A DNA stretch of 60,692 nt from positions 1 through 60,692 of the IMG/VR virus record IMGVR_UViG_3300010413_000032. One strand, given 5' to 3'. The stretch comes from a virus. Of the stretch, positions 1 to 60,692 are shown piece by piece; the stretch's first letter is position 1; every line of letters starts with the position of its first letter. A program made the position numbers and the translations under genes. The notes beneath the pieces are model-generated. The model was not told the DNA's origin. It saw nothing but the letters and a program-made list of their open reading frames with translations, and searched no databases.

Positions 1-147
1 CTTTGGCTTATACCCATATTTTTGCTCAAAAAGTTCGATAGCCTTCAAATCTATAATGTCAGGAGTGTATCCCTGCCACAGCGGCGAGTCTTCTTCTTTT
101 GATAAGCTCCAGTATGTTAATTGTCGTATAACCTCTTGTTCGTCCAT
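1..147 (-). CDS. Unknown protein, N-terminal part (runs off left edge)
   Basis: Open frame of 49 codons from an ATG at 147 with no stop before the window begins. The visible residues are polar and acidic (start MDEQEVIRQLTYW). No family is recognised. The Shine-Dalgarno is poor, and the gene upstream ends only 8 bases before this start, so translation may be coupled. Confidence 0.6.
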   Translation of the reverse strand, partial: MDEQEVIRQLTYWSLSKEEDSPLWQGYTPDIIDLKAIELFEQKYGYKPK

Positions 148-155
148 AAGGTGAT

Positions 156-542
156 TTACTTGTCACCACTCCCATTGTTCAATACGGTTTCAATGTCAGG
201 GAATCTAACAACGTGCCAAGCGAGTAAACCTGCGACAGTGGCTAGAACCACTTCCAGATCAGTTCCAGAATACTCTTCGTTGACAAGGCCGTCGGACGTG
301 TCATAGACCGTGTACCATTTCCCATGTATCCGTATAACCACGTTTACAACCGGAAGCGTGATGTCTACGACTTGTCCAAGCGTGTACTGGAAATCATCAT
401 TCCACGCTACTGTGTAACCAACCCCTGCAGAGTCAAGCTCTTCTAGCAACGGAATAATCTGGCGTTTAATTTGTTCGACTTTCTTGCCGATCTCTACCTG
501 CCTGTTTCTTTCAGCGTTGGTTATATACTCGCGCAGTTTCAT
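156..542 (-). CDS. Unknown protein, 128 aa
   Basis: Starts at ATG 542 with GGAGG six bases upstream. Soluble and acidic, with a predicted helical N terminus (residues 1-40) followed by beta-rich sequence around VVNVVIRIHGKWYTVYD. No catalytic motif is visible and I do not recognise the family. It lies in a tight minus-strand run of small genes with one-base to overlapping spacing. Confidence 0.75.
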   Translation of the reverse strand: MKLREYITNAERNRQVEIGKKVEQIKRQIIPLLEELDSAGVGYTVAWNDDFQYTLGQVVDITLPVVNVVIRIHGKWYTVYDTSDGLVNEEYSGTDLEVVLATVAGLLAWHVVRFPDIETVLNNGSGDK

Positions 543-543
543 C

Positions 544-747
544 TTAGACCTCCAATAGCGGCAGCCTTTGTTCTAGAATAAGGTTGTTTTCGCCATGCGA
601 CCTTAAAACCAGTCCGCCAGATTCGGCCAACTCTGCGGCCATATCTGCGATAAGCCAACTTGGCCCAAAAAACTCAACGACCCATTTCCGCCCCTCTCTT
701 CTAAGGCCAGATGATACGGTCGTGTTATGAATACTACTCTGTTCCAT
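544..747 (-). CDS. Unknown protein, 67 aa
   Basis: ATG at 747 (start MEQSSIHNTT) is preferred over an in-frame GTG at 765. It gives a 14-base overlap with the preceding gene and GGAG lies about 12 bases upstream. Short soluble protein, no recognisable motif. Confidence 0.65.
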   Translation of the reverse strand: MEQSSIHNTTVSSGLRREGRKWVVEFFGPSWLIADMAAELAESGGLVLRSHGENNLILEQRLPLLEV

Positions 748-1036
748 CTTCTGTAAACACTCCACGCTCTATAAGTTGATCCATCTGCGCCATAACTATA
801 CTTGCAACCTTTATGGCATTTTCCCAGGTGGATTTATCGTCGCCGTTATGTTCCGGAACAACAACGGAGTATGTCGGCACCTTTGTATCAATGTCTATCG
901 CTTCAACGACTGATACCGCATCTTCACCTTCGATGGATAGCGGAATAACCAACAGCTTGATAGGTGCTTCGTCGCTAGTCTTTACCAAGAAGTCCTCTTC
1001 TCGCAGCGTTATTACAATACCAGTGTTTTCATTCAT
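734..1036 (-). CDS. Unknown acidic protein, 100 aa
   Basis: ATG at 1036 (MNENTGIVIT) has AAAGGGG five bases upstream, better than the more upstream MPKGAT start. Acidic, probably alpha/beta. Its end overlaps the next gene by 14 bases. Family not recognised. Confidence 0.7.
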   Translation of the reverse strand: MNENTGIVITLREEDFLVKTSDEAPIKLLVIPLSIEGEDAVSVVEAIDIDTKVPTYSVVVPEHNGDDKSTWENAIKVASIVMAQMDQLIERGVFTEDGTE

Positions 1037-1057
1037 AGTTGCCCCTTTCGGCATAAG

Positions 1058-1444
1058 CTATACTGCCCTTCCGGTGTCAACATCTACAATCGTAAACCTG
1101 TCAATGCACTTCACTCCGTGTGCCTTTAGCCATTCGTCATCCTGCAGGTGTTTCTGGAGGAATCCGACAGCTTTGTTCACGGCATACTTCCTGACAGGGT
1201 TATCAATATCCATACACCGCGAATATCCATAAACATCACTCCCGTCCGGAAGCTTGACCGTGGCATACGCCATGTATCTTGACCCCGAACTTTTGCATCG
1301 CCTTACAAGCGATTTGAATTTCTCTGGCATGGCTTCGTAATCGTCGTAGTCAGACAGATCGCGACCAGGCCACCAGAGAATGATTGACACCCTGCGCCAA
1401 TCCCTAGAACTAACAACTCCTACTGGTTTCGCAAAAAATCTCAT
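1058..1444 (-). CDS. Unknown protein, 128 aa
   Basis: ATG at 1444 (MRFFAKPVG) follows GGGGTG by five bases. The upstream gene ends at 1446, so the two are directly abutted. Basic and soluble, containing YDDYEAMPEKFKSLVRRC and a beta-rich C terminus. Family not recognised. Confidence 0.7.
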   Translation of the reverse strand: MRFFAKPVGVVSSRDWRRVSIILWWPGRDLSDYDDYEAMPEKFKSLVRRCKSSGSRYMAYATVKLPDGSDVYGYSRCMDIDNPVRKYAVNKAVGFLQKHLQDDEWLKAHGVKCIDRFTIVDVDTGRAV

Positions 1445-1445
1445 T

Positions 1446-1652
1446 TTAACACCCCGTTTTTTCCCCACGCGATCCGCGCATGGATTCTAATAGTTCCCAA
1501 TCTTCGCACCCGTCATTATTCCGTTTTAGGATTCTCTTATAGGCTTCTGCGCCTGTACCCCAAACCCAATGGCCCATTGTGCAGCAAGTGACTGACTCTT
1601 CATCGCTAACTTTGCGGAACTTTACGTTTCGGCAATTATGGCATGTTTTCAT
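1446..1652 (-). CDS. Small cysteine-rich (zinc-binding?) protein, 68 aa
   Basis: ATG at 1652 with GGAGG four bases upstream. CHNCRNVKF (C-x2-C) near the N terminus, then CC around residue 22 and a further Cys near residue 44 make a compact zinc-ribbon-like arrangement. Metal binding is inferred from spacing only. It sits just downstream (transcription-wise) of tRNA-Arg(UCU). Confidence 0.65.
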   Translation of the reverse strand: MKTCHNCRNVKFRKVSDEESVTCCTMGHWVWGTGAEAYKRILKRNNDGCEDWELLESMRGSRGEKTGC

Positions 1653-1664
1653 TATTCCTCCAAG

Positions 1665-1737
1665 CACCCCTGGCAGGACTCGAACCTGCGACTAACGACT
1701 TAGAAGGCCGCTGCTCTATCCACTGAGCCACAGGGGC
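1665..1737 (-). tRNA. tRNA-Arg (anticodon UCU)
   Basis: Complete cloverleaf. The acceptor GCCCCTG pairs with CAGGGGT (first pair G-U), the D arm is GCTC/GAGC, the anticodon loop is CTTCTAA and the T loop is TTCGAGT. Reads AGA. Discriminator G, no encoded CCA. Confidence 0.93.
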
Positions 1738-1962
1738 CTATTCACAAGTAACCTTGCAACTGGCAATCTTGTATCCGAACGCACATGCTCCGCAGGCCCT
1801 ACCGTATCCATAGTTGTAATACGGAACAAGGTCTTGAAACTTCGTTGCCGCAACACAGTCTGCAACCCACTGCCAACGCATTCCTGCTGGACACCTTTCA
1901 GTTAGGCCACATGCAGTTATTATCAGCATAAAGATTACCAGAATGAAAAATATCCTTTTCAT
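1738..1962 (-). CDS. Small cysteine-rich lipoprotein-like protein, 74 aa
   Basis: ATG at 1962 (MKRIFFILVIFML) begins a type II signal peptide with lipobox-like ITAC, so the protein is probably exported and lipid-anchored. The mature part has regularly spaced Cys residues ending ACGACAFGYKIASC. It is a paralogue of the adjacent gene at 1965-2189 (shared C-G-x-C-x-FGYKI core). The stop abuts tRNA-Arg directly. The Shine-Dalgarno is weak, so coupling to the upstream paralogue is likely. Confidence 0.7.
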   Translation of the reverse strand: MKRIFFILVIFMLIITACGLTERCPAGMRWQWVADCVAATKFQDLVPYYNYGYGRACGACAFGYKIASCKVTCE

Positions 1963-1964
1963 GA

Positions 1965-2189
1965 TTACCAGCACTCAGACCAACATTCAGTGATTTTATA
2001 TCCGAATTTACATGGGCCGCAGAGTCTGCCAGTGCCAGTATTCGTGTATGGCTCAAGCCTGTCGTGTTCGAATACTTTTACACAGGTTGAATACCAATGC
2101 CATGTACATTTATACGGATGCTGTTCTCCGCCACAGCTAGATATAGTTATAATTATAACTATTAATAAAATAAACCAGATACGACTCAC
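1965..2189 (-). CDS. Small cysteine-rich lipoprotein-like protein, 74 aa
   Basis: GTG start at 2189 with GGAG upstream. Signal peptide MSRIWFILLIVIIITISSC has a lipobox-like ISSC. The mature region is cysteine-rich (LCGPCKFGYKITEC) and matches the neighbour at 1738-1962, indicating tandem duplication. Location is probably the cell envelope. Function unknown; envelope remodelling or superinfection exclusion would fit but is speculation. Confidence 0.7.
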   Translation of the reverse strand: MSRIWFILLIVIIITISSCGGEQHPYKCTWHWYSTCVKVFEHDRLEPYTNTGTGRLCGPCKFGYKITECWSECW

Positions 2190-2204
2190 TGGAATCTCCT
2201 TAGT

Positions 2205-2474
2205 CTAATTATACCACACTTTCGGAGGACCAAATAGCATGTCTGCGCCACCTATAGTAATTGTTACAATTACCCACACAAGCATACCAAAAGCCAACGA
2301 TCCAGGAATAATTGCAAAAATGCACATTAACGCATACGTACACGACGGATCGTTAACGTCGAATCCGAATCGGCGGCGATATAGGTAGAGACATACAAGA
2401 TTTGCGGCGTGGCACAGAATCAAAAACCAAAGGCCACAAAAGTACAAAATTATACTGACTGCAAGGTCGCTCAT
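2205..2474 (-). CDS. Membrane protein, 89 aa
   Basis: ATG at 2474 (MSDLAVSIILYF) with AGGAG five bases upstream, preferred to the ATG two codons earlier. Two hydrophobic segments, about residues 5-30 and 50-80, predict a small two-pass inner-membrane protein. Family not recognised. Confidence 0.7.
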   Translation of the reverse strand: MSDLAVSIILYFCGLWFLILCHAANLVCLYLYRRRFGFDVNDPSCTYALMCIFAIIPGSLAFGMLVWVIVTITIGGADMLFGPPKVWYN

Positions 2475-2490
2475 ATCCACTCCTTTTTAG

Positions 2491-2565
2491 AACCCCCGAC
2501 CAGATTCGAACTGATAACCTAGCGGTTCGTAGCCGCTTGCTCTTGTTCCTTTGAGCTACGGGGGC
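2491..2565 (-). tRNA. tRNA-Arg (anticodon ACG)
   Basis: Acceptor GCCCCCG/CGGGGGT, D arm GCTC/GAGC, perfect anticodon stem AGCGG/CCGCT with loop CTACGAA, T loop TTCGAAT. Reads CGU (and CGC/CGA if A34 is deaminated to inosine). No encoded CCA. Its 5' nucleotide is shared with the stop codon of the upstream gene (2565). Confidence 0.93.
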
Positions 2566-2798
2566 TAGTCAAGAATTGAATCAAAGGCATCACAATCCAT
2601 TGGATTGTCAAAGTGCCTTTTTTCTATTGTGTAGCAGTAAAGGCTGTCTGGATAACAGTTGCCGTATATTATTTCATATGCAACAATACATGGGAATGTA
2701 GATGGCTTTTCCAAGTCCCAAGCCTTGCCATACCTGTCAGCCATCTTTCGGTTAAAATCGTCAAACGTGTCTTCTGTCCTTACAAGTATGATTTCCAT
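2565..2798 (-). CDS. Unknown protein, 77 aa
   Basis: ATG at 2798 with GGAGG eight bases upstream. That GGAGG overlaps the stop of the tiny membrane ORF at 2804-2878. Acidic and soluble. The TAG stop shares one base with the 5' end of tRNA-Arg(ACG). Family not recognised. Confidence 0.75.
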   Translation of the reverse strand: MEIILVRTEDTFDDFNRKMADRYGKAWDLEKPSTFPCIVAYEIIYGNCYPDSLYCYTIEKRHFDNPMDCDAFDSILD

Positions 2799-2803
2799 TG
2801 GTT

Positions 2804-2878
2804 TTACCTCCAGGCCGTAATGTATTCAACTATTGCTGCGAGTATAAACACAGCTATGAAAATTAGTATATATGGCAC
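2804..2878 (-). CDS. Tiny membrane protein, 24 aa
   Basis: GTG at 2878 with GGAGG eight bases upstream encodes a single hydrophobic helix (PYILIFIAVFILAAIVEYI). The stop TAA lies inside the GGAGGTAA that serves as ribosome binding site for the next gene, an arrangement typical of coupled genes. Real expression is inferred from the RBS and packing only. Confidence 0.55.
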   Translation of the reverse strand: MPYILIFIAVFILAAIVEYITAWR

Positions 2879-2899
2879 AACCACTGCCTCCGTGCTTAG

Positions 2900-2974
2900 T
2901 AGCCCCGACCAGATTTGAACTGGTGACCTATCGCTTATCAGACGATTGCTCTTGCCGAACTGAGCTTCGGGGCT
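2900..2974 (-). tRNA. tRNA-Ile (anticodon GAU)
   Basis: Perfect acceptor AGCCCCG/CGGGGCT with discriminator A, D arm GCTC/GAGC, anticodon loop CTGATAA, T loop TTCAAAT. Reads AUC/AUU. No encoded CCA. Confidence 0.93.
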
Positions 2975-2982
2975 TTTAATGT

Positions 2983-3216
2983 CTAGTAGTCAACAATCCG
3001 CTCTTCTAGCGTATCCTCACCAACGTATCCGCCACTAAACATATCTGCATTGATAGAGTTCTCCTTGTATAGCTTAACCATAGCTTTAGGATCAACAAGA
3101 TAGCCTTTCAGATCTGCAAGCAGTTTTGCACTGTCCGTGAATACAATCGTAGCGCATCCAACTTTCACAACCCACCCATTCAGCACAGTTTCAATTGTTA
3201 CATTGTAAGGTTTCAT
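2983..3216 (-). CDS. Unknown protein, 77 aa
   Basis: ATG at 3216 (MKPYNVTIETV) has a G-rich RBS (GGGGGG) five bases upstream. Alpha/beta, acidic C terminus. No recognised family. Confidence 0.7.
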   Translation of the reverse strand: MKPYNVTIETVLNGWVVKVGCATIVFTDSAKLLADLKGYLVDPKAMVKLYKENSINADMFSGGYVGEDTLEERIVDY

Positions 3217-3217
3217 T

Positions 3218-3475
3218 TTATCCCCCCAATTCAAAAAATGTTGTTGCTAAGTCAACAATAGACCAAACCAGAAGTATCGCAAGGCACACAAAAAACGCTG
3301 CCGTATATACCCAAGGTACAAAAACAACAGCACCCATTAGCCATCTTCCCCACAGCGGAATCTTTAACATCAGCGATTTGTCACTTTTGTATGTTACAAT
3401 TACTATAGCTGTAAGCATGAACCATATTAAGTTTACCAGGATTCCAGACACAATAATATCCGTTGTCATTAGCAT
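3218..3475 (-). CDS. Membrane protein, 85 aa
   Basis: ATG at 3475 with AGGAGG five bases upstream. Two hydrophobic helices (about residues 5-28 and 45-78) joined by a short basic loop. It follows another tiny membrane ORF (3488-3580) and precedes 2983-3216 by one base. Function unknown. Confidence 0.7.
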   Translation of the reverse strand: MLMTTDIIVSGILVNLIWFMLTAIVIVTYKSDKSLMLKIPLWGRWLMGAVVFVPWVYTAAFFVCLAILLVWSIVDLATTFFELGG

Positions 3476-3487
3476 AGCTTCCTCCTT

Positions 3488-3580
3488 TTACCAATCTAAG
3501 AGAATCATAGCAATCGCACACACAACCAACACCATTGTAATCAGGAAAAGACCTCCTGCGCAAATCCAAAGCAGCATCAT
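3488..3580 (-). CDS. Tiny membrane protein, 30 aa
   Basis: ATG at 3580 (MMLLWICAGG), with GGAG just upstream, encodes one transmembrane helix (LFLITMVLVVCAIAMILL). It stops at TAA 3488-3490, immediately before the AGGAGG of the next gene. The longer open frame in this stretch (3381-3569) has no RBS and conflicts with the next gene, so this small ORF is the better explanation. Confidence 0.6.
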   Translation of the reverse strand: MMLLWICAGGLFLITMVLVVCAIAMILLDW

Positions 3581-3590
3581 ATTCTCCGTG

Positions 3591-3663
3591 TGGGGGTGGT
3601 CGGGATCGAACCGACGACCGACTGTTTATGAGACAGTAGCTCTTCCGCTGAGCCTACACCCCC
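3591..3663 (-). tRNA. tRNA with CAU anticodon (elongator Met, or Ile2)
   Basis: Perfect acceptor GGGGGTG/CACCCCC with discriminator A, anticodon stem ACTGT/ACAGT with loop CTCATAA, T loop TTCGATC. The 1-72 pair is intact, so it is not an initiator. It could be elongator Met or, if C34 is lysidinylated, an AUA-reading Ile tRNA. Bases 8-10 (TAG) are the stop codon of the upstream gene. Confidence 0.9.
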
Positions 3664-3947
3664 GCATTTGTAAGCTTTCTGGCCTCAAACTCCGCTTTAA
3701 CCCGCGATTGCAGCATCAGAATATTCATGTGTTCTAGTGCAGTTTGCATCGCAAGTACATACTCAGCGGTCATTTCATACGCAATCTTATTCAGGTCTTT
3801 AGTGACCGGAAAGTTCTCTAATTCCATACGCGATAATACAATCTCTTGTATTGCCAGGATGAGTTCGTATATTTGACCATCGCACTGATTAGCTGCGGTG
3901 TAGCCAATGCCCATCAACCTTTCCGCGTCCGTCTTTTTGCTTGCCAT
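3654..3947 (-). CDS. Unknown helical protein, 97 aa
   Basis: ATG at 3947 (MASKKTDAERL) with GGAGG five bases upstream. Almost wholly helical (IYELILAIQEIVLSRMELE). The last codons run ten bases into the tRNA(CAU) gene, and the TAG stop is formed by tRNA positions 8-10. Family not recognised. Confidence 0.75.
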   Translation of the reverse strand: MASKKTDAERLMGIGYTAANQCDGQIYELILAIQEIVLSRMELENFPVTKDLNKIAYEMTAEYVLAMQTALEHMNILMLQSRVKAEFEARKLTNAGV

Positions 3948-4033
3948 GTCAACCTCCGTACACTTTGTGACGAATCCCACCCACCCTAAATAAAGCCCAC
4001 TCGTCACACGTCAAGAGGAGAGAAAACTGAGTT

Positions 4034-4933
4034 CTAGTCGTTTGTCAGCGGCACAACGTTCTCGCCACTGAACAACAGCGTCAGGTCTGCGTTAGGATCG
4101 ATAAACCAGACATTATCACCCGCAAAGACCTCTTTAGCAGCTTCCCAAATCTGTAGTTGCAGCCATCCAGGATTAGTTTCGTAGACCTTTGCATTTTCCT
4201 GTGCAACAAGCCTTGCACGGCGAGCCTTTTCAAGCTCTACCGCCGTGTTTGCCTCTTCGGTCTTTACCTGTTCTTCGGCAAGCTTTCTGTCCTCAATTGC
4301 TACTTCAACACTGACCTGGGCAAGAGCCTTAGCCTTCAATTTGTTGAGGTACTCTTGGTCCGGAGCGATGTTGTTAATCCCAACATCTTTCAAGATACAG
4401 TAAATCTCAGATAGCTCCATTTCAAGATATTCGTAGATTTTGTCTTGAACGACATACCTGCCAAGCTCTTCGTTTACAGCACCTTCTTCGTCAATGCCAA
4501 GCATTTCGTCGATAGTAAACTGTGTGGTTACAGCCTTCACGACACGCGGGATACGACCAAGGACTTGATTCATCAGAGCTTCATCGCTGATAGTTTCTTG
4601 GTTGTATTCCTCCCACATCTTTTTGATATTTTCTTCCGTCTTGTCCCTGGAAAATGTAACCTGCAGATTAAGGCCAACAGGTTGTTTATCCTTCGTTACA
4701 AGATCGGGATCAGACCATTGGACCGTAAGCGCGGAGATGTTGATAGTCTTGATTTCGTCATACCAGCCCATAGCTGAGTGCCTGCCAGCAGGAAGGACCT
4801 CTGCGATCCTTACTCCAGAAATCAGCTTGAGTCCAACCTCATGCTCCTCAACAGGCTTCTTCCATGAGCATCCACCCATAACAAGAACCAGTAGTAGCAA
4901 CGCAACAACAACAACCATTTTCCCATTTTTCAT
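4034..4933 (-). CDS. SPFH/prohibitin-like lipoprotein, 299 aa
   Basis: AGGAGG lies five bases before ATG 4933. Residues 1-22 are a lipoprotein signal peptide with lipobox VMGGC, so the protein is probably anchored outside the cytoplasmic membrane. Residues about 28-215 look like an SPFH (stomatin/prohibitin/flotillin/HflK) domain, with EVGLKLISG near the start and LTVQWSDPDLVTKDKQPVGL in the middle. A charged helical or coiled-coil stretch (VAIEDRKLAEEQVKTEEA) follows at about 215-250. SPFH proteins form ring-like membrane scaffolds. In a phage it could organise or protect the envelope; that role is inference. Confidence 0.75.
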   Translation of the reverse strand: MKNGKMVVVVALLLLVLVMGGCSWKKPVEEHEVGLKLISGVRIAEVLPAGRHSAMGWYDEIKTINISALTVQWSDPDLVTKDKQPVGLNLQVTFSRDKTEENIKKMWEEYNQETISDEALMNQVLGRIPRVVKAVTTQFTIDEMLGIDEEGAVNEELGRYVVQDKIYEYLEMELSEIYCILKDVGINNIAPDQEYLNKLKAKALAQVSVEVAIEDRKLAEEQVKTEEANTAVELEKARRARLVAQENAKVYETNPGWLQLQIWEAAKEVFAGDNVWFIDPNADLTLLFSGENVVPLTND

Positions 4934-4948
4934 ATTAGCCTCCTAAGC

Positions 4949-5170
4949 TTAACTCATTCGTCTTCCAGCGATAAATCTTAACAATAGCAAGAATCCACCA
5001 AACACCAGTAGGACAATTGCTATAAGGTCATCTATCCCACTCCCTAGTGGGAGTATGAAAAGGATTATGTTCCTTGTAAACGGCATCCAGAAAAGAAGCC
5101 CTATGCCAAGAAGTGTTACAGCAACCACAGTTACCTTTTGGCGATTACTCATTCTGTCCCATTTACTCAT
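4949..5170 (-). CDS. Membrane protein, 73 aa
   Basis: ATG at 5170 with AGGAG eight bases upstream. Basic N terminus, then two hydrophobic helices (about residues 12-38 and 43-66) and a basic tail GRRMS, suggesting both ends are cytoplasmic. Next to the SPFH lipoprotein and possibly a partner. Family not recognised. Confidence 0.7.
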   Translation of the reverse strand: MSKWDRMSNRQKVTVVAVTLLGIGLLFWMPFTRNIILFILPLGSGIDDLIAIVLLVFGGFLLLLRFIAGRRMS

Positions 5171-5189
5171 AAGTCTATCTCCTTTCGTG

Positions 5190-5261
5190 GGTGACCAACG
5201 GGACTCGAACCCGTATTCCCTGATGCACAGTCAGATGTCTTGCCATTAGACGATAGCCACC
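5190..5261 (-). tRNA. tRNA-His (anticodon GUG)
   Basis: Carries the extra G-1 paired with C73 that is the histidine identity element. The acceptor then continues with G3-C70, C5-G68 and some G-U pairs. Anticodon loop CTGTGCA, T loop TTCGAGT. No encoded CCA. Confidence 0.9.
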
Positions 5262-5270
5262 GCATGGTCG

Positions 5271-5657
5271 CTAGAACGGAAATTTGCTGCCGTCCTTTGA
5301 GACTTCGCGCATGAGGATAACGCCGTCAAATGCAACGCTGCCACTCGCAAACTTCCCCGTTGATTTCCTTGGCTTGCCTTCCGAGAGGGATGTAAGGTCG
5401 TAAAAGGCAGGAAGCTCTCTCGGCGGTCCCATAACCGCCACTTCGTAAACCCTGCGACTTGACGATATTGACGCTACGCTCTCGGCATCTTTCAAGTTGT
5501 CGAAGACAATGATGCCGTTCTCCTTCAACCAGTCAGGCGGGGTTGTCAACTTCCCAACTTCGTATTCGACAGCAGCCTTCCCGCTGGCGAAAAGTGACAT
5601 GAGTCGCTCATGTCCTCCGCAAAAGCTCTGAACCTTCACCACTTTGTAGTAACGCAT
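5271..5657 (-). CDS. Unknown protein of a four-member paralogous family, 128 aa
   Basis: ATG at 5657 (MRYYKVVKVQ) with AGGAG upstream. Shares with the genes at 6426, 6857 and 7259 the pattern M-x-YYKV, then GKAAVEYEVGKL-TPP-WL, a central V-D-L core, and a C-terminal DGVILMREV. Function unknown. It is the first gene after the promoter at 5709-5737. Confidence 0.75.
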   Translation of the reverse strand: MRYYKVVKVQSFCGGHERLMSLFASGKAAVEYEVGKLTTPPDWLKENGIIVFDNLKDAESVASISSSRRVYEVAVMGPPRELPAFYDLTSLSEGKPRKSTGKFASGSVAFDGVILMREVSKDGSKFPF

Positions 5658-5708
5658 AGTACACTCTCCTATAGGAATTTGTTGTCGGTCATGCCTGACC
5701 TACCGTAT

Positions 5709-5737
5709 ATTATACTGCAGAACCTCAACTTTGTTGA
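5709..5737 (-). promoter_or_regulatory. Minus-strand sigma70-like promoter (phage class)
   Basis: Reading leftward: -35 TCAACA (5737-5732), 17-base spacer beginning AAGTT and ending TGCAG, -10 TATAAT (5714-5709). Same layout as five other minus promoters here. It points into the gene at 5657. Confidence 0.75.
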
Positions 5738-5749
5738 TAATTATTCATG

Positions 5750-5836
5750 CGGAGCAGGTAGGATTCGAACCTACGGGCCATTTCTGGCCACTCCCTTAGC
5801 GGGGGAGCGCAATAAGCCAAACTCTGCCACCGCTCC
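5750..5836 (-). tRNA. tRNA-Ser (anticodon GCU)
   Basis: Class II tRNA with a long variable arm. Acceptor GGAGCGG/CTGCTCC, discriminator G as expected for Ser, anticodon stem CTCCC/GGGAG with loop CCGCTAA, T loop TTCGAAT. Reads AGC/AGU. Confidence 0.93.
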
Positions 5837-5841
5837 AGCTA

Positions 5842-6462
5842 TTACCCAATAAACTTGCTATACAAGTCTCCAAACACATCTGGAGCCAGGTCGTTTGCTA
5901 TACGAAGCATTTGTGTAGCAACGTCGCGAATTTCCCATTGTGCAGCTTTGTCACACCTGACTTCAATAAAGTGTCTTAATGACCTAAAGTTCATAGTGAC
6001 AACAACCTTCGTCACGGTCGCATTTGGTAGAAGATATCTTGCATCTTCCTTTTTAATCCCAAGCTGTCGCAGTCGTTCGTAAACATCTGTGACGTAACTT
6101 ATTGCCGCTTCCCACAACGGAAGAACGTATTCATTTTCACTCTCAAGGATTGATGGAGGAATCACAAACTCTGCGTCTGTCATGTCAACATATCGTTGAG
6201 ACTCCTGGCTGTAACTTGCGATTCTATGTCTGACAAGTTGGTGAGAGCAAGCCCTTGATATTCCATACACCACAAACGTAACGCTGGCATGTTCTATAAT
6301 AGATTCATGCCCTTCTCTAATCCGATTTTTGATAAACTTACTACGATCTTTGCCTGCGCTGCGATAGCACACGCGCCCTGCGGATTCTATCAAATATTCA
6401 GGATCAATTGTAAATGACAGAATCGTTACTTTTGGCGTCGCGCCAGGTTTTTCGCCTTCCAT
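5842..6462 (-). CDS. thyX: Flavin-dependent thymidylate synthase ThyX
   Basis: Makes dTMP from dUMP using FAD, NADPH and methylene-tetrahydrofolate. The signature RHR-x7-S is present (RHRIASYSQESQRY, residues 78-91), as are the helical C-terminal core and a conserved ending around DVATQMLRI. Length 206 aa is normal. ATG 6462 is chosen; an in-frame GTG lies three codons upstream. The start overlaps the preceding paralogue-family gene by 37 bases. With dUTPase, class II ribonucleotide reductase and methylases it forms the phage's dNTP supply. Confidence 0.95.
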   Translation of the reverse strand: MEGEKPGATPKVTILSFTIDPEYLIESAGRVCYRSAGKDRSKFIKNRIREGHESIIEHASVTFVVYGISRACSHQLVRHRIASYSQESQRYVDMTDAEFVIPPSILESENEYVLPLWEAAISYVTDVYERLRQLGIKKEDARYLLPNATVTKVVVTMNFRSLRHFIEVRCDKAAQWEIRDVATQMLRIANDLAPDVFGDLYSKFIG

Positions 6463-6860
6463 TCTTTCCACACCGCCTTCGCTTCGTTAAATGGAACCTC
6501 TGCCATCGGGATAATCCCTTGAACCATCAGTGTGCCATCAGGCCACTTTGCAGAAGTCTTTATTATACGCCCGATATTTAGTTGTGTGTTTTCTGCATAT
6601 TCGCCAGGGGTCGCAACTGTCCCACTAATGGCAACTTGATACACAGGGAAAACGGTAGAGTAAGGCGATCCGCTAATTAGTTGTCTGTACCGGAGTGTAT
6701 TTTCAAGCGAGTTAAAAACCGTCAGGTTGTACCCGTATTCAGCCAACCATCCTGGAGCAACTGATAGTTGTCCAGGAATATACTCCACCCTGGCTACCCC
6801 TCTGGTCCACGAAGACCATAATCTTCCGCCTTGTTGCCTGAACACCTTGTAGTATCTCAT
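6426..6860 (-). CDS. Unknown protein of the four-member family, 144 aa
   Basis: ATG at 6860 (MRYYKVFRQQ) overlaps the stop of the upstream family member by four bases (ATGA) with AGGAG upstream. Shows the family features (VARVEYIPGQLS, LTVFNSLENT, DGTLMVQGIIPMAEV). More divergent than the other copies and with a longer basic C terminus that overlaps thyX. Confidence 0.75.
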   Translation of the reverse strand: MRYYKVFRQQGGRLWSSWTRGVARVEYIPGQLSVAPGWLAEYGYNLTVFNSLENTLRYRQLISGSPYSTVFPVYQVAISGTVATPGEYAENTQLNIGRIIKTSAKWPDGTLMVQGIIPMAEVPFNEAKAVWKEWKAKNLARRQK

Positions 6861-7246
6861 TTCATTCTCTCCTTTGCTGCAATACGTTCGGCCTGTGTGA
6901 CTTCCCTCATCAGAATTACGCCATCAACCATCCTTGTCCCATTAGGGAATTTCCCCCAATTTCTCAGAACAAGCATTCCTGTCTGCAAGTAGGCGTCTGA
7001 ACAAAGCGGCTCAGGCTCCCTTGCAGTCCCTACAATCGCCACTAGATAGATTGGATATGTGGAGGAATAGTCCATCGCCGCCTTAAGTGAATCAAACACG
7101 GTAAGCCCGTAGCCCTTGGACATTAACCAATCTGGAGGCGTTGACAACTTACCGACTTCATATTCAACCTTGGCCTTCCCCTTTGCGTAAGAGGAATATA
7201 GTTTCCCGCTATACAGTGATGGCCTGACAACTTTGTAGTAACTCAT
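6857..7246 (-). CDS. Unknown protein of the four-member family, 129 aa
   Basis: ATG at 7246 (MSYYKVVRPS) with GGAGG five bases upstream. Contains GKAKVEYEVGKLSTPPDWL, GYGLTVFDSLKAA and MVDGVILMREV, the clearest version of the family consensus. Part of a tandem array of paralogues (7259-7657, 6857-7246, 6426-6860) that arose by duplication. Confidence 0.75.
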   Translation of the reverse strand: MSYYKVVRPSLYSGKLYSSYAKGKAKVEYEVGKLSTPPDWLMSKGYGLTVFDSLKAAMDYSSTYPIYLVAIVGTAREPEPLCSDAYLQTGMLVLRNWGKFPNGTRMVDGVILMREVTQAERIAAKERMK

Positions 7247-7258
7247 TCTAACCTCCAC

Positions 7259-7657
7259 CTATATAATTTCTGCATAGATGTCTGCGATCTCGTCCAAAGA
7301 GGCCCGTTTTAGCAGAATAATACCATCGACCATAAGTGTGCCTTCTGGCCAAGTATATGTTCCCGCCGGTTTCATGTTGCCAATTATCAGATTTTCTGAG
7401 CGAATATAAGGAAGCAAAGGTTCCCTTATACGCCCCATCACGCTGACCTCAAAAATAAAGAAGAGGCTTGAGCCAGTAAACGCAACGGCGTGTTCCAATG
7501 TGTCGAATACGGTAAGTCCATATCCCAAGTTATTTAGCCATTCCGGAGGCGTTGACAGCTTCCCGACTTCGTATTCGACAGCAGCCTTTCCTTGCGCGTA
7601 TGCAGACACAAGGTTGTCAGTTCCCCATTGTCTCCTAAGCACTTTGTAATATTTCAT
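7259..7657 (-). CDS. Unknown protein of the four-member family, 132 aa
   Basis: ATG at 7657 (MKYYKVLRRQ) with AGGAGG six bases upstream, chosen over a longer ORF start that lacks an RBS. Has GKAAVEYEVGKLSTPPEWL, GYGLTVFDTLEHA and TLMVDGIILLKRA. Function unknown. Confidence 0.75.
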   Translation of the reverse strand: MKYYKVLRRQWGTDNLVSAYAQGKAAVEYEVGKLSTPPEWLNNLGYGLTVFDTLEHAVAFTGSSLFFIFEVSVMGRIREPLLPYIRSENLIIGNMKPAGTYTWPEGTLMVDGIILLKRASLDEIADIYAEII

Positions 7658-7673
7658 GCGTGTCCTCCTATTA

Positions 7674-8222
7674 TTATTCGTACACGGTTTTCCACGATAG
7701 ATGTGCCAATCTATCTCCAAACTTCTCCTTGTACCATTCTCTAAGCTCTGTCACCTTCGCCCGTTCCCTTGTTGCGCTATACCCAACCCCAACACCATCC
7801 CTCTCACTGTCGAGAAATAGTTCGTCCGGTGCGTTTATCGCATAATCCAAAAGAAGCCAGCCAGCAATAACATATTCATCCGTTGCGTTTTGCGGAGTTT
7901 CGTTTATAAGCGATCCGCTAAATAGTGGGTAGAATCTATGTGGCGGAGCGTCGTCGTCTATTCCAATCAATTTGTCAAGTGTCCTTCTCATCACGCGATA
8001 TTCATACCACTGTCTAAGCTCTGAATTGTGACGTTCTTGTGTCATAGCCTTGTCTTCGCCGTCAAATAGATATTCCATCTCCCCACTGTCATTCCATTCA
8101 TACCCGTTGCCAAGGGTAAAATACAAGTGGTCAAGGATTCTCCACAAGGTGTATTGGTCATCACCATATAGAAATGGGTATTTCCATTTTGAGTCCTCTA
8201 TCAGTTTCAGTAGCCCTGTCAT
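7674..8222 (-). CDS. Unknown protein, 182 aa
   Basis: ATG at 8222 with AGGAGG upstream. Acidic and aromatic-rich. Tracts such as MRRTLDKLIGIDDDAPPHRFYPL and LREWYKEKFGDRLAHLSW suggest a mostly helical soluble protein. No recognised family. Confidence 0.75.
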   Translation of the reverse strand: MTGLLKLIEDSKWKYPFLYGDDQYTLWRILDHLYFTLGNGYEWNDSGEMEYLFDGEDKAMTQERHNSELRQWYEYRVMRRTLDKLIGIDDDAPPHRFYPLFSGSLINETPQNATDEYVIAGWLLLDYAINAPDELFLDSERDGVGVGYSATRERAKVTELREWYKEKFGDRLAHLSWKTVYE

Positions 8223-8238
8223 CGTATCCTCCTTTTCA

Positions 8239-8311
8239 AGCCAGGGAGGGGAGTCGAACCCCTAACCTGACGATTACAAGTCGCCTGCTCTTCCAGTTGA
8301 GCTACCCTGGC
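8239..8311 (-). tRNA. tRNA-Thr (anticodon UGU)
   Basis: Perfect acceptor GCCAGGG/CCCTGGC, discriminator U, D arm GCTC/GAGC, anticodon loop CTTGTAA, T loop TTCGACT. Positions 8-10 (TAG) serve as stop codon of the upstream gene. Confidence 0.93.
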
Positions 8312-8568
8312 ATTTCAAACCACATACCTACATTTTCGGCATGAGCCGCGTCACTTTCTGTTAGTAGCTCTACAGCAATCTCTGCCCTTGCATCTCCGTC
8401 ATATGACCAAGGCGTTATTGATTCTGCGGACAGGAGTAACGTCTGGCCATCTTCTACTTTTAGATATATCTCTGTAATCTCTCCTGTAACCGAAAAATAT
8501 CCAGCCCTTGTTATTGTAACTGGCTTCCCCTTCCCGAAAATCTTTTCTAGCACTTTTGATGACTTCAT
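8302..8568 (-). CDS. Unknown protein, 88 aa (paralogue of 8570-8878)
   Basis: ATG at 8568 (MKSSKVLEKIF) with GAGG six bases upstream. Small beta-rich protein ending WFEMPG. The last residues MPG and the TAG stop are encoded within the acceptor stem and positions 8-10 of tRNA-Thr. The C-terminal LTE-x-WFE pattern matches the upstream neighbour, implying duplication. Confidence 0.75.
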   Translation of the reverse strand: MKSSKVLEKIFGKGKPVTITRAGYFSVTGEITEIYLKVEDGQTLLLSAESITPWSYDGDARAEIAVELLTESDAAHAENVGMWFEMPG

Positions 8569-8569
8569 A

Positions 8570-8878
8570 TTATTCCTCTTGGCATGACAGCCCCCCGCTT
8601 GACGGCCTACTTTTCTCTGTCGGCACTTCAAACCAATACGCAGCTTTGCGAGCAACACGCGCCTCACCTTCTGTCAGGGTGGTTGCATACAGTTCTGTTT
8701 CTGACCACGGACTTGCGAGTGACGGAGTTACATGAGTTGAACCAATTGCGATAATCTTACAATAATCGCCCCCAATTTCCAGGAACATCTCCCCATCTTC
8801 TTCGCGAATCCCAACCCTGACGACTTCAAGTTCGCCGTTCCTTGCTGCTTGATTAAGCTGATAGATTAGACTTTTCAT
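8570..8878 (-). CDS. Unknown protein, 102 aa (paralogue of 8302-8568)
   Basis: ATG at 8878 with AGGAGG five bases upstream. Beta-rich core around VVRVGIREEDGEMFLEIGG, then LTEGEARVARKAAYWFEVP as in the neighbour. Extra hydrophilic C terminus. Function unknown. Confidence 0.75.
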   Translation of the reverse strand: MKSLIYQLNQAARNGELEVVRVGIREEDGEMFLEIGGDYCKIIAIGSTHVTPSLASPWSETELYATTLTEGEARVARKAAYWFEVPTEKSRPSSGGLSCQEE

Positions 8879-9119
8879 GGTCGCCTCCTTTTACCGGATA
8901 CCAAATTACGAAGTCAAAATCAACTTCACTCTGTGGAACCCAATCGGCCACAAGCCCGTATTCATCACAGTGTAATCCGTCTGCATACACAGCTAACCTA
9001 GAACCATCGCTAAACGCTATGACAATGCCTGCTTCGTGTCCTCTTTCGACGCCAAACTTAGTGACATGAACTTTATCCGGATCAATCTTCTCAAATGCTT
9101 CCTCAAGTAATGTTTTCAT
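8853..9119 (-). CDS. Unknown acidic protein, 88 aa
   Basis: ATG at 9119 with AGGTG four bases upstream. Acidic N-terminal helix then beta strands (GIVIAFSDGSRLAVYADG). Overlaps the next gene by 26 bases. Family not recognised. Confidence 0.7.
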   Translation of the reverse strand: MKTLLEEAFEKIDPDKVHVTKFGVERGHEAGIVIAFSDGSRLAVYADGLHCDEYGLVADWVPQSEVDFDFVIWYPVKGGDHEKSNLSA

Positions 9120-9126
9120 CTTTCAC

Positions 9127-9357
9127 CTATTTTGGATACTCGTTATAAGGTGCGCCACAATAAGGACATTTTACCTTGTCTTTTACCAAAAGAATGTCGC
9201 AATATTCACACCTTGCAACTCTAACTCGCACTTTCCCAGGTTCGTAGACAGGGTTGCCGAAATAGGTTATCCTCCTATCTGGAATATGGGAAGTCGATAC
9301 AGACCAATCACTTAAATAAGTATACGCCTGTGTTCCGTAATCATATCCTGCTACCAT
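9127..9357 (-). CDS. Zinc-ribbon protein, 76 aa
   Basis: ATG at 9357 with AGGAGG upstream. The C-terminal CEYC-x10-CPYC pair of C-x2-C knuckles forms a zinc ribbon. The N-terminal half is polar and aromatic. Binding target unknown. Confidence 0.75.
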   Translation of the reverse strand: MVAGYDYGTQAYTYLSDWSVSTSHIPDRRITYFGNPVYEPGKVRVRVARCEYCDILLVKDKVKCPYCGAPYNEYPK

Positions 9358-9370
9358 TATTCCTCCTAGG

Positions 9371-9442
9371 TCCTCCCGTGGGGATTCGAACCCCGTTCAT
9401 TCGGTTGAAAGCCGAATATCCTATCCAGTAGACGACGGGAGG
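9371..9442 (-). tRNA. tRNA-Glu (anticodon UUC)
   Basis: Acceptor CCTCCCG/CGGGAGG, discriminator A, D arm starting GTCTA, anticodon stem TTCGG/CCGAA with loop CTTTCAA, T loop TTCGAAT. Four bases separate it from tRNA-Gln, so both are probably cut from one transcript. Confidence 0.92.
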
Positions 9443-9446
9443 AAAA

Positions 9447-9517
9447 TTGGGGTGCAAGGATTCGAACCCTGATAAGTTGGTCCAAGGCCAACTGTCCTTC
9501 CGTTGAACGACACCCCA
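9447..9517 (-). tRNA. tRNA-Gln (anticodon UUG)
   Basis: Perfect acceptor TGGGGTG/CACCCCA with a U1-A72 pair typical of Gln, anticodon stem GTTGG/CCAAC with loop CCTTGGA, T loop TTCGAAT. No encoded CCA. Confidence 0.92.
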
Positions 9518-9524
9518 ACAGGCT

Positions 9525-9824
9525 TTACCAAAAAACCGTTACTAAGTAATTCCCAGGTTTAAGATGCTTGTCATGAACAAGCTTGTTTAGCAACTGCCTG
9601 GTAATTCCATGTCCAGAAACGTCACTGTCAAAGAAGTCTCTAAGATTCTCCACATCCCATCTATCAATGCTTCCATCAATCGTATAAAGATGCTGAGAGT
9701 CGTTAGACCACTCTTCGGCGGCAGCAAGTTCTACCCGCTTCCCGTAAATCTCCAAAATCGCCTTTTCCAAGACGTTGCATTCGATTACGACAACTGTTAA
9801 AATTGTACTTTTTATATTTGCCAT
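9525..9824 (-). CDS. Unknown protein, 99 aa
   Basis: ATG at 9824 with AGGAG about nine bases upstream. Alpha/beta with a hydrophobic N-terminal strand (ILTVVVIECNVLE) and the C-terminal strand NYLVTVFW. Four bases from the RNA ligase gene. Family not recognised. Confidence 0.7.
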   Translation of the reverse strand: MANIKSTILTVVVIECNVLEKAILEIYGKRVELAAAEEWSNDSQHLYTIDGSIDRWDVENLRDFFDSDVSGHGITRQLLNKLVHDKHLKPGNYLVTVFW

Positions 9825-9827
9825 AAT

Positions 9828-10868
9828 TCAGTCTCCTTTGTATAACAGGTTTATCACCTTGAAGCTAAGGCGTTGACCTTCAACGGACTGTTCGTAAATC
9901 GGCCTGACAACAATACCTTCTCGCTGAACGCCGCTATCATATTCTCCCTCAGCAAGCTTCCGCCAATCTTCATCGTCCATCTTATGGTTGTCTAGCGTGT
10001 GGAGGACTCTCACCATTGGCAGTCCATAATCGGTACAGAATCCATAAACCTCTGCTCCGTCAAGATACGTGCGCCTGTCAATGTCGTATATATCGAACAC
10101 GCGAATCTCATGGGTGTCCAGTTTTAACGGATTCTTTTGGATGCCAGGGCCAACTATTTCCATTTGGATAGCGTAGTTTTTACCAAGGTCTGTTAGCGTC
10201 TCCAGAATCTTGTACTTTATTGCCATCCTCCAATACACACCAATTTCAGTATCGCCCTTTAGATACTCTATGTTTCTGCTACATGCCCCAAGGTGATGAT
10301 CTCTTCGGTAAATCGTACAACTTATACCGTCATATTTCTCGGTCACATAGAACCAGTCCTGCGCTAGCATAGCGGCGACCAGTTTGGGTACTCGCTGGAA
10401 GTTAACTTCGTCTGTTTTTGGTACAAAGAGAGGGAAAGCGCCTGCTGCGATCCCTTGAAGTTGTGGCGATATTTGTTTTACATATTTTCTGACCCTACGA
10501 TATTCGGTTATATCGTTACCAACTTCGCCAACCATGTCTGGACCAAGCGGCAATACAAGGGCCTCAGAAGGAGTGCCACGCAAGCGAATCATCCTCACAC
10601 GATACTTGTACTTCTCCATAAAGTCAAATCTAGCATCATCTTCTGGTAAAATAGAATCCTGGAGATATATCTCGCAACGGTCGCCAATTCTAAACTCTCC
10701 GACTTGGGCAATAGCTCTCCATTTACCACCGCTCCCGCAGACGACTTCTATGCTCTCGATCCTGTCAGCATTCTTTATGGGTATTACATCCATAACCTTG
10801 CCGATGTAGGCCATGCCAGGAACAAGACCTTGGTCTTTCCAATCGTCCGGTATATCATTCTGTGTCAT
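9828..10868 (-). CDS. RNA ligase with N-terminal OB-like domain, 346 aa
   Basis: ATP-dependent RNA end joining through a lysyl-AMP intermediate. Nucleotidyltransferase motif I is EKYDG (residues 177-181, lysine 178), motif IV is EGIVVRP and motif V contains the lysine of SFKVINL near the C terminus. About 130 residues before motif I resemble an OB-fold (GMAYIGKVMDVIPI...), the layout of the Deinococcus DRB0094 (Rnl5-like) ligases rather than T4 Rnl1. ATG 10868 has GGAGG five bases upstream. Among so many tRNA genes its likely substrate is nicked tRNA, which is inference. Confidence 0.9.
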   Translation of the reverse strand: MTQNDIPDDWKDQGLVPGMAYIGKVMDVIPIKNADRIESIEVVCGSGGKWRAIAQVGEFRIGDRCEIYLQDSILPEDDARFDFMEKYKYRVRMIRLRGTPSEALVLPLGPDMVGEVGNDITEYRRVRKYVKQISPQLQGIAAGAFPLFVPKTDEVNFQRVPKLVAAMLAQDWFYVTEKYDGISCTIYRRDHHLGACSRNIEYLKGDTEIGVYWRMAIKYKILETLTDLGKNYAIQMEIVGPGIQKNPLKLDTHEIRVFDIYDIDRRTYLDGAEVYGFCTDYGLPMVRVLHTLDNHKMDDEDWRKLAEGEYDSGVQREGIVVRPIYEQSVEGQRLSFKVINLLYKGD

Positions 10869-10893
10869 GGCACCCTCCTTTATTTTCGATAAA

Positions 10894-10967
10894 TGGGCCT
10901 GCAAGGACTTGAACCTTGAACCTCTTCCTTGTAAGGGAAATGCTCTTCCAACTTGAGCTACAAGCCC
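10894..10967 (-). tRNA. tRNA-Val (anticodon UAC)
   Basis: Acceptor GGGCTTG/CAGGCCC, discriminator A, D arm GCTC/GAGC, anticodon stem TTTCC/GGAAG with loop CTTACAA, T loop TTCAAGT. No encoded CCA. Confidence 0.93.
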
Positions 10968-10973
10968 TCCTTG

Positions 10974-11393
10974 CTATTCCTCCCTACGAACTTTGAACTT
11001 TGCACCACTCTCGTCGTAGTAAAAGACTTCGTAATAGTCTATCCTTGCCCGAATGTCACGATACGTCACATCGTTAGGCCAGCAACTATCAAACCAGCCA
11101 GGGTGTTCATTCTCTTCGTATTCTTTTTTGCTATCTACATATACAAACACCCAAAAACCTGGAAGTGTGCTATAACCACCATCCCTACATATCCTGATCC
11201 GTTCGTTGTGCGAAAAGCTGTAGTATTTATCCATATACATATAAAAATCATCTAGCTTTTCCCTGTCACCGAATATCGACTCACTTGTGCGATGATCGGC
11301 ATCTCCATGTGTCCACGTAACAACAATTTCAAACACATCAATCGGGGGCTTTTTCGATACAACACTTTCAAGTTTTAGTCTGTCAAGATTCAT
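10974..11393 (-). CDS. Unknown protein, 139 aa
   Basis: ATG at 11393 follows the shifted-frame stop of the upstream gene by one base. Only a weak purine-rich RBS is present, so it is probably coupled. Acidic and aromatic-rich, alpha/beta (VFEIVVTWTHGD, FWVFVYVDSKKEY). Family not recognised. Confidence 0.7.
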   Translation of the reverse strand: MNLDRLKLESVVSKKPPIDVFEIVVTWTHGDADHRTSESIFGDREKLDDFYMYMDKYYSFSHNERIRICRDGGYSTLPGFWVFVYVDSKKEYEENEHPGWFDSCWPNDVTYRDIRARIDYYEVFYYDESGAKFKVRREE

Positions 11394-11394
11394 A

Positions 11395-11570
11395 TTACTT
11401 TCTCTTTCTGGATTCTACCTTTGTTAGCTTGCTGCCAAACTTCGACTCTATTTTGCCTGTTTGAGTATCTTTAAGCCTTCTGGCTTGAACCCCTTTACCT
11501 TTCCTCTGCTGCCGTCACTGCTATCTTCTACATCGTCGTTAATCCCAAAAAGCCAATTAAACAATCCCAT
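11395..11570 (-). CDS. Small protein with candidate -1 ribosomal frameshift
   Basis: ATG at 11570 (MGLFNWLFGINDD) has AAGGA eight bases upstream. The zero frame stops at 11448 after 40 aa. The slippery heptamer A-AAG-GGG is in phase at 11496-11490. A -1 slip there continues into a lysine/arginine-rich extension (VQARRLKDTQTGKIES...) whose TAA (11397-11395) ends one base before the next gene. A purine-rich, SD-like stretch (AGAGGA) lies just upstream of the heptamer, as in the dnaX frameshift cassette. A simple frameshift mutation or sequencing error in the G run is the alternative. Confidence 0.6.
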
Positions 11571-11581
11571 TTGTATATTCC

Positions 11582-11899
11582 TTATGTTTTAATAACAACG
11601 CCACTTCTACCCTTTTCATAGGGCATCCACCGCGCTTGTTCTTTACCATACCTAAGCGATGCGCCAAACCTAGACTTCCTTGTAAGGAACCTGATCGGGC
11701 CACCGTCCGGTGGTCTAAATTCGCGCCTGCCGATGTCTGTATAACCAAGAATATCAATCAAGTATCTCCTGTAGCACCGATAAGCCTGACTGTGATTCTG
11801 GTGAATCTTTGGACTTGCACCACGCAGCATCGCATTTACTGTAGCGTTTCCTCCAGAGCAATATTCTTTTGGTGTTCCGCACATCACAACTCTAGGCAT
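11582..11899 (-). CDS. Unknown basic protein, 105 aa
   Basis: ATG at 11899 (MPRVVMCGTP) with AGGAG eight bases upstream. Very basic with many Arg and Tyr (YRCYRRYLIDILGY, FLTRKSRFGASLRYGK), suggesting nucleic acid or ribosome binding, which is inference. No known family. Confidence 0.7.
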   Translation of the reverse strand: MPRVVMCGTPKEYCSGGNATVNAMLRGASPKIHQNHSQAYRCYRRYLIDILGYTDIGRREFRPPDGGPIRFLTRKSRFGASLRYGKEQARWMPYEKGRSGVVIKT

Positions 11900-11901
11900 A
11901 A

Positions 11902-12123
11902 TTACCACTCCTGTTCTATTGTCGGTGAGGATATAATATCTTCAAGCGTATATCCAGCAGGGCAGTTTAAGGTGTTGCTATAAACCGTCTTGCATGAAAG
12001 ACGGTAAGAACCCCACCAATAATTTACCGTTTTACAACAAAGCAATTCATAGTCTGCGCAACTTGTGACAAACAATGCGACAACGATCAATGCAACCAAT
12101 AGAAAGGCCGTGCGAGTTTTCAT
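11902..12123 (-). CDS. Small cysteine-rich lipoprotein-like protein, 73 aa
   Basis: ATG at 12123 (MKTRTAFLLVALIVVALF) with GGGAGG five bases upstream. Lipoprotein signal with lipobox VTSC. The mature start DYELLCCKTV resembles EYEIVCCKQW of the gene at 14654-14857, so the two are relatives. Envelope location predicted; function unknown. Confidence 0.72.
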   Translation of the reverse strand: MKTRTAFLLVALIVVALFVTSCADYELLCCKTVNYWWGSYRLSCKTVYSNTLNCPAGYTLEDIISSPTIEQEW

Positions 12124-12150
12124 CTTTACCTCCCCCTTAATCAGTGATTG

Positions 12151-12224
12151 TGCGACGGGACAGATTTGAACTGCCGACGCTGTGATCTTCAATCACACGC
12201 TCTACCAGACTGAGCTACCGCCGC
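12151..12224 (-). tRNA. tRNA-Phe (anticodon GAA)
   Basis: Acceptor GCGGCGG/CCGTCGC, discriminator A, D arm GCTC/GAGC, perfect anticodon stem TGTGA/TCACA with loop TTGAAGA, T loop TTCAAAT. A 7-bp hairpin (12257-12273) lies between it and tRNA-Ser, possibly a processing signal. Confidence 0.93.
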
Positions 12225-12272
12225 TTGCAAATTCGCGGTCGGCCAGTTTCGATTGAGCCTAATGCTATTAGG

Positions 12273-12361
12273 CAGAGGGAGAGGGATTCGAACCCCCGAA
12301 CCCCTTGCGGGGCTTGCGGTTTTCAAGACCGCCGCGATCAGCCAGACTCCGCCATCCCCCT
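12273..12361 (-). tRNA. tRNA-Ser (anticodon UGA)
   Basis: Class II: acceptor AGGGGGA/TCCCTCT, discriminator G, anticodon stem GCGGT/ACCGC with loop CTTGAAA, long variable arm CCCC/GGGG, T loop TTCGAAT. Its 5' 24 bases also encode the C terminus of the sulfotransferase-like gene. Confidence 0.93.
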
Positions 12362-13024
12362 AAATATATTCTTGAATTGATCCTCAAGATATGCGCTTGC
12401 GAGTGATAGATTGTCCTCCAATTCCCAATGCGCGAGACTTGGCTTTACTGCACTGTAAGCCTCCTGTTTTGGAGTCACTCCCAAGAAGCTCGCTACAGAG
12501 TCAACCACTTCATTTGTTTTAGAAATAAGGTCAATATATCTTATCGACATCACATTCTCAAGGTTAACCGTATTTTCTATCATCTTTGCGAGATACCTAA
12601 TAGTTATCATAAAGGCGATCTCAAATGGTATTTTGTTTCTTTTTGCTAAAGATTTTGCCGAATTGAATGGGTCACGATAAATCGTAATCGTCTTCATGTC
12701 TGGAGCCGCCTTTATTAAAAGGGGGAGGCAATAACACAACCTTGGGTCTTTTATCGCCCATAAATCCTTCCAGACAAACGGGCCTAGTAAAACTTTGTAC
12801 TCCGCGAGATATTTATCTGCCTGATTCATAGACGGGAGTCTCCAATTGCCACCAATAACCTTGTCGTGGAAATCAACAATCTTCTTTTCTTCGTAATACC
12901 CTTCTGGATTGTGCTTGCTAGGTGGCAGAAGATTATCCCCCATGTATGCACCCAATCCATGCACAACTTTCGCAAGTGCAGATGTACCCCCTCTGTGAAC
13001 TCCAACAACCGCGACTCCGCTCAT
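12338..13024 (-). CDS. Sulfotransferase-like protein, 228 aa
   Basis: N-terminal P-loop-like VGVHRGGTSALAKV (residues 7-20) matches the PAPS 5'-phosphosulfate-binding motif. YRDPFNSAKSLAKRN in the middle fits the 3'-phosphate-binding motif of sulfotransferases. A sulfate donor reaction on an unknown acceptor is inferred. ATG 13024 forms an ATGA overlap with the upstream gene and has GGAG seven bases upstream. The end (GMAESG plus TGA) is read from the 5' half of tRNA-Ser. A related domain occurs at 52272-53729. Confidence 0.8.
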   Translation of the reverse strand: MSGVAVVGVHRGGTSALAKVVHGLGAYMGDNLLPPSKHNPEGYYEEKKIVDFHDKVIGGNWRLPSMNQADKYLAEYKVLLGPFVWKDLWAIKDPRLCYCLPLLIKAAPDMKTITIYRDPFNSAKSLAKRNKIPFEIAFMITIRYLAKMIENTVNLENVMSIRYIDLISKTNEVVDSVASFLGVTPKQEAYSAVKPSLAHWELEDNLSLASAYLEDQFKNIFRGMAESG

Positions 13025-13266
13025 TTGCCAGCTCCAGTCCAATTCTTTATATAGGCTATTGCCTTATCTACAACCTCTCCCTTGAAGGAGCCGTAAAAAT
13101 ATAGACCCACTTTTTCGCCCTCATCGTCTATAACGATTCCCCAATAAGTTCCGTTAAACTTAAAATAAATCTTCCCGTTACTGTATTTTACACTAATATA
13201 GTCTGGGAAACTAATGTTTCTAACAGCCTCTATTTTATCAATCAATTCTTCTGTAAGGTGAATCAT
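13021..13266 (-). CDS. Unknown protein, 81 aa
   Basis: ATG at 13266 with AGGAG seven bases upstream. Beta-rich centre (ISVKYSNGKIYFKFNGTYWG) flanked by helices. Overlaps the sulfotransferase-like gene by four bases, so co-translated with it. Family not recognised. Confidence 0.72.
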   Translation of the reverse strand: MIHLTEELIDKIEAVRNISFPDYISVKYSNGKIYFKFNGTYWGIVIDDEGEKVGLYFYGSFKGEVVDKAIAYIKNWTGAGK

Positions 13267-13281
13267 TGTATGTCTCCTTTA

Positions 13282-13355
13282 AGCGGGTTGCGGGATTCGA
13301 ACCCGCGACACGAAGCTTGGAAGGCTACTGCTCTACCAGTCTGAGCTAAACCCGC
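13282..13355 (-). tRNA. tRNA-Gly (anticodon UCC)
   Basis: Perfect acceptor GCGGGTT/AACCCGC, D arm GCTC/GAGC, anticodon stem GTAGC/GCTTC with one U-U mismatch and loop CTTCCAA, T loop TTCGAAT. Discriminator U. Five bases from tRNA-Asn. Confidence 0.92.
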
Positions 13356-13359
13356 ACTA

Positions 13360-13432
13360 CTCGGACGGGTGGAGTTGAACCACCACACTTCGCATTAACA
13401 GTGCGATGCTCTGCCAATTGAGCTACGTCCGA
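13360..13432 (-). tRNA. tRNA-Asn (anticodon GUU)
   Basis: Perfect acceptor TCGGACG/CGTCCGA, discriminator G, anticodon stem TCGCA/TGCGA with loop CTGTTAA, T loop TTCAACT. Positions 8-10 (TAG) are the stop of the gene at 13423. Confidence 0.94.
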
Positions 13433-13653
13433 CTGAATTCCATCTTTCCCCATGTTAAAGGCCATGCGATAAGCTTGATATTCTGTCTGTGGCCGATATG
13501 GCAAATAGCGGTAACTTCCATCGTGTAACCGTTCCGCAGTTTTGCCATTTCCGTCATTGTTATTGGTATGAACATTGTCCCATCGTCACAATGCCCACAA
13601 CTTACCGCATTCACTCCAGGGCTTACAACAACACGTTCTCTCTTTTTAGGCAT
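13423..13653 (-). CDS. Unknown protein, 76 aa
   Basis: ATG at 13653 (MPKKRERVVVSPG) with GGAGG five bases upstream. One C-x2-C (CGHC) plus a later CHIGH might bind metal. The C terminus FSRT and the TAG stop are read from the first ten bases of tRNA-Asn. No recognised family. Confidence 0.72.
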   Translation of the reverse strand: MPKKRERVVVSPGVNAVSCGHCDDGTMFIPITMTEMAKLRNGYTMEVTAICHIGHRQNIKLIAWPLTWGKMEFSRT

Positions 13654-14068
13654 TCCCGCCTCCATCATACACTTTAATTGCAATCATGTTTTGCCTTGCG
13701 TCGAATGTATACAGTCCATAAAATCCGCCGTTTTTCTTGTCAACGGTCACAGTACCAACAATTATTGCCCCAAGGAGATCTAGAAGGTGCCGCTGTGTCA
13801 TCCTGAACTCCTTGCGTCCATCATCAACATCTTCAAACAAGACACTACCAGACTCACTTGCAGAAGCCCACGCATAAGGAACCAATGTTGCAGTAAATGT
13901 GAAATTTGGCACAACCTTGCAAGGCGATCCGAATACGTCTTCGTAAAATGCTTCTAGTTCAGGGACGGACATTTCTCCTGCCTTGCTAAATGGTACATTC
14001 CAAATGTGACCGTCTTCGGAAAAACCTATTAGTATATTTGAAGCCTCATTTCTACCTATAATTTGCAT
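13646..14068 (-). CDS. Unknown protein, 140 aa
   Basis: ATG at 14068 (MQIIGRNEASN) with GGAGG five bases upstream. Beta-rich soluble protein. It overlaps the next gene by eight bases. Family not recognised. Confidence 0.72.
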   Translation of the reverse strand: MQIIGRNEASNILIGFSEDGHIWNVPFSKAGEMSVPELEAFYEDVFGSPCKVVPNFTFTATLVPYAWASASESGSVLFEDVDDGRKEFRMTQRHLLDLLGAIIVGTVTVDKKNGGFYGLYTFDARQNMIAIKVYDGGGNA

Positions 14069-14082
14069 ATCGTCCTCCAGGT

Positions 14083-14153
14083 CGGGGGTCGTGGATTTGA
14101 ACCACGGCTGCACGGTCCCAAACCGCGCGTTCTACCTGACTAGACTAACCCCC
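14083..14153 (-). tRNA. tRNA-Pro (anticodon UGG)
   Basis: Acceptor GGGGGTT/GACCCCC, anticodon stem CGCGG/CCGTG with loop TTTGGGA, T loop TTCAAAT. Discriminator G is unusual for Pro. The last conventional tRNA before the aberrant cluster. Confidence 0.9.
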
Positions 14154-14162
14154 GATAAAGAT

Positions 14163-14247
14163 CGGCTACGTTCATCCACGGCAGGAATCGAACCTGTTCC
14201 AATTACAGGATGAGTATAATTGGTTACGCCAGTTATCCGACATAGCC
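14163..14247 (-). tRNA. Aberrant tRNA-like RNA (CAU in loop)
   Basis: Outer stem GGCTATG/CGTAGCC acts as acceptor and is extended by four more pairs (GATC on both sides, 14160-14251). A TTCGATT T loop sits in a CAGG/CCTG stem. The anticodon arm is far too long (nine pairs, CCAATTATA/TGTAATTGG) with loop CTCATCC, and ten extra bases separate the T arm from the acceptor. It is not a normal tRNA. It may be a degenerate tRNA or a specialised mimic. Confidence 0.6.
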
Positions 14248-14253
14248 GATCAG

Positions 14254-14333
14254 AACGGGTGATTGGGATCGAACCAATGTCGCCGTGAAACCCTTCACGA
14301 AGGGGGCGACCTATCCTCTATTTTAGCACCCGT
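14254..14333 (-). tRNA. Aberrant tRNA-Glu-like RNA with inserted hairpin in the anticodon loop
   Basis: Perfect acceptor ACGGGTG/CACCCGT and T arm ATTGG/CCAAT with loop TTCGATC. The anticodon stem TCGCC/GGCGA encloses a 20-base loop. Deleting the 13-base self-complementary piece CCTTCGTGAAGGG leaves CTTTCAC, the normal Glu(UUC) loop. The variable region is only one base. A normal tRNA-Glu(UUC) exists at 9371-9442, so this copy is redundant for decoding. Confidence 0.65.
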
Positions 14334-14337
14334 TGGA

Positions 14338-14358
14338 GGCCCTGGTACGAGCAGGGCC
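14338..14358 (-). other. Seven-pair hairpin with seven-base loop
   Basis: GGCCCTG/CAGGGCC stem with loop CTCGTAC, just upstream (transcription-wise) of the Glu-like element. No T run follows, so it is not an obvious terminator. It resembles a free-standing anticodon arm; a processing signal is another option. Confidence 0.55.
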
Positions 14359-14361
14359 TTT

Positions 14362-14426
14362 GGTTGAACAATAAGCGTTATTTGTGTGATGGCGGAGACA
14401 GCGCTTCTCCTACTTATTCCTCAACC
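14362..14426 (-). other. Structured spacer element between tRNA-like genes
   Basis: Ends GGTTGA and TCAACC are complementary, the next inner segments AATAAG/CTTATT pair as well, and a GGAGA/TCTCC hairpin with a seven-base loop lies inside. The overall shape recalls a tRNA acceptor with arms, but there is no T loop. No ORF with an RBS. Function unknown. Confidence 0.5.
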
Positions 14427-14429
14427 TAA

Positions 14430-14513
14430 AAGTGGGTGGTGGAATTGAACCACCGAAGAGATTGCTCTCCCTAGGTTATCCCCTAGTGCCTTTGTCCTCT
14501 AGGCTACCCCACT
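14430..14513 (-). tRNA. Aberrant class II tRNA-like RNA with six-base anticodon loop
   Basis: Acceptor AGTGGGG/ACCCACT has one G-A mismatch at 7-66. D arm GCC/GGC, variable arm GAGA/TCTC with loop GCAA, T arm GGTGG/CCACC are intact. The anticodon stem CTAGG/CCTAG closes a six-base loop GGATAA lacking U33. Clearly homologous to the tRNA at 14570-14654. The anticodon cannot be assigned. Confidence 0.65.
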
Positions 14514-14515
14514 TC

Positions 14516-14566
14516 GGTAAGGTTATTCGCTTCTCGAAGCTGCTTGGGCTTAGAATCACCTTTACC
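14516..14566 (-). other. Structured inverted-repeat spacer element
   Basis: GGTAAGGT at one end pairs with ACCTTTACC at the other (one bulge), with an inner ATTC/GAAT pairing and a GCTT/AAGC hairpin. It fills the gap between two class II tRNA-like genes. Possible processing signal; function unknown. Confidence 0.45.
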
Positions 14567-14569
14567 TAA

Positions 14570-14654
14570 TAGCGGGAGGCGGATTTGAACCGCCGAAGGG
14601 ATTTCTCCCGCAAGGTTATGAGCCTTGTGCCGTTAACCACTAGGCAATCCCGCT
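14570..14654 (-). tRNA. Class II tRNA with CAU anticodon
   Basis: All arms are intact: acceptor AGCGGGA/TCCCGCT, discriminator A, D arm GCC/GGC, anticodon stem CAAGG/CCTTG with loop CTCATAA, long variable arm GGGA/TCCC with GAAA loop, T arm GGCGG/CCGCC. Long variable arms belong to Ser, Leu, Tyr and Sec tRNAs, none of which has CAU. Charging identity is therefore unclear (Leu-like by A73 and arm, Met or Ile2 by anticodon). Confidence 0.85.
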
Positions 14655-14857
14655 TAATACTTGTCAGGCCACTTCAAGATAGTGTCAACTGTCCATTCAA
14701 CTCCGCTACAAGTGGGTGCATGAACAGTCTTGCACACCTTCGGCGTACATACGCCGTTTTCGTGACACCATTGTTTGCAACAGACAATTTCGTATTCACC
14801 TGCACACGCACTTATCAGAAACGCGATAAGTAACAATACAATAACCCACTTTTTCAT
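14654..14857 (-). CDS. Small cysteine-rich lipoprotein-like protein, 67 aa
   Basis: ATG at 14857 (MKKWVIVLLLIAFL) with GGAGG six bases upstream. Lipobox ISAC, then a cysteine-rich mature chain (EYEIVCCKQWC, VCTPKVCKTV). Relative of 11902-12123. The stop shares one base with the 5' end of the class II tRNA(CAU). Confidence 0.72.
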   Translation of the reverse strand: MKKWVIVLLLIAFLISACAGEYEIVCCKQWCHENGVCTPKVCKTVHAPTCSGVEWTVDTILKWPDKY

Positions 14858-14858
14858 A

Positions 14859-15221
14859 TCACACCTCCGGTTCGTCAATTGGCATCACAGAAAGATATAT
14901 GTTATTTTTTGCATACGGCGAATCAGGCGATAACATCCAACGTGTCTCTGCCTCTATAACTGTGCTTTTAACATATCCAAAATGAAGGTGTGTCCACTCC
15001 TGTCCGTCAATTTTCTGCGTTGTCGTTCTAAGGTATTGGCATTTGAGGCCAGGGCCACCAGAGAACCCCCACATAAGAGTTTCTACCCATTGTCCAGGAA
15101 CAAGTGTAAAGTTTACATCGTTCCACGCATTAAAAACCTCAGCAATCTCTGGATGAAACACCTTTACCCATTCCAACAAGTTGTCTGGATAATATCCACC
15201 TGACCAATTATCGTCACTCAT
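14859..15221 (-). CDS. Unknown protein, 120 aa
   Basis: ATG at 15221 with AGGAGG upstream. Tryptophan-rich soluble protein (WSGGYYPDNLLEWVKVFHP). No motif recognised. Confidence 0.72.
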   Translation of the reverse strand: MSDDNWSGGYYPDNLLEWVKVFHPEIAEVFNAWNDVNFTLVPGQWVETLMWGFSGGPGLKCQYLRTTTQKIDGQEWTHLHFGYVKSTVIEAETRWMLSPDSPYAKNNIYLSVMPIDEPEV

Positions 15222-15247
15222 TGTACACCTCCTTAATTGTGTGTGTG

Positions 15248-15320
15248 CGGAGGCTACGGGAATCGAACCCGTGGCTCCTGCTCGACAGGCAGGTATGTTG
15301 GACCACTACACCAAGCCTCC
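15248..15320 (-). tRNA. tRNA-Asp (anticodon GUC)
   Basis: Perfect acceptor GGAGGCT/AGCCTCC, discriminator G as expected for Asp, anticodon stem CCTGC/GCAGG with loop CTGTCGA, T loop TTCGATT. Confidence 0.94.
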
Positions 15321-15328
15321 ATTACTAT

Positions 15329-15688
15329 TTACCAATTAACACAGCTAAGAACTGGATATTGATTGCACCTGATAAATACACACTCCACAATACGCAGGCC
15401 AGATTTGTAACGTGTCCTCCTTGCACTACAATCAAGTGTTGGATTGCTTATACTCTCCCATGTGACATTTTCTGTGGCTTCTCTTGCCGCTGCCCTATAC
15501 AGCTTTGCCATTTCAGCGTCAGTGTTATATCCTGAGTAATCGTATTCGACTATCTCTCCAACTGGCATTGGTGTTTGTTCAACCACTGTCTCTTGTGGCG
15601 TCCCACAACCAGAAAGCACGATGATTATAAGGATGGTTATAACAAACCACATTAGGAACCCAAATCCTTTTATTTCAAAGTCTCTCAT
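15329..15688 (-). CDS. Lipoprotein, 119 aa
   Basis: ATG at 15688 with AGGAGG upstream. N-terminal hydrophobic segment ends in lipobox LSGC at about residues 25-28. The mature region is polar with four Cys near the C terminus (LDC, VEC, IRC, LSC), which may form disulfides outside the membrane. Function unknown. Confidence 0.75.
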   Translation of the reverse strand: MRDFEIKGFGFLMWFVITILIIIVLSGCGTPQETVVEQTPMPVGEIVEYDYSGYNTDAEMAKLYRAAAREATENVTWESISNPTLDCSARRTRYKSGLRIVECVFIRCNQYPVLSCVNW

Positions 15689-15700
15689 GTTAGCCTCCTG

Positions 15701-15970
15701 TTACTTACAACTACTTGTTGAATACTGCCCACAGTCTACAAGGAAACAGTTCGCGTAACTGTCTCCGCATTTAAGTGTGTATGTGGTACAACCTGGCAGT
15801 TGAAGATAGCTATTTGTTGCTTGCCATGCACAGTCTTCTGTTATCCGTGACGTGTTGTTGTACTCTTCCGGTAGCGGTCCGCAGCCATTCAATAGAAAAA
15901 CAAACACGACTGACACCACGATAATTATAATTGTGATTGGTATGTATCTAGTCACTTTCTTTATTGTCAT
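15701..15970 (-). CDS. Lipoprotein, 89 aa
   Basis: ATG at 15970 (MTIKKVTRYIPITIIIIVV) with GGAGG six bases upstream. Lipobox LNGC, then a mature chain with regularly spaced Cys ending SSCK. Similar size and C-terminal Cys pattern to the neighbour at 15329-15688. Overlaps the upstream gene by 23 bases. Confidence 0.75.
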   Translation of the reverse strand: MTIKKVTRYIPITIIIIVVSVVFVFLLNGCGPLPEEYNNTSRITEDCAWQATNSYLQLPGCTTYTLKCGDSYANCFLVDCGQYSTSSCK

Positions 15971-16238
15971 TGTCACCCTCCTCCAAAGGCACTTCCCACG
16001 GCAGGACGACTTCCTCCTCCCAAGGCAATTGCCTTTCAAAAAATGCTTCAAATAGCTCAAGTGCTATATGGTATACTACCAAATCGCCAACCATCCTACA
16101 TTCAGAATGGTGCATATGTTCAGGGCAATCATCTAACTTGGCAAACTCTACAGCTTCGTCTAAGATTTGATTGTACAACTCAGCTATATCCTGCCCTCTT
16201 GCGTCTATGGCCCTGTGTACAGCTTCTCTTATGTCCAT
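15948..16238 (-). CDS. Unknown acidic protein, 96 aa (paralogue of 16444-16680)
   Basis: ATG at 16238 (MDIREAVHRAI) with a GGGGG RBS. Helical and acidic, with IAELYNQILDEAVEFAKL and HHSECRMVGDLVVYHIALELFEAF. The same order (EALYGEIMQYVIE, SSQECMQIGDLIIHHFMMEVF) occurs in 16444-16680. The conserved His/Cys/Asp could bind metal, but this is a guess. Confidence 0.72.
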   Translation of the reverse strand: MDIREAVHRAIDARGQDIAELYNQILDEAVEFAKLDDCPEHMHHSECRMVGDLVVYHIALELFEAFFERQLPWEEEVVLPWEVPLEEGDNDNKESD

Positions 16239-16246
16239 ATAACCCC

Positions 16247-16441
16247 CTATAGGAAAATTATCCAAATCCAAAACGGAAGTGTCGTTATAAGCAGCACAAT
16301 TATTGCCACAGCTAGCAACATTAAGACAACAATGCTTCCAACAGTGTAAATCACAAACAAGAATATGTTTATGATAAAACCTATAATACCTCCGTTTTGG
16401 ACAAATGGATAACTACCCCACCTGCCCCAAAACCAAATCAT
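16247..16441 (-). CDS. Membrane protein, 64 aa
   Basis: ATG at 16441 with AAGGA six bases upstream. Mostly hydrophobic, about two transmembrane helices (residues 18-38 and 40-62). Lies between the two paralogous acidic genes. Function unknown. Confidence 0.7.
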   Translation of the reverse strand: MIWFWGRWGSYPFVQNGGIIGFIINIFLFVIYTVGSIVVLMLLAVAIIVLLITTLPFWIWIIFL

Positions 16442-16443
16442 CT

Positions 16444-16680
16444 TTATTCCTTCCAGTCAAACTGCCAGTTAAACCAGTCCAAGAAGACCTCCATCATAAA
16501 GTGATGGATAATAAGGTCTCCGATTTGCATACACTCTTGAGACGAACGCGACTCTATGCACGGATTGTCCTCTTCTCCAAGCTTTTCAATCACGTATTGC
16601 ATTATCTCTCCATACAGAGCTTCAACGGCTGGCCCATATGCGCTGACTGCTTCGATTACGGGTGTCCTCAAGTCTTTCAT
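16444..16680 (-). CDS. Unknown acidic protein, 78 aa (paralogue of 15948-16238)
   Basis: ATG at 16680 with AGGAGG upstream. Shares the helical core and the ECMQIGDLIIHHF motif with its paralogue two genes away; the intervening membrane gene may be a partner. Function unknown. Confidence 0.72.
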   Translation of the reverse strand: MKDLRTPVIEAVSAYGPAVEALYGEIMQYVIEKLGEEDNPCIESRSSQECMQIGDLIIHHFMMEVFLDWFNWQFDWKE

Positions 16681-16693
16681 GTTCGCCTCCTTG

Positions 16694-16766
16694 TCCGCGC
16701 AGCAGGAATTGAACCTGCGACTCGCGGATTAAAAGTCCGCTACTCTTCCAACTGAGTTATGCGCGG
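16694..16766 (-). tRNA. tRNA-Lys (anticodon UUU)
   Basis: Perfect acceptor CCGCGCA/TGCGCGG, discriminator A, D arm ACTC/GAGT, anticodon stem GCGGA/TCCGC with loop CTTTTAA, T loop TTCAATT. Its first 27 bases are also coding sequence of the gene at 16740. Confidence 0.94.
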
Positions 16767-17063
16767 CTGTTCTTGATCTTCCGCCTCTTTTGCAGCTATG
16801 GCCGCTTTGGCCTTTTCTAGCTTGTCAAGTGCAAATCTAATTGTCTTTTCGACAAAGGCGTCGTCTTCTGACATAAAATAGACTCCGATTAGGAACATTA
16901 CATGCGATGGTACAAAAGCTTCGTCGTCATCGCCGTCCGGAAGCGCCAGTTTTGCCGCATCTGGCGCTAAGACTAGAGCAGCCTCATTAGGAAGCAGCTC
17001 AATCGTTGTAACTTCTTGCGTGTCTAACAAAACTCCACCCTCTAAGTCTTTTGTTGCCGACAT
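16740..17063 (-). CDS. Unknown acidic protein, 107 aa
   Basis: ATG at 17063 (MSATKDLEGG) with GGAG seven bases upstream. Acidic, with a C-terminal Ala/Lys/Glu-rich helix (KAKAAIAAKEAEDQ). The last nine codons (from QPRITQLEE) run through the acceptor and D arm of tRNA-Lys, ending at TAG inside GAGTAG. Function unknown. Confidence 0.72.
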   Translation of the reverse strand: MSATKDLEGGVLLDTQEVTTIELLPNEAALVLAPDAAKLALPDGDDDEAFVPSHVMFLIGVYFMSEDDAFVEKTIRFALDKLEKAKAAIAAKEAEDQEQPRITQLEE

Positions 17064-17064
17064 T

Positions 17065-17253
17065 TTACTTCTCCAAATAAACTTGGACAAGGTACTCTTC
17101 AAAGCACCCAAGCCCATAATATACGACAAAGGTTCTGCCGCCAGAAATCTTTACATGCGAATAATTAAAGTCGTGAAACCGATTGCACTTTGCACAATAC
17201 AAATTCCTTACAGGAACTTGATCTTTAACTCTTACCATCTGCCTTTTGTCCAT
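17065..17253 (-). CDS. Small zinc-finger-like protein, 62 aa
   Basis: ATG at 17253 with AGGAG upstream. NLYCAKCNRFHDF has a C-x2-C knuckle with a nearby His, and a further Cys lies near the C terminus (GLGCFEEY). Possible zinc site. Basic N terminus. Function unknown. Confidence 0.7.
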   Translation of the reverse strand: MDKRQMVRVKDQVPVRNLYCAKCNRFHDFNYSHVKISGGRTFVVYYGLGCFEEYLVQVYLEK

Positions 17254-17266
17254 AATATACTCCTTA

Positions 17267-17340
17267 TGGGTGCGGGAGGATTCGAACCTCCACTATGTCG
17301 GACTTGACGCGACTGCCTCTGCCGATTGCGCTACGCACCC
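17267..17340 (-). tRNA. tRNA-Leu-like (anticodon CAA), short variable region
   Basis: Perfect acceptor GGGTGCG/CGCACCC, discriminator A, D arm with GGCAGAGGC, T arm GGAGG/CCTCC with loop TTCGAAT. The anticodon stem GTCGC/CCGAC has a C-C mismatch; loop GTCAAGT gives CAA. The variable region is only about five bases, whereas bacterial Leu tRNAs normally have a long arm. Positions 8-10 are the stop codon of the gene at 17331. Confidence 0.8.
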
Positions 17341-17834
17341 TTTTTGTGAAGCTCTTTATTCCAATCTGCCAAAGCATCAAGTACCCCTTTCCTGACCTCT
17401 ACCATAATTGCCGTAGCGGCGTCTCCGGTACAACCGTTGAACTTTTCCATAAAATTGTCAGCAAACTCTATTTTCGTAGTAACGGTTGTATACGGACCAT
17501 CTGGATTCGGCTCTATCGTTACCTTGATCTTCGACTGCAATTTCATTTTGCCTGCCGCCTTGTCATTATTTACACTGTATACATGAAATGGACTATTATC
17601 TGGAGTCCAGCCAAACGACGACGACGACGACGAAGATGCTTCGTGTGAATATGTCCAAGACTCGGCTCCAACACCAGTAGTCCAATATTTGATTGGAGGA
17701 ACCTTTATCTCATAAAACACTGGCGCTTCATGGTTTTGCTTATTAACATACTCTTCCATAGTCTTTTTGGCCGTCTCAAGTGCCTCATCAAAGGCTGCAG
17801 AACTTCCAGAGATTTTCATATTCATTTTCACCAT
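17331..17834 (-). CDS. Unknown protein, 167 aa
   Basis: ATG at 17834 (MVKMNMKISGSS) with AAGGA seven bases upstream. A seven-serine run lies in the middle (EASSSSSSSFGW). The C-terminal region looks alpha/beta (TVTTKIEFADNFMEKFNGC). The end KKGA plus TAG is encoded by the first ten bases of tRNA-Leu(CAA). Family not recognised. Confidence 0.72.
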   Translation of the reverse strand: MVKMNMKISGSSAAFDEALETAKKTMEEYVNKQNHEAPVFYEIKVPPIKYWTTGVGAESWTYSHEASSSSSSSFGWTPDNSPFHVYSVNNDKAAGKMKLQSKIKVTIEPNPDGPYTTVTTKIEFADNFMEKFNGCTGDAATAIMVEVRKGVLDALADWNKELHKKGA

Positions 17835-17867
17835 AGCATATTCCTTGATGCGTGATTGCCAAACAGG

Positions 17868-17942
17868 TAGGAGCAGGAGGATTCGAACCTCCACTGTTCA
17901 GGGTCTAAACCTGTTGCCTCTGCCAAGTTGGGCTACACTCCC
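17868..17942 (-). tRNA. tRNA-Leu-like (anticodon UAG), short variable region
   Basis: Acceptor GGGAGTG/TGCTCCT with several G-U pairs, discriminator A, D arm with GGCAGAGGC, loop TTTAGAC giving UAG (reads CUA/CUN), T arm GGAGG/CCTCC. Again no long variable arm. It would not read UAG stop codons, which need CUA. Confidence 0.82.
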
Positions 17943-17945
17943 GTA

Positions 17946-18242
17946 CTATACAATTCTCCATCTATATTCCCCCGCCTCCCTTTTGACTTGGTACAGCGGG
18001 AAACATTCTAGGGTTGAATAAATATAAACCCACCCTTCGTAATGGTTGCCTTTTCTGATGTCAACATAGGTCCAAAAGGTTCCATCGGATACACGCTCCA
18101 AAACCACGTCTCTTGTTTCAAAGCCGCCTTGTCTTGATACCCAAGGGGTAGATTCGACAAACCTGAATTCGTATCCGGCAGTAACACCCTCATGAATGCA
18201 CGTTTGGAACTGCACATCGTTTTTTACTATTATCTTATTCAT
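17946..18242 (-). CDS. Unknown protein, 98 aa
   Basis: Two ATGs in tandem; the second (18242) is five bases from GGAGG and is preferred. Beta-rich (YEFRFVESTPW, DVVLERVSDGTFWTYVDI). No known family. Confidence 0.7.
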   Translation of the reverse strand: MNKIIVKNDVQFQTCIHEGVTAGYEFRFVESTPWVSRQGGFETRDVVLERVSDGTFWTYVDIRKGNHYEGWVYIYSTLECFPLYQVKREAGEYRWRIV

Positions 18243-18257
18243 CATTACCTCCTTTAG

Positions 18258-18348
18258 TGGGCGGGGCAGGAGTCGAACCTGCGATGTTTACCCTGCGGGA
18301 TCGGTTTTACAGACCGACGCTACACAACCAACAGTAGACCTCCCGCCC
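18258..18348 (-). tRNA. tRNA-Tyr (anticodon GUA)
   Basis: Class II: perfect acceptor GGGCGGG/CCCGCCC, discriminator A, anticodon stem TCGGT/ACCGA with loop CTGTAAA, long variable arm, T arm GCAGG/CCTGC. The D arm is longer than usual. Confidence 0.92.
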
Positions 18349-18573
18349 TTAATCTTCAGCGCGGACATTCCACAATGTTAATGCCTCACTTATGCTAAGG
18401 CGTGACGGACCCTCTGCTCCACACGTACTGCAATACACACTATACACATACGGTATGTTTTTTGTGGAACCGTACCTGTTTAGCTCGAAGTCAATCTCCC
18501 CGCAAAACGGACAGACGCGAAGCTCAATTTTCCTATGCGCGGCTGGTATGTCTACAATCTTTGTACGCTCCAT
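18349..18573 (-). CDS. Lar-like zinc protein, 74 aa
   Basis: ATG at 18573 (MERTKIVDIP) with GGAG seven bases upstream. RVCPFCGEIDFEL, then YCSTCGAEGPSR and SISEALTLWN, match the layout of the Lar (restriction alleviation) family: two C-x2-C-G knuckles followed by an EA-x-x-x-WN helix. In phages such proteins are often annotated as Lar-like; anti-restriction activity is not shown. First gene after the structured non-coding region. Confidence 0.72.
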   Translation of the reverse strand: MERTKIVDIPAAHRKIELRVCPFCGEIDFELNRYGSTKNIPYVYSVYCSTCGAEGPSRLSISEALTLWNVRAED

Positions 18574-18880
18574 AACCATACTCCTCTCATTACGCTCTAG
18601 GTTGGACGCTACCCCAACTCCAGGCTTGGCAGTCAGAAGAGGCCGCTACTCTCCCCCCTAGTAACACCACGCTACTTATCATGAATTTTCGCGTGATGCC
18701 GAGTGACGTTCACCTGGGCTAAGACTATATCCATGTGTCTGCGACTTTCCACATCGCTAGAGATTTTTACATTCCCGCCCGATGGGGGACAGCGGGATTG
18801 GTTCCCCGCCATCCCCCATCTTCGTGCGTTCTCCAGTTAAGCAGAGCCTAACTTAAAGTACCCCTATTCGGAAGGGGAGG
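18574..18880 (-). ncRNA. Hairpin-rich non-coding transcript region
   Basis: No ORF with an RBS in about 300 bases. Read leftward it contains CCCC/GGGG, AGTTA/TAACT, a strong two-part hairpin at 18781-18820 (GATGGGGGA/TCCCCCATC then GCGGG/CCCGC), ATGTG/CACAT, CATCACGC/GCGTGGTG, and a terminal multi-branched part closed by CTAGG/CCTAG. Transcribed with tRNA-Trp from the promoter at 18972-19000. It could be a long leader of the Lar-like gene or a free small RNA. Confidence 0.5.
18781..18820 (-). other. Strong two-part hairpin
   Basis: Nine pairs (GATGGGGGA/TCCCCCATC), a symmetrical TG/TG internal loop, five pairs (GCGGG/CCCGC) and an eight-base loop. No T run follows on either strand, so it is structural or regulatory rather than a plain terminator. 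Confidence 0.7.
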
Positions 18881-18952
18881 CAGGGGTATGAGGACTCGAA
18901 CCCCAATTCGCGGTGTTGGAGACCGCTGTCCTTCCAATTGGACGATACCCCT
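18881..18952 (-). tRNA. tRNA-Trp (anticodon CCA)
   Basis: Perfect acceptor AGGGGTA/TACCCCT, discriminator G, anticodon stem GCGGT/ACCGC with loop CTCCAAC, T loop TTCGAGT. First product of the transcript from the promoter just upstream. Confidence 0.94.
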
Positions 18953-18971
18953 AATCGTCATTATCTCCTAT

Positions 18972-19000
18972 ATTATACTGGAAATAATGACCATTGTTGA
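18972..19000 (-). promoter_or_regulatory. Minus-strand sigma70-like promoter (phage class)
   Basis: -35 TCAACA (19000-18995), 17-base spacer ending TTTCCAG, -10 TATAAT (18977-18972). It drives tRNA-Trp and the structured region to the left. Confidence 0.78.
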
Positions 19001-19003
19001 GAA

Positions 19004-19162
19004 TTATTCGGACAATATCAACGCTCTGATTTTATGCAGCTTGTCAGAAGCGGTGGTGTTGTATTCCCGAATGATGTCTTCTATAAGAGCCAGCGTACCT
19101 AAGTTTACCGTTTCGGTAAAGCTGTCTATTAGACCTTGTGCCTCATATTCATCAAGTTCCAT
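19004..19162 (-). CDS. Unknown small helical protein, 52 aa (start uncertain)
   Basis: ATG at 19162 (MELDEYEAQGLI) overlaps the CCA-adding enzyme gene by 11 bases. An alternative ATG at 19225 has AGGAG nine bases upstream but would overlap by 74 bases. Acidic, helical (LGTLALIEDIIREY). It contains the promoter-proximal end before tRNA-Trp. Function unknown. Confidence 0.55.
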   Translation of the reverse strand: MELDEYEAQGLIDSFTETVNLGTLALIEDIIREYNTTASDKLHKIRALILSE

Positions 19163-20600
19163 TGGCCAACTTGGCACCTTCCCGTTCGGTAAAGATGTTT
19201 GTCTTTTTGATATTGATCGCTTCATTTAACAGTACTCCTGACTTGTTTTCGATCTTTCCTTCTATCACTCCGTGCAGTAATACATTTAGTATTTCGCCAA
19301 CTTCCTTGCCCTCTTCAATCGCAAGGGCCTCCATTATGTCGTGTCCGTTAACTGCCAGGTCTGTAACCCTGAATACGGATTTCGCGTCAATCTCTGCATT
19401 TACAAGATTGAGTGCATAATTTTCTATCTTGAGAAGTTCTTTGCTTTGATCCTTGCCGTTAACGCCAAGGTCCTTCTTTACATCGGCAAAGCGTGTTAGA
19501 AAGACAAATGCCATACGTCTCTTAAGCTCTTCCGTTGAGTTATTCCCGCCGAGATCAATCTTGCTCAAAAACCTACGTGCGGCTGCTGGAGAATCAACTG
19601 TATACATATGATACCTAACCGAAAGCCAGATAAGCCTACGAATATCCTCTGGCAATCGCAGCCGACTGGTGATTATTTCCGAAATATCAGCACCAGCCTG
19701 CTCATGCTGGTAAAAGGTAGCCCCGTATTCGCGGCTTTTGTACTGCCTAACAACTGGCTTCCCAATATCATGCAGTAAAACTGCAAGTTTATTGTTGGCC
19801 TTGTAGCCCAACTCATCAGCTTTCGCCATACACCTTAGAGTGTGCATCCACACGTCTTCAAAGTCGTGGTGTACATTCTGAGTTACGCCATTTAGTGCAT
19901 ATACTTCTGGCAAGATTACCTCTAGAAGCCCAAGGTGCTTTAGTGTCAGTATATACTTCATTGATATAGGAGACTCAAGCCCCTTCATAAACTCCTTACC
20001 AATTGCATCCCAGGACTCCCTTGCGATAAGGATTCTATACTTGGTAATAGCTTCGATCAGATCGGGTTCGATAGTATACATGCTGTCGAGAGACGTGGCG
20101 AATCTTACATATCTCATCATTCTAATTGGGTGAGCCTTGATTCTCTTTACCGGATCGCCGATTGCACGGATTCTTCGCTTTGCAATATCATTACGACCTT
20201 CAAATGGATCAATTATGTTTCCATCATGATCCATAGCTATTGCATTTATAGTCATATCTCTCCTTGCCAAGTCTTCTGTTAGGTCGCTTGTAAAGCTAAA
20301 CTTTACAGGCTTCCCGTCAACATAATCGGCGTCAGATTCCTGTCTCATTGTGACGACTTCTACAAAGTCACCCTTCTCTATCGAAGGAACGTTAACTGAC
20401 ACAGAGAATGCAGCACTTATGATCGAAGAGCCGTCAAACAAGTCGAGAATCTCTTTAGGAGTAGCACTTGTTACAACGTCGTAATCCTTGATCGGAAGCC
20501 CAAGATACGCATCCCTAACAGCGCCTCCAACAAGATACGCCTGATGTCCAGCGTCAATCAGCTTCTTCATTATATCCCTGTACGACAAACCTTCGCCCAT
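19152..20600 (-). CDS. cca: CCA-adding enzyme (tRNA nucleotidyltransferase), 482 aa
   Basis: Adds the 3' CCA to tRNAs. Class II nucleotidyltransferase core: YLVGGAVRDAYLGL (about 22-35) and metal-binding DYD (39-41), then the RRDMTINAIA and RIKAHPIRMMRYVRFA motifs. An HD domain (LAVLLHDIGK) follows around residue 265. Most of the 20-plus tRNA genes here lack an encoded CCA, so this enzyme would let the phage mature them independently of host capacity. ATG 20600 has GAGG seven bases upstream. Confidence 0.94.
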   Translation of the reverse strand: MGEGLSYRDIMKKLIDAGHQAYLVGGAVRDAYLGLPIKDYDVVTSATPKEILDLFDGSSIISAAFSVSVNVPSIEKGDFVEVVTMRQESDADYVDGKPVKFSFTSDLTEDLARRDMTINAIAMDHDGNIIDPFEGRNDIAKRRIRAIGDPVKRIKAHPIRMMRYVRFATSLDSMYTIEPDLIEAITKYRILIARESWDAIGKEFMKGLESPISMKYILTLKHLGLLEVILPEVYALNGVTQNVHHDFEDVWMHTLRCMAKADELGYKANNKLAVLLHDIGKPVVRQYKSREYGATFYQHEQAGADISEIITSRLRLPEDIRRLIWLSVRYHMYTVDSPAAARRFLSKIDLGGNNSTEELKRRMAFVFLTRFADVKKDLGVNGKDQSKELLKIENYALNLVNAEIDAKSVFRVTDLAVNGHDIMEALAIEEGKEVGEILNVLLHGVIEGKIENKSGVLLNEAINIKKTNIFTEREGAKLANGT

Positions 20601-20626
20601 AAGATTACCTCTCATTCTTTGGTATT

Positions 20627-20655
20627 ATCATACGACATAAATTACTGCGTCGTAA
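20627..20655 (-). promoter_or_regulatory. Possible minus-strand promoter for cca
   Basis: -10 TATGAT (20632-20627) with TTACGA 17 bases upstream. The -35 is weak (3 of 6). Placed directly before cca and after a terminator, which supports it. Confidence 0.35.
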
Positions 20656-20682
20656 CCTTTGGTAACGTTCTTACATGTCTCC

Positions 20683-20709
20683 AAAAAAACAAGCGGGGTA
20701 ATTCCCCGC
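20683..20709 (-). terminator. Rho-independent terminator
   Basis: Read leftward: stem GCGGGG/CCCCGC with a five-base loop, two bases, then seven U. It ends the transcript of the small gene at 20744-20941. Confidence 0.85.
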
Positions 20710-20743
20710 CTGTCGCTTGCACTAGATTATTTACGTTCAGATT

Positions 20744-20941
20744 TTACTCTGATTCCTCTGGCGGAGATTCCACTTTTTTCCTTACCTTCGTCAATCTATA
20801 TTCGCCAGACGCTAGTGCGTGAAGCACGACAAACGCGGACTGATTGATTCCGAGCGATTCGTCGTTATAGATACTGCGACCCAACTTCTGAATCTCTTGG
20901 GCCTCAGACATTATCATCTGCACTGTAATACTATGAGCCAT
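20744..20941 (-). CDS. Unknown small protein, 65 aa
   Basis: ATG at 20941 with AGGAGG four bases upstream. A helical middle (SEAQEIQKLGRSIYND) and an acidic tail follow. It has its own promoter (20979-21007) and terminator (20683-20709), so it is a single-gene transcript and may be a regulator or abundant small protein. Family not recognised. Confidence 0.72.
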   Translation of the reverse strand: MAHSITVQMIMSEAQEIQKLGRSIYNDESLGINQSAFVVLHALASGEYRLTKVRKKVESPPEESE

Positions 20942-20978
20942 AATTTCCTCCTGTAATATAGCGTACTAATACAGGAGC

Positions 20979-21007
20979 ATTATAGCACAAAAGCTGCTAG
21001 TTTGCAA
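20979..21007 (-). promoter_or_regulatory. Minus-strand promoter for the 65-aa gene
   Basis: -35 TTGCAA (21007-21002), 17-base spacer, -10 TATAAT (20984-20979). It overlaps the last codons of the gene at 20997. The spacer lacks the TTCCAG signature of the other minus promoters. Confidence 0.6.
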
Positions 21008-22415
21008 GTAACATACCAATATCTCCAGTGAATTTATATATCGTCGTGTTCACTGGCAATACAACCTTCGTGTCTGTCACTATTCCACCATGTACAGAAC
21101 CAGAGTACGACAGTGTTTTTATGTCAGTGTTCGAGACAACAGTTTCTCCCCTTATAGTGCATAGATATGGAGGTTTATAGTCTATGTCACTCTTTATTTG
21201 AACAAATATACCTTCCGGACTGACCTTGAATTCGCTAGCGACTTCTTCTAGGCTACTGCCGTGGCTCTTTACCCTGAACGCACGGAACTTGTTTGTTTTT
21301 GCACCAATGCCAACACGTAAGGAAGGCCATGTTGGGTCAACTTTCAACATCATATCTTTTAGTCGGTAATTGTCAAAGCTGTAAATCAATTCTTGCGAAT
21401 TGGCATACCCAAGTTTCCATTCAAGTCGTCTAATGGCTTGCAGTGCCTGTGAACCAAAGCGCATAAACTTGACTTTTACATTCACGCCAACTGCAAGATA
21501 ATTATTCATGAAGGTTATAAAGTCATAAATCCCATCCATGTGTGCAGTTATATACATCGTTACCGTAAATCCTGCAGGATACTCATCTTTGAGCATGTCG
21601 AAGAGGTACATTATTGGCGAGTAAGCTAGTGTATAATCCTCATTTTTTGGAATTGGGTACAACTGTTTTGCTGTTGACTTCATCAATTCACTTGGCGAAT
21701 ATTCTGTCATGCCAGATGGCCCATGCAAGAAAATCCTTGAATTGCCAGGGACACTATCGAGCCATCCCTTCCACGCATCTTTGTTCGCGAGTAATGTACG
21801 CCCCGCGTACTTCCTGTAATGTGGCGTGTCGGCTATAATTATTATATGTGGCATGGCCTTTTGTACACCTTGCAATTCTGACACCATGACACTTGTCCGT
21901 TCGCCAGAACTGGCCTTTGCTGGAACTTTATATATCATAGCCTCTTCGTTCAGGCGATATATATTCCAGTTGCCGACAGGTAGCAGCTTCCTGATCTTCG
22001 CTTCAACGCTAACCTTTTTGCGGCTAACGCTTTTACGCCCAACTGCCCAATAAGCTTCGCTGTCAGCGGTAATAACTCCAACAACTATCTCTCTTGCTGA
22101 TTCCAGGAGCTTCCTTTGCCATTCAAGAGATGCAGCTAGCTTTTCGGTAACAATGTCGGCATAATTAACAGCGGTCCCAACCTCCTTTGCGAAAACCTCT
22201 GGCCGAGCGTCTTCTAGGAGCTTTAGACTTTGTATCACAAGGTCAAGATATACCACTGCACTGCATGTTGCAATAATCCCTTTAGACGCAGGGTTCTTTA
22301 CAAGGACTCCCTTCGTGGGGGCAAACACTGTGGATTTGTCACTTGAATACGAAAAGTAGGACGAAGGACTTATCCAACCTAGATCATACAGCAGTGGCTT
22401 CTGTGTCGTTTCCAT
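20997..22415 (-). CDS. Unknown protein of the ThiF operon, 472 aa
   Basis: ATG at 22415 (METTQKPLLYDLG) lies eight bases from GGAGG and overlaps the upstream gene by 32 bases. Central tracts such as MPHIIIIADTPHYRKYAG, NSRIFLHGPSGMTEYSP and FTVTMYITAHMDGIYDF look alpha/beta and Rossmann-like, but no catalytic signature is clear. The C-terminal 100 residues are beta-rich. Last gene of the block containing the E1-like enzyme, so probably a component or effector of that system. Confidence 0.75.
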   Translation of the reverse strand: METTQKPLLYDLGWISPSSYFSYSSDKSTVFAPTKGVLVKNPASKGIIATCSAVVYLDLVIQSLKLLEDARPEVFAKEVGTAVNYADIVTEKLAASLEWQRKLLESAREIVVGVITADSEAYWAVGRKSVSRKKVSVEAKIRKLLPVGNWNIYRLNEEAMIYKVPAKASSGERTSVMVSELQGVQKAMPHIIIIADTPHYRKYAGRTLLANKDAWKGWLDSVPGNSRIFLHGPSGMTEYSPSELMKSTAKQLYPIPKNEDYTLAYSPIMYLFDMLKDEYPAGFTVTMYITAHMDGIYDFITFMNNYLAVGVNVKVKFMRFGSQALQAIRRLEWKLGYANSQELIYSFDNYRLKDMMLKVDPTWPSLRVGIGAKTNKFRAFRVKSHGSSLEEVASEFKVSPEGIFVQIKSDIDYKPPYLCTIRGETVVSNTDIKTLSYSGSVHGGIVTDTKVVLPVNTTIYKFTGDIGMLLAN

Positions 22416-23988
22416 CACCATCACCTCCAGTGTCTATTTCTTCGGCTATTGCATTGTCGGCCCCATTGTCTTTTCCAGCCGCCTGTGTATCCGCAGGTTT
22501 CTTGCCGTCATTAAACTCCCTGATCTGTGTTATTAATCCCTTTGGGTGAGTCTCTTCATTTTTAACGTATGTCAAAAGTTCCCGCCTTTGCACAAATAAA
22601 CATTCGGGACACACATAATTATACCCCCCTCCCGCTTGATAGAAGTACAAGGGGACATTGTGCTTGGAACAGATAAAATACGTTGACTCTACGTGCAGCC
22701 TTGCATTGAACCCGCATGAGCTATCAATACATATTCCATTGGCTAGAGCCGAGTAACACATTGGGCAAACTTCCGAAATGCCTGCCTGTACTTCTTCTTC
22801 AACCTCAAACCAATCGCAGGCCAAACAATATGCTGTTCCGTCAAGCTCTACAACCATGCCTCCGCACTTCCCACAGGCGGTGGATCTCCTTACCGCAGTA
22901 GACGTACTTTTTGAACTTTGGACAGTGGTGGCCGGAGTAACTTCTTGCCTATGAACGGCGCTGGTCGCAGCATTCTTGGCCGTCCTTCTTGCATTGTCCC
23001 AGGCATTCAGCGTTTTACCTCCAACACGCGATGACCAGATAGAGAATTTCCTTTGGACAGAACTTGTTTCTTTCGACTCTCCTGGGAATGCCACTTTTGC
23101 GTTTGAGTATCTGTTAATAGACACCCCATTTACTTCATTGTATTCAGCTAGAGGTCCAAGCTGAAACGCAATCTTCCAGTTTTTAGGAACTGAGTCTCTT
23201 GGACCAATAAAGTCTGCATGGCCCACTCCACTTGTCGTTGAAGACCATTGACCCTTTACTGTAGTCCCACCAGATTTTTTCACCTGGGCAGAACTTGACA
23301 TCATAACTACGCATGGGACCATTGGTGGTTCGTCAACAAACTCAAACCGGAGAGTGTCACGAATCATCTTCGCTTCTGGACCGTTTGGATCAAAACCCAT
23401 AGCGTCTATGAAGTCATCATTCGATGCGCCGTAAGTTTGCAGTGCCAGTGGATTTATTCCCAATGCTTGTGCAAATTCCTTTAGCTGATCTCCAAGAGTT
23501 GACATCTTTGGAACATAAACCTTGGTAATTCCCTTGCCCCAAGGGACTGCAAGCCCGTGAGCGACAGCCAGAACATTTGCCTTGTTAACTCCATCAGAGT
23601 TCACCCTTGGGTGCTGCTCAAACCAATACTTGTCTCCAGGGGTGAGTGTCCCAAGGCCAAGTGCCTCCAGGTACTTTTTCGTGGCGTCATATACACAACT
23701 ATTCACATGATAATGATATGTTGTTGACGTAAACCCATCTCCCCCTGGATCGACCTTCCATACCGGAAGCTTCTTGTCTCCGGTTGTCATTTCTGGCTCT
23801 ACGTTCCCAAGAAGGGATTCGGCGGCAAATTCACTAATTTCGTGCATTGTGCCATTATTGTCGATCAGGTAACCTCCTGGCTCTTTTTTGACCGTGCCAG
23901 CAGTTGCTTTGAAAAATTGTTTTGCCACAACCGGAACAAGTCCGGTTTGCCCCTTGCCATCACCTTTACTTGTCGGAATTAGGGACAT
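22384..23988 (-). CDS. Putative papain-like peptidase with C-terminal zinc ribbons, 534 aa
   Basis: ATG at 23988 (MSLIPTSKGDG) with AGGAGG six bases upstream. Residues about 85-290 fit a papain/C39-like fold: a Cys at the start of a helix (NSCVYDATKKYLEALG, C98) and, after VPCVVMMSSS, a GHADFIGPRD segment with H257. The last 150 residues carry several C-x2-C knuckles (CGKCGGM, YCLACDW, CPMCYSA, CPECLF). In an operon with an E1-like enzyme this could process or remove a ubiquitin-like protein. The peptidase call is by eye and tentative. Confidence 0.6.
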   Translation of the reverse strand: MSLIPTSKGDGKGQTGLVPVVAKQFFKATAGTVKKEPGGYLIDNNGTMHEISEFAAESLLGNVEPEMTTGDKKLPVWKVDPGGDGFTSTTYHYHVNSCVYDATKKYLEALGLGTLTPGDKYWFEQHPRVNSDGVNKANVLAVAHGLAVPWGKGITKVYVPKMSTLGDQLKEFAQALGINPLALQTYGASNDDFIDAMGFDPNGPEAKMIRDTLRFEFVDEPPMVPCVVMMSSSAQVKKSGGTTVKGQWSSTTSGVGHADFIGPRDSVPKNWKIAFQLGPLAEYNEVNGVSINRYSNAKVAFPGESKETSSVQRKFSIWSSRVGGKTLNAWDNARRTAKNAATSAVHRQEVTPATTVQSSKSTSTAVRRSTACGKCGGMVVELDGTAYCLACDWFEVEEEVQAGISEVCPMCYSALANGICIDSSCGFNARLHVESTYFICSKHNVPLYFYQAGGGYNYVCPECLFVQRRELLTYVKNEETHPKGLITQIREFNDGKKPADTQAAGKDNGADNAIAEEIDTGGDGDGNDTEATAV

Positions 23989-24706
23989 CAGAAACCTCCT
24001 TCTGGCCACTTGTTCCTGTTATGCACCGTGCCGTTGTATTGATTCTGCCGTCGCCAATACCAACTACCCAATTCACCATGTCTCCGTTCTCGGCAACCCT
24101 TCCGCGATCTTGATAGACGATTCCGACAGGATCGTGACCACTGATATAGATGAAGATTGATATTGCAGCACATTCTGTCACCAAGGCAGAAAACACCCGC
24201 GTTGCAACAAGCGCACAGGCAGGTTCCTTTTCCTCAGACACCTTGTAGTCCTTCGCGATTCCTGTAAATGGCATGGTTACAACGTCTCCGTGCGACCACG
24301 ACACAACCCCTCCAACCTGTGATAGACCAAGGTCGATGTATGGAATGCCATATTCTTGCGACGCCTGTAGGAGTAGCTGCCTTGATGGAACATTGTCAAG
24401 CGCACCAACAATCAGCGTATGACCCTTCACGATCCACAGGTTCTTCTCTGTGATTCTCACTCTCTGGACCTTGACATTAAGACCAGCGGCTTCATAGACA
24501 GGCGCAAGGATGTCAGCCTTGTTCTTGCCGATGCTCGCGGGAACTCCGAGATTCCCTGGCGAGTTCCGTTTCTCAACCTTGTCAAAGTCAACAAGGGTTA
24601 CTCCAAACGGAACATCGAGAGAGGTCGAGAAAGCGCATAGAGGGCTAGCGATCATGGAGCCTAACAATCCAGCGCCTACTATCAAAATGTTGTTCCCATT
24701 TACCAT
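23966..24706 (-). CDS. ThiF/E1-like adenylating enzyme, 246 aa
   Basis: Rossmann nucleotide-binding start ILIVGAGLLGS (G-x-G-x2-G, residues 11-16). VDFDKVEKRN (D40, D42, N48) and GALDNVPSR (D104, R109) match the E1/ThiF/MoeB ATP-binding residues. EPACA (C164) lies where canonical E1s carry P-x-C. E1-like enzymes adenylate the C-terminal glycine of a ubiquitin-like protein and may form a thioester. ATG 24706 has AGGAGG five bases upstream. Single-domain size resembles the ThiF proteins of PRTRC and other prokaryotic conjugation cassettes. Confidence 0.88.
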   Translation of the reverse strand: MVNGNNILIVGAGLLGSMIASPLCAFSTSLDVPFGVTLVDFDKVEKRNSPGNLGVPASIGKNKADILAPVYEAAGLNVKVQRVRITEKNLWIVKGHTLIVGALDNVPSRQLLLQASQEYGIPYIDLGLSQVGGVVSWSHGDVVTMPFTGIAKDYKVSEEKEPACALVATRVFSALVTECAAISIFIYISGHDPVGIVYQDRGRVAENGDMVNWVVGIGDGRINTTARCITGTSGQKEVSDVPNSDK

Positions 24707-24707
24707 A

Positions 24708-25898
24708 TCATCCTCCTATCGTAATTGGCGGGTATAGTTGGCCAATCTGTTTAGACTTCGACCCAGGACTGACGCCATGAACCAGTGCGTACATTTGCTT
24801 CTTGTGGAGCGACACACCCATCGTCTGATATTTTGGAGATTCGCAAGTGCATCCATAGACCGAATATGGGCAGTACGGATCGCCACATTCGCATACATTT
24901 TGAACGGACTTTCCACATTTCACGCACATATTTTTCCCCGCTATGTCGTATGTAGAATTTGTACTACTGCACTTTGCGACAGGACACTTCCCGTATGGCT
25001 CATTTAGCATCATACCACACTTCGCACAGTACAGGCCAATCATCCCATACGGAGTTACTCCGGAAATAGCATTGGCCATAGCTGTTAGAATTGGTACGGA
25101 TGCAAGCGGGTTAGAACTTTTCTTTTCTGGCTTGAATATCTGTCCAAAATCTCCAAAAACGTCTTTGCCTTGCCGCTTTAGCCAGAACAGCCTCAGTGAA
25201 GTCGTTGCCCATGTTCCTACAGTTTGGCCTTGTGTCATGGATGCAATTCGGATATCCTTGTTATTGTACGAACCGTACCCTTCGCGCTGGCACCAATACG
25301 AACAGACAAATCCAGTTGGATAAGGGAATTCCTTTGGAATCTTCCGATATCTTGTATGGAAGCCATCCCACATTGGCTTCGTTAGCCAGTGAACAACATT
25401 ATACCCTGGGTATAATGGATCAAGTCCCTTGATATCGAATACGGTTGCAACCACAAGCCCCTTGTAGACAAGTGGCTTTCTGAACATTGCGCCGATGGCG
25501 TCTGCAGTGTTTTCCATACGACCGTCAGACAGGTAATAAATGTACCGAATTGAGTTACCCCTGATAGTAACGGCGTTGCCGAAATAGCGTTGCAGATCTC
25601 GCAGGACCATTCGCCGCTCAGCCGATTCGTCCCAAAATTCCTGTGGCTTGATCACTGGTTTCACCCAGGTATTGTCGTGGTTAACATGGCCAGTTCTAGA
25701 CCTCATTTCCCTCATAATTCTTAACTGGAGATCTTTATCATACGTCACAAACTTTTGCGAAGCATCGCCAGTATTAGGGTCGTATACATGAAGCCTTAGT
25801 CCATGACGCCCCCCAAAAACGGTTACGTTATCAAGCACCTTGTTTTTCTCTGTATCGTAAAGCCTTGTTGTTGGCCCATCATTCAATGTGACAAGCAT
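24708..25898 (-). CDS. Zinc-finger protein of the ThiF operon, 396 aa
   Basis: ATG at 25898 with AGGAGG upstream. Residues about 80-260 are alpha/beta with an invariant-looking FPYPTGFVCSYWCQREGYG segment (two Cys). The C-terminal 110 residues hold a dense array of metal ligands (YCAKCGMML, KCPVAKC, MCVKCGK, CECGDPYCPY, GCTC), enough for two or three treble-clef or ribbon zinc sites. In this operon it might act as the E2- or E3-like partner, a hypothesis only. It stops one base before the E1-like gene. Confidence 0.75.
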   Translation of the reverse strand: MLVTLNDGPTTRLYDTEKNKVLDNVTVFGGRHGLRLHVYDPNTGDASQKFVTYDKDLQLRIMREMRSRTGHVNHDNTWVKPVIKPQEFWDESAERRMVLRDLQRYFGNAVTIRGNSIRYIYYLSDGRMENTADAIGAMFRKPLVYKGLVVATVFDIKGLDPLYPGYNVVHWLTKPMWDGFHTRYRKIPKEFPYPTGFVCSYWCQREGYGSYNNKDIRIASMTQGQTVGTWATTSLRLFWLKRQGKDVFGDFGQIFKPEKKSSNPLASVPILTAMANAISGVTPYGMIGLYCAKCGMMLNEPYGKCPVAKCSSTNSTYDIAGKNMCVKCGKSVQNVCECGDPYCPYSVYGCTCESPKYQTMGVSLHKKQMYALVHGVSPGSKSKQIGQLYPPITIGG

Positions 25899-25919
25899 AT
25901 CTTACCTCCTGGATAGAAT

Positions 25920-25953
25920 AAAAAAGGCCGAGAGTGGCAGTCCACTCTCGGCC
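25920..25953 (-). terminator. Rho-independent terminator after the first gene of the ThiF block
   Basis: Read leftward: 12-bp stem GGCCGAGAGTGG/CCACTCTCGGCC with a four-base loop, then six U. It separates the 152-aa gene from the downstream E1-like genes, so downstream expression needs read-through or an unseen promoter. Confidence 0.88.
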
Positions 25954-25994
25954 CTTGTGCTGTGTGTTCTGCCGCAGGCTCAGGTCAACTGCGT

Positions 25995-26453
25995 CTAGCC
26001 AAACGGCGCAGCGGCCAGCACATGCCATTCCACCCCGTCGTTCGGGATCACCACCATCTGCGGAGTGAGGTCGCCAGCCGCGATGTAGAAGTGGTCTGTC
26101 CCAGGGTCCTGATCGCTGATCACGAAGCTGTGTTCCTTCACCAAGTAGTTGCAGGTCGCGTCCACGATCCGCTGAGGGAGCGGCTTCGAGCTTGATGCCA
26201 GAAGATCGGCGGTGAGCTTCCCCATCGCTGCCTGCAGCTTCGCCGCGTTACCAGCCGCGCCGAGAGCTTTCAGTTCGTCAAAGTTTGGCGGAGCAACGTC
26301 TGCGACCTTCTCGCCATACTTGTCCAGGAACTCTGCCAACCCGCCGCGATAGTCAACCTGCCGTGTTGCGCGGCCTCCAGCACTCGTTGTCTTCGCGCCC
26401 GAAATAATAACCGAAATCTGATCGGACGCTCCTACTGTCAATTCTTTTGCCAT
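25995..26453 (-). CDS. Candidate ubiquitin-like modifier, 152 aa
   Basis: ATG at 26453 (MAKELTVGASDQ). First gene after the promoter at 26525-26553 and followed by a strong terminator, so likely made in excess over the downstream enzymes. It ends WHVLAAAPFG, a C-terminal Gly as required for E1 adenylation, after a beta-rich region (FVISDQDPGTDHFYIAAGDL). Its DNA is visibly more GC-rich than its neighbours, suggesting different codon selection or origin. Homology to ubiquitin folds is not demonstrated; a structural protein is an alternative. Confidence 0.55.
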   Translation of the reverse strand: MAKELTVGASDQISVIISGAKTTSAGGRATRQVDYRGGLAEFLDKYGEKVADVAPPNFDELKALGAAGNAAKLQAAMGKLTADLLASSSKPLPQRIVDATCNYLVKEHSFVISDQDPGTDHFYIAAGDLTPQMVVIPNDGVEWHVLAAAPFG

Positions 26454-26524
26454 GTTGTACCTCCCGTATACAGGAATTTTTGACGGGCCGAATCACAAAA
26501 TGTCTGTGACCCGCCCGACTGTAT

Positions 26525-26553
26525 ATTATACTGGAATTGTCTAACTTTGTTGA
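26525..26553 (-). promoter_or_regulatory. Minus-strand sigma70-like promoter (phage class)
   Basis: -35 TCAACA (26553-26548), 17-base spacer starting AAGTTA and ending TTCCAG, -10 TATAAT (26530-26525). Directs transcription into the 152-aa gene and the ThiF block. Confidence 0.8.
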
Positions 26554-27080
26554 GAATTACTGCGGATCACCTTGTAAAAGATTGGATGATCTTTTCCAAC
26601 ATACCACCTGTAAGTACTCCCCAATTTGCCATAATCCATTATATATTCTGGATAAGACTCTGTAAGTCTTTTATAGGAAATTGTGCCTTCTGTGGTGTTG
26701 ATCCTTTTACATAATTCCCACGGTACAAGGTAAGCTTCCGCACTCATACGCCCCATTATTTTTTGTCTATTCCAGTCTAATTTCATACTTGGCATGTCAA
26801 GAAATCCTATAGCTACCCATGAAGACATTGGAGCTAGATTTTCTACAAAATCTAATGCGCGAATTTGATGATCTCTAAATACAGACATTGGCATTGTCCA
26901 TCCAGAAGCCTTTTTAGCTTCTATGGCGACAAACCTGAGAATTTTCCCGCCATTTACAGTAAGCGGAATTCCAACCACGTAGTCGAATGGCTTTAGCGAT
27001 CTCCCGCAGTCTGGTATTTTTATAGAGAACCCAAGTTTCCTGAAAGCTAGCTTGCGTTCAAACTTGCTCTTAACGCTCAC
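26541..27080 (-). CDS. RecU/Hjc-like PD-(D/E)XK nuclease, 179 aa
   Basis: GTG start at 27080 overlaps the upstream stop by four bases (GTGA). FDYVVGIPL then RFVAIEAKKASG gives the D...E-x-K core, followed by FRDHQIRALDFVENL, the helix typical of RecU-type Holliday junction resolvases. It probably resolves recombination or replication branches together with RecA and SSB nearby. The -35 of the promoter at 26525-26553 lies within its end. Confidence 0.75.
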   Translation of the reverse strand: MSVKSKFERKLAFRKLGFSIKIPDCGRSLKPFDYVVGIPLTVNGGKILRFVAIEAKKASGWTMPMSVFRDHQIRALDFVENLAPMSSWVAIGFLDMPSMKLDWNRQKIMGRMSAEAYLVPWELCKRINTTEGTISYKRLTESYPEYIMDYGKLGSTYRWYVGKDHPIFYKVIRSNSQQS

Positions 27081-27547
27081 ACTATAATACGACCTTTCTT
27101 ATCGACGGAATATACAAGAGCGCCATCCTGTCTGCCACCGCCGCTAAAAAACACCACTATAGACGGAAATGGTGCTTGATCTTTCTCGCCAACAAATCTT
27201 AACCTTCCCTTTATTATAAGTATTGCGAAAGCATGTTTCAATATTATGTCATGAAACCATCTGGTATCTGTTCTGGCAGGAAGAAGCATACAAACAAACG
27301 ATCCATGTTTCACAGATTCGTGATACCCCTTCTTTACCCATTTAGGAGTAATGTACTTCCCATACGGAGGATTAACCCATACGGTTCCTTTCCAGTCTTG
27401 GGAAAGTGCATCGTCCTCTTTTGTGTAAAACACTTCACACTTTGCGTTCTTTGGTGTTGCTGCCGCATCTAGTGTAAAATGGAACATTTCGTTAAATGTG
27501 TCAAAAAGGTCTTGTGGAGTTTCGTACTCATCTTTTTTGGAGGACAT
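27077..27547 (-). CDS. Phage-type DNA adenine methyltransferase, 156 aa
   Basis: Transfers a methyl group from SAM to adenine N6. YETPQDLFDTFNEMF near the start and WVNPPYGK (motif IV NPPY) are characteristic of the short phage Dam family, and RLRFVG further on is also typical. ATG 27547 is five bases from GGGGG. It probably protects phage DNA from restriction. One of three methyltransferases in the window. Confidence 0.85.
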   Translation of the reverse strand: MSSKKDEYETPQDLFDTFNEMFHFTLDAAATPKNAKCEVFYTKEDDALSQDWKGTVWVNPPYGKYITPKWVKKGYHESVKHGSFVCMLLPARTDTRWFHDIILKHAFAILIIKGRLRFVGEKDQAPFPSIVVFFSGGGRQDGALVYSVDKKGRIIV

Positions 27548-27579
27548 CATAGCCCCCTTCATGTCAACCACTCTGTCTC

Positions 27580-28668
27580 CTAGCCAGCGAAATACATTGG
27601 CATAATGCCATACTTATAATTATCAGAGTCGCTTAAAACAATTAGTGCAGTTGGTGCATTTACGCTGAATGTAATTATGTCACTTTTTAGTTTTATCAAT
27701 GCGTCTTTTAGGTATTTGATTGACGCCCCGAACCTTTTTGGAGGCCCATTAAATTGAAGACAATCAAGGTCACTTGTATGCTTGCCAGAACTTGACGATG
27801 CAGAAATCTCAACCTTACCATCATCGTTTACAGAAATCACTACAAGGTTTTCAGAATCAAGGGCATCTGTTGTTGCTAAAGAGATAGCTTCGGCTAGCTC
27901 GTCGCGACTCACACTGAATGTTGTCTCAAACTCCGTTGGCATAAGCGACTTGTAATCAGGGAAGCTGTGATTGATAACAAGTGTTGCGATCACTCCGTCT
28001 TGCCAGCTAACTATAAATTTCCCGCCAACCCTATACACGTAAATCTCTTCAAGCCCGTCAATGGCCTTTGCAATCTTGGCAAGGGAAACTGCTGGAACAA
28101 GAGTCTCTTCTTCTACAAGCTTTTCAGTGTTGTATATTGATAACCTAGCTCCGTCAGCAGACACAACATCTGTGCCATTCATGAAGATTCCCTCTAGGGC
28201 AGGGAATGGGCTTTTAGGATCGGCAGCGGCCATAGTCATTCTAATGGCTGTTACAAGTTCTTTCCCGTCTATCTTTTTTGCTACCTTGTCGGAGTCAACC
28301 ATAAATGATCTGTCCAACGTGGGGAATAGGATTGTATCAACTGTCGCAAGTTTAGAAGTATGGTTACCTGACTTGATTGTTACAAAATTCCCAAATGTCA
28401 TAGACAGTTCCCCTGACGCCTTCGCTAGTATCTGCAATTTAGGGAGTAGTCTGTCTGCAGGAATGCAGACATTAAAGCTTCCTTCTACCCCACTGGCGTC
28501 AATGTACATGGAAATGTCCGTTGTTCCACTGTCTATCGCCGACAGTTCTAAAACACCTTCTTTAAGAGAGAATTTTATACACTGAAGGGCTTGTACAGGG
28601 CTTTTCCTAGTAACCCACATAGAAACCTTGGATACAACGTCAAGAATCTTCTCCGTCTGGAACGTCAT
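27580..28668 (-). CDS. dnaN: DNA polymerase III beta sliding clamp, 362 aa
   Basis: Ring-shaped processivity clamp. Shows the three-domain clamp pattern with TEKILDVVSKV at the N terminus, AADPKSPFPALEGIF and SADGARLSIY in the middle, and the C-terminal MPMY that ends bacterial clamps (MPMRL-type). ATG 28668 overlaps recA by 29 bases. A phage-encoded clamp implies a C-family polymerase, either host or phage-encoded outside this window. Confidence 0.92.
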   Translation of the reverse strand: MTFQTEKILDVVSKVSMWVTRKSPVQALQCIKFSLKEGVLELSAIDSGTTDISMYIDASGVEGSFNVCIPADRLLPKLQILAKASGELSMTFGNFVTIKSGNHTSKLATVDTILFPTLDRSFMVDSDKVAKKIDGKELVTAIRMTMAAADPKSPFPALEGIFMNGTDVVSADGARLSIYNTEKLVEEETLVPAVSLAKIAKAIDGLEEIYVYRVGGKFIVSWQDGVIATLVINHSFPDYKSLMPTEFETTFSVSRDELAEAISLATTDALDSENLVVISVNDDGKVEISASSSSGKHTSDLDCLQFNGPPKRFGASIKYLKDALIKLKSDIITFSVNAPTALIVLSDSDNYKYGIMPMYFAG

Positions 28669-29653
28669 CTTTATTGCCACTTGTCAGTATTCCTTTCGCC
28701 TTATCATACATGGCCGAAAGCACTTCGTCTTTACTTATGTATTCATATAGATTTGTGCGACCATGAAACTTCTCCCCGTCTACCTCAAACCACGAACCAC
28801 TTTGACTTATCAGCCCAAGTGAAATTCCAGCGTCGATAACGCTTTCTACCTTGTCAAAGCCAACACCAAAGTTCAATCGCAGATCGGCACTCCTGAATGG
28901 AGTAGCTAGGGAGTTTTTCTTTATTGTAACCCTTACAATTTGTCCGGTTGGATCTCCGCCAGATGTTGTTAATGTTTTTATCCTTCTCATGTCTATACGG
29001 AGTGATGCGTTATGCCGAAGCGCCCAACCTCCAGGTTGTGTTTGTTGTGGCCCCATAGCCAAACTCCCCATGCCGCCAATCTTTGAGCGTATTTGGTTCA
29101 CAAAAATAACAGTTGCGTCATTTGCCTTCATAGAGTGAACCATTTGTCTTAGGTTTTGCGACAAGATTCTAGCTAGTAGTCCAACAAATTGATCTCCGGT
29201 AACACCCTCCCATTCTGCCTTTGGGACAAGGGACGGAACGCTATCTATTACAACTAGCCTCACTCCGCCTTTTATTAGTGCGTGGCAGACATTTAGTGCG
29301 GCTTCCCCATACGGCGGTTGTGTAAAATACATTCTGTCAAGATCGACCCCAAGCGTTTCCGCCCATACAGGATCGATACGATGTTCCATATCAATGTACG
29401 CAGTCTCCAATCCGTGACGCTGAGCCTGCGCTATAAGCTGCAAGCATAGCGTTGTTTTCCCGACACCTTCCGGTGAGTAAACTTCTACAAAATACCCAAG
29501 CGGAATTCCACCAATTCCTATTGCAAGGTCTAGTTGCAGTAGGCCAGTGGGGATATAAGGCACTTGGGCGACTTCATTATCACCCAAATGCCCTATAAAG
29601 ATGTCGTATTTCTTGGCAAGTTCGCTTGCCACGGCATCTATCCCTTTTGCCAT
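28640..29653 (-). CDS. recA: RecA recombinase, 337 aa
   Basis: ATP-dependent strand exchange. Walker A is SPEGVGKTT (residues 60-68). Walker B is RLVVIDSVPSL, and ATVIFVNQIRSKIGGMG corresponds to RecA motif NQIR and loop L2 with the GGWALRH motif following. Normal RecA length. ATG 29653 has AAGGA upstream. Adjacent to ssb and dnaN, forming a replication-recombination module. Confidence 0.95.
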   Translation of the reverse strand: MAKGIDAVASELAKKYDIFIGHLGDNEVAQVPYIPTGLLQLDLAIGIGGIPLGYFVEVYSPEGVGKTTLCLQLIAQAQRHGLETAYIDMEHRIDPVWAETLGVDLDRMYFTQPPYGEAALNVCHALIKGGVRLVVIDSVPSLVPKAEWEGVTGDQFVGLLARILSQNLRQMVHSMKANDATVIFVNQIRSKIGGMGSLAMGPQQTQPGGWALRHNASLRIDMRRIKTLTTSGGDPTGQIVRVTIKKNSLATPFRSADLRLNFGVGFDKVESVIDAGISLGLISQSGSWFEVDGEKFHGRTNLYEYISKDEVLSAMYDKAKGILTSGNKDDVPDGEDS

Positions 29654-29664
29654 TTACCTATCCT

Positions 29665-30051
29665 TTACAGAGGAAAATCGTCGTCTTCAAAAACATCCGT
29701 GCTTGAACTTACAAGACTTTCATCCACTGATGATTCAGAACTGCTACCTTTTGGATCAAGGAAGATAACGCTATTAGCAATAATCTTTAGAGTTGTTCTG
29801 CGCTTCCCATCATCGCCAACCCAGTCATCCTGATCGATGCGTCCGGTAACAGCGACGCGAGAACCTTTCTTTGTGTACTTGTTTACTAATTCTGCCAACT
29901 TGCCCCAAACAGAAACGTCAAACCACAATGTCTTCTCTGGTGCAACTTGTACAGCAAATCGAAAAGACGTTACCGCACTTTCATTAGACAGAAACTTCAT
30001 TGACGGATCGACTCCCAACCGTCCGGTAAAACTAACTGCATTTAAGTCCAT
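29665..30051 (-). CDS. ssb: Single-stranded DNA-binding protein, 128 aa
   Basis: OB-fold SSB (VSFTGRLGVDP, TSFRFAVQV, WFDVSVWGKLAELVNKYTKK, VAVTGRI) with a Ser-rich linker and an acidic tip ending DDDFPL, the partner-docking tail seen in bacterial SSBs. ATG 30051 has GGAG upstream. Eleven bases before recA. Confidence 0.94.
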   Translation of the reverse strand: MDLNAVSFTGRLGVDPSMKFLSNESAVTSFRFAVQVAPEKTLWFDVSVWGKLAELVNKYTKKGSRVAVTGRIDQDDWVGDDGKRRTTLKIIANSVIFLDPKGSSSESSVDESLVSSSTDVFEDDDFPL

Positions 30052-30281
30052 TCTATGTCTCCATTTATAATTGTTAATCTTAAATCTATCATATCTATTG
30101 AAGCCTTTGAGTAGAACAATGGCGACTGCCCTGCTGGCTTCTCGGCACGACAGTTGCTATAATACTTACATGGAATTATACTATTATATCTTCTGCATGT
30201 CAAACATGACTTTGCTGAGATTGCTTCCGCTATGCTGCTGTAGGCCACAATTGGCCTGCCATTTAGATATCCAAGGCGCAT
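30042..30281 (-). CDS. Unknown cysteine-rich protein, 79 aa
   Basis: ATG at 30281 with GGAG seven bases upstream, overlapping the HNH gene by 19 bases. CLTCRRYNSIIPCKYYSNC gives four Cys that could bind zinc. Ends ten bases inside the ssb start. Function unknown. Confidence 0.65.
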   Translation of the reverse strand: MRLGYLNGRPIVAYSSIAEAISAKSCLTCRRYNSIIPCKYYSNCRAEKPAGQSPLFYSKASIDMIDLRLTIINGDIEWT

Positions 30282-30568
30282 TTTGCCTCTCCGTCGTATT
30301 CATATCCATACATTTTTTGTAATTTTGAAAGCAGTTCTTTCCGGCCAGCATCGTTATGTACTTCCCCGTGGCACTTTCTGCACAGGCATACCCTATTTTT
30401 GATTGCGAATAGCTCTAACCGTCGCAGTGGCCCAAAGTGAGACTTAGGAATTATCTCATGAACGTCATCCGCGAGTCTACTGCACCGAACGCACCGGACT
30501 TTACCTTCAAGGTCGGTGTCTCTTGCTATTACCAGATAATAAGTCGCTGCATCTTCTGGCTCTCTCAC
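30263..30568 (-). CDS. HNH endonuclease, 101 aa
   Basis: CVRCSRLADDVHEIIPKSHFG then NRVCLCRKCHGEVHN is a full HNH beta-beta-alpha metal finger with two zinc C-x2-C knuckles. GTG 30568 overlaps the upstream stop (GTGA). Could be a free-standing homing-type nuclease or part of packaging or recombination; its position inside the replication module favours the former. Confidence 0.85.
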   Translation of the reverse strand: MREPEDAATYYLVIARDTDLEGKVRCVRCSRLADDVHEIIPKSHFGPLRRLELFAIKNRVCLCRKCHGEVHNDAGRKELLSKLQKMYGYEYDGEAKCALDI

Positions 30569-30855
30569 AAATATTCGCTCTCTATGCCAAACCTGCCAAT
30601 TACTTCTCTTGCCCTTGCGGCAGGATGAAGTTTCTCCGATCTGTCAAGCATTTTATATAATAACGCACATGATTCAAGATGCTCACATTCAACACAGAAT
30701 GTGCTACCTATAAACTCTTTCGTAGAAATTCCTAGCCAGCAATTCAAGAGGCGTATATTGGCAACTGCTATCTTCCTTGCCGCCTCTTGCTCTGCAATCG
30801 GTAATAAGAGTTGTTTATTTTCATCATCCACATTTACTGTATCCGCAGATTGCAC
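30565..30855 (-). CDS. Unknown protein, 96 aa
   Basis: GTG at 30855 or GTG at 30831; both overlap the end of nrdJ. FCVECEHLESCALLY has a C-x2-C-x6-C group. Mostly helical. Function unknown. Confidence 0.6.
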   Translation of the reverse strand: MQSADTVNVDDENKQLLLPIAEQEAARKIAVANIRLLNCWLGISTKEFIGSTFCVECEHLESCALLYKMLDRSEKLHPAARAREVIGRFGIESEYL

Positions 30856-32866
30856 AAGTAGAACATCCTCCCTGATAGTTTAGCTCTCCACTGCACTCTG
30901 GACACTTTGCTGCTGTTGTTTCGTACCTGCTAAGTGTTTGCGCTATAAGCGCGGGAATGCTAGTGACCGATTGCCCCTCAATCTTTCTCAGTTGTTCGAT
31001 TATCTTTTCCAGTGGCGCACCAACACGCAGGGCCAAACTGGAGAGCCTTGTGACTGCTGTAACCAATTGCAATTCTTTTAGCGACCTTATATAAGGAGTG
31101 TTTACAAATACTTCCCACGGTCGCTTGCCATCTATTGTATTTACAGTTATGTACAAATTTGTACTTTCACCTTCAATATTGCCAACTACCTTGTATGTAT
31201 CGCCAGATAGAACCGCAGGTCTTGCTAACAACTCTGCCTCTTCAACGCGGGATGTGTATTCGGACGACAAAACTTGCCGAGTCCTAGAACCGTCTCTGTA
31301 CACAGTACATCCATTACACCCCTTATCGTAAGCATAAAACAGTACATTAAGAACATCTTCTACCGTTGCGTTGTTTGGCAAATTAACCGTGTAAGATATA
31401 CTGGTATCGACGTATTCAGAAAATGCGGCAACCGTGTCAATAACTGCTGACCAGGGAAGATCGTATAGTGTTACAAATCCATCTGCTCCAGCAAGATTGT
31501 GTAAGATTGTGTATTCGCCTGTCCTATCACTCCGCTTTGTTATTGCACTAAAGATTGGTTCTATGCCAGCCGAACAACCGGCTAGAAGGCTAATCGTGCC
31601 AGTTGGAGCAATTGATAACAAGGCATTATTTCTCCTACCGTTAAAGTCTCCATGTGTTCCCGATCCCTTTTCCATCATTAGGGTTTTGCTTTCGTCTTCT
31701 GCGACTTTCATCAGCAGTTGCGCGATCCAGCCAGCCTTCGCTACGGCCTCAACAGAACCATACTTGTGTCCCATCTTAATAAGAGCATCAGCGAATCCCA
31801 TAATGCCTAGCCCTATTGACCTGTTCCTGTACGACCAAGCCGCCGTTGCCGATGTCGGGAATTCGTTTAATGTAATCATGTTGTCAAGAAATCTAACTGC
31901 TACCCTTATAACTCTCTTAAACTCTTCAATGTCAATATATCCTAGCTCATCGACGAATTCCGATATATTTATGCTCCCAAGACAGCAACTCCCGTTTGGT
32001 GGAAGTGGTTGCTCACCACACGGATTCGTGGCCTGAATCAATGACGGATCATATTTTGTGCGCCTGCGAATCGTGTCAATAAACAGAACACCAGGCTCTC
32101 CATTCTCCCACGCCCCGTTTGCAATAGCTGTTAGAGTTTCCCGTTCTTTAGTGTCTATATGTGAAGCATTTTGCATAAACTCGTCAGAAGCCAACACGCT
32201 CATGTTAAAGTTTGACAGATATGTCTCCGATGCGGCTAGGATTGCACGGTCCTGCAGTAGTTGTTCGGCAACACCTTTTGGGTTGTCTGTAATCCTATTG
32301 AGATTTAGTAATTCGATTACGGAGTTTACTGGGGACTTTGCGGTAATGAAATCCACAATATCTTTATGGGAAGCATCCATAGTTGCCATACAGGCAGCGT
32401 CACGGAATCCACCCTGCGTCATCGTAAGCATGTCGTATGAAAATGTCTTCCAGAATCCAACAGGCCCTCCAGCGATACCGTGGGTTGAACCGCGGACTGG
32501 AGATCCAGCAGGCCGAAGGTTTGAAAGGCCAATGCCCCAACCCCCTCCAGATTTCGTGATTGCCATAGCGGTAGCCTTGGCCTCTGCGATTGAATCCAGG
32601 TTATCTTCTAGTCCTATAACAAAACACGCGAACAAACCCCCTCCGTGTCCAGCGTTTACAAGGCATGGGCTATTCGGCAGAAATTTACCAGACGCCATTA
32701 CTTCGCGGAATATTAGCTTCCAGTCAGAACGTAGTCCATCCTCTTCTGTCTCTGCGGAAGCTATAAATGACGACACTCTATCAAGGAGTTCGTCTGGTGT
32801 GCTTTCGCCATTACGGTAATATCTTTTTGCAAGAATGCTCTTTGCCATTTCTGTTTCAGCGAACAT
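30824..32866 (-). CDS. nrdJ: Class II (B12-dependent) ribonucleotide reductase, 680 aa
   Basis: Reduces ribonucleotides to deoxyribonucleotides using adenosylcobalamin. Shows the NrdJ set: active-site region NPCGEQPLPPNGSCCLG, APTGTISLLAGCSAGIEP, and a C-terminal redox/zinc tail with CPEC and CAICGYSKCG. Oxygen-independent, so it suits aerobic or anaerobic hosts but needs host B12. The start overlaps the dut stop (TAATG). Supplies dNTPs with dUTPase and ThyX. Confidence 0.95.
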   Translation of the reverse strand: MFAETEMAKSILAKRYYRNGESTPDELLDRVSSFIASAETEEDGLRSDWKLIFREVMASGKFLPNSPCLVNAGHGGGLFACFVIGLEDNLDSIAEAKATAMAITKSGGGWGIGLSNLRPAGSPVRGSTHGIAGGPVGFWKTFSYDMLTMTQGGFRDAACMATMDASHKDIVDFITAKSPVNSVIELLNLNRITDNPKGVAEQLLQDRAILAASETYLSNFNMSVLASDEFMQNASHIDTKERETLTAIANGAWENGEPGVLFIDTIRRRTKYDPSLIQATNPCGEQPLPPNGSCCLGSINISEFVDELGYIDIEEFKRVIRVAVRFLDNMITLNEFPTSATAAWSYRNRSIGLGIMGFADALIKMGHKYGSVEAVAKAGWIAQLLMKVAEDESKTLMMEKGSGTHGDFNGRRNNALLSIAPTGTISLLAGCSAGIEPIFSAITKRSDRTGEYTILHNLAGADGFVTLYDLPWSAVIDTVAAFSEYVDTSISYTVNLPNNATVEDVLNVLFYAYDKGCNGCTVYRDGSRTRQVLSSEYTSRVEEAELLARPAVLSGDTYKVVGNIEGESTNLYITVNTIDGKRPWEVFVNTPYIRSLKELQLVTAVTRLSSLALRVGAPLEKIIEQLRKIEGQSVTSIPALIAQTLSRYETTAAKCPECSGELNYQGGCSTCAICGYSKCG

Positions 32867-33324
32867 TACCTGTTAATCCCTCCTGATGTTCCGCGATCGG
32901 TGTTAAGGTTGACCTGGGTTATTTTCGTCAGTGGAATATTGAGGGCGAGAACAGGAACCATTTGGGCTATCATATCACCAGCGTTAAATAGGAGGATTTC
33001 ATCTGTGGGGTTGTATACTTTTATCTTTACTTCGCCACGGTACTCTACATCAATAACGCCTGCCAAAATTGCATGTTCACTTCGGCCCTTTGGCCACACC
33101 AATGTTCCAACTCCGGTAACATCTATACCAAATAGCAATCTCCAAATAAATCTTTGGAGCTTTGTAAATTGCGGAAACTCAAATGAGAGTCCAGTGTTGA
33201 TTGTTTTAACATCTCCAGGCTTAATTATATGGACGCCACATGCAGGCATGTCTATTCCAAGGTCTGACTCACGACCCCTTTCGGGGTTATATTCGATTGT
33301 ACTAAACTTAATCTCTTTAGCCAT
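32866..33324 (-). CDS. dut: dUTPase, 152 aa
   Basis: Hydrolyses dUTP to dUMP, feeding ThyX and keeping uracil out of DNA. Trimeric dUTPase motifs: SDLGIDMPA (motif 1), GRSEHAILAGVIDVEYRGE (motifs 2-3), and C-terminal TDRGTSGG (glycine-rich motif 5). Weak RBS, coupled to the upstream gene by an eight-base overlap. Confidence 0.93.
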   Translation of the reverse strand: MAKEIKFSTIEYNPERGRESDLGIDMPACGVHIIKPGDVKTINTGLSFEFPQFTKLQRFIWRLLFGIDVTGVGTLVWPKGRSEHAILAGVIDVEYRGEVKIKVYNPTDEILLFNAGDMIAQMVPVLALNIPLTKITQVNLNTDRGTSGGINR

Positions 33325-33853
33325 TAGTTATGCCAACGCACCCCTTATATTTATCAACTGTGATTCCAACGTCTATCGCATTATCGGAACCGTCAACGGT
33401 ATCAAACAACACAGTTCCGTTATAGATTATAGTTACTGCTACTGGACCTCTCATGTTATGCCGCACGGCAGTTTTATAGTCTACATCAATAACTCTATTC
33501 TTGTCAAGCCCAATACTGTAATGCTTTTTGGAGACAACATCTATGGCTATATATGGGCCATCAATTGTTCCGTCAGGCCACAAGATATGAACATCTTTAC
33601 CTTTGTCGCCCAACCTATATACTGCAACAGCACCGATATACCCTGCCCCTTCAAGCCACGCAGAGTAGTCACTTTTAGAATCTATATATCCTAATATAGT
33701 AGCCGTAGTCTCCATTCTTCCTTTTGAATAAAAAGCAGCACACCCACTCATTGACATAGCAGACGATTCTTCCTCCCACGGAATATATCCCGTGTGAGAA
33801 AATGGCACGGCAATATTAACAATTATCAAAATTACGTGAAATATCCACCACAT
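33317..33853 (-). CDS. Unknown protein with N-terminal hydrophobic segment, 178 aa
   Basis: ATG at 33853 with AGGAGG six bases upstream. Residues 1-20 (MWWIFHVILIIVNIAVPFSH) look like a signal peptide or membrane anchor. The rest is beta-rich and soluble. Its RBS is complementary over nine bases to a site 200 bases upstream in its own leader, so translation may be controlled by that pairing. Function unknown. Confidence 0.72.
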   Translation of the reverse strand: MWWIFHVILIIVNIAVPFSHTGYIPWEEESSAMSMSGCAAFYSKGRMETTATILGYIDSKSDYSAWLEGAGYIGAVAVYRLGDKGKDVHILWPDGTIDGPYIAIDVVSKKHYSIGLDKNRVIDVDYKTAVRHNMRGPVAVTIIYNGTVLFDTVDGSDNAIDVGITVDKYKGCVGITNG

Positions 33854-34134
33854 AAAAATACCTCCTTAGAGAACAGAACTAGCCCTGTTTCCAGGGCTAA
33901 TGCTGTTTGATATGCGTCCTATCCAGAGCGTCATATCTCTTCGGTCAGGTTGCAACGGAGTTCACCGTAATCGTTGCCACTAAAACAGCTTCACCACTCC
34001 TTCGGCGTAAGAGGTTGGTCCGTGCAGGCCAATCGTTGCCTGCACGGACCGAGTACCACACCAAAAAGGAGGTAAGTTGCGAAGACACCGAAGCACCCCG
34101 AAGCTCAACCCTATGCTATCGCTGTCGTCTAGCT
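33854..34134 (-). ncRNA. Structured leader RNA with anti-Shine-Dalgarno
   Basis: About 280 bases without a coding ORF, transcribed from the promoter at 34135-34163. Contains a 13-bp hairpin (34017-34050), a GCAACG/CGTTGC hairpin, the decamer GGCAACGATT twice, and a GAAA tetraloop hairpin (33881-33898) next to the RBS. TACCTCCTT at 34074-34066 complements AAGGAGGTA of the downstream RBS (33867-33859). It behaves like a regulatory leader; whether it senses a ligand is unknown. Confidence 0.6.
34017..34050 (-). other. Thirteen-pair perfect hairpin in the leader
   Basis: GGTCCGTGCAGGC pairs perfectly with GCCTGCACGGACC around an eight-base loop. Too long and without a U run for a terminator; a stable RNA scaffold or RNase III site. 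Confidence 0.8.
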
Positions 34135-34163
34135 ATTATACTGGAAGATGTTAACTTTGTCAA
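34135..34163 (-). promoter_or_regulatory. Minus-strand consensus promoter (phage class)
   Basis: -35 TTGACA (34163-34158), 17-base spacer starting AAGTTA and ending TTCCAG, -10 TATAAT (34140-34135). Perfect sigma70 match driving the structured leader. Confidence 0.88.
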
Positions 34164-34183
34164 TAAATCTTCAAAAGATTGTA

Positions 34184-35326
34184 CTATGTGCTGAATGTTA
34201 ATTGCTCTGCCATTCCGTCATCTATTGCCGAAGCTTTTAGAATCTCATCCACGTCATTCCCATACTTATTTGCCATTTGCATCCACCACTCGGCCCTATT
34301 CCTGCCAGCGTTAGCATATTCGTGTGTTTTTTCAACACTGACGATATGTTCCCAACCAGCCAGAATCGCACCTATTGATTCGCTCATAACTCCACCGAAT
34401 GGCACAAGAAGTCTTCTTGGGCTGTACACGCCAGGCGGAAGCAGGAGCTTCGCAAGCCACACATTTAGGGAAATAGGTTTTATGGTTGGGTGGTTTATTC
34501 CGCCCAATTCTATCTCTCTCTCTGGCCCTAACGACTTCTTATTGTAATAAAGATTTACACCCTCTAAAAAGTCTGGCCCCCAAGAAAATGTTGGGAAGTA
34601 CGCATTGTCGAAATTCCCATTATGAAGATTACACGTTGGGTGGCATTTTGCCTTTGTACAAAGTGGGTGGTGAGAGATAACGACATTCGTGGGCCACTTG
34701 CCTCCTTCGTACTTGCAAGCTTCTATATGTAATGCTCCAGAACCATACTCTCTTATTGAGTCAACCTTTTTACCTTCGTATGGTTTCTGGAAAAGGATGA
34801 TCGGCTCAACGGCAGGTCTCAATGCCTGTATTCCATACCTATACTCCCACCATGCGAGAGCCTCTTTCGATGCTGGCCTGGTCACAAAATGATCTTTGTT
34901 CCAACGCTCTCCAGATCGTTGATACCCATAAGTTGCAGTACTCTTTTCAAGTACCTCTCGTTCGTCGTACACACCTTTTTCTTTATCAATAGCTGTATCA
35001 ATTCTCGCCGCTTTGTGCAATCCGGTTGCATAGGCCCAACAGAATATTGAAGGGTGAATTATAAAGCCTGCATCTTCAATTGCGGTTGCGATCCTGTGCC
35101 AAGTTCTAGCGCCGCCGTATGTCATTCCAAACGCGCCAGGAAGGAGATGTTTCCCAAGTGCGGCCCATGTATCGGGCAAAAAGCTAACTCCAGACGAATC
35201 CCAAGACTTTCCCATGAATCCGTACTCGTATGGGCAGTCTGTGAAAAGTGCGTGAAAAGGTGGTCCGCTGTATTCTTTACTCCATTTGTTTATATCTTCG
35301 TTGTAAATTTCTAAGGTAGTTTCCAT
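34184..35326 (-). CDS. DNA methyltransferase, 380 aa
   Basis: SAM-dependent amino-methyltransferase of beta-type order. Motif IV TDCPYEYGFMGK (D-C-P-Y in place of DPPY) comes first. NHPTIKPISL and LLVPFGGVMSESIGAILAG (motif I-like) lie near the C terminus. A Cys/His cluster (CTKAKCHPTCNLH) in the middle may be a zinc insert in the target-recognition region. ATG 35326 overlaps the upstream gene by 16 bases. Confidence 0.85.
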   Translation of the reverse strand: METTLEIYNEDINKWSKEYSGPPFHALFTDCPYEYGFMGKSWDSSGVSFLPDTWAALGKHLLPGAFGMTYGGARTWHRIATAIEDAGFIIHPSIFCWAYATGLHKAARIDTAIDKEKGVYDEREVLEKSTATYGYQRSGERWNKDHFVTRPASKEALAWWEYRYGIQALRPAVEPIILFQKPYEGKKVDSIREYGSGALHIEACKYEGGKWPTNVVISHHPLCTKAKCHPTCNLHNGNFDNAYFPTFSWGPDFLEGVNLYYNKKSLGPEREIELGGINHPTIKPISLNVWLAKLLLPPGVYSPRRLLVPFGGVMSESIGAILAGWEHIVSVEKTHEYANAGRNRAEWWMQMANKYGNDVDEILKASAIDDGMAEQLTFST

Positions 35327-36081
35327 TTTGCCGATGTCGGACTCCAATCGTTTTTCCAACGCCAGATTACTAAGCAGCATTTGAATATATCAAACAGCCC
35401 TTTTATGTTGTCTGCGACTTCAATCTCAACAGTGTTGCCGTCCTTCGGTATGCGAATAACAGCAACTTTGGTAATGTCTATGCCAAGCTCTTCCTCAAGG
35501 GCCTTTGCATATGCAGCACTCTGAACAAGGTATTCAGGATAAATCCCCTTGCTAGTCTTAAAATCAGCGGCGACGATATTCCCATTTATCTCTATTACAA
35601 TGTCAACTGTACCAGAATACATATATCTTTTGGAAAACAGTTTGCGTTCACTGTAATGATATTTAATGTCTGTATATCGTTTCTCCCAATCAATGTATGA
35701 CATAACTGCTGCAAGCACCGGAGGATATTCTGGCAAGTCTGGCGCTGGAGTAGATAATATCTGAGCCTTAATGTATCTTTCCAGCCAGTCATGGGCCTCA
35801 GAACCTATATTCAACGCCTTTTTTGACTGCCTAAATCTTGCATCTTTTGAATCGCGCAAGATGAAATCAAGTTGCTCTTGTGTATATAACGTTCCAGGCT
35901 TTAATGTTTTTCTAAGATTATCGACGGTTTCGTTTACCGCCCAAGGAATCAGGGCAGGTTTGTCTATAACCCCAAGGATACGTGTAACACTTGGAACAAT
36001 TACACCGTCAACGGAATACAAATGCTCTGTTTCGTTGAATAGAAGCTCAACCTCCCCATTATAAAGTTTTCGTGTTGCCAC
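35311..36081 (-). CDS. RecB/Cas4-like PD-(D/E)XK nuclease, 256 aa
   Basis: GTG at 36081 with AGGAG five bases upstream. SGTVDIVIEINGNIVAADFK gives GT-x-D and D-x-K of the nuclease core. The Q of YLVQSAAYAKALEEELG is the typical last motif of RecB-type exonucleases. Probably a 5'-3' exonuclease or end-processing enzyme acting with RecA and SSB. No Fe-S cysteines as in true Cas4. Confidence 0.82.
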   Translation of the reverse strand: MATRKLYNGEVELLFNETEHLYSVDGVIVPSVTRILGVIDKPALIPWAVNETVDNLRKTLKPGTLYTQEQLDFILRDSKDARFRQSKKALNIGSEAHDWLERYIKAQILSTPAPDLPEYPPVLAAVMSYIDWEKRYTDIKYHYSERKLFSKRYMYSGTVDIVIEINGNIVAADFKTSKGIYPEYLVQSAAYAKALEEELGIDITKVAVIRIPKDGNTVEIEVADNIKGLFDIFKCCLVIWRWKNDWSPTSAKWKLP

Positions 36082-36089
36082 AGTGTCTC

Positions 36090-36383
36090 CTATTCGAATG
36101 TTGCGTATGGGTCTGCAACGGCAATATCTATAAGCTTCCTCAAGATAGCTTTAAGTTCTTCGGCCTTAAACATTGGCCCTAGTAAAAATTCGGCTACACT
36201 TTCAATATCGGCAAGCCTATAAAGATCGACCAACATATACCCAAGCGCAGCATCACGTAATTCCGTGGCCGAAAATCCATCCAGGGTGTTGTCTTTGTCT
36301 TCTAAAACTTTTACCAGTTCTAGCACTTTGTCTTCTGGTCCAAATAACATTACTTCGCCAACGCTTTTTGCAATATGTTCCAT
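36090..36383 (-). CDS. Unknown helical protein, 97 aa
   Basis: ATG at 36383 (MEHIAKSVGEV) with GGAG six bases upstream. Acidic, all-helical (DKVLELVKVLEDKD, EELKAILRKLIDIAV). No recognised family. Confidence 0.7.
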   Translation of the reverse strand: MEHIAKSVGEVMLFGPEDKVLELVKVLEDKDNTLDGFSATELRDAALGYMLVDLYRLADIESVAEFLLGPMFKAEELKAILRKLIDIAVADPYATFE

Positions 36384-36397
36384 TTTTATCTCCAATA

Positions 36398-37141
36398 CTA
36401 AAATAACTCTAGTTGTTTTATTCGTTCATTTACTGGTGCCAATGAGAATAACCTCTCAAGCCTGCTGTCCTTGCCTTCGGTTGTGTGTAAGTCTGTTTTT
36501 GTGCCAATCTCAAGGACTTTCTTAAAATCGTGTGGGGCTTTATATTCTGACACCACTACGTTGTGTCCAAGAGACTCCAATTCTCTAACCCTATTCCAAA
36601 ATACACCAGTATCAAATGATGGCGTATTCCCGTAATCTGTTGTTCCAGCATACGGAGGATCGCAATAGATTAGCATTTTAGGTTCGGGGGGAGGTTCTGT
36701 TAAAAAATCGGCAGTAAAAAATCTTACACCAGAAAGGTATTTTACCTTCCGCAAGATACTCCTTGATCCCTCTCTCGCATAGTTTCGTGACGGATTGGCG
36801 TTTCTTGCATACCCGCCAAACCACTTACCTCCAAACGATGTAGCAAACCCAACAAATGAAACAAGGCTTGGGGGATATTCATCAATGTTGTCTTTTATTT
36901 TATTGTAATCATCTTCTGTGATTGTCTCTGGTGGTATCCAGCCGTTCACAGCCGCTTTCCACATTTCTATAAGATATGGGTTAATGTCGCTGGCATACTT
37001 CCTGCCACCACACCGTATCTTTACAAGAACCCATGCCGCTCCAACGAACGGCTCCCAATATGACTGTTTAGGTTTTATTATAGCATTTATATAGCTGGAT
37101 ATGTCTCCAGCAGTCCGATACTTCCCGCCTAAATACTTCAC
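36398..37141 (-). CDS. D12-class DNA adenine methyltransferase, 247 aa
   Basis: Dam/DpnIIA-type alpha-class enzyme. MKYLGGKYRTAGDI and WEPFVGAAWV (motif I) at the start, YASDINPYLIEMW, then IYCDPPYAGTT (motif IV DPPY). GTG 37141 with AAGGGA upstream. The recognition sequence cannot be told from the sequence alone. Confidence 0.9.
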   Translation of the reverse strand: MKYLGGKYRTAGDISSYINAIIKPKQSYWEPFVGAAWVLVKIRCGGRKYASDINPYLIEMWKAAVNGWIPPETITEDDYNKIKDNIDEYPPSLVSFVGFATSFGGKWFGGYARNANPSRNYAREGSRSILRKVKYLSGVRFFTADFLTEPPPEPKMLIYCDPPYAGTTDYGNTPSFDTGVFWNRVRELESLGHNVVVSEYKAPHDFKKVLEIGTKTDLHTTEGKDSRLERLFSLAPVNERIKQLELF

Positions 37142-37167
37142 ATATTCTATCCCTTCGTTTAGTCTAA

Positions 37168-37241
37168 TCCCCCTGGATGGATTCGAACCATCACTTATAC
37201 GGGCTTAAGCCGTATGCCTCTGCCAGTTGGGCCACAGGGGG
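37168..37241 (-). tRNA. tRNA-Leu-like (anticodon UAA), short variable region
   Basis: Perfect acceptor CCCCCTG/CAGGGGG, discriminator A, D arm with GGCAGAGGC as in the other two Leu-like tRNAs, anticodon stem TACGG/CCGTA with loop CTTAAGC, T arm GATGG/CCATC. The variable region is five bases, not the long arm normal for Leu. Confidence 0.88.
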
Positions 37242-37247
37242 AGATCT

Positions 37248-37466
37248 TTAAGTTAAACCACCATCCTTGATCTCTTCGGCGTGTACGTGCTTAAGTTCCG
37301 AATTGACATTCCAGGTACTGCTAAACCCATTCATCTTTTTCAGGTCTCTGACTAACTCAAAGATACTTCTTGTTACAAGATCGTTTAACACATTCTCGTT
37401 TAGTGCAGTATTCAATATCCATGAGTCTCCATCAAGCGTGAAATTTGTTGTTATTCTTATTTTCAT
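37248..37466 (-). CDS. Unknown protein, 72 aa
   Basis: ATG at 37466 shares a base with the upstream stop (TAATG). G-rich RBS nine bases upstream. Alpha/beta (MKIRITTNFTLDGDSW then a helix). Function unknown. Confidence 0.7.
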   Translation of the reverse strand: MKIRITTNFTLDGDSWILNTALNENVLNDLVTRSIFELVRDLKKMNGFSSTWNVNSELKHVHAEEIKDGGLT

Positions 37467-37918
37467 TAACCAATACCCCTTGGGTCTAATCCTTCCAGTA
37501 TAGCTATTGCCCTATCGGCGTTTATAGTATGTAATCCGTGCCTGAAATTTGTTCTTACGCCAAACATTCCAGACGGAAATGCTTCTCGCTCGTCATCTAT
37601 AACTACAAAGGTGTTATTCATGTCTTGGTAAAATGTACTATCTGAGAGCCACCCCATAATCTCCCAACGTCGCTCGTATCCCTTCCAGTCTGGAGTTATA
37701 TCTATCACATCTCCAGTAACTCCCCACTGTTTCAATATGAGTGTTATTTTTGGCAACCCGTAATGTTTCCAGGATGATGAAACGACAATCTTTGCACCTG
37801 TCCTGTCCGTAATCCTATTCAGTTGTTCAACACAGGCTGGATCGGCCATATTAGTGTTTGCGTATTTCTCATTTATCAATACGCCGTCAATGTCAAGAAA
37901 GACTACTCTGTCTACCAT
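37466..37918 (-). CDS. HAD-superfamily phosphatase-like protein, 150 aa
   Basis: VVFLDIDGVLIN gives the catalytic D-x-D-G (D9, D11). AKIVVSSSWK supplies the conserved Ser/Thr, and FVVIDDEREAF the acidic motif IV. Compact HAD hydrolase lacking a large cap. May be a nucleotide or 3'/5' end phosphatase; similar HAD domains act in RNA end repair, which would fit the RNA ligase, but this is inference. Start coupled to the upstream gene by a 26-base overlap. Confidence 0.82.
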   Translation of the reverse strand: MVDRVVFLDIDGVLINEKYANTNMADPACVEQLNRITDRTGAKIVVSSSWKHYGLPKITLILKQWGVTGDVIDITPDWKGYERRWEIMGWLSDSTFYQDMNNTFVVIDDEREAFPSGMFGVRTNFRHGLHTINADRAIAILEGLDPRGIG

Positions 37919-38102
37919 TTTGTTCTAGTAACCTGTTTGTTACATCGCTTAGTTTCTTTATGGCTTGAAGCACGTCGGTAAATGCCTCTGCAACCTCTGG
38001 CCTGAGATTCGGCCCAATATCTGCCGTGTCCATCTTTATATCTGTGATAAGTGTATGGCACAGCATGTTCATCCTAAAGTCTCCGCGTGGAAAATCTGCC
38101 AT
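37893..38102 (-). CDS. Unknown helical protein, 69 aa
   Basis: ATG at 38102 (MADFPRGDFRMN) is chosen; a longer version starting at 38159 would overlap the DUF3310 gene. Helical C terminus (VAEAFTDVLQAIKKLSDV). Function unknown. Confidence 0.6.
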   Translation of the reverse strand: MADFPRGDFRMNMLCHTLITDIKMDTADIGPNLRPEVAEAFTDVLQAIKKLSDVTNRLLEQNGRQSSLS

Positions 38103-38116
38103 CTCTATTCCATGTT

Positions 38117-38380
38117 CTAGCTCTTTTTGAGCCTCTCCCTTTCTCTTTCTATATACCATATAGCCTTTGCCAAGTCCTCATCTGCGCTAACTTTTGGTTT
38201 CAAGCCAACGCGCCAGATATATTTCATGGCAGCCCCTATATTATAAGGCATATGTTCTATAATGTCAATACATTCAACTCCGGAAGGATGTTTACCATAA
38301 TGTTCCGGATGATTTATATACTCGTATTCTTGTTGGCCTTTATTAAAGTGTTCCTCAAAGTGTTCTGTCAATAAAGCCAT
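38117..38380 (-). CDS. DUF3310-type protein, 87 aa
   Basis: INHPEHYGKHPSGVECIDII, then IGAAMKYIWRVGLK and EDLAKAIWYIERE, match the short phage DUF3310 family (HP-x-HY, ECID, KY-W-R-G-K, DL-KA-WY). Function of the family is unknown; it is common beside phage nucleotide-metabolism genes. ATG 38380 with GAGAGG six bases upstream. Confidence 0.85.
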   Translation of the reverse strand: MALLTEHFEEHFNKGQQEYEYINHPEHYGKHPSGVECIDIIEHMPYNIGAAMKYIWRVGLKPKVSADEDLAKAIWYIERERERLKKS

Positions 38381-38867
38381 CTATATCCTCTCCTGGCCCA
38401 TGAAGTTGTGACTGTGGTAGTAGAAATGCTTCACCCCAGCCAAGATCTCCAAGATTCTTTCCGTTTATGATCTCTGCGGCAGTTGCCCAACCAACATATT
38501 TATATTGCGGGAACTTGCCAATAATGAGAACATACACGTCTGTTCCTGTATCAAATTTGTTTTTTCCAACCAGAAGTTGGCCTGTTGGATAGTGGGTCGT
38601 CTTTACGTCGATTGTTACTCCGGAATGGGTTACGCAATCGTATCCCCCCTTCCTAGCCCCAACCGACAGGTCAGGCCATAGATTCATAATGGCGCAGAAT
38701 GCAAACTCACCCCCAATCCCCTCCAGGTCAGTTAATTCATTAGATTGTGGACCTTTTTTGGCGTTCACAACCCCCGCTTCCCGCGCAGTCTTGAATCTTG
38801 CCCTTGCCAACATACGCGCAACTTTCTGAGTGCTTCCGTCAAGGGTTATAGTATATTTATCGTTCAT
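38355..38867 (-). CDS. Putative PD-(D/E)XK nuclease-like protein, 170 aa
   Basis: ATG at 38867 (MNDKYTITLDG). LEGIGGEFAFCAIMNLW, then YDCVTHSGVTIDVKTTHYP gives the D...D-x-K core of a restriction-like nuclease fold. No clear RBS: the start codon shares its A with the CCA end of tRNA-Ala (38867). Expression may depend on the unprocessed transcript. Substrate unknown. Confidence 0.7.
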   Translation of the reverse strand: MNDKYTITLDGSTQKVARMLARARFKTAREAGVVNAKKGPQSNELTDLEGIGGEFAFCAIMNLWPDLSVGARKGGYDCVTHSGVTIDVKTTHYPTGQLLVGKNKFDTGTDVYVLIIGKFPQYKYVGWATAAEIINGKNLGDLGWGEAFLLPQSQLHGPGEDIDGFIDRTL

Positions 38868-38869
38868 GG

Positions 38870-38943
38870 TGGAGCCAGAGAGACTCGAACTCTCGACCTC
38901 CACAGTGCAAGTGTGGCGCTCTCCCAAACTGAGCTACGGCCCC
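38870..38943 (-). tRNA. tRNA-Ala (anticodon UGC), CCA encoded
   Basis: Acceptor GGGGCCG/TGGCTCC, discriminator A, D arm GCTC/GAGC, anticodon stem CCACA/TGTGG with loop CTTGCAC, T loop TTCGAGT. CCA follows directly at 38869-38867, the only encoded CCA noted, and its final A is the first base of the next gene's ATG. Confidence 0.93.
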
Positions 38944-39396
38944 TTTTTATAGTCCAGCTTCGCTATGCAACTTGCGTTGCATGGATTCTGGTATGTATCT
39001 ACGCCTTGGGTCAAAATTGATCCTACTCCCCCCTGTCCCAAAGGAACAGAGAGGAGTTTTGCAAGGCACCTGCCGAAAAAGCAGGGCGATCCAGGTCGTT
39101 ACGTGGGCGGGTGAATCCCACTAATTTACTCTACCTTGCAACTCCCAGCAAAAGCTAACGGACGGGATATGTTGTTCTTGTTTTATATCTAACAAGATTA
39201 ACTCTGGATTTTTACCCTTCTAAATTGATATCGTTGCTTAGATCAACGTCAGTTTATAGTTGGGTCAACTGACTCCGAGTTTACGGCAACCTCTACGCAC
39301 TACATGTGCTGCCTGGGACTTATGGCATAATAATACTATATTTGACATTCCAACTGTTTGTCATTGTAAGTGGTGTTTTATATTCTATTGTTGTCT
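38944..39396 (-). ncRNA. Hairpin-rich non-coding region upstream of tRNA-Ala
   Basis: About 450 bases with no credible ORF, transcribed from the promoter at 39397-39425. Elements read leftward: GTCAGTT/AACTGAC, TTGAT/ATCAA, CTTGTT/AACAAG, a long-range pairing GGGAGTTGCAAGG with CCTTGCAA..CTCC that encloses a branched domain, and a GCAA tetraloop hairpin ATGCAAC/GTTGCAT (38965-38982). It does not match tmRNA, RNase P or a known riboswitch by eye. Confidence 0.5.
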
Positions 39397-39425
39397 ATAC
39401 TACTGGAAGAAACTTACTTTGTTGA
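39397..39425 (-). promoter_or_regulatory. Minus-strand promoter (phage class)
   Basis: -35 TCAACA (39425-39420), 17-base spacer starting AAGTA and ending TTCCAG, -10 TAGTAT (39402-39397). Overlaps nothing coding and drives the non-coding region plus tRNA-Ala. Confidence 0.65.
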
Positions 39426-39470
39426 GAACTCTTTTTTACATTTCAATCCTGGTTGTTGCGATTCGGAATT

Positions 39471-39857
39471 CTACCGAGAAGAGTTTAGCGGAAACCACAC
39501 AGCCTTGCCTTCTCTTTTTGCTGCCATAACCACAGGGTCTCCTTCGTCAAAGGCCATTACGCCATCTGCGTTGCTTATCATATACTTCATGTACTCTGGT
39601 TTAGTGGTCGATGTTATTGTTATCCCGCTTACAATGTCTAATGCCCTTGGTTGAATATTAAGGTCTGGAGCGTACATATGCACCGTTAAGCCAATCTCTG
39701 CTGCTATTGATGCAATCTTAACTCCAATAATTGTATATCCCACAATAACAAGGAGTCCGTCTTTGTACTTATTTTTTGCGGCGATAAGTCCCTTCCTAAC
39801 AGCGTTATGGTACTCTGGATTCCATTTTATCGCGGTGATAGCTATTTTTCTCTGCAT
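39471..39857 (-). CDS. SLOG/Rossmann-like protein, 128 aa
   Basis: ATG at 39857, about 20 bases after the predicted start of the promoter at 39885-39913. GLLVIVGYTIIGVKIASIAAE resembles a Rossmannoid nucleotide-binding start, and MISNADGVMAFDEGDPVVMAAK recalls the acidic motif of LOG/YspA-like (SLOG) proteins. Nucleotide or nucleoside binding is inferred. Confidence 0.6.
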   Translation of the reverse strand: MQRKIAITAIKWNPEYHNAVRKGLIAAKNKYKDGLLVIVGYTIIGVKIASIAAEIGLTVHMYAPDLNIQPRALDIVSGITITSTTKPEYMKYMISNADGVMAFDEGDPVVMAAKREGKAVWFPLNSSR

Positions 39858-39884
39858 AGTATATTATCCAATATCCCTTTGTAT

Positions 39885-39913
39885 ATTATACTAGAACATG
39901 GGTACTTTGTCAA
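39885..39913 (-). promoter_or_regulatory. Minus-strand consensus promoter (phage class)
   Basis: -35 TTGACA (39913-39908), 17-base spacer starting AAGTA and ending TTCTAG, -10 TATAAT (39890-39885). Left half of the divergent control region. Confidence 0.85.
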
Positions 39914-39936
39914 CAGTTGATTGATGAAAATGTGAC

Positions 39937-39965
39937 TTGACAGTTTTTACAATAATTGTTATAAT
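39937..39965 (+). promoter_or_regulatory. Plus-strand consensus promoter for the structural genes
   Basis: -35 TTGACA (39937-39942), 17-base spacer, -10 TATAAT (39960-39965). The expected start is near 39972, only a few bases before ATG 39975, so the terS message may be leaderless. The spacer lacks the TTCCAG signature. Confidence 0.88.
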
Positions 39966-39974
39966 AATCACATA

Positions 39975-40685
39975 ATGACAGATAGCTTAGAACTTGTACA
40001 GATCGGCGACGAAGAGCGTCTGCCGTCTGAGTTGTTGATAGATTGGGTTTCTTTAACCGATGGGCTTCCTGACGCATGGGGTGATTGGATGCCTTTCCTT
40101 GCATTCGGTGTTCCATATAACCAGATTGCTAAGATTTTTGGCATTGACAGGAGTACGATCACTCATGCGTTAAATGGAAACAAGGATTTTGCAAGGCGAG
40201 TATCTCAAGTCAAGAAGATGATTAAGCGTCAACTGCATTATGTTTGGCTTGATCAGAAAGCGGTGACGGCTTGGAAAAATGTTGACTATTTTCTTTCGCT
40301 TGACCCTCTTGCAAAAGATGAGGAAGACAAGTATATTATCAAAAATGAAACAACTCGTAGGATGATGTTCCAGGAAAAGGCCAAAATGACTCGGTTTGTA
40401 TTGCAGCAGCTTGGGCTTCATGTCCAGCGCCACGAAGTGGTCCACCATACGCCACAGCCTATGTTCATGGGTGACGAAACTCTTGCCGCTTATGTTGTAG
40501 AGCGCGTCAGGAATGTTATGGAGTCTGGCGAAGAACGTGATGTTGAAGTTATTGCTGCAAAGTATAAGTATATCGAAGGATATAGTGAGCAGGAGACTTT
40601 ACCTATGGAGCCTATAGGTGAGGAATTAGACACTGAGGCTCCGTATGACAAGACCAATAGCGGAAGGCAATTGCGTGTCGAATAA
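39975..40685 (+). CDS. terS: Terminase small subunit-like DNA-binding protein, 236 aa
   Basis: First gene of the rightward module, directly before the large terminase. VPYNQIAKIFGIDRSTITHALNG is a helix-turn-helix (about residues 46-68). The C-terminal half is helical and acidic. Small terminases recognise the packaging site and load the large subunit. No RBS is visible; it appears leaderless. Assignment rests on the HTH plus position. Confidence 0.8.
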   Translation: MTDSLELVQIGDEERLPSELLIDWVSLTDGLPDAWGDWMPFLAFGVPYNQIAKIFGIDRSTITHALNGNKDFARRVSQVKKMIKRQLHYVWLDQKAVTAWKNVDYFLSLDPLAKDEEDKYIIKNETTRRMMFQEKAKMTRFVLQQLGLHVQRHEVVHHTPQPMFMGDETLAAYVVERVRNVMESGEERDVEVIAAKYKYIEGYSEQETLPMEPIGEELDTEAPYDKTNSGRQLRVE

Positions 40686-42399
40686 TAACGACCTGTCGTT
40701 TGCAAGGAATATAGCCGAGATTTCGGAGAAGTCGCCGTTTGTTTGGGCTGTTAGTTATATAGCCCTCCCGAAGGGTGTTACTTGGACATTTGAAGATAGA
40801 AAGTGGCAGATTGACATTCTTGACGATTTGCATCCAAGGCAGGTAGGCAGGAAGCCTACTCAGATTGGATGGACAACTCTAGGGACTGCGAAGGCGCTGT
40901 GGTTTGTTTCGATGAAAAAGTCAAGGGCTATGTATACACTTCCAAGGCGCGATGATGTTACCGACTACGTTGCCACTACACTTGACCCAATGATAGAGAA
41001 TAGTGATTATTTGTCTGGCAGGATGGGACGTACTAACAATGCAAGAATGAAACGCATTGGGGATTCATTTTACCATGTTATGGAAGCGTCTGTTACTCCG
41101 CGTATGCTCCCAGTAGACATATTAATTAATGATGAAGTTGATATGTCTGACCAGGATAATATGGAGCAATTTATTGCTAGGTTGGACGCATCTAAGTATA
41201 AGTATCACTATCAGTTTTCAACACCTACGGTCGCTGGATTCGGGATTGATGCAGCATATGAACGTTCTGATATGCGTATATGGATTGTAACCTGCAGTCG
41301 TTGCAATACAGATCAAGAGCTTGATTGGGAAGATCAGCTTGTTAATACTGGAGATGGAGTGTACCTTGCTTGTCGCGGATGTCGCCAGGAGCTTCGTTCT
41401 GAGGATATTGTAAGCGGGAAGTGGGTTGTAACTAATCCGAAGTCTGAGGTTCACGGCTACCATGTATCTCACCTTATGCTGCCATATACAAGACCTCTTG
41501 ACACATTGTACCAGGAATCTAAGGTTATGGATAAAAAGACATTCTTTAATCTTAGGCTTGGCAGGCCGTGGAGACCAACCGGAGGTTCGATGCCAATGTC
41601 GCTGTTTCGGGATCACGCATTTTCAACTGGTCACAATCATCAATCCCACAGAGAGAAAGGATATAGGTATTATATGGGGGCTGACCAGGGAAACGAAGTG
41701 CATACTATGGTCGGGAGAGTCCCTATAGGCGGCGACAGGATTGAAGTTGTGTACGCGGAGCATATCAAGCCATCCCCTGGTGAAGATCAATTCGAAAGAC
41801 TCGGTGCAATTGCAAGAATGTTTGATATAGACTTTGGGCTATGTGATGCGAATCCAAACAGGCAAAGCATTTATAATCTTTGTAAGGATTTTCACGGCAA
41901 GCTTGGGGCGGCAGATATTGGCGCATACACATACCCGTTTAAGTGGAGTGGTTTCCACGGCGCATCTGCCTATAAACTTACATGCAGTAGGACAGATATG
42001 CTTGATGGGATTCGTGACGATTTGGCGAATGAACGTATTCAATTGTGGGGTAGTTGGGATAATCGCACGCAGATAATAAGAGAGATTATATCACAGTGTG
42101 GGAGTCTAAAACGTGACACCACAAAGAAAAAGTTACAAGGTGGCGGCGAGACGGTTGTAGGCGTTTGGAGAAAAACTGGCGCAGACCACTTCGCGTTTGC
42201 CCTTGCGCTTTTACGGCTTGCCGTAATCATATCGCCCAACAGTATGAATTTTGACTTTGTTGTCGTTGGTGACGATATGCAGCAGTTGATCGATGGCGAC
42301 AAGGGCGCGAAGATAGAAAAAAGCAAGATTTGGGAGGACACATATTATAATGTTGAAGAGGATGGTACAAAAGTACCTCTTGGAACTCGTTTCTTCTAG
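40645..42399 (+). CDS. terL: Terminase large subunit (GpA type), 584 aa
   Basis: ATP-driven DNA packaging motor plus nuclease. Variant Walker A is PTQIGWTTLG (71-80), Walker B is DILINDEVDMSD with E164, and a zinc finger lies between the domains (C217, C220, C243, C246). The nuclease domain begins at YYMGADQGNEVH. GpA-like ordering. ATG 40645 has GAGG upstream; a GTG at 40675 with GGAAGG would reduce the overlap with terS to 11 bases. Confidence 0.92.
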   Translation: MTRPIAEGNCVSNNNDLSFARNIAEISEKSPFVWAVSYIALPKGVTWTFEDRKWQIDILDDLHPRQVGRKPTQIGWTTLGTAKALWFVSMKKSRAMYTLPRRDDVTDYVATTLDPMIENSDYLSGRMGRTNNARMKRIGDSFYHVMEASVTPRMLPVDILINDEVDMSDQDNMEQFIARLDASKYKYHYQFSTPTVAGFGIDAAYERSDMRIWIVTCSRCNTDQELDWEDQLVNTGDGVYLACRGCRQELRSEDIVSGKWVVTNPKSEVHGYHVSHLMLPYTRPLDTLYQESKVMDKKTFFNLRLGRPWRPTGGSMPMSLFRDHAFSTGHNHQSHREKGYRYYMGADQGNEVHTMVGRVPIGGDRIEVVYAEHIKPSPGEDQFERLGAIARMFDIDFGLCDANPNRQSIYNLCKDFHGKLGAADIGAYTYPFKWSGFHGASAYKLTCSRTDMLDGIRDDLANERIQLWGSWDNRTQIIREIISQCGSLKRDTTKKKLQGGGETVVGVWRKTGADHFAFALALLRLAVIISPNSMNFDFVVVGDDMQQLIDGDKGAKIEKSKIWEDTYYNVEEDGTKVPLGTRFF

Positions 42400-42706
42400 T
42401 GAGGTTCTTGAGAGGGTTGCTGTTGGGCTTATTGGCACAGAAGCTATATATAGCCTTATCAGTGACGAAGTTAGATCTGCCCTTGCAAGTAGTCGTATAA
42501 AGGCACTTGTAGCAGACGCCGTTAAGGAGGCTGTGAAGGACGAAATGGGAAGGGTTGTTATTGTTGTAGATGACAATGATATGCTTGTTATTCCAAGCAG
42601 CGGAATCTCTAGTCAGGAATTTGATAAGTTGTCGTCAATGATCCCCGCGAATCGCCGCGTTGGGGTTATTGCTGCCGATAATGTTAGAATCTTAAAGTTG
42701 TCGTAA
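42350..42706 (+). CDS. Unknown protein, 118 aa
   Basis: ATG at 42350 overlaps terL by 50 bases. Helical N-terminal half (VLERVAVGLIGTEAIYSLI) and a C-terminal alpha/beta part (VVIVVDDNDMLVIPSSG). Sits where head-tail connector or neck genes are often found, but no family is recognised. Confidence 0.65.
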   Translation: MLKRMVQKYLLELVSSSEVLERVAVGLIGTEAIYSLISDEVRSALASSRIKALVADAVKEAVKDEMGRVVIVVDDNDMLVIPSSGISSQEFDKLSSMIPANRRVGVIAADNVRILKLS

Positions 42707-42707
42707 C

Positions 42708-43442
42708 ATGGCAGAGATTAGCTTGTGTATGATAACGTATAACAAATATCCATTTTTACGGAGAACGATTGCTGCGATTTTGGATAGTGTCGATGAATCT
42801 AAAGATACTGAGCTATTGATATATAACAACGGAAGTACAGATTATACTACTAAATATCTTCCGATGCTCGAACATGCTTGTCCGGAATACATTAAATGCA
42901 AGGTCTTTTACGGAGACGAAAACATTGGGCTAAACGCATATGGAGTAATTGTTCCGGAGGCTACTGGAGATATTATCGTTACAATAGACGATGACATTTT
43001 TGACATTCAGCCGCGTGGATGGGAGAAAATCTTCCGAAAGGCTTTGCATACAAGGTTTGATGGCAGGCGGTTTGGATATGTTAGCACGGATACAATGAAT
43101 AAGGATGGAGGCAGATTGCCAGATCAAGCGATAGGGCTTGCTTCGATAGGTGGGTTAAATATAGAGGTTGGGCCTGCTGGTGGCTGGTTTGCGGCGACTA
43201 CAAGGGAAGTTGTTGACCTTGTTGGTGGATTCCACACAGGGAAAGGCAAGATGCACCTTGAGGATTTGGATTTCCAGCGTCGCGTGTGGGAGAAAGGGTT
43301 GCTTGTTGGGACTGTGCTAAATATAGAAGTATTTCATGCAAGATCGCCAGAGGTCTATAAGCGATTTGGCAGGGAAGACACTTACCTAGAAAAAATGAGA
43401 CTAGCACAACTTGAAGGGATCACTTTAGAGCCACTCGCTTGA
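42708..43442 (+). CDS. GT2-family glycosyltransferase, 244 aa
   Basis: GT-A fold: SLCMITYNKYPFLRRTI, LLIYNNGSTDYT, then IIVTIDDDIF with the D-x-D metal site, and a C-terminal GGFHTGKGKMHLEDLDFQRR carrying the acidic base region. It would transfer a sugar from a nucleotide sugar. Lying between terminase and portal, it may glycosylate virion proteins; target unknown. Confidence 0.88.
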   Translation: MAEISLCMITYNKYPFLRRTIAAILDSVDESKDTELLIYNNGSTDYTTKYLPMLEHACPEYIKCKVFYGDENIGLNAYGVIVPEATGDIIVTIDDDIFDIQPRGWEKIFRKALHTRFDGRRFGYVSTDTMNKDGGRLPDQAIGLASIGGLNIEVGPAGGWFAATTREVVDLVGGFHTGKGKMHLEDLDFQRRVWEKGLLVGTVLNIEVFHARSPEVYKRFGREDTYLEKMRLAQLEGITLEPLA

Positions 43443-43467
43443 CAGAATAGTACAAAAGAGGTAGAAT
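43439..43467 (+). promoter_or_regulatory. Possible plus-strand promoter before portal
   Basis: TTGACA (43439-43444), 17-base spacer, TAGAAT (43462-43467). The start site would fall about on the portal ATG (43474), again implying a leaderless message. Confidence 0.5.
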
Positions 43468-43473
43468 GCTAGT

Positions 43474-45051
43474 ATGAGTGTGAGAATTTTTATTAACGAC
43501 GGAACTGTTAGGGACAAGGCGAGTGTGACGCAGGTCACTTCGCGTTTGCCCAGGACAGCTATTGGGAGAAGTTCAAGGGAAGAAGAAATCCTTGACTTAA
43601 TGGATGCTGTCGCTGTTGTTCCATTCCTAAGTGCCTCTGGCGCAGTGGTTGGTCGCGGAGTTGTCGGGCCTGGTTTCGACATTGTTGAGGCTGAGCTAGA
43701 CGGCGGAGGATCGGAGAGGAAAAGGCGAAGAATTCTTGACTTCTTTAACTATATTAGCCCTATGCAAGCCAACGTGAAGGATGTTTTTAGCCCTCTGGCG
43801 AAGATATACACAACTGCATTTTCTTTTAGGATATTCGGTCATGCGGCCTGGGAGATTGTGCGAGATAGGGGGACTGGAGCGCCGTTGGGCTTTGATGTTA
43901 TTCCAGGGGTTGTAAAACCTAACATTGAGGCTGATGGTACATTCAAAAGACCTGCCTATGTGCAGTACCTGAGAGTTGGTGGAGTAGAATCCAAGTCTGA
44001 GTTTAATAGTCCAGAAGATGTGATCTTTTTTGCGGTTCCTGATTATTCTGGTGGGGTCTATATGGCAGAGTTGTTGGCTCTGACTGAATATACACTCCCA
44101 AGTGAGATATATGCTGCGATAGCATATAGGTCACTGCATGAAAACAGGGACGCCCCTTATTCTGGATTCTGGTACACTCCAAACGACATTGACGATGACA
44201 CTTTCAATCGTTTTGTCGCTATGGTAAATTCCAGATATACAGGCTCTAAGAACTACGGACGCAATCCTATAATTATGAAGGGGGAGGGTGGATTTAAGGC
44301 AGTCGCGTCTGTTAAGGATGATGCTCCATATGTCGAAGGTAGGGAGCTAAATAGAAGTGAGATATCAGCGTCAACGGGTGTTCCAGGTGCAAAGTATGGG
44401 ATAGAAACCAATACTGACATGCGGGAACTCCGCAGGGAGTTTTACGAATCGACTCTAAGGCCAATGATGTCGCTGCTGGAAGAGTCGATATATACTAATG
44501 TTTGTATAAGGCTGTTCAATGCTCCGGAATGGAAGTTCCGGTTTAAGCGTCCAGATTTTACAACTGCAATTGAGGATGCTTCGATTGAGTTGCGCCGTAT
44601 TCAATGGGGTCAGTGGTCGCCAAATGAAGCAAGGGCTTCTCGCGGAGAGGCTCCAAGAGATAACGGAGATTATTACCTTATCCCGAAAAATATGGACATG
44701 GTTGGACCTGACGGGAAACCTGGCCGTCCAGAAAACGAACCGATCAATGATGATGAGGGTGACATGGCTCCGTCTGACGAAGACAAGGTTCCTGGAACTC
44801 AGCCTCCGGTGCAACCAGATGTTGAAGAGTCTGTGCTGGTAGACGAGATCAGAAAATGGCGGAAGTTTGCTCTTAGAGTTGCTGGTGGTAAAAGGTTCAA
44901 GAGAGACTTTGTTCCTTCTGCCATTGACGAATCTCTTAGCGGGTATATTTTTAATGTACTAGACGAATTGGGTGACTCTGTAGAAGATATTGCAGAGTTT
45001 TTTGACTGGTTGATAGAGGAGGTGGAGAATGTGCGAATGTTACCAGGGTAG
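43474..45051 (+). CDS. Portal protein, 525 aa
   Basis: Dodecameric head-vertex channel. Features of Mu gp29/DUF935-type portals: IFGHAAWEIVRD with an I-P-G-V-V-K-P-x-I segment, the central SRYTGSKNYGRNPIIMKG, and a mid-region ASTGVPGAKYGIE followed by the long helix RREFYESTLRPMMSLLEESI. The C-terminal 90 residues are acidic and proline-rich. Position between terminase and protease fits exactly. Confidence 0.87.
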   Translation: MSVRIFINDGTVRDKASVTQVTSRLPRTAIGRSSREEEILDLMDAVAVVPFLSASGAVVGRGVVGPGFDIVEAELDGGGSERKRRRILDFFNYISPMQANVKDVFSPLAKIYTTAFSFRIFGHAAWEIVRDRGTGAPLGFDVIPGVVKPNIEADGTFKRPAYVQYLRVGGVESKSEFNSPEDVIFFAVPDYSGGVYMAELLALTEYTLPSEIYAAIAYRSLHENRDAPYSGFWYTPNDIDDDTFNRFVAMVNSRYTGSKNYGRNPIIMKGEGGFKAVASVKDDAPYVEGRELNRSEISASTGVPGAKYGIETNTDMRELRREFYESTLRPMMSLLEESIYTNVCIRLFNAPEWKFRFKRPDFTTAIEDASIELRRIQWGQWSPNEARASRGEAPRDNGDYYLIPKNMDMVGPDGKPGRPENEPINDDEGDMAPSDEDKVPGTQPPVQPDVEESVLVDEIRKWRKFALRVAGGKRFKRDFVPSAIDESLSGYIFNVLDELGDSVEDIAEFFDWLIEEVENVRMLPG

Positions 45052-45391
45052 TTGGTTATACCTGGCGGCAATTCTCATTTCTGTATCAACTCTTGGAATT
45101 TTAATTTGGGCAAGAATAAAATTTAAGAGATTGGGTGCTGGAATGTGCGGTGTCGCCATGCTAGTTTTTCATATACTGGTGTTTTCTACTGTTAGGATAG
45201 TTGGAAAGATGTTAAATATAGATATTGTTGGGAATATTGCTTCAATGTTTCCATACGATATTGTCAAGTACGTAATTTCATATACAACATGGTGCGCTGC
45301 TATTATGATCCAGACACTAATAGAAGTGTTATTGATGACACTTTTGGTTGTTAGGAGGCAGCGATGGACGAGAAGCTTATTGACTTCATAA
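45029..45391 (+). CDS. Membrane protein, 120 aa (possible holin)
   Basis: ATG at 45029 within AGGAGG-rich sequence. Three to four hydrophobic segments (about residues 8-28, 38-60, 75-115) with basic residues between them. Overlaps portal by 23 bases and the next membrane gene by 28. A holin or antiholin role is suggested by size and a membrane partner gene, not by homology. Confidence 0.7.
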   Translation: MCECYQGSWLYLAAILISVSTLGILIWARIKFKRLGAGMCGVAMLVFHILVFSTVRIVGKMLNIDIVGNIASMFPYDIVKYVISYTTWCAAIMIQTLIEVLLMTLLVVRRQRWTRSLLTS

Positions 45392-45804
45392 CAACCGCTG
45401 CTCCAATAATAGTCGCATTTGTCATGTCGATTCCTGGGCTGCTAAACTATTTTAGGACAAAAAGAAGGGACAAGGTAGAGGGCGTTGCCGTTATAAAAGC
45501 GTCAGAGAAGTCAGAGGCCGATGCGACTGGAGTAATTGTTACTGCGGCGACTTCTTTAATTGAGCCTTACATTGAACGTGTTAAGTTATTAGAAGCTAGA
45601 GATAGTATGAGGGCAAAGGATTTAGACATATTGACAGTTAGGGTTTCTATAATAGAGAGGAATAACTATATACTTTGCGATGGCGTCAGAAGGTTAATAA
45701 TGCAAATAATGTCGCTGGGCGCTACTCCGGTATTTGAGATTGACGAAAGTCTTTGTAACGAAATGGCAAATGGTGGTAGCGTTGATGGAATCCAAGAAAA
45801 TTAA
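45364..45804 (+). CDS. Single-pass membrane protein with coiled coil, 146 aa
   Basis: ATG at 45364 with GGAGG five bases upstream. One transmembrane helix (about 8-30, TTAAPIIVAFVMSIPGLL), then a basic patch and a charged helical region (VKLLEARDSMRAKDLDIL). Could be the second component of a two-gene holin system or a membrane anchor. No family recognised. Confidence 0.7.
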   Translation: MDEKLIDFITTAAPIIVAFVMSIPGLLNYFRTKRRDKVEGVAVIKASEKSEADATGVIVTAATSLIEPYIERVKLLEARDSMRAKDLDILTVRVSIIERNNYILCDGVRRLIMQIMSLGATPVFEIDESLCNEMANGGSVDGIQEN

Positions 45805-45808
45805 CGTT

Positions 45809-45830
45809 GATCAGTTGACATAGGCTGATC
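45809..45830. promoter_or_regulatory. Dyad (GATCAG/CTGATC) overlapping a -35 box
   Basis: A perfect 6-bp inverted repeat with a ten-base centre covers the -35 of the promoter at 45815-45844, a typical repressor-operator position. Confidence 0.4.
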
Positions 45831-45844
45831 TGATGTGGTATAAA
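45815..45844 (+). promoter_or_regulatory. Plus-strand promoter for protease/capsid genes
   Basis: -35 TTGACA (45815-45820), 18-base spacer, -10 TATAAA (45839-45844), followed by AGGAGG and ATG 45861. Confidence 0.7.
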
Positions 45845-45860
45845 TAGGAGGCGTAAGGTA

Positions 45861-46166
45861 ATGTTTGATTGGTCTAGCGGGAAGGCATATTACAGAACAG
45901 GTATCTTCCCTGACGATTCATCTGCGATAGACTTTGTGCTTGACACAAATGTTGTAAAGAGAATCTATGATGCGTGGGATGAATCTGTATATGGTGAATT
46001 AGTTGACTACGGTGGCGGGGTTAAAGCAATCACAACAAGAATGCTTCATCTTGCTGGCGAAGAGTTTTTGACTGGGATTAAGAACATAGGTGCAGTTAGG
46101 GCAGAGCAAATCTTGAAAGAGGTTGAGCTTGCTCTTGGTGAGGTTCCTTATGGCAGTGGTGTATAG
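45861..46166 (+). CDS. Unknown protein, 101 aa (helix-hairpin-helix-like end)
   Basis: ATG at 45861 with AGGAGG upstream. The N terminus MFDWSSGKAYYRTG is beta-like. The C-terminal FLTGIKNIGAVRAEQILKEV resembles a helix-hairpin-helix nucleic-acid binding motif. Function unknown. Confidence 0.7.
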   Translation: MFDWSSGKAYYRTGIFPDDSSAIDFVLDTNVVKRIYDAWDESVYGELVDYGGGVKAITTRMLHLAGEEFLTGIKNIGAVRAEQILKEVELALGEVPYGSGV

Positions 46167-46332
46167 GCACATAGAAGATCGTGGTAGTAAGTACCTTGTG
46201 CGTTCTAGGTGCCTGCGGTGTGGAGAGTTGATTATAAGTATCGCGATGCACGATTTCTGTTTGGACTGCTCGCTAAAGATGAGAGAGAATGCCAGAGACG
46301 ACGGAGAATTACCACAGAATCCCTGTAAGTAG
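46150..46332 (+). CDS. Small zinc-ribbon protein, 60 aa
   Basis: ATG at 46150 (MAVVYRHIEDRG) with GAGG six bases upstream. CLRCGE and CLDCSL, 18 residues apart, form a two-knuckle zinc site. Overlaps genes on both sides. Function unknown. Confidence 0.68.
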   Translation: MAVVYRHIEDRGSKYLVRSRCLRCGELIISIAMHDFCLDCSLKMRENARDDGELPQNPCK

Positions 46333-47785
46333 TGGACATAGTGGACATGAAATAAAAACAATAACCGTTAGTGAGTCAAAAGGCATTAAGGCTTTGTACT
46401 GCACCGACTGCAAGGAGATAATGACTTATCTCTTTGACGTTGATAAGTGGACTATGGACGAAGCCAAGGAATGGGTTGAAAGCCATAAGTCTTATAATGG
46501 AGATGTTATGGATAAAAGATTAGATATGCGCTCGAAAGAGATAATTAACTCTAGGGTGCGATTCAAGTCTTATGGGACATTTTTGCCAAAGGGTGCAGGT
46601 GAAAGTGATACCGACGAAATGATGGTGCGTGGCTTTTTCACAAGCGACAAGATGGATGAGGTCGGTGACATTATCACTAAGGAGGCCACAGTTGGGGCTG
46701 TAGAAAAATGGCGTCAGTGGGGCAATATCAGAACCATGCACAATAATCCGTCTGGTCGTATCGAAAAGATTGGTGAGGCTGACGGACTTGCGTGGAATGA
46801 AGTAATAACTGTACCTGTTGAGCAGAATACTAAAGAGCTTATTAAGGGTGGTGTTTTGAAGGCTTACTCCGTTGGCATTATACCAAGGGAGTACGAACTA
46901 AACCAGTCAGCCCTTGAGGCGATGGGCGATGACGCCGATCCGTGGTTCTTCCCGCTGATAATCCACTCGTATGACATGGTGGAAATTTCTTACGTAGACC
47001 ATCCAGCAAATTACGCTGCTACAATTCAAGAAATTGGAAGCGAGAAGTTCAGTAAAGGTATGTCCCATAGGAATGTGATTTTCAAAAATAGTGAAATTAT
47101 GGGAGATATTGAAAATATGGACAAAGAAATTGAAGGCGCTGTCTCTGACGTAGAGGAAGAGGTAGCCGAAGAGGAAGTTATTGACAGCGCGGAGCAGGCC
47201 GTAGAGTCCAACGAAACTCCTGTTGAAAAAGAGGAGGAAGCTGGCAGCGCCTCTGATGTAGTTGCCGAAGAAGAAAAGGCAGATGATGCGTCAGAGGAAG
47301 AGACGGTAGAAAAGGCTGAAGAGGAAGATGTTGTTGAGAAAGAAGAAGAGGAGACCTTTGATGTCGCTTTGGCCGTAAGCGAAGTAAAGGACGCCCTTGG
47401 GAATCTTGAGGCTCGCGTATCTGGCCTAGCCGAATCACTCGATCTGCTTGTAGACCGTGTTGTTGAAAGAATGCTTGATGCGATGTCCGCCAATTCGCCT
47501 GAGCCAGACGGCGAAGTAAGTGAAGAGGCGGTTGAAGGTGAAAAAGTTGGCAAGTTGTTTGACGAAGAAGAATTTGTCGAAAGGGTTGCCAATAAGGTTC
47601 TTGCTGGTCTAGTTGATGCACTTGTTCCGACCGCTGTACGCTCTGCGAGAGTTATCGTAGATGAACCAGAAGATGAGGCTGTAAGTGTTGCAGACAAGAC
47701 AAAGCAGTATATGGAAATGACGCCGCAAGAGCGTCGTGCAAGGATGAAAGAAGTTCTTGCTGAAAGTTTAACTAAGAATAAATAA
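46289..47785 (+). CDS. Prohead protease fused to acidic scaffold, 498 aa
   Basis: HK97-type (U35) prohead serine protease: MHNNPSGRIEKIGE carries the catalytic His, GVLKAYSVGIIPRE the Ser, and the following EISYVDHPAN segment the third part of the site. Residues about 275-365 are an extreme Glu/Ala/Val-rich tract, and the last 130 are helical (DALGNLEARVSGLAESLDLLV), as in scaffolding domains removed during head maturation. Protease and scaffold in one chain is a known arrangement. Directly upstream of the capsid gene. Confidence 0.9.
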   Translation: MPETTENYHRIPVSSGHSGHEIKTITVSESKGIKALYCTDCKEIMTYLFDVDKWTMDEAKEWVESHKSYNGDVMDKRLDMRSKEIINSRVRFKSYGTFLPKGAGESDTDEMMVRGFFTSDKMDEVGDIITKEATVGAVEKWRQWGNIRTMHNNPSGRIEKIGEADGLAWNEVITVPVEQNTKELIKGGVLKAYSVGIIPREYELNQSALEAMGDDADPWFFPLIIHSYDMVEISYVDHPANYAATIQEIGSEKFSKGMSHRNVIFKNSEIMGDIENMDKEIEGAVSDVEEEVAEEEVIDSAEQAVESNETPVEKEEEAGSASDVVAEEEKADDASEEETVEKAEEEDVVEKEEEETFDVALAVSEVKDALGNLEARVSGLAESLDLLVDRVVERMLDAMSANSPEPDGEVSEEAVEGEKVGKLFDEEEFVERVANKVLAGLVDALVPTAVRSARVIVDEPEDEAVSVADKTKQYMEMTPQERRARMKEVLAESLTKNK

Positions 47786-47799
47786 ACAGGTGGTGTATA

Positions 47800-49137
47800 A
47801 TGGATTATAAATCTGAACTGAAAAAGGCACTTACCGCAAGTTCTGCTAGCGGTACTGCGCTTATACCAGAAGACCTCGAACCTATGATCCGTGCCAACCT
47901 TCTAGAGCTTTCGCCATTGACGCGCATGGTTCCAGTTGTACGCGCAGACGGGAATATCCACAGGGTAGTTCGCCGTACAGCAAATAACACTGGCGCATGG
48001 TTTGAAGGTGAAATGACTGATGCTGGATATAACCAAAGCACTTATGCACGTAGATCAGTCGAAGTAAAGATTCTGCGCACACATGGGCAGGCATCTGACT
48101 TCGCAGTATCTGCTGCACGGTCATTTACGGATGTAATGGCTGACGAAATTGAGTCAGCCACCGAAGGTCTGGCGGACCTATTCGAGTTCTCAACAATTTG
48201 GGGTCATAGTGATGATCTCAGCTTTACCGGAGACGCATATCAGTACACTGGTCTTTACGGCTGGCTATTGAATGATTCTCCGACCAATAACGTCGTTGAC
48301 GCAGATGGCACGATTACGCTGTCCGACCTTGACGACCTGCTTGATGTAACCATGCACAAGTACAGAAATGTACGTGATATGCAGTGGTTGTTCCTGATGT
48401 CTCCTCAAATGAATAGTAAGGTCACTGGACTGCAAACATTGATTCGCAGAGCAGTGCCGACTATCGGATTTGAGGGTGGTTTTGAGATGGAAACCTATCG
48501 TGGTGTTCCTATCCTCAAGAGTGGGTTTGTTCGCCCGTTGGGTACGACAACTTCGCCTGCTGTGACGGCAGCGGTTGCTGGTACTGGTGGTGGATTCGCC
48601 CTTGCTGACGGTCTGTATAGATACAAGATCGCCAGTATCACACTTTACGGTGAGCAGGTGGCGGGAACCGCAGATAGCGACACCGTAACAACTGCAACGC
48701 ACGATACTGTTGATTTGACATGGACTGCAGATGCAACTGCAAAGCTGTATGCGGTTTATAGAACGCTTGCTGGCGAAGCGGATTCAGACGCAAACTATGA
48801 CTTGATTGACGTTATCGCTGCAAAAACATATAACTCGGACGGTTCGGTAAATACAAATGTTGCCGCATATAGCGACACTGGGCTTACCGGATTGTCAAAT
48901 ATTCACCCGATGGCATCTGGCGACGAGACAATCTTCCTGGTTGGGCTTGGTCAACGTCAAGGGCTTTCACGCCCCGTGTTGATGCCAGAAGTCGGAGAGC
49001 CAATGGACTCGCTGGTGAATTATGTAACTCTGTCAGAGACGACAGATAGCCTGCAATTCAGGCTCAAGTCATATCATACTGTGCAGGTTCCGTGGGGTGA
49101 GCTTCACGGGGCAATTCGCCGTGTGACTGTAGCATAA
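47800..49137 (+). CDS. Major capsid protein, HK97 fold, with inserted domain, 445 aa
   Basis: HK97-fold markers: an N-terminal region LELSPLTRMVPVV, FEGEMTDAGYNQ and VEVKILRTHGQAS (E-loop and spine), then MQWLFLMSPQMNSKV, and the C-terminal SLQFRLKSYHTVQV beta hinge. Residues about 248-368 interrupt the fold with a beta-rich fibronectin/Ig-like insert (GLYRYKIASITLYGEQVAG ... KLYAVYRTL), probably surface exposed. Strong terminator follows at 49171. Confidence 0.92.
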   Translation: MDYKSELKKALTASSASGTALIPEDLEPMIRANLLELSPLTRMVPVVRADGNIHRVVRRTANNTGAWFEGEMTDAGYNQSTYARRSVEVKILRTHGQASDFAVSAARSFTDVMADEIESATEGLADLFEFSTIWGHSDDLSFTGDAYQYTGLYGWLLNDSPTNNVVDADGTITLSDLDDLLDVTMHKYRNVRDMQWLFLMSPQMNSKVTGLQTLIRRAVPTIGFEGGFEMETYRGVPILKSGFVRPLGTTTSPAVTAAVAGTGGGFALADGLYRYKIASITLYGEQVAGTADSDTVTTATHDTVDLTWTADATAKLYAVYRTLAGEADSDANYDLIDVIAAKTYNSDGSVNTNVAAYSDTGLTGLSNIHPMASGDETIFLVGLGQRQGLSRPVLMPEVGEPMDSLVNYVTLSETTDSLQFRLKSYHTVQVPWGELHGAIRRVTVA

Positions 49138-49170
49138 TAGTTGTTTGTTGTGCCTCCTATCCTAGAAAGC

Positions 49171-49201
49171 GCCCACCCACCTGCAGGTGGGTGGGCCTTT
49201 T
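49171..49201 (+). terminator. Rho-independent terminator after capsid
   Basis: 11-bp GC-rich stem GCCCACCCACC/GGTGGGTGGGC with TGCA loop, then CTTTTG. Likely sets the high capsid-to-downstream ratio. Confidence 0.85.
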
Positions 49202-49237
49202 GGGTTATGGCGGCTACTAGAAGGGGATAGGAACAAT

Positions 49238-51433
49238 ATGAGTAAACTTGTTGTGAATTTCCAATCAATCCCTGGATTTGGTGAATCGCTTGTCGGAAAC
49301 TCTGGCATGGAATATGCCTTTGTTATTGACCCGCCAGAAACGCCAGTATTCCCAGGTGCAAAAGTAATTGGAAGGACATATATGCCAGACAATGAGGCGA
49401 ATGCCCTTGTGGCTCAAGGAGCAACTGGCGCGGAACAATGGTTTAATAGATGGCTGCCTGTATATGAATCAAGATCGTATGTATACGCATGGGAGTCGCC
49501 AAATGAACCTCATCCAATGTGGGAGTCATCATTCAGGGTTGCCTTAAAGGAATTCCTTATAAGGTGGAGTGAGCTAATGCACTCGCGGGGATGGAAAACT
49601 GTTGGTGGATGCTTCAGTGTTGGGTGGCCCAATGTTGGGGATGCGAAAGACATTGGCTCTGGACTAGCAGCGTGTGATTTCTGGTCGGTTCATGAATATA
49701 GTGCGCCTGCCATGTGGGATAGTCAAACGTGGCTGTGCCTAAGATATCGCAGAACTGTTGCTGAGTTGATTGCTGCTGGATTCCCAGTTAGGCCATTGAT
49801 TATAACAGAGTGCGGAATAGATGGCGGTGTAATTAGCCAAGAGTTTGCAAGAACTGGGTATAAAACATTTACCGTTGGCAATCAAGATGAAAAAGAGACA
49901 CAGTATATGGAACAGTTGGCATGGTATGACGGCGAACTGATGAAAGACGATTATGTAATGGCGGCGGCAATCTTTGTCGCAGGTCCAAATATGGACTGGA
50001 TGGATTTTGAAGTTACAGAGACGTTGGGAGACAAGTTGACAGCTTATAGGCTTAGCCATGAAAACCCTGAGCCAGAGCCAGGGCCAGAAGTCAATAAGGC
50101 AAATGGCGTAGATGTAAGCCGATGGCAGGGAGACATCAATTGGGACAAGGTGAAGGCTGCAGGTTATTCTTTTGCCATTATCAGGGCTTCTGGTCCCAAT
50201 GATGACAAGACTGCAGTTGTTACTGATCCGTACTTTGTTGCAAATTATGAACATGCAAGGTCCGCTGGACTTCTTATTGGCGCATATCATGGGCTGCAGG
50301 ATGGATTCGCTGGACAGGCGTTGCTGTTTGTGAACTCTGTCGGAGATAGACCTCTTGATCTTGGATACTTTGCAGACCTTGAGGTTAGCACGTTGACAGA
50401 TGAGAAATGTTTACAGCACGTTAACGCCGTTGACGCTAGATTGATAGAACGATTTGGGTGGGCAGAAGGTAAGTATTGTAATATATACACAAGTCCAGGA
50501 TTTATGTCTGGAAGGGATACAGCGTTTGCCGAAGGCAGAGGATTATGGCTTGCCCATTGGACGGAAGATGAAAGTGATATAATCATCCCTGAGCCTTGGG
50601 ACAATTGGGAATTTTGGCAATACAAGGTTGGGGATGCTGGAACTGTTGACGGTATTAGTACAAGAATTGACTTGGACTATTTTAACGGAACTGAGGAAGA
50701 ACTTTATGATAAATATAGGCCAGATGATAATAATGGAGGCACAGATATGGAGTTGAAGATATGGGGGTTGGCCGAAGACGGCGTAACCTATGTTGAAAAG
50801 GATTGGGATTGGGTCGCTACCCGTTATGGAGTGAAGATGGTTAGTGCCGATCCTCCAAAAGGGGAAACGGTCTTTCGTTTAACAGAGATTCGTCAAAAGG
50901 TTGGCCCTGCTGGATTTACAATTAAGGTTGTAGATGAAGCTGGACAGCCGATGAAGGGTGTTGCCGTTATCCAGGGATGGAAGGATGGTAATCTATTGGC
51001 TCCGCAAGATGCACCTAGAATAAGTGCAACTGTATGGGGGCAGCCGTTTGGACTGCCAAATAATGGTGGCGGCGGAATGACTGACGTTAATGGAGTTTAC
51101 GGTTGGGGTTGGGGGTCTGGCGAACAATACGACCCTACCGGAGAATGGGGTGAGGACAAGAAGGTTGGCCCTCACTGGTATTGGGTTCTCCCAGGCGGGA
51201 ATGAGGTTTACAGTGATGTATTCGCGTTTATCGGATGGTTACTTGGAACAGATCACGATACCGTGACACTGACTTATACATGTACGATTGCCGACGATGG
51301 TGGAGATCCTGTTGATCCAGAGGAGCCAACAGATGGCGATCTTGGGGAAGTAGTCGCAGAGCTAAAGCGAATTGCCGCCGCCCTTGAAGGCATAGCTGGC
51401 AAATTCCCAAAATGGGATGTGTCTTATGATTAA
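49238..51433 (+). CDS. Multi-domain lysin: GH-A-clan hydrolase plus GH25 muramidase, 731 aa
   Basis: ATG 49238 with AGGA five bases upstream. Domain 1 (about 1-272) looks like a TIM-barrel glycosidase of clan GH-A, with SPNEP (E90, acid/base) and IITECG (E191, nucleophile). After a Pro/Glu linker (276-285), domain 2 (about 288-505) is a GH25 lysozyme: GVDVSRWQGDINW, IIRASG, and YFADLEV with its acidic pair. A C-terminal region (about 570-700) has a beta-rich, transthyretin-like part (GFTIKVVDEAGQPMKGVAV). It probably cuts peptidoglycan and another cell-surface glycan, as endolysin or virion-associated lysin. Confidence 0.88.
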   Translation: MSKLVVNFQSIPGFGESLVGNSGMEYAFVIDPPETPVFPGAKVIGRTYMPDNEANALVAQGATGAEQWFNRWLPVYESRSYVYAWESPNEPHPMWESSFRVALKEFLIRWSELMHSRGWKTVGGCFSVGWPNVGDAKDIGSGLAACDFWSVHEYSAPAMWDSQTWLCLRYRRTVAELIAAGFPVRPLIITECGIDGGVISQEFARTGYKTFTVGNQDEKETQYMEQLAWYDGELMKDDYVMAAAIFVAGPNMDWMDFEVTETLGDKLTAYRLSHENPEPEPGPEVNKANGVDVSRWQGDINWDKVKAAGYSFAIIRASGPNDDKTAVVTDPYFVANYEHARSAGLLIGAYHGLQDGFAGQALLFVNSVGDRPLDLGYFADLEVSTLTDEKCLQHVNAVDARLIERFGWAEGKYCNIYTSPGFMSGRDTAFAEGRGLWLAHWTEDESDIIIPEPWDNWEFWQYKVGDAGTVDGISTRIDLDYFNGTEEELYDKYRPDDNNGGTDMELKIWGLAEDGVTYVEKDWDWVATRYGVKMVSADPPKGETVFRLTEIRQKVGPAGFTIKVVDEAGQPMKGVAVIQGWKDGNLLAPQDAPRISATVWGQPFGLPNNGGGGMTDVNGVYGWGWGSGEQYDPTGEWGEDKKVGPHWYWVLPGGNEVYSDVFAFIGWLLGTDHDTVTLTYTCTIADDGGDPVDPEEPTDGDLGEVVAELKRIAAALEGIAGKFPKWDVSYD

Positions 51434-51614
51434 GAAATTAGTAATTGTTGTTCTGGTGTTTTTGATTTTGTTTGTCGCTGTTACCCCCGTCCTTGCTGGC
51501 GGAGACAAGGTACATGGTGACAAGGCCAAGGGACCTGCGTCACAGAATGGCGATTGCCCATTTGGGCATGAAGATGCTAATATGTTCCATGCAGGTGATG
51601 GGCCACATAATTAA
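51426..51614 (+). CDS. Small secreted protein, 62 aa
   Basis: ATG at 51426 overlaps the lysin stop by eight bases. Signal peptide MIKKLVIVVLVFLILFVAV ending VLAGG. The mature 40 residues are Gly/His/Asp-rich (GDKVHGDKAKG, CPFGHEDANMFHAGDG). Exported and maybe metal-binding; function unknown. Confidence 0.65.
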   Translation: MIKKLVIVVLVFLILFVAVTPVLAGGDKVHGDKAKGPASQNGDCPFGHEDANMFHAGDGPHN

Positions 51615-51624
51615 TAATATGGGT

Positions 51625-51653
51625 TTGACCGAATTGCCCATATGTGGTAATAT
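51625..51653 (+). promoter_or_regulatory. Plus-strand promoter
   Basis: -35 TTGACC (51625-51630), 17-base spacer, -10 TAATAT (51648-51653), about 55 bases before ATG 51709. Confidence 0.6.
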
Positions 51654-51708
51654 ATAAAAAGAATCACTATCTCTAGGTCAGGGATTTGTGAATAACGGAG
51701 GAATCTAA

Positions 51709-52194
51709 ATGGCTGCAACTGTAACGATTAGAGTAAATACAGGAGCTAGCGCAGGCACGCAGTCGGGTGCGGTTAGTGGTATTGACCTTATTAGTGCTGA
51801 TAATGCAACTAATTCGACAACCAATAGACAAACATATCCGATTACTGCAGGCGGGAAATCATACGAAAAGTGGATTACGGCAAGGGTTGATGTCGCTCCA
51901 GATAACTATGTGAACAACTTTGAGTTGTGGGGAGATGGTGCGGTTCAGTCGTCAACGGCATTGTATGTCGGAAAGACTGCTTCCGGTGTAACGCCTACTA
52001 ATTCAGACAGCACGGTTGCCACGAACGCTTGGACTGGTTATCTAACTGGATCGAGATTCGCATGGCACGCAACGAATATGACTGGAATTGGTAGCGTGAC
52101 TGACTTTGCGGTATTCCAGCTTGACGTGAACGCAGATGCTGCTGCTGGTAACTGGACTCAGGAAACTATTAACTATAGTTTCGATGAGGCTTAA
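51709..52194 (+). CDS. Probable virion structural protein, 161 aa
   Basis: ATG at 51709 with GGAGG five bases upstream and its own promoter. Thr/Ser/Ala-rich, beta-strand-rich, low charge (SADNATNSTTNRQTYPITAG), the composition of decoration or tail structural proteins. No specific family recognised. Confidence 0.6.
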   Translation: MAATVTIRVNTGASAGTQSGAVSGIDLISADNATNSTTNRQTYPITAGGKSYEKWITARVDVAPDNYVNNFELWGDGAVQSSTALYVGKTASGVTPTNSDSTVATNAWTGYLTGSRFAWHATNMTGIGSVTDFAVFQLDVNADAAAGNWTQETINYSFDEA

Positions 52195-52208
52195 GTGTAG
52201 TGTGCGGG

Positions 52209-52228
52209 GGAGAGGATATACCCTCTCC
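52209..52228 (+). other. Seven-pair hairpin downstream of the 161-aa gene
   Basis: GGAGAGG/CCTCTCC around a six-base AT-rich loop. No U run follows directly, so a weak terminator or mRNA-stabilising end. Confidence 0.45.
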
Positions 52229-52271
52229 TCTGCCAATGTTATAAAAATATAGGATAGGATATGGAGGCATG

Positions 52272-53729
52272 ATGGGCAAGGCTGTTTTTGTTGTAGGTAC
52301 TGGAAGGTCTGGCACGTCTATGCTTGCTGGTATGCTCCACAAGCTAGGTGTGTATATGGGCGACGAATTTGCAAAGGCAGAGCAAACGTGGCTTCATAAG
52401 GACTTTTTTGGGACGTATGAAGAAAGAGAGATTTTCGACTTCCATAGATCGATGAAGCCTTGGGACGATCTTGGCGAATGGATCGATGGATATATTGCAA
52501 AAAGAAGTGAGGGTCACGATCTGTGGGGTGTGAAAGACCCTGTGCTGGTAAGGTCATTCCCGTACTTTACAGAGCGAGTTGACGGAGATGTTAAAGTCAT
52601 TGTCGCAAGGCGGAATAAAATCCCAACAATTAGCTCATATGTATATGCGTATCATTCCAAGCTTGGCGACGCACAAGATTGGTACAAAAGGGAAACTGGC
52701 TATCTTAAAGAATCGCTAGAGAAGTATGATGGCACAATTCTGTATGTTGATTACGACGATCTTTTTGAGAATCCAAGAAGAGAGTTGTCTAGGGTTATAG
52801 AGTATGTGTTTGACGGAGAGAGCGTAGATCAGGGACTTGTAGAATATGCAATCTCTCACGTAAATGTAAAGGGTCGAAGATTTGACCGTGACGGAAAATG
52901 GCTTGGGGGTATTAGCAAGCCAGTTGACGGATGGGGAAATGTTGCCATAGGCGTTAGGGTCGCAAAGTATCCTGAGTATCATTTCTTTAACAGTTGGACA
53001 AAGCTATTAACCGGAGGCGTTCGTGGTGGAGATACTGTTTTAATGCCTGCTGGCTGGATGCCTGCCCATTGGGCTTCAAACGCCTTGGCTAGAGACTTTC
53101 TTAGAACAAACAAAGATAGTCTCCTGATGATTGACGACGACATGGTATTTGAACAAGATGACCTGGAAAGGTTGAGGACAAATATCAAGAATTACGACTA
53201 CGATGTTATATCTGGCTTTTGCACTCATAGAAGATGGCCACCAAAGCCTATCGTTATGAGGGAAATGGAAGTGCAACCAGAGGAGCCATATTCCCTGTAT
53301 GGCAGATCATACGAATATGTACACGATGAGATCAAGGATGGAGACATTGTTGATGTTGACGCAACAGGTCTTGCGTTTACGCTTATCAAGCGTTATGTTT
53401 TAGAGTCTATGACCGAAGAGTATGGGCCTATGTTTACATCATATTTCTCATACGGCAAAGGTGTAGAATCTGATGATATACCATTTGCTCAGAAGGTAAA
53501 AGAGCTAGGTTTTAAGATTGGGATAGATACGTCTGTGAAGATTGGGCATATCGGGCAGGCTGTGTTTGGATGGGGTGATTATAAGCAGTGGATGCGCGAA
53601 CATAACTCACCCAATGTTGTAGAATTTAACGCTGGAGATCTTGTTCCGATCCTTGAGGAGGCGATCCCTCTTCTTGGCAAGAATAAAAATGCAGCCCAAA
53701 ATGTATTAAAGTGGATAGGCGGCGAATAG
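52272..53729 (+). CDS. Sulfotransferase-like domain fused to a GT-A glycosyltransferase-like domain, 485 aa
   Basis: The second of two ATGs (52272) is four bases from GGAGG. Residues 1-215: AVFVVGTGRSGTSMLAGMLH is the PAPS 5'-phosphosulfate motif, and KVIVARRNKIPTISSY fits the 3'-phosphate motif. Residues about 230-470: LLMIDDDMVF has a D-x-D as in GT2/GT-A enzymes, with a metal-ligand-like GHIGQ near the end. The sulfotransferase half is related to 12338-13024. It probably decorates a virion or host glycan with a sugar and a sulfate. Confidence 0.82.
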   Translation: MGKAVFVVGTGRSGTSMLAGMLHKLGVYMGDEFAKAEQTWLHKDFFGTYEEREIFDFHRSMKPWDDLGEWIDGYIAKRSEGHDLWGVKDPVLVRSFPYFTERVDGDVKVIVARRNKIPTISSYVYAYHSKLGDAQDWYKRETGYLKESLEKYDGTILYVDYDDLFENPRRELSRVIEYVFDGESVDQGLVEYAISHVNVKGRRFDRDGKWLGGISKPVDGWGNVAIGVRVAKYPEYHFFNSWTKLLTGGVRGGDTVLMPAGWMPAHWASNALARDFLRTNKDSLLMIDDDMVFEQDDLERLRTNIKNYDYDVISGFCTHRRWPPKPIVMREMEVQPEEPYSLYGRSYEYVHDEIKDGDIVDVDATGLAFTLIKRYVLESMTEEYGPMFTSYFSYGKGVESDDIPFAQKVKELGFKIGIDTSVKIGHIGQAVFGWGDYKQWMREHNSPNVVEFNAGDLVPILEEAIPLLGKNKNAAQNVLKWIGGE

Positions 53730-54154
53730 TGACAACACCGGAGTTTTTGTACAAAATTATACTAATAGAAGATGGAGTTACCAGTGCTGTTATAGATTGG
53801 GGAAACGAACCTGGGTGGATTGACAAATATAAGGCCGAGCTTGAACGCGCAACTAGAATTTGGCTTGTGCCAAAGGCTAACGGGTCGCCACTAAGAAGTG
53901 TTTCGGTCAAGCTTGACAATGACAAAAGGTGGATTCTTTTTAGTCGTGTGTATGGGAAAAGCGATCTTGGCTTTGGGCATCTGGTAAGAATATATGCCCT
54001 TGGTTGGCAAGACACGCGAGATAAAATTAACAGAAAGAGCATGATGTGGATTTATCCAAGTGGTGAGGTTGAGATAGCAGAAGAACCTTCATTTGGCCCG
54101 TTACTTTTGAATATTGCAGACGGGATAATAAAGTCTCACAGCAGGAGTGGTTAA
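53729..54154 (+). CDS. Unknown protein, 141 aa
   Basis: GTG at 53729 (start MTTPEFLYKII) with AGGCGG six bases upstream, overlapping the previous stop by one base. Alpha/beta soluble protein (GHLVRIYALGWQDTRDKI). Family not recognised. Confidence 0.7.
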   Translation: MTTPEFLYKIILIEDGVTSAVIDWGNEPGWIDKYKAELERATRIWLVPKANGSPLRSVSVKLDNDKRWILFSRVYGKSDLGFGHLVRIYALGWQDTRDKINRKSMMWIYPSGEVEIAEEPSFGPLLLNIADGIIKSHSRSG

Positions 54155-54447
54155 TGTATGACGATAGATGCTTCGGTCCTGGTGAGCGATTTGCTTTCAC
54201 ACTCTTTATGGGGGTTTTTGGGGTTGCCATTAGCCTTCTGGTTGACGTGGATCATATCGTCGCAATTATTGAACATTGTGGCTGGCCGCTTACAATTTTC
54301 AAGCTCTTGGCCTGCACGTCGGGTAGGCCGTATCATTGGCCTTCTGTCATTATCAGTGGCGGTGTTCTTGGTATTGCTATTACACTCTTTGCAGGATTTT
54401 TATTGGGGGCCGTTGTTTCACGTTACCGTAGTAATAAAGTAAGTTAA
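54154..54447 (+). CDS. Membrane protein with DxDH motif, 97 aa
   Basis: ATG at 54154 with AGGAG six bases upstream. Three hydrophobic segments. LLVDVDHIV and a later GRPYHWPS recall the His/Asp motifs of small membrane metal-dependent hydrolases (YdjM/DUF457-like), which supports this frame over the overlapping 54158 frame. Activity is speculative. Confidence 0.62.
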   Translation: MYDDRCFGPGERFAFTLFMGVFGVAISLLVDVDHIVAIIEHCGWPLTIFKLLACTSGRPYHWPSVIISGGVLGIAITLFAGFLLGAVVSRYRSNKVS

Positions 54448-54524
54448 TAAAAATATAACCGCCGCAATTCAATGCTGGCTCTCCGTATCCCTCAATACAA
54501 TGAATAGGGATATCGTTGCATACA

Positions 54525-54558
54525 CAGCCAGGGTTGACTCCTGGCTGTTTTATTTTAT
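54525..54558 (+). terminator. Rho-independent terminator
   Basis: 8-bp stem CAGCCAGG/CCTGGCTG with a seven-base loop, then TTTTATTTTAT. Another hairpin TATCCCT/AGGGATA precedes it (about 54487-54512). Separates the membrane gene from the fibre genes. Confidence 0.85.
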
Positions 54559-54566
54559 GGAGAATT

Positions 54567-54899
54567 ATGGCACAGACACTTACGCTTCAATTTGCATCGT
54601 TTGGTGATGGACAGGTTGTTATTGAATATGACATACGCGATAACAATTGGACCGTCACGCAGTTGCGCTGCATAAACAATAGTCAATACCCCGCCATTGG
54701 CAGTATATACGAGGCGGGAGAACTTGTGTTCACCGCTGTAGCACCTCCAAATCAGACTACAAGCTGGAACATGGTTGGTATTCAACTTAGCTGGCAACCT
54801 GACTATTGGAATGATATTACTGAAACATGGGAGCCTAGTGGGATTGAGATGGGCGACTATGTATTCGTGGCTACATGGCCCTGGACATCGGAGACATAG
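54567..54899 (+). CDS. Probable structural protein, 110 aa
   Basis: ATG at 54567 (MAQTLTLQFASFG) with GGAG four bases upstream, starting just after the terminator. All-beta, Trp-rich (NNWTVTQLRCI, WQPDYWNDITETWEP). Immediately precedes the fibre genes and may be a small tail or fibre accessory protein. Confidence 0.65.
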   Translation: MAQTLTLQFASFGDGQVVIEYDIRDNNWTVTQLRCINNSQYPAIGSIYEAGELVFTAVAPPNQTTSWNMVGIQLSWQPDYWNDITETWEPSGIEMGDYVFVATWPWTSET

Positions 54900-54902
54900 C
54901 GC

Positions 54903-56717
54903 ATGGCGATAACAATAACTCCCTGGGGAACGGCAAACGATTATAAGTCAAGCTCATATCTCACTTCTGGAAGTACAATCTTGTGGAGTAGCTTTGAGGT
55001 TGGCGATGTCATTGTTGTTGCGCTGGCCGACGATCAGTTAACTGCGTCAAGCGCTGTACAATGTTCGCGAGACAACACAAATTGGGATAGTGCTGGCAAT
55101 CCAAGTGTAATTTCGACCGCAAGCAACACTGGTAATGTTATTTGTTCTATTGGTTATGTAGTAATAAACCAAACAGCTTATGACAATATAGAAGCGGGGT
55201 CTTCTGGAACAAATCTATACATTAGACAGTTAAACAACAGTGCAACGGCAAGCGCAGTTGCGTTTTATCACATCAAGGGACTAGAGTCCTCCCCACATGA
55301 CAAGTCTGGAAATACCACAGGTTCAGGAACTACGCACTCTGCTGGATATACAGGAACTTTGTCGCGGTATACCCAAATCGTTATTGCCGCTATTGGTTCA
55401 GAACATAAAATAACAGAGCTTGCTGGAAGCTGGACTTCTGGAGGTCCATATGTTTCTGGGAACGAGCTAAGTGACGGAACCAATGCCAATGGTTCTACGG
55501 CAAACCAAACGATAAGAACTGCTGCCAAGACTGTAACCTGGCTCACCGGAATGTATGGTGAGATAACCAGTGAGGGTTCCTCTGATTACGCTGGTTGTAT
55601 TGCGTCATTTAAGGCTGAACTTGCAACAACGGAGTCATCGGTAACGGCAGATGCATATATATCCACTGGCGGAACAACAGAGGATTCGGTTACAGCCGAT
55701 GCTATTATTGAGAAATCTATAAGTCAGTCTGTTAATGCAAAGGCGGTAGTGGAAAAGTCTATTCCGCAATCTGTGATCGCAGACGCCTTAATAGTCAAGA
55801 CTACAAGTGATTCCATTACTGCCAGTGCGGTCATATTTAAGACGACTGAGCAGTCAATTACTGCTGATTCTGTTGTACAAAAAAGCATATCACAGTCCAT
55901 ATCTGCCGATGCGTCAATTGTGTCTACCGTAGAAGATTCTTTTGTCATCGACGCGACAATATTTAAGTCTACGCAACAGGCTGTTAGCGCAGACGCTATT
56001 GTAAAAAAGGCTTTGTCGGGTTCTTTTAGCGCAGACGCCTCTATCTCAAATTATATAGAACAAGACTTTACCGCCGATGCAACAATAAAGAGGTCCACGG
56101 AGTCATCATTTACCGCAGGAGCGACTGTTACAAGGTCTATAGAGTCTTCTATAAGTGTTGATGCCATTGTTGCAAAGGCTTTTGAGGATTCCATACTTGC
56201 CGACGCGACAATTTTCAAGGCTTCGTCTGGCTCTGTAGCCGCAGATGCAATAGTATTGGCAAGTAACAGTGGCTCTATAACTGCCAACGCAACGATTGTA
56301 ATTACAAACCCTGGAAGTATTACTGCTGATGCCGTTGTGGAAAAGTACACAACTGGTTCTGTCGCTGTAGACGCTACAATTGTTGAGGTAGGGAATCCAG
56401 TGTGGGTGTCTCCAGCCGACACTGTTCCAATTAGCTCTACGCCTATATTGGTATTCCAGATGCCAGAGTCTACAGGTAATATGCATTTTCACATGCAACT
56501 TGACACGGCGAATACATTTGATACTGGTGACTTGCGTGAGTATAAAACCAGCGAGAGTCAAACGAATTGGGAGTACTGGAATGGAAGTGATTGGGTTGCT
56601 GTTCCGTCTGGAGGAGTATCTAATGTGTACTCTGGAAATAACTGTCGCTATACTGTAACAACTCCTTTATCGGCTACTACATGGTATAGGCGTGTTAGGG
56701 GAGGGTTGGTGCCATGA
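54903..56717 (+). CDS. Repeat-built fibre-like protein 1, 604 aa
   Basis: The N-terminal 240 residues are a beta-rich head. From about residue 245 to 485 there are about 17 consecutive 14-residue repeats with consensus S-[IV]-[TS]-A-D-A-[VIT]-[IV]-x-K-[ST]-x-[SE]-[QDG], for example SITADSVVQKSISQ. A C-terminal domain starts VWVSPADTVPISSTP and ends NVYSGNNCRYTV. Same layout as 57037-59232. Exact 14-residue spacing with alternating hydrophobics suggests a beta-helix or trimeric beta-spiral shaft. Confidence 0.82.
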   Translation: MAITITPWGTANDYKSSSYLTSGSTILWSSFEVGDVIVVALADDQLTASSAVQCSRDNTNWDSAGNPSVISTASNTGNVICSIGYVVINQTAYDNIEAGSSGTNLYIRQLNNSATASAVAFYHIKGLESSPHDKSGNTTGSGTTHSAGYTGTLSRYTQIVIAAIGSEHKITELAGSWTSGGPYVSGNELSDGTNANGSTANQTIRTAAKTVTWLTGMYGEITSEGSSDYAGCIASFKAELATTESSVTADAYISTGGTTEDSVTADAIIEKSISQSVNAKAVVEKSIPQSVIADALIVKTTSDSITASAVIFKTTEQSITADSVVQKSISQSISADASIVSTVEDSFVIDATIFKSTQQAVSADAIVKKALSGSFSADASISNYIEQDFTADATIKRSTESSFTAGATVTRSIESSISVDAIVAKAFEDSILADATIFKASSGSVAADAIVLASNSGSITANATIVITNPGSITADAVVEKYTTGSVAVDATIVEVGNPVWVSPADTVPISSTPILVFQMPESTGNMHFHMQLDTANTFDTGDLREYKTSESQTNWEYWNGSDWVAVPSGGVSNVYSGNNCRYTVTTPLSATTWYRRVRGGLVP

Positions 56718-57037
56718 CAGAATTAACCATTCATGGTATTACATTTATACGCAGTGGTTCTTGTAATCGGTGTGGTGCTTGCGGTTGTGAGAAGATGGAC
56801 TGTCCACATTTTTCATATGCTGGCAGATACGCCACATGTGATGTTTATGACACGCGGAACGATATGTGTGAACAGTGCGGAATTAGTCACGACAATTGTG
56901 TTGGCTTTCCAGACAATCCCTGGGTACGTGTTGTACGTGAAGGCATTTGTGGGTATACATTTAACAGAAAAGACGGTGGTAGTATGGATGACCTACCATT
57001 CCTGAATGGCGAATCATGGTTTAGGGGCAGAGGATAA
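56714..57037 (+). CDS. Cysteine-rich metal- or Fe-S-binding protein, 107 aa
   Basis: ATG at 56714 overlaps the previous stop (ATGA). C17, C20, C23, C25, C30, H32, C42, C52, C55, H59 and C62 form two ligand clusters (CNRCGACGC..CPHF and CEQCGISHDNC), loosely like YkgJ-type Fe/Zn-chelating domains. An odd insertion between two fibre genes; perhaps a metal-binding virion part. Confidence 0.72.
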   Translation: MTELTIHGITFIRSGSCNRCGACGCEKMDCPHFSYAGRYATCDVYDTRNDMCEQCGISHDNCVGFPDNPWVRVVREGICGYTFNRKDGGSMDDLPFLNGESWFRGRG

Positions 57038-59232
57038 TGGCGATAACCCTTGGGAATACAACTTCATCTGGCACTCAAATAAATGCCAATACGTCATTTT
57101 CATTCTCGCACACAACACACGCAGACACAGACCTCCTTAACATTACGATTGTAGCACAGGACACCGTTACGTCAGATCGTAACGTAACAGGGGTTACGTT
57201 TAACGGCGTAGCTGCAACAGAGGTTGTTGCCATTGAAACAGGCTCAACGAATATGACCGTTGAGATATGGCGTCTAACAGAAACATCTTACGGCACTAAT
57301 CTTGGTGGAGTAACCGCAAACGTTCAGGTTACATTTGCTGGGAAGACAAGTACTTCTGTTGCCTGGAGTACAGATCTTATAGGTGTAAATCAAACAACGC
57401 CTGTACAAAATTCTAATACGGCATACGGAACAAGCAGTACACCGTCTGTAACAGTTTCCGGTGCTGTTGCTGGCAGTATGACAATAGGCGGCCTTGGCAC
57501 AGCACAGGGTGATTCAACGCTTGTTAGTGTTACGACAGGAACACAACTTGCAGAAGAAGACGCTGGTCCAGTTGTGTTTGCCGCAGCATATAATTCTGGC
57601 AATGGTACATTAGCGTGGTATATAACAAGTAGTTTTCAGTGGCACATTGCCGCCGCAAATTATAATGAGGCTGCTACTGGCGGGAGTGGTAGTGTTACCG
57701 CAGACGCAATTATCGAAAAGTCTATATCGCAAAGTGTTAGCTCTGACTCCGTTATAGAGAAAAGCGTACAGCAGTCTGTTTCATCTGACGCAATAGTCAT
57801 GGTATCGGAGTCTGGATTGGTGAGCGCAGACTCTACTATTAAGTCACAGCAGCAGCAGTCAGTATCGGCTGACTCTGCCATTTTGAGATCTTTTTCACAG
57901 TCTGTAACCGTTGATGCAGTTGTAGAGTCTAGAGTAGAGGCGAGTTTCACAGCCGACGCATATATTTACGCAGAGGCAGTTACGTGGTATTACTGGAGCG
58001 AGATTTGGAGTAACCCTGTATCGACAGCGTACTCGGTCACAGCAGACGCAGTAATTCTAAGACAGGTATCTGACAGTATAATTGCTGACGCAATTGTTAA
58101 AAAGACCATATCTGGTTCTGTTACTGCAGATTCTACTATAAAGAAGGCGGTAGAGCAATCTATCGCTGGCGATGCGGTTGTCAAGAAGTCAAATTCGCAG
58201 TCGGCTACTGTAGATGCGACTATCCGCGTTTTAACAGAGCAGTCAGTAGTCGCAGACGCGACGATTGAAAGCTCTGTTACCCAAAGCGTAAATGCAGACG
58301 CAATTGTTTTACGTGCAATATCGCAGAGCATGATCGCAGACTCTATTGTAAAGAGTAGTGCTGAACAGTCAGTAAGTGCCGACGCATATATTCTTTCACA
58401 GGCAACAGAAGACTCTATAACGGCTGACGCCATAATCAAAACTTCTGTATCGCAAAGTATAAGCGCAAACGCATACATTTTTGGTACAACGGTTCAGGAT
58501 ATAACCGCTGATGCTGTAATCAAGAAGGGTGCTAGCCAGTCTGTAACCGCAGATGCCGTTGTAGAAAGTGCGGTGTCGCAATCTATAAGTGCTGATGCCG
58601 TAATTCAAGCAACGGTCGAACAATCTATAAGTGCCGATGCTGTAATTGAGAAATCTATATCTCAAAGCATTTCCGCTGATGCGACCATACTTGTATATAA
58701 CGAGCAGAGCGTAGTCGCAGATGCTGTTGTAGAACGGTCTGTAGATTCGTCAGTGACCGCAGATGCCATTGTAGAAAGTACAGTATCTCAAAGCATAACT
58801 TCTAACGCCGTTGTTGAAACGACAGTTGAAAGCTCTATAGCGGTAGACGCCGTTATTGAACGTTCGTGGCAACAGTCTGTAACGCTAGACGCGACAATTG
58901 TATGTGTTGGTACTCCAGTATGGGTTTCGCCGCCAGATACTTCTGCGAGTGGCACGTTGCCAGTGTTTGTATTTGAGATTCCAGAGTCGGTAGGCGGTAT
59001 GCACTTTAAGCTAGAACTTGACAAAGTGAATACCTTTGACGGTCCAGATTATAGGTTGATCGAAACTTGGATAAGTACAACTGGTTGGGAATACCATGAC
59101 GGTGTTGGGTGGCAACCATTCCCGTCAAGCGGTGTCTCAAATGTATACTCAGGGAATGAGTGTAGGTATACGGTGCAGGTAGAATTGACAAGTGGCGTCT
59201 GGTATAGGAAGATCACAGGAGGTGTTGCATAA
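57037..59232 (+). CDS. Repeat-built fibre-like protein 2, 731 aa
   Basis: The N-terminal 220 residues are beta-rich (NVTGVTFNGVAATEVVAIE, a concanavalin-like pattern). Then more than 20 units of the 14-residue repeat follow, with one interruption near residue 310 (TWYYWSEIWSNPVSTAY). The C-terminal domain VWVSPPDTS ... NVYSGNECRYTV is homologous to that of protein 1. The start shares a base with the previous stop. Confidence 0.82.
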   Translation: MAITLGNTTSSGTQINANTSFSFSHTTHADTDLLNITIVAQDTVTSDRNVTGVTFNGVAATEVVAIETGSTNMTVEIWRLTETSYGTNLGGVTANVQVTFAGKTSTSVAWSTDLIGVNQTTPVQNSNTAYGTSSTPSVTVSGAVAGSMTIGGLGTAQGDSTLVSVTTGTQLAEEDAGPVVFAAAYNSGNGTLAWYITSSFQWHIAAANYNEAATGGSGSVTADAIIEKSISQSVSSDSVIEKSVQQSVSSDAIVMVSESGLVSADSTIKSQQQQSVSADSAILRSFSQSVTVDAVVESRVEASFTADAYIYAEAVTWYYWSEIWSNPVSTAYSVTADAVILRQVSDSIIADAIVKKTISGSVTADSTIKKAVEQSIAGDAVVKKSNSQSATVDATIRVLTEQSVVADATIESSVTQSVNADAIVLRAISQSMIADSIVKSSAEQSVSADAYILSQATEDSITADAIIKTSVSQSISANAYIFGTTVQDITADAVIKKGASQSVTADAVVESAVSQSISADAVIQATVEQSISADAVIEKSISQSISADATILVYNEQSVVADAVVERSVDSSVTADAIVESTVSQSITSNAVVETTVESSIAVDAVIERSWQQSVTLDATIVCVGTPVWVSPPDTSASGTLPVFVFEIPESVGGMHFKLELDKVNTFDGPDYRLIETWISTTGWEYHDGVGWQPFPSSGVSNVYSGNECRYTVQVELTSGVWYRKITGGVA

Positions 59233-60692
59233 TGCCTAGTTACGCAAGACCTTCAAGTGATATTGCAGTAAGTACGTGGTATAAGTCAACTGGTCCTTCG
59301 CAAACTGACATTTATTTAGACATAGCCGAAGTGACACGCGATGACAACGACTATATTTACTCTACTCCAGATGGCACTGTAGATTCAGCGCCGTGTGAAA
59401 TAGGGTTGTCGTCACTGACCGATCCTCTCAGTTCTAGTGGTCATATCGTTCGCTATACATACAGACGTACAAAGACGAACAAAGACCTTACACTGGTTGT
59501 AAGGTTAAGGCAAGGATCGTCTACAACAATTGCTTCGTGGACACACACGAATCCGTCTGACGTTCTTGCACTTGCAGAACAAACGCTTACAAGTGGTCAA
59601 GCAGACAGTATAAGTGATTATACAGACCTTCGCTTGCAGTTTGAAGTAACAGTAAACGCTGGCGGAGGTGGTCACGCAGAGATTACTTGGGCCGAGTTTG
59701 AAGTGCCTGGTGCTACGAGTGTTTCTGATTCCGTCACGGCAGACTCTACAATAAAAAGGTCTGTAAGTCAAAACGTAAACGCAGACGCAATTGTGCTATG
59801 GGCTGGAATGGCTGGAGACTTAACCGCCGACGCCATTGTAAAGAAGGGCGTTTCCGATTCGGTTGCAGCAGACTCTACGATATTTAGTACAAATTCTGAC
59901 AGCGTTGTTGCAGATGCCGTTGTAGAGGTTCCTGTCGATCAGTCTGTCAGTGCCGACGCATACATTCAAACTGGTGGGCCTGTATCTGACAGTATAACAG
60001 CAGATGCGGTAGTGCTGGTCGGGCGTAGCGACTCCGTGCTTGCTGACGCCGTTGTTGAGAGATCGGTTAACCAGTCCGTTACCGCAGATTCTACAATCGA
60101 GAAAGTTGTAGAGCAAAGCGTTTCTGTCAATGCTGTGATTTACGGCTCTGGTGGAGGCTCCGTTGTTACAGATGCCGTTATTAAGTCAAGCGTATCTGGT
60201 TCTGTTTTTGCAAATGCTGTTGTTGAACGATCTACAAGTCAATCAGTTACCGCAGACTCTGTTATAGAAAAGCTAATAGAACAAAGCATAACCGCAAGTG
60301 CCATGATCTCTGCTGGTGGTACTGGATTTATTACAGTAGACGCTACAATAAAGGGTGCTAAATCTAATTCTGTAACGGCAGACGCACGTATAGCTGGAAG
60401 TGTTTCTGGCTCCGTGACTGCTGACGCTGTTATTGATCCGCCATGCTTTGGTTTTTCAAGCGACATATGGAGTATCAATGTAACAGAGGCAGTATACTTT
60501 ACGGCAGACGCTACAATCAAGAAGGCGCAAGCGTCAAGTATAACTGCTAACGCAGTAATAGAAAAGTCTGCAAGCCAATCAATAACCGCAGATTCAATTG
60601 TTAAGCGTTTTGTGTCAGGCAGCGTTACGGTTGACGCAGTTGTTGAAAGGACTATATCCGGTAGTATAACCGCAGATGCTTATATAAGTAAA
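59232..60692 (+). CDS. Repeat-built fibre-like protein 3 (runs off right edge)
   Basis: ATG at 59232 with GGAGG nine bases upstream. Open for 487 codons to the window end. Different N-terminal domain (MPSYARPSSDIAVSTWY, about 160 residues), then the same 14-residue repeats (SVTADSTIKRSVSQ and so on) to the edge, broken near residue 410 by CFGFSSDIWSINVTEA. Confidence 0.85.
   Translation, partial: MPSYARPSSDIAVSTWYKSTGPSQTDIYLDIAEVTRDDNDYIYSTPDGTVDSAPCEIGLSSLTDPLSSSGHIVRYTYRRTKTNKDLTLVVRLRQGSSTTIASWTHTNPSDVLALAEQTLTSGQADSISDYTDLRLQFEVTVNAGGGGHAEITWAEFEVPGATSVSDSVTADSTIKRSVSQNVNADAIVLWAGMAGDLTADAIVKKGVSDSVAADSTIFSTNSDSVVADAVVEVPVDQSVSADAYIQTGGPVSDSITADAVVLVGRSDSVLADAVVERSVNQSVTADSTIEKVVEQSVSVNAVIYGSGGGSVVTDAVIKSSVSGSVFANAVVERSTSQSVTADSVIEKLIEQSITASAMISAGGTGFITVDATIKGAKSNSVTADARIAGSVSGSVTADAVIDPPCFGFSSDIWSINVTEAVYFTADATIKKAQASSITANAVIEKSASQSITADSIVKRFVSGSVTVDAVVERTISGSITADAYISK

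Follow-up and report, generated by a model that had tools for sequence, protein, structure and literature searches.

What are the members of a phage tRNA array that look like tRNAs without being canonical ones, and do they serve translation? The programs commonly used to annotate such arrays list canonical tRNAs only. The question is raised here by four tRNA-like elements (E1 to E4) in an IMG/VR virus record of 60.7 kb, which was analysed at its full length and is referred to as the window. Its phage genes are of bacterial type and include RecA, a gpA-like terminase, a CCA-adding enzyme and an RNA ligase with a PHA02142 OB-fold domain (Pfam). No close named phage was found for the window, the only matches of its capsid protein being Leptospira phages (22%). 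ARAGORN found 25 tRNA genes, 25 of 25 on the minus strand and mostly between 1.6 and 19 kb, which cover all amino acids but Cys. Nearly all of them lack an encoded CCA, which is present in one tRNA-Ala (38867-38943); this fits with the phage having its own CCA-adding enzyme. The enzyme is expected to complete these tRNAs, most of them CCA-less, and probably acts on E1 to E4 as well, and for the RNA ligase a role in RNA repair is possible. The relevant genes are:

1664-18952 and 37167-38943, minus strand: the 25 tRNA genes called by ARAGORN
9828-10904, minus strand: RNA ligase with PHA02142 OB-fold domain (Pfam RNA_ligase 2e-25, PHA02142 6e-11)
14080-14154, minus strand: normal tRNA-Pro(UGG), directly downstream of E1 in the same array (ARAGORN, Rfam)
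19152-20615, minus strand: CCA-adding enzyme (Pfam PolyA_pol 9e-28, HD, tRNA_NucTran2_2)

A first-pass annotation of this DNA had placed four tRNA-like elements within 14160-14654, and all four are located there, on the minus strand. Its account of them holds for their number and for the loops of E1, E3 and E4, but not for the size of the E2 insert, the intactness of the E1 T arm or the restriction of the changes to the anticodon arms; it had also overlooked three structured modules that lie between the elements (G2, G1a and G1b). In the direction of transcription, that is from 14654 down to 14160 and on to the tRNA-Pro, the order is as follows, with the parts of E2 and E1 given after the element to which they belong:

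14570-14654, minus strand: E4, class II tRNA with anticodon CAU and loop CUCAUAA (ARAGORN, Rfam; fold z -3.6)
14516-14566, minus strand: G2, hairpin module between E4 and E3 in which the E4 trailer pairs with the E3 leader (closed domain in the 505-base fold; z -1.9 alone, which is weak)
14429-14514, minus strand: E3, paralogue of E4 with the 6-base anticodon loop GGAUAA (ARAGORN, structure-based alignment; fold z -4.1)
14362-14426, minus strand: G1a, 7+7-pair helix with one G.G mismatch around a 5-pair hairpin with a 7-base loop (closed domain, z -3.2)
14337-14359, minus strand: G1b, free-standing 8-pair hairpin with the 7-base loop CUCGUAC (closed domain, z -3.5)
14254-14334, minus strand: E2, tRNA-like RNA (descriptor match uncalled by ARAGORN; fold z -2.6)
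14279-14310, minus strand: arm of E2 at the anticodon position, GTCGCC/GGCGAC, its 20-base loop holding the hairpin CCCTTCGTGAAGGG at 14291-14304 (sequence, fold)
14160-14251, minus strand: E1, tRNA-like RNA with the 11-pair closing helix GATCGGCTATG/CGTAGCCGATC (fold z -3.9)
14199-14223, minus strand: 9-pair arm of E1 with the 7-base loop CUCAUCC (fold)
14182-14196, minus strand: 4-pair T arm of E1 (fold)
14171-14181, minus strand: 11-base insert of E1 between the T arm and the 11-pair acceptor helix (fold)

Folding of the RNAfold type, which had been suggested as a check, demonstrates structure beyond chance: the 505-base strand reaches -186.3 kcal/mol on folding (z = -4.67), and none of 100 shuffles folded as well. 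The fold consists of seven closed domains with few bases between neighbours. The z values of the single modules given above, to which -4.3 for G1 is to be added, stand beside a mean of about -2 for the window's normal tRNAs and of -0.4 for the background, in which 2.3% of the 90-base windows lie below -3.5, so that a thermodynamic z alone is weak evidence.

Scoring with tRNA models, likewise suggested before, gave a divided result. ARAGORN called E4 as tRNA-Met(CAT) and E3 as tRNA-??? with a two-letter anticodon, but left E1 and E2 uncalled. E4 was the only one of the four to pass the RF00005 gathering threshold (53.7 against 29 bits); E3 gave nothing but a sub-threshold tRNA-Sec match in Rfam (28.3 bits against 47), and for E1 and E2 there was no Rfam tRNA match up to E = 10. 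A 7-base anticodon loop with U33 on an ordinary stem is found in E4 only: the loop of E3 has 6 bases and no U33, E2 has no such loop, and E1 has U33 but C37, C38 and a 9-pair stem. The long variable arm with its own stem that marks class II is present in E4 (GGGA/TCCC) and E3 (GAGA/TCTC) and absent from E2 and E1. Acceptor and T stems have 7 and 5 pairs in E4, 7 and 5 in E3 (8 and 5 if A-1:U73 pairs), 8 and 5 in E2, and 11 and 4 with the 11-base insert in E1. E1, E2 and E3 most likely do not decode.

The loop of the G1b hairpin has U and A at the positions of U33 and A37, as in a CGU anticodon loop, a likeness by shape only. G1b was also considered as a terminator and rejected: no T-run follows the hairpin, and the terminator scan was empty on that strand.

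E4 is the class II tRNA with CAU that had been described, with A73, a 7-pair acceptor stem, a 5-pair T stem, a long variable arm and no encoded CCA, and it looks like a working tRNA that serves translation. Its isotype could be either Met or, after lysidine modification, Ile2. Its acceptor carries G2-C71, C3-G70 and A73, but A1-U72 too, a pair listed as an antideterminant against MetRS in the context of E. coli tRNA-Trp (PMC9976931). An Ile2 tRNA would be useful, since AUA makes up 35% of the sampled Ile codons.

Searching viral contigs for a D-arm plus T-arm pattern drawn from E3 and E4 gave 57 matching stretches. These comprise Ser tRNAs, as expected, and class II tRNAs with Thr, Trp, Lys, Asn, Gln, Met/Ile, His, Gly and other anticodons. 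By inspection, several of those with class I anticodons keep the acceptor features of the isotype (G1-C72 and C2-G71 in Thr; A1-U72 with G73 in Trp). They occur in many IMG/VR contigs and have the D arm GCCTAGNGG..GGC, a long variable arm and a 7-base loop. In both sequence and fold E4 is one of them and thus belongs to a recurrent phage type; E3 shares the frame but has a 6-base loop, and E1 and E2 are not of this type. Class II phage tRNAs with anticodons of class I amino acids were seen in L095, L096, L098, L100-L102, L109, L114, L122, L128, L129, L133, L135, L149 and others, and in L035, L042 and L057.

E3 and E4 are paralogues. They are 74% identical in a structure-based alignment, and their local alignment score is 81, compared with a shuffled maximum of 32. 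Five of their 24 stem pairs differ; four of these have changed on both sides and still pair, and one (7-66) is broken. When the ten stem substitutions were placed at random in simulations, at least four compensated pairs arose with P of about 6e-5, and at most one broken pair with P = 8e-5. The compensated changes imply that selection acted on the cloverleaf of E3 during most of its history after the split from E4. In the anticodon loop, by comparison, three of seven positions have changed; one base is deleted and U33 is gone, which leaves the 6-base loop that had been reported. Further oddities are the G.A mismatch at 7-66 and a U73 able to pair with A-1. Because of the six-base loop without U33, E3 can probably not decode. 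The earlier claim that stems were preserved while the decoding part was altered finds its strongest case here, with four compensated pairs and a wrecked loop; it does not fit E4, which has the appearance of a working tRNA, and fits E1 and E2 only in part, where the whole core has changed. Even for E3 the pattern of kept stems and altered loop is equally compatible with the recent loss of a working tRNA.

E2 was found with a descriptor that consists of an intact T arm, followed immediately by an acceptor strand that is paired 30-140 bases upstream. There were 33 matches uncalled by ARAGORN, E2 among them, 554 others that overlap ARAGORN tRNAs, and none in reversed sequences. As drawn, E2 has an 8-pair acceptor, a 3-pair D-like arm, a long 6-pair arm with a nested 5-pair hairpin and a 5-pair T arm; they meet in a four-way junction with zero unpaired linker bases, and both the 8-9 linker and the variable loop are absent. 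The hairpin inserted at the anticodon position does exist, yet its length is 14 bases (CCCTT-CGTG-AAGGG, within the 20-base loop closed by the 6-pair stem) and not 13, and the alternative pairing GTGAA/TTCAC competes with it. When 1.34 Mb of phage DNA, a large share of it tRNA-rich, was searched with the covariance model R2, built for E2, only the window itself and weak matches of up to 29.4 bits came up, at least one of these matches being an ordinary tRNA from the window. E2 as the window's missing tRNA-Cys (U73) was ruled out, as it contains no GCA.

E1 has the nine-pair anticodon stem that had been noticed, and its loop keeps U33 and CAU, but with C37 and C38 where A is usual. The acceptor and T arms had been called recognisable; the paired ends and the T-loop motif are indeed found in E1 and E2, but the T arm of E1 has only 4 pairs and is split from the acceptor by 11 bases, and the minimum-energy fold puts its T-loop bases into another hairpin. 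The model for E1 (R3) matched the window itself only in the same 1.34 Mb. The abnormality is thus not confined to the anticodon arms: E2 is also missing linker and variable loop, and the core of E1 is rebuilt as well.

The whole cluster is 100% identical in an overlapping contig (IMGVR_UViG_3300009509_000014, 73.9 kb), which is identical to the window over 18.4 kb, cluster included. This argues against an assembly slip, though both records may share reads. The extra 25 kb of that contig contain no further tRNA. Searches for relatives with the cluster, done with the CCA enzyme (single and aligned sequences), RNA ligase, terminase, RecA and capsid protein, yielded this one identical contig; other relatives stop short. 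The next relatives (contigs G003-G006) have terminases of 69-86% identity and share parts of the RecA, terminase and capsid neighbourhood without reaching the cluster; in G004 the contig end lies just outside the tRNA array. No relatives by capsid protein were found in cellular genomes, and the cluster DNA gave no match over more than 12% of its length with named phages (E-values 0.1 to 0.5).

Irregular tRNAs are not peculiar to this window. Five of the 33 uncalled descriptor elements share one design: a 3-pair D-stem-like helix encloses the anticodon arm, which has 4-5 pairs and a 7-base loop with U33, and a D-loop-like TA..GG stretch comes after that helix. The model R1, built from these five, gave the nested group 51-95 bits and canonical tRNAs at most 37, and the group is present in at least 11 viral contigs. 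The places noted for the class as a whole are:

L115, 5881-5956, plus strand: nested-class member
L124, 1466-1541 and 1373-1449, minus strand: two nested-class members
L100, 4-80, plus strand: nested-class member
L126, 6702-6777, plus strand: nested-class member
L131, 2801-2879, minus strand: nested-class member
L135, 2815-2891, minus strand: nested-class member
L163-L167, 1501-1579: nested-class members
L177-L191: nested-class members
L192, 2495-2571, plus strand: nested-class member

In cellular genome contigs, a pattern scan added over a dozen places that R1 matches strongly, mostly among other tRNA genes, one of them in Achromobacter anxifer. In 19 sequences, 98.3% of the pair cells are paired (36-49% in slid controls), and both sides have changed in 17 of 19 pairs. 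The anticodons are those of Ile (UAU, GAU), Val (UAC) and Arg (UCU, ACG, CCG), together with CAU. Blast matches fall in Streptomyces phages; in phage Coruscant (MT711976, about 73025-73101) the element overlaps the annotated start of an FtsK-like gene and is unannotated as a tRNA. ARAGORN misses the class, the Rfam tRNA model passes its threshold on two of the members tested, and no description of it was found in the open-access text searched. The covariation suggests that the nested architecture is a recurrent tRNA class of phage-type arrays that standard tools miss. E1 and E2 were rejected as members by R1, with 15.3 bits for E2 and only a 15-base T-arm fragment at 10.1 bits for E1. On L115, at 4713-4771 on the plus strand, there is also a 59-base tRNA-like element with a perfect acceptor and T arm, apparently without a D arm. 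Further irregular tRNA-like clusters with intact acceptor and T arms, uncalled by ARAGORN, lie at 3256-5216 of L061, 5944-7812 of L111 and 2049-2727 of L116.

What, then, is the cluster? The best explanation, to which we assign a probability of about 0.4, is one working tRNA together with maintained, non-decoding tRNA-derived RNAs; this figure, like the weights of the other readings, is a judgement. The stretch would be a tandem array of tRNA-derived RNA modules inside a phage tRNA operon, in which E4 works in translation as a class II CAU tRNA. E3 would come from the same class II stock, its cloverleaf having been held by compensatory change before decoding was lost through the one-base deletion and the loss of U33. 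E1 and E2 would be further tRNA-derived RNAs with rebuilt cores, which with G1a, G1b and G2 complete the seven closed domains. The paired ends and T-arm motifs would let RNase P and RNase Z cut the modules out, the phage's own CCA-adding enzyme could finish them, and the matured modules might then engage tRNA-binding enzymes outside translation, as a mimic or a sink. Alternatively the modules could be structured spacers that shape the processing of the array. The anatomy, the paralogy of E3 and E4, the compensation in E3 and the structure beyond chance are demonstrated, transcription, processing and every function of the modules are inferred, and the balance leans towards the non-decoding modules being kept for their structure.

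For a maintained array we count the compensation in E3, the z of -4.67 of the whole strand, the score of E4, the recurrence of its class II type, and the presence of a CCA-adding enzyme and an RNA ligase. Against it we count that the comparison of the locus is with an identical contig only, that E1 and E2 are without homologue in the 1.34 Mb, and that the broken 7-66 pair and lost U33 of E3 are also expected from recent decay. A bolder version seems rather doubtful to us: the phage would devote this locus to non-decoding tRNA mimics (E1-E3) in tandem, with hairpins, which would mature through the tRNA machinery and the phage-encoded CCA-adding enzyme and, during infection, occupy or distract host enzymes that cut or modify tRNAs.

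It is quite possible, if less probable, that E3, E2 and E1 are pseudo-tRNAs, remnants of duplication and recombination in a tRNA array that is fluid, E3 being recently dead, E1 and E2 recombinants and the spacer hairpins incidental. One deletion and one point change suffice to kill E3, in which the 7-66 pairing has already gone; no other element is similar to E1 or E2, neither of which agrees with any tRNA model, and prokaryotic annotation often includes tRNA genes that are partial and non-canonical (PMC9897764). The sequences here are likewise non-canonical. However, integration leaves one-sided fragments, whereas E2 and E3 keep both acceptor strands and the T arm, and the stem changes of E3 are compensated. 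A decaying tRNA would also not be expected to gain the long, near-perfect helices of E1, G1a and G1b, which we regard as gained and not merely retained because their z values are below -3 and they are longer than tRNA helices. Finally, about 500 bases of dead DNA would be unusual in an otherwise tightly packed phage region. Because helices were gained in E1, G1a and G1b and kept in E3, maintained RNAs are favoured over relics.

The first-pass annotation had proposed decoys. In the strict sense, E1-E3 would titrate a specific host anticodon nuclease, toxin or tRNA-modifying enzyme; this overlaps with the maintained-array reading, and as a separate proposal we consider it unlikely. E3 has kept its stems with an altered decoding loop, many host defences cut tRNA anticodon loops (PMC10264068, PMC11555353), and the phage's own genes include an almost full set of tRNAs besides the CCA-adding enzyme and the RNA ligase. 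On the other side, E4 is a plain tRNA, and the counter-defence by phage tRNAs that has been described consists in the supply of usable or cleavage-resistant tRNAs, not of decoys (PMC10264068, PMC11555353). The known route of T5 against retron-Eco7 depends on a usable tRNA: protection was lost once the anticodon or the stem loops of the phage tRNA that confers it were altered (PMC11555353). The phage tRNAs for which resistance to anticodon nucleases is proposed (van den Berg et al. 2023, PMC10264068) or that defeat retron-Eco7 or PrrC170 (PMC11555353) likewise come from large arrays, and some have altered anticodon loops; otherwise they are normal and decode, whereas E1-E3 are probably non-decoding and the cores of E1 and E2 are rebuilt. 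The nested class, moreover, keeps every decoding feature, so irregularity alone is no argument for decoys.

That class also lends something to the view that E3, E1 and perhaps E2 are unusual but decoding tRNAs, which would read codons, cause programmed frameshifts or resist host anticodon nucleases by loop variants: it is irregular and yet has U33, correct anticodons and covarying stems. Nuclease-resistant anticodon loops have been proposed for phage tRNAs (PMC10264068), and E1 retains U33 and CAU. This view is nevertheless quite improbable, given that E3 lacks U33, E1 has C37 and C38, E2 has no 7-base anticodon loop, and neither the tRNA model nor R1 accommodates E1 or E2. That E2 is an intron-containing tRNA whose anticodon-position hairpin is spliced out is very hard to credit in spite of the 14-base hairpin and the phage-encoded RNA ligase, since ARAGORN with introns of 0-120 bases allowed gave no intron-bearing tRNA in E2 or E1 at its default score, the bacterial-type genes (RecA) speak against a host with archaeal-type splicing, and E2 would not make a plausible tRNA even after excision, as it lacks the linker and the variable loop.

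Soil metatranscriptomes contain allo-tRNAs and polycistrons of irregular tRNA-like sequences, some of which were unusable in E. coli translation (Mukai et al. 2017, as reviewed in PMC7609411); a link of such clusters to transposons or toxin-antitoxin systems is a hypothesis only (PMC7609411). The locus described here is similar in its clustered, irregular tRNA-like RNAs with non-standard arm lengths. It differs in being phage-borne, and E1-E4 do not have the 12-pair acceptor domain of allo-tRNAs (8/4 or 9/3 in acceptor and T stem).

Phages probably have a wider range of tRNAs than annotation shows. The locus shows that arrays can hold a cloverleaf that was maintained, with a disabled decoding loop, next to tRNA-like RNAs with rebuilt cores, and a tRNA-shaped RNA that is not for translation becomes a proposal that can be tested.

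Outside the array, two long proteins of the window (54903-56717 and 57037-59232, plus strand) consist mostly of short tandem repeats of the type ADAxIxKSxxQSVxADA; they are probably virion or adhesion proteins.
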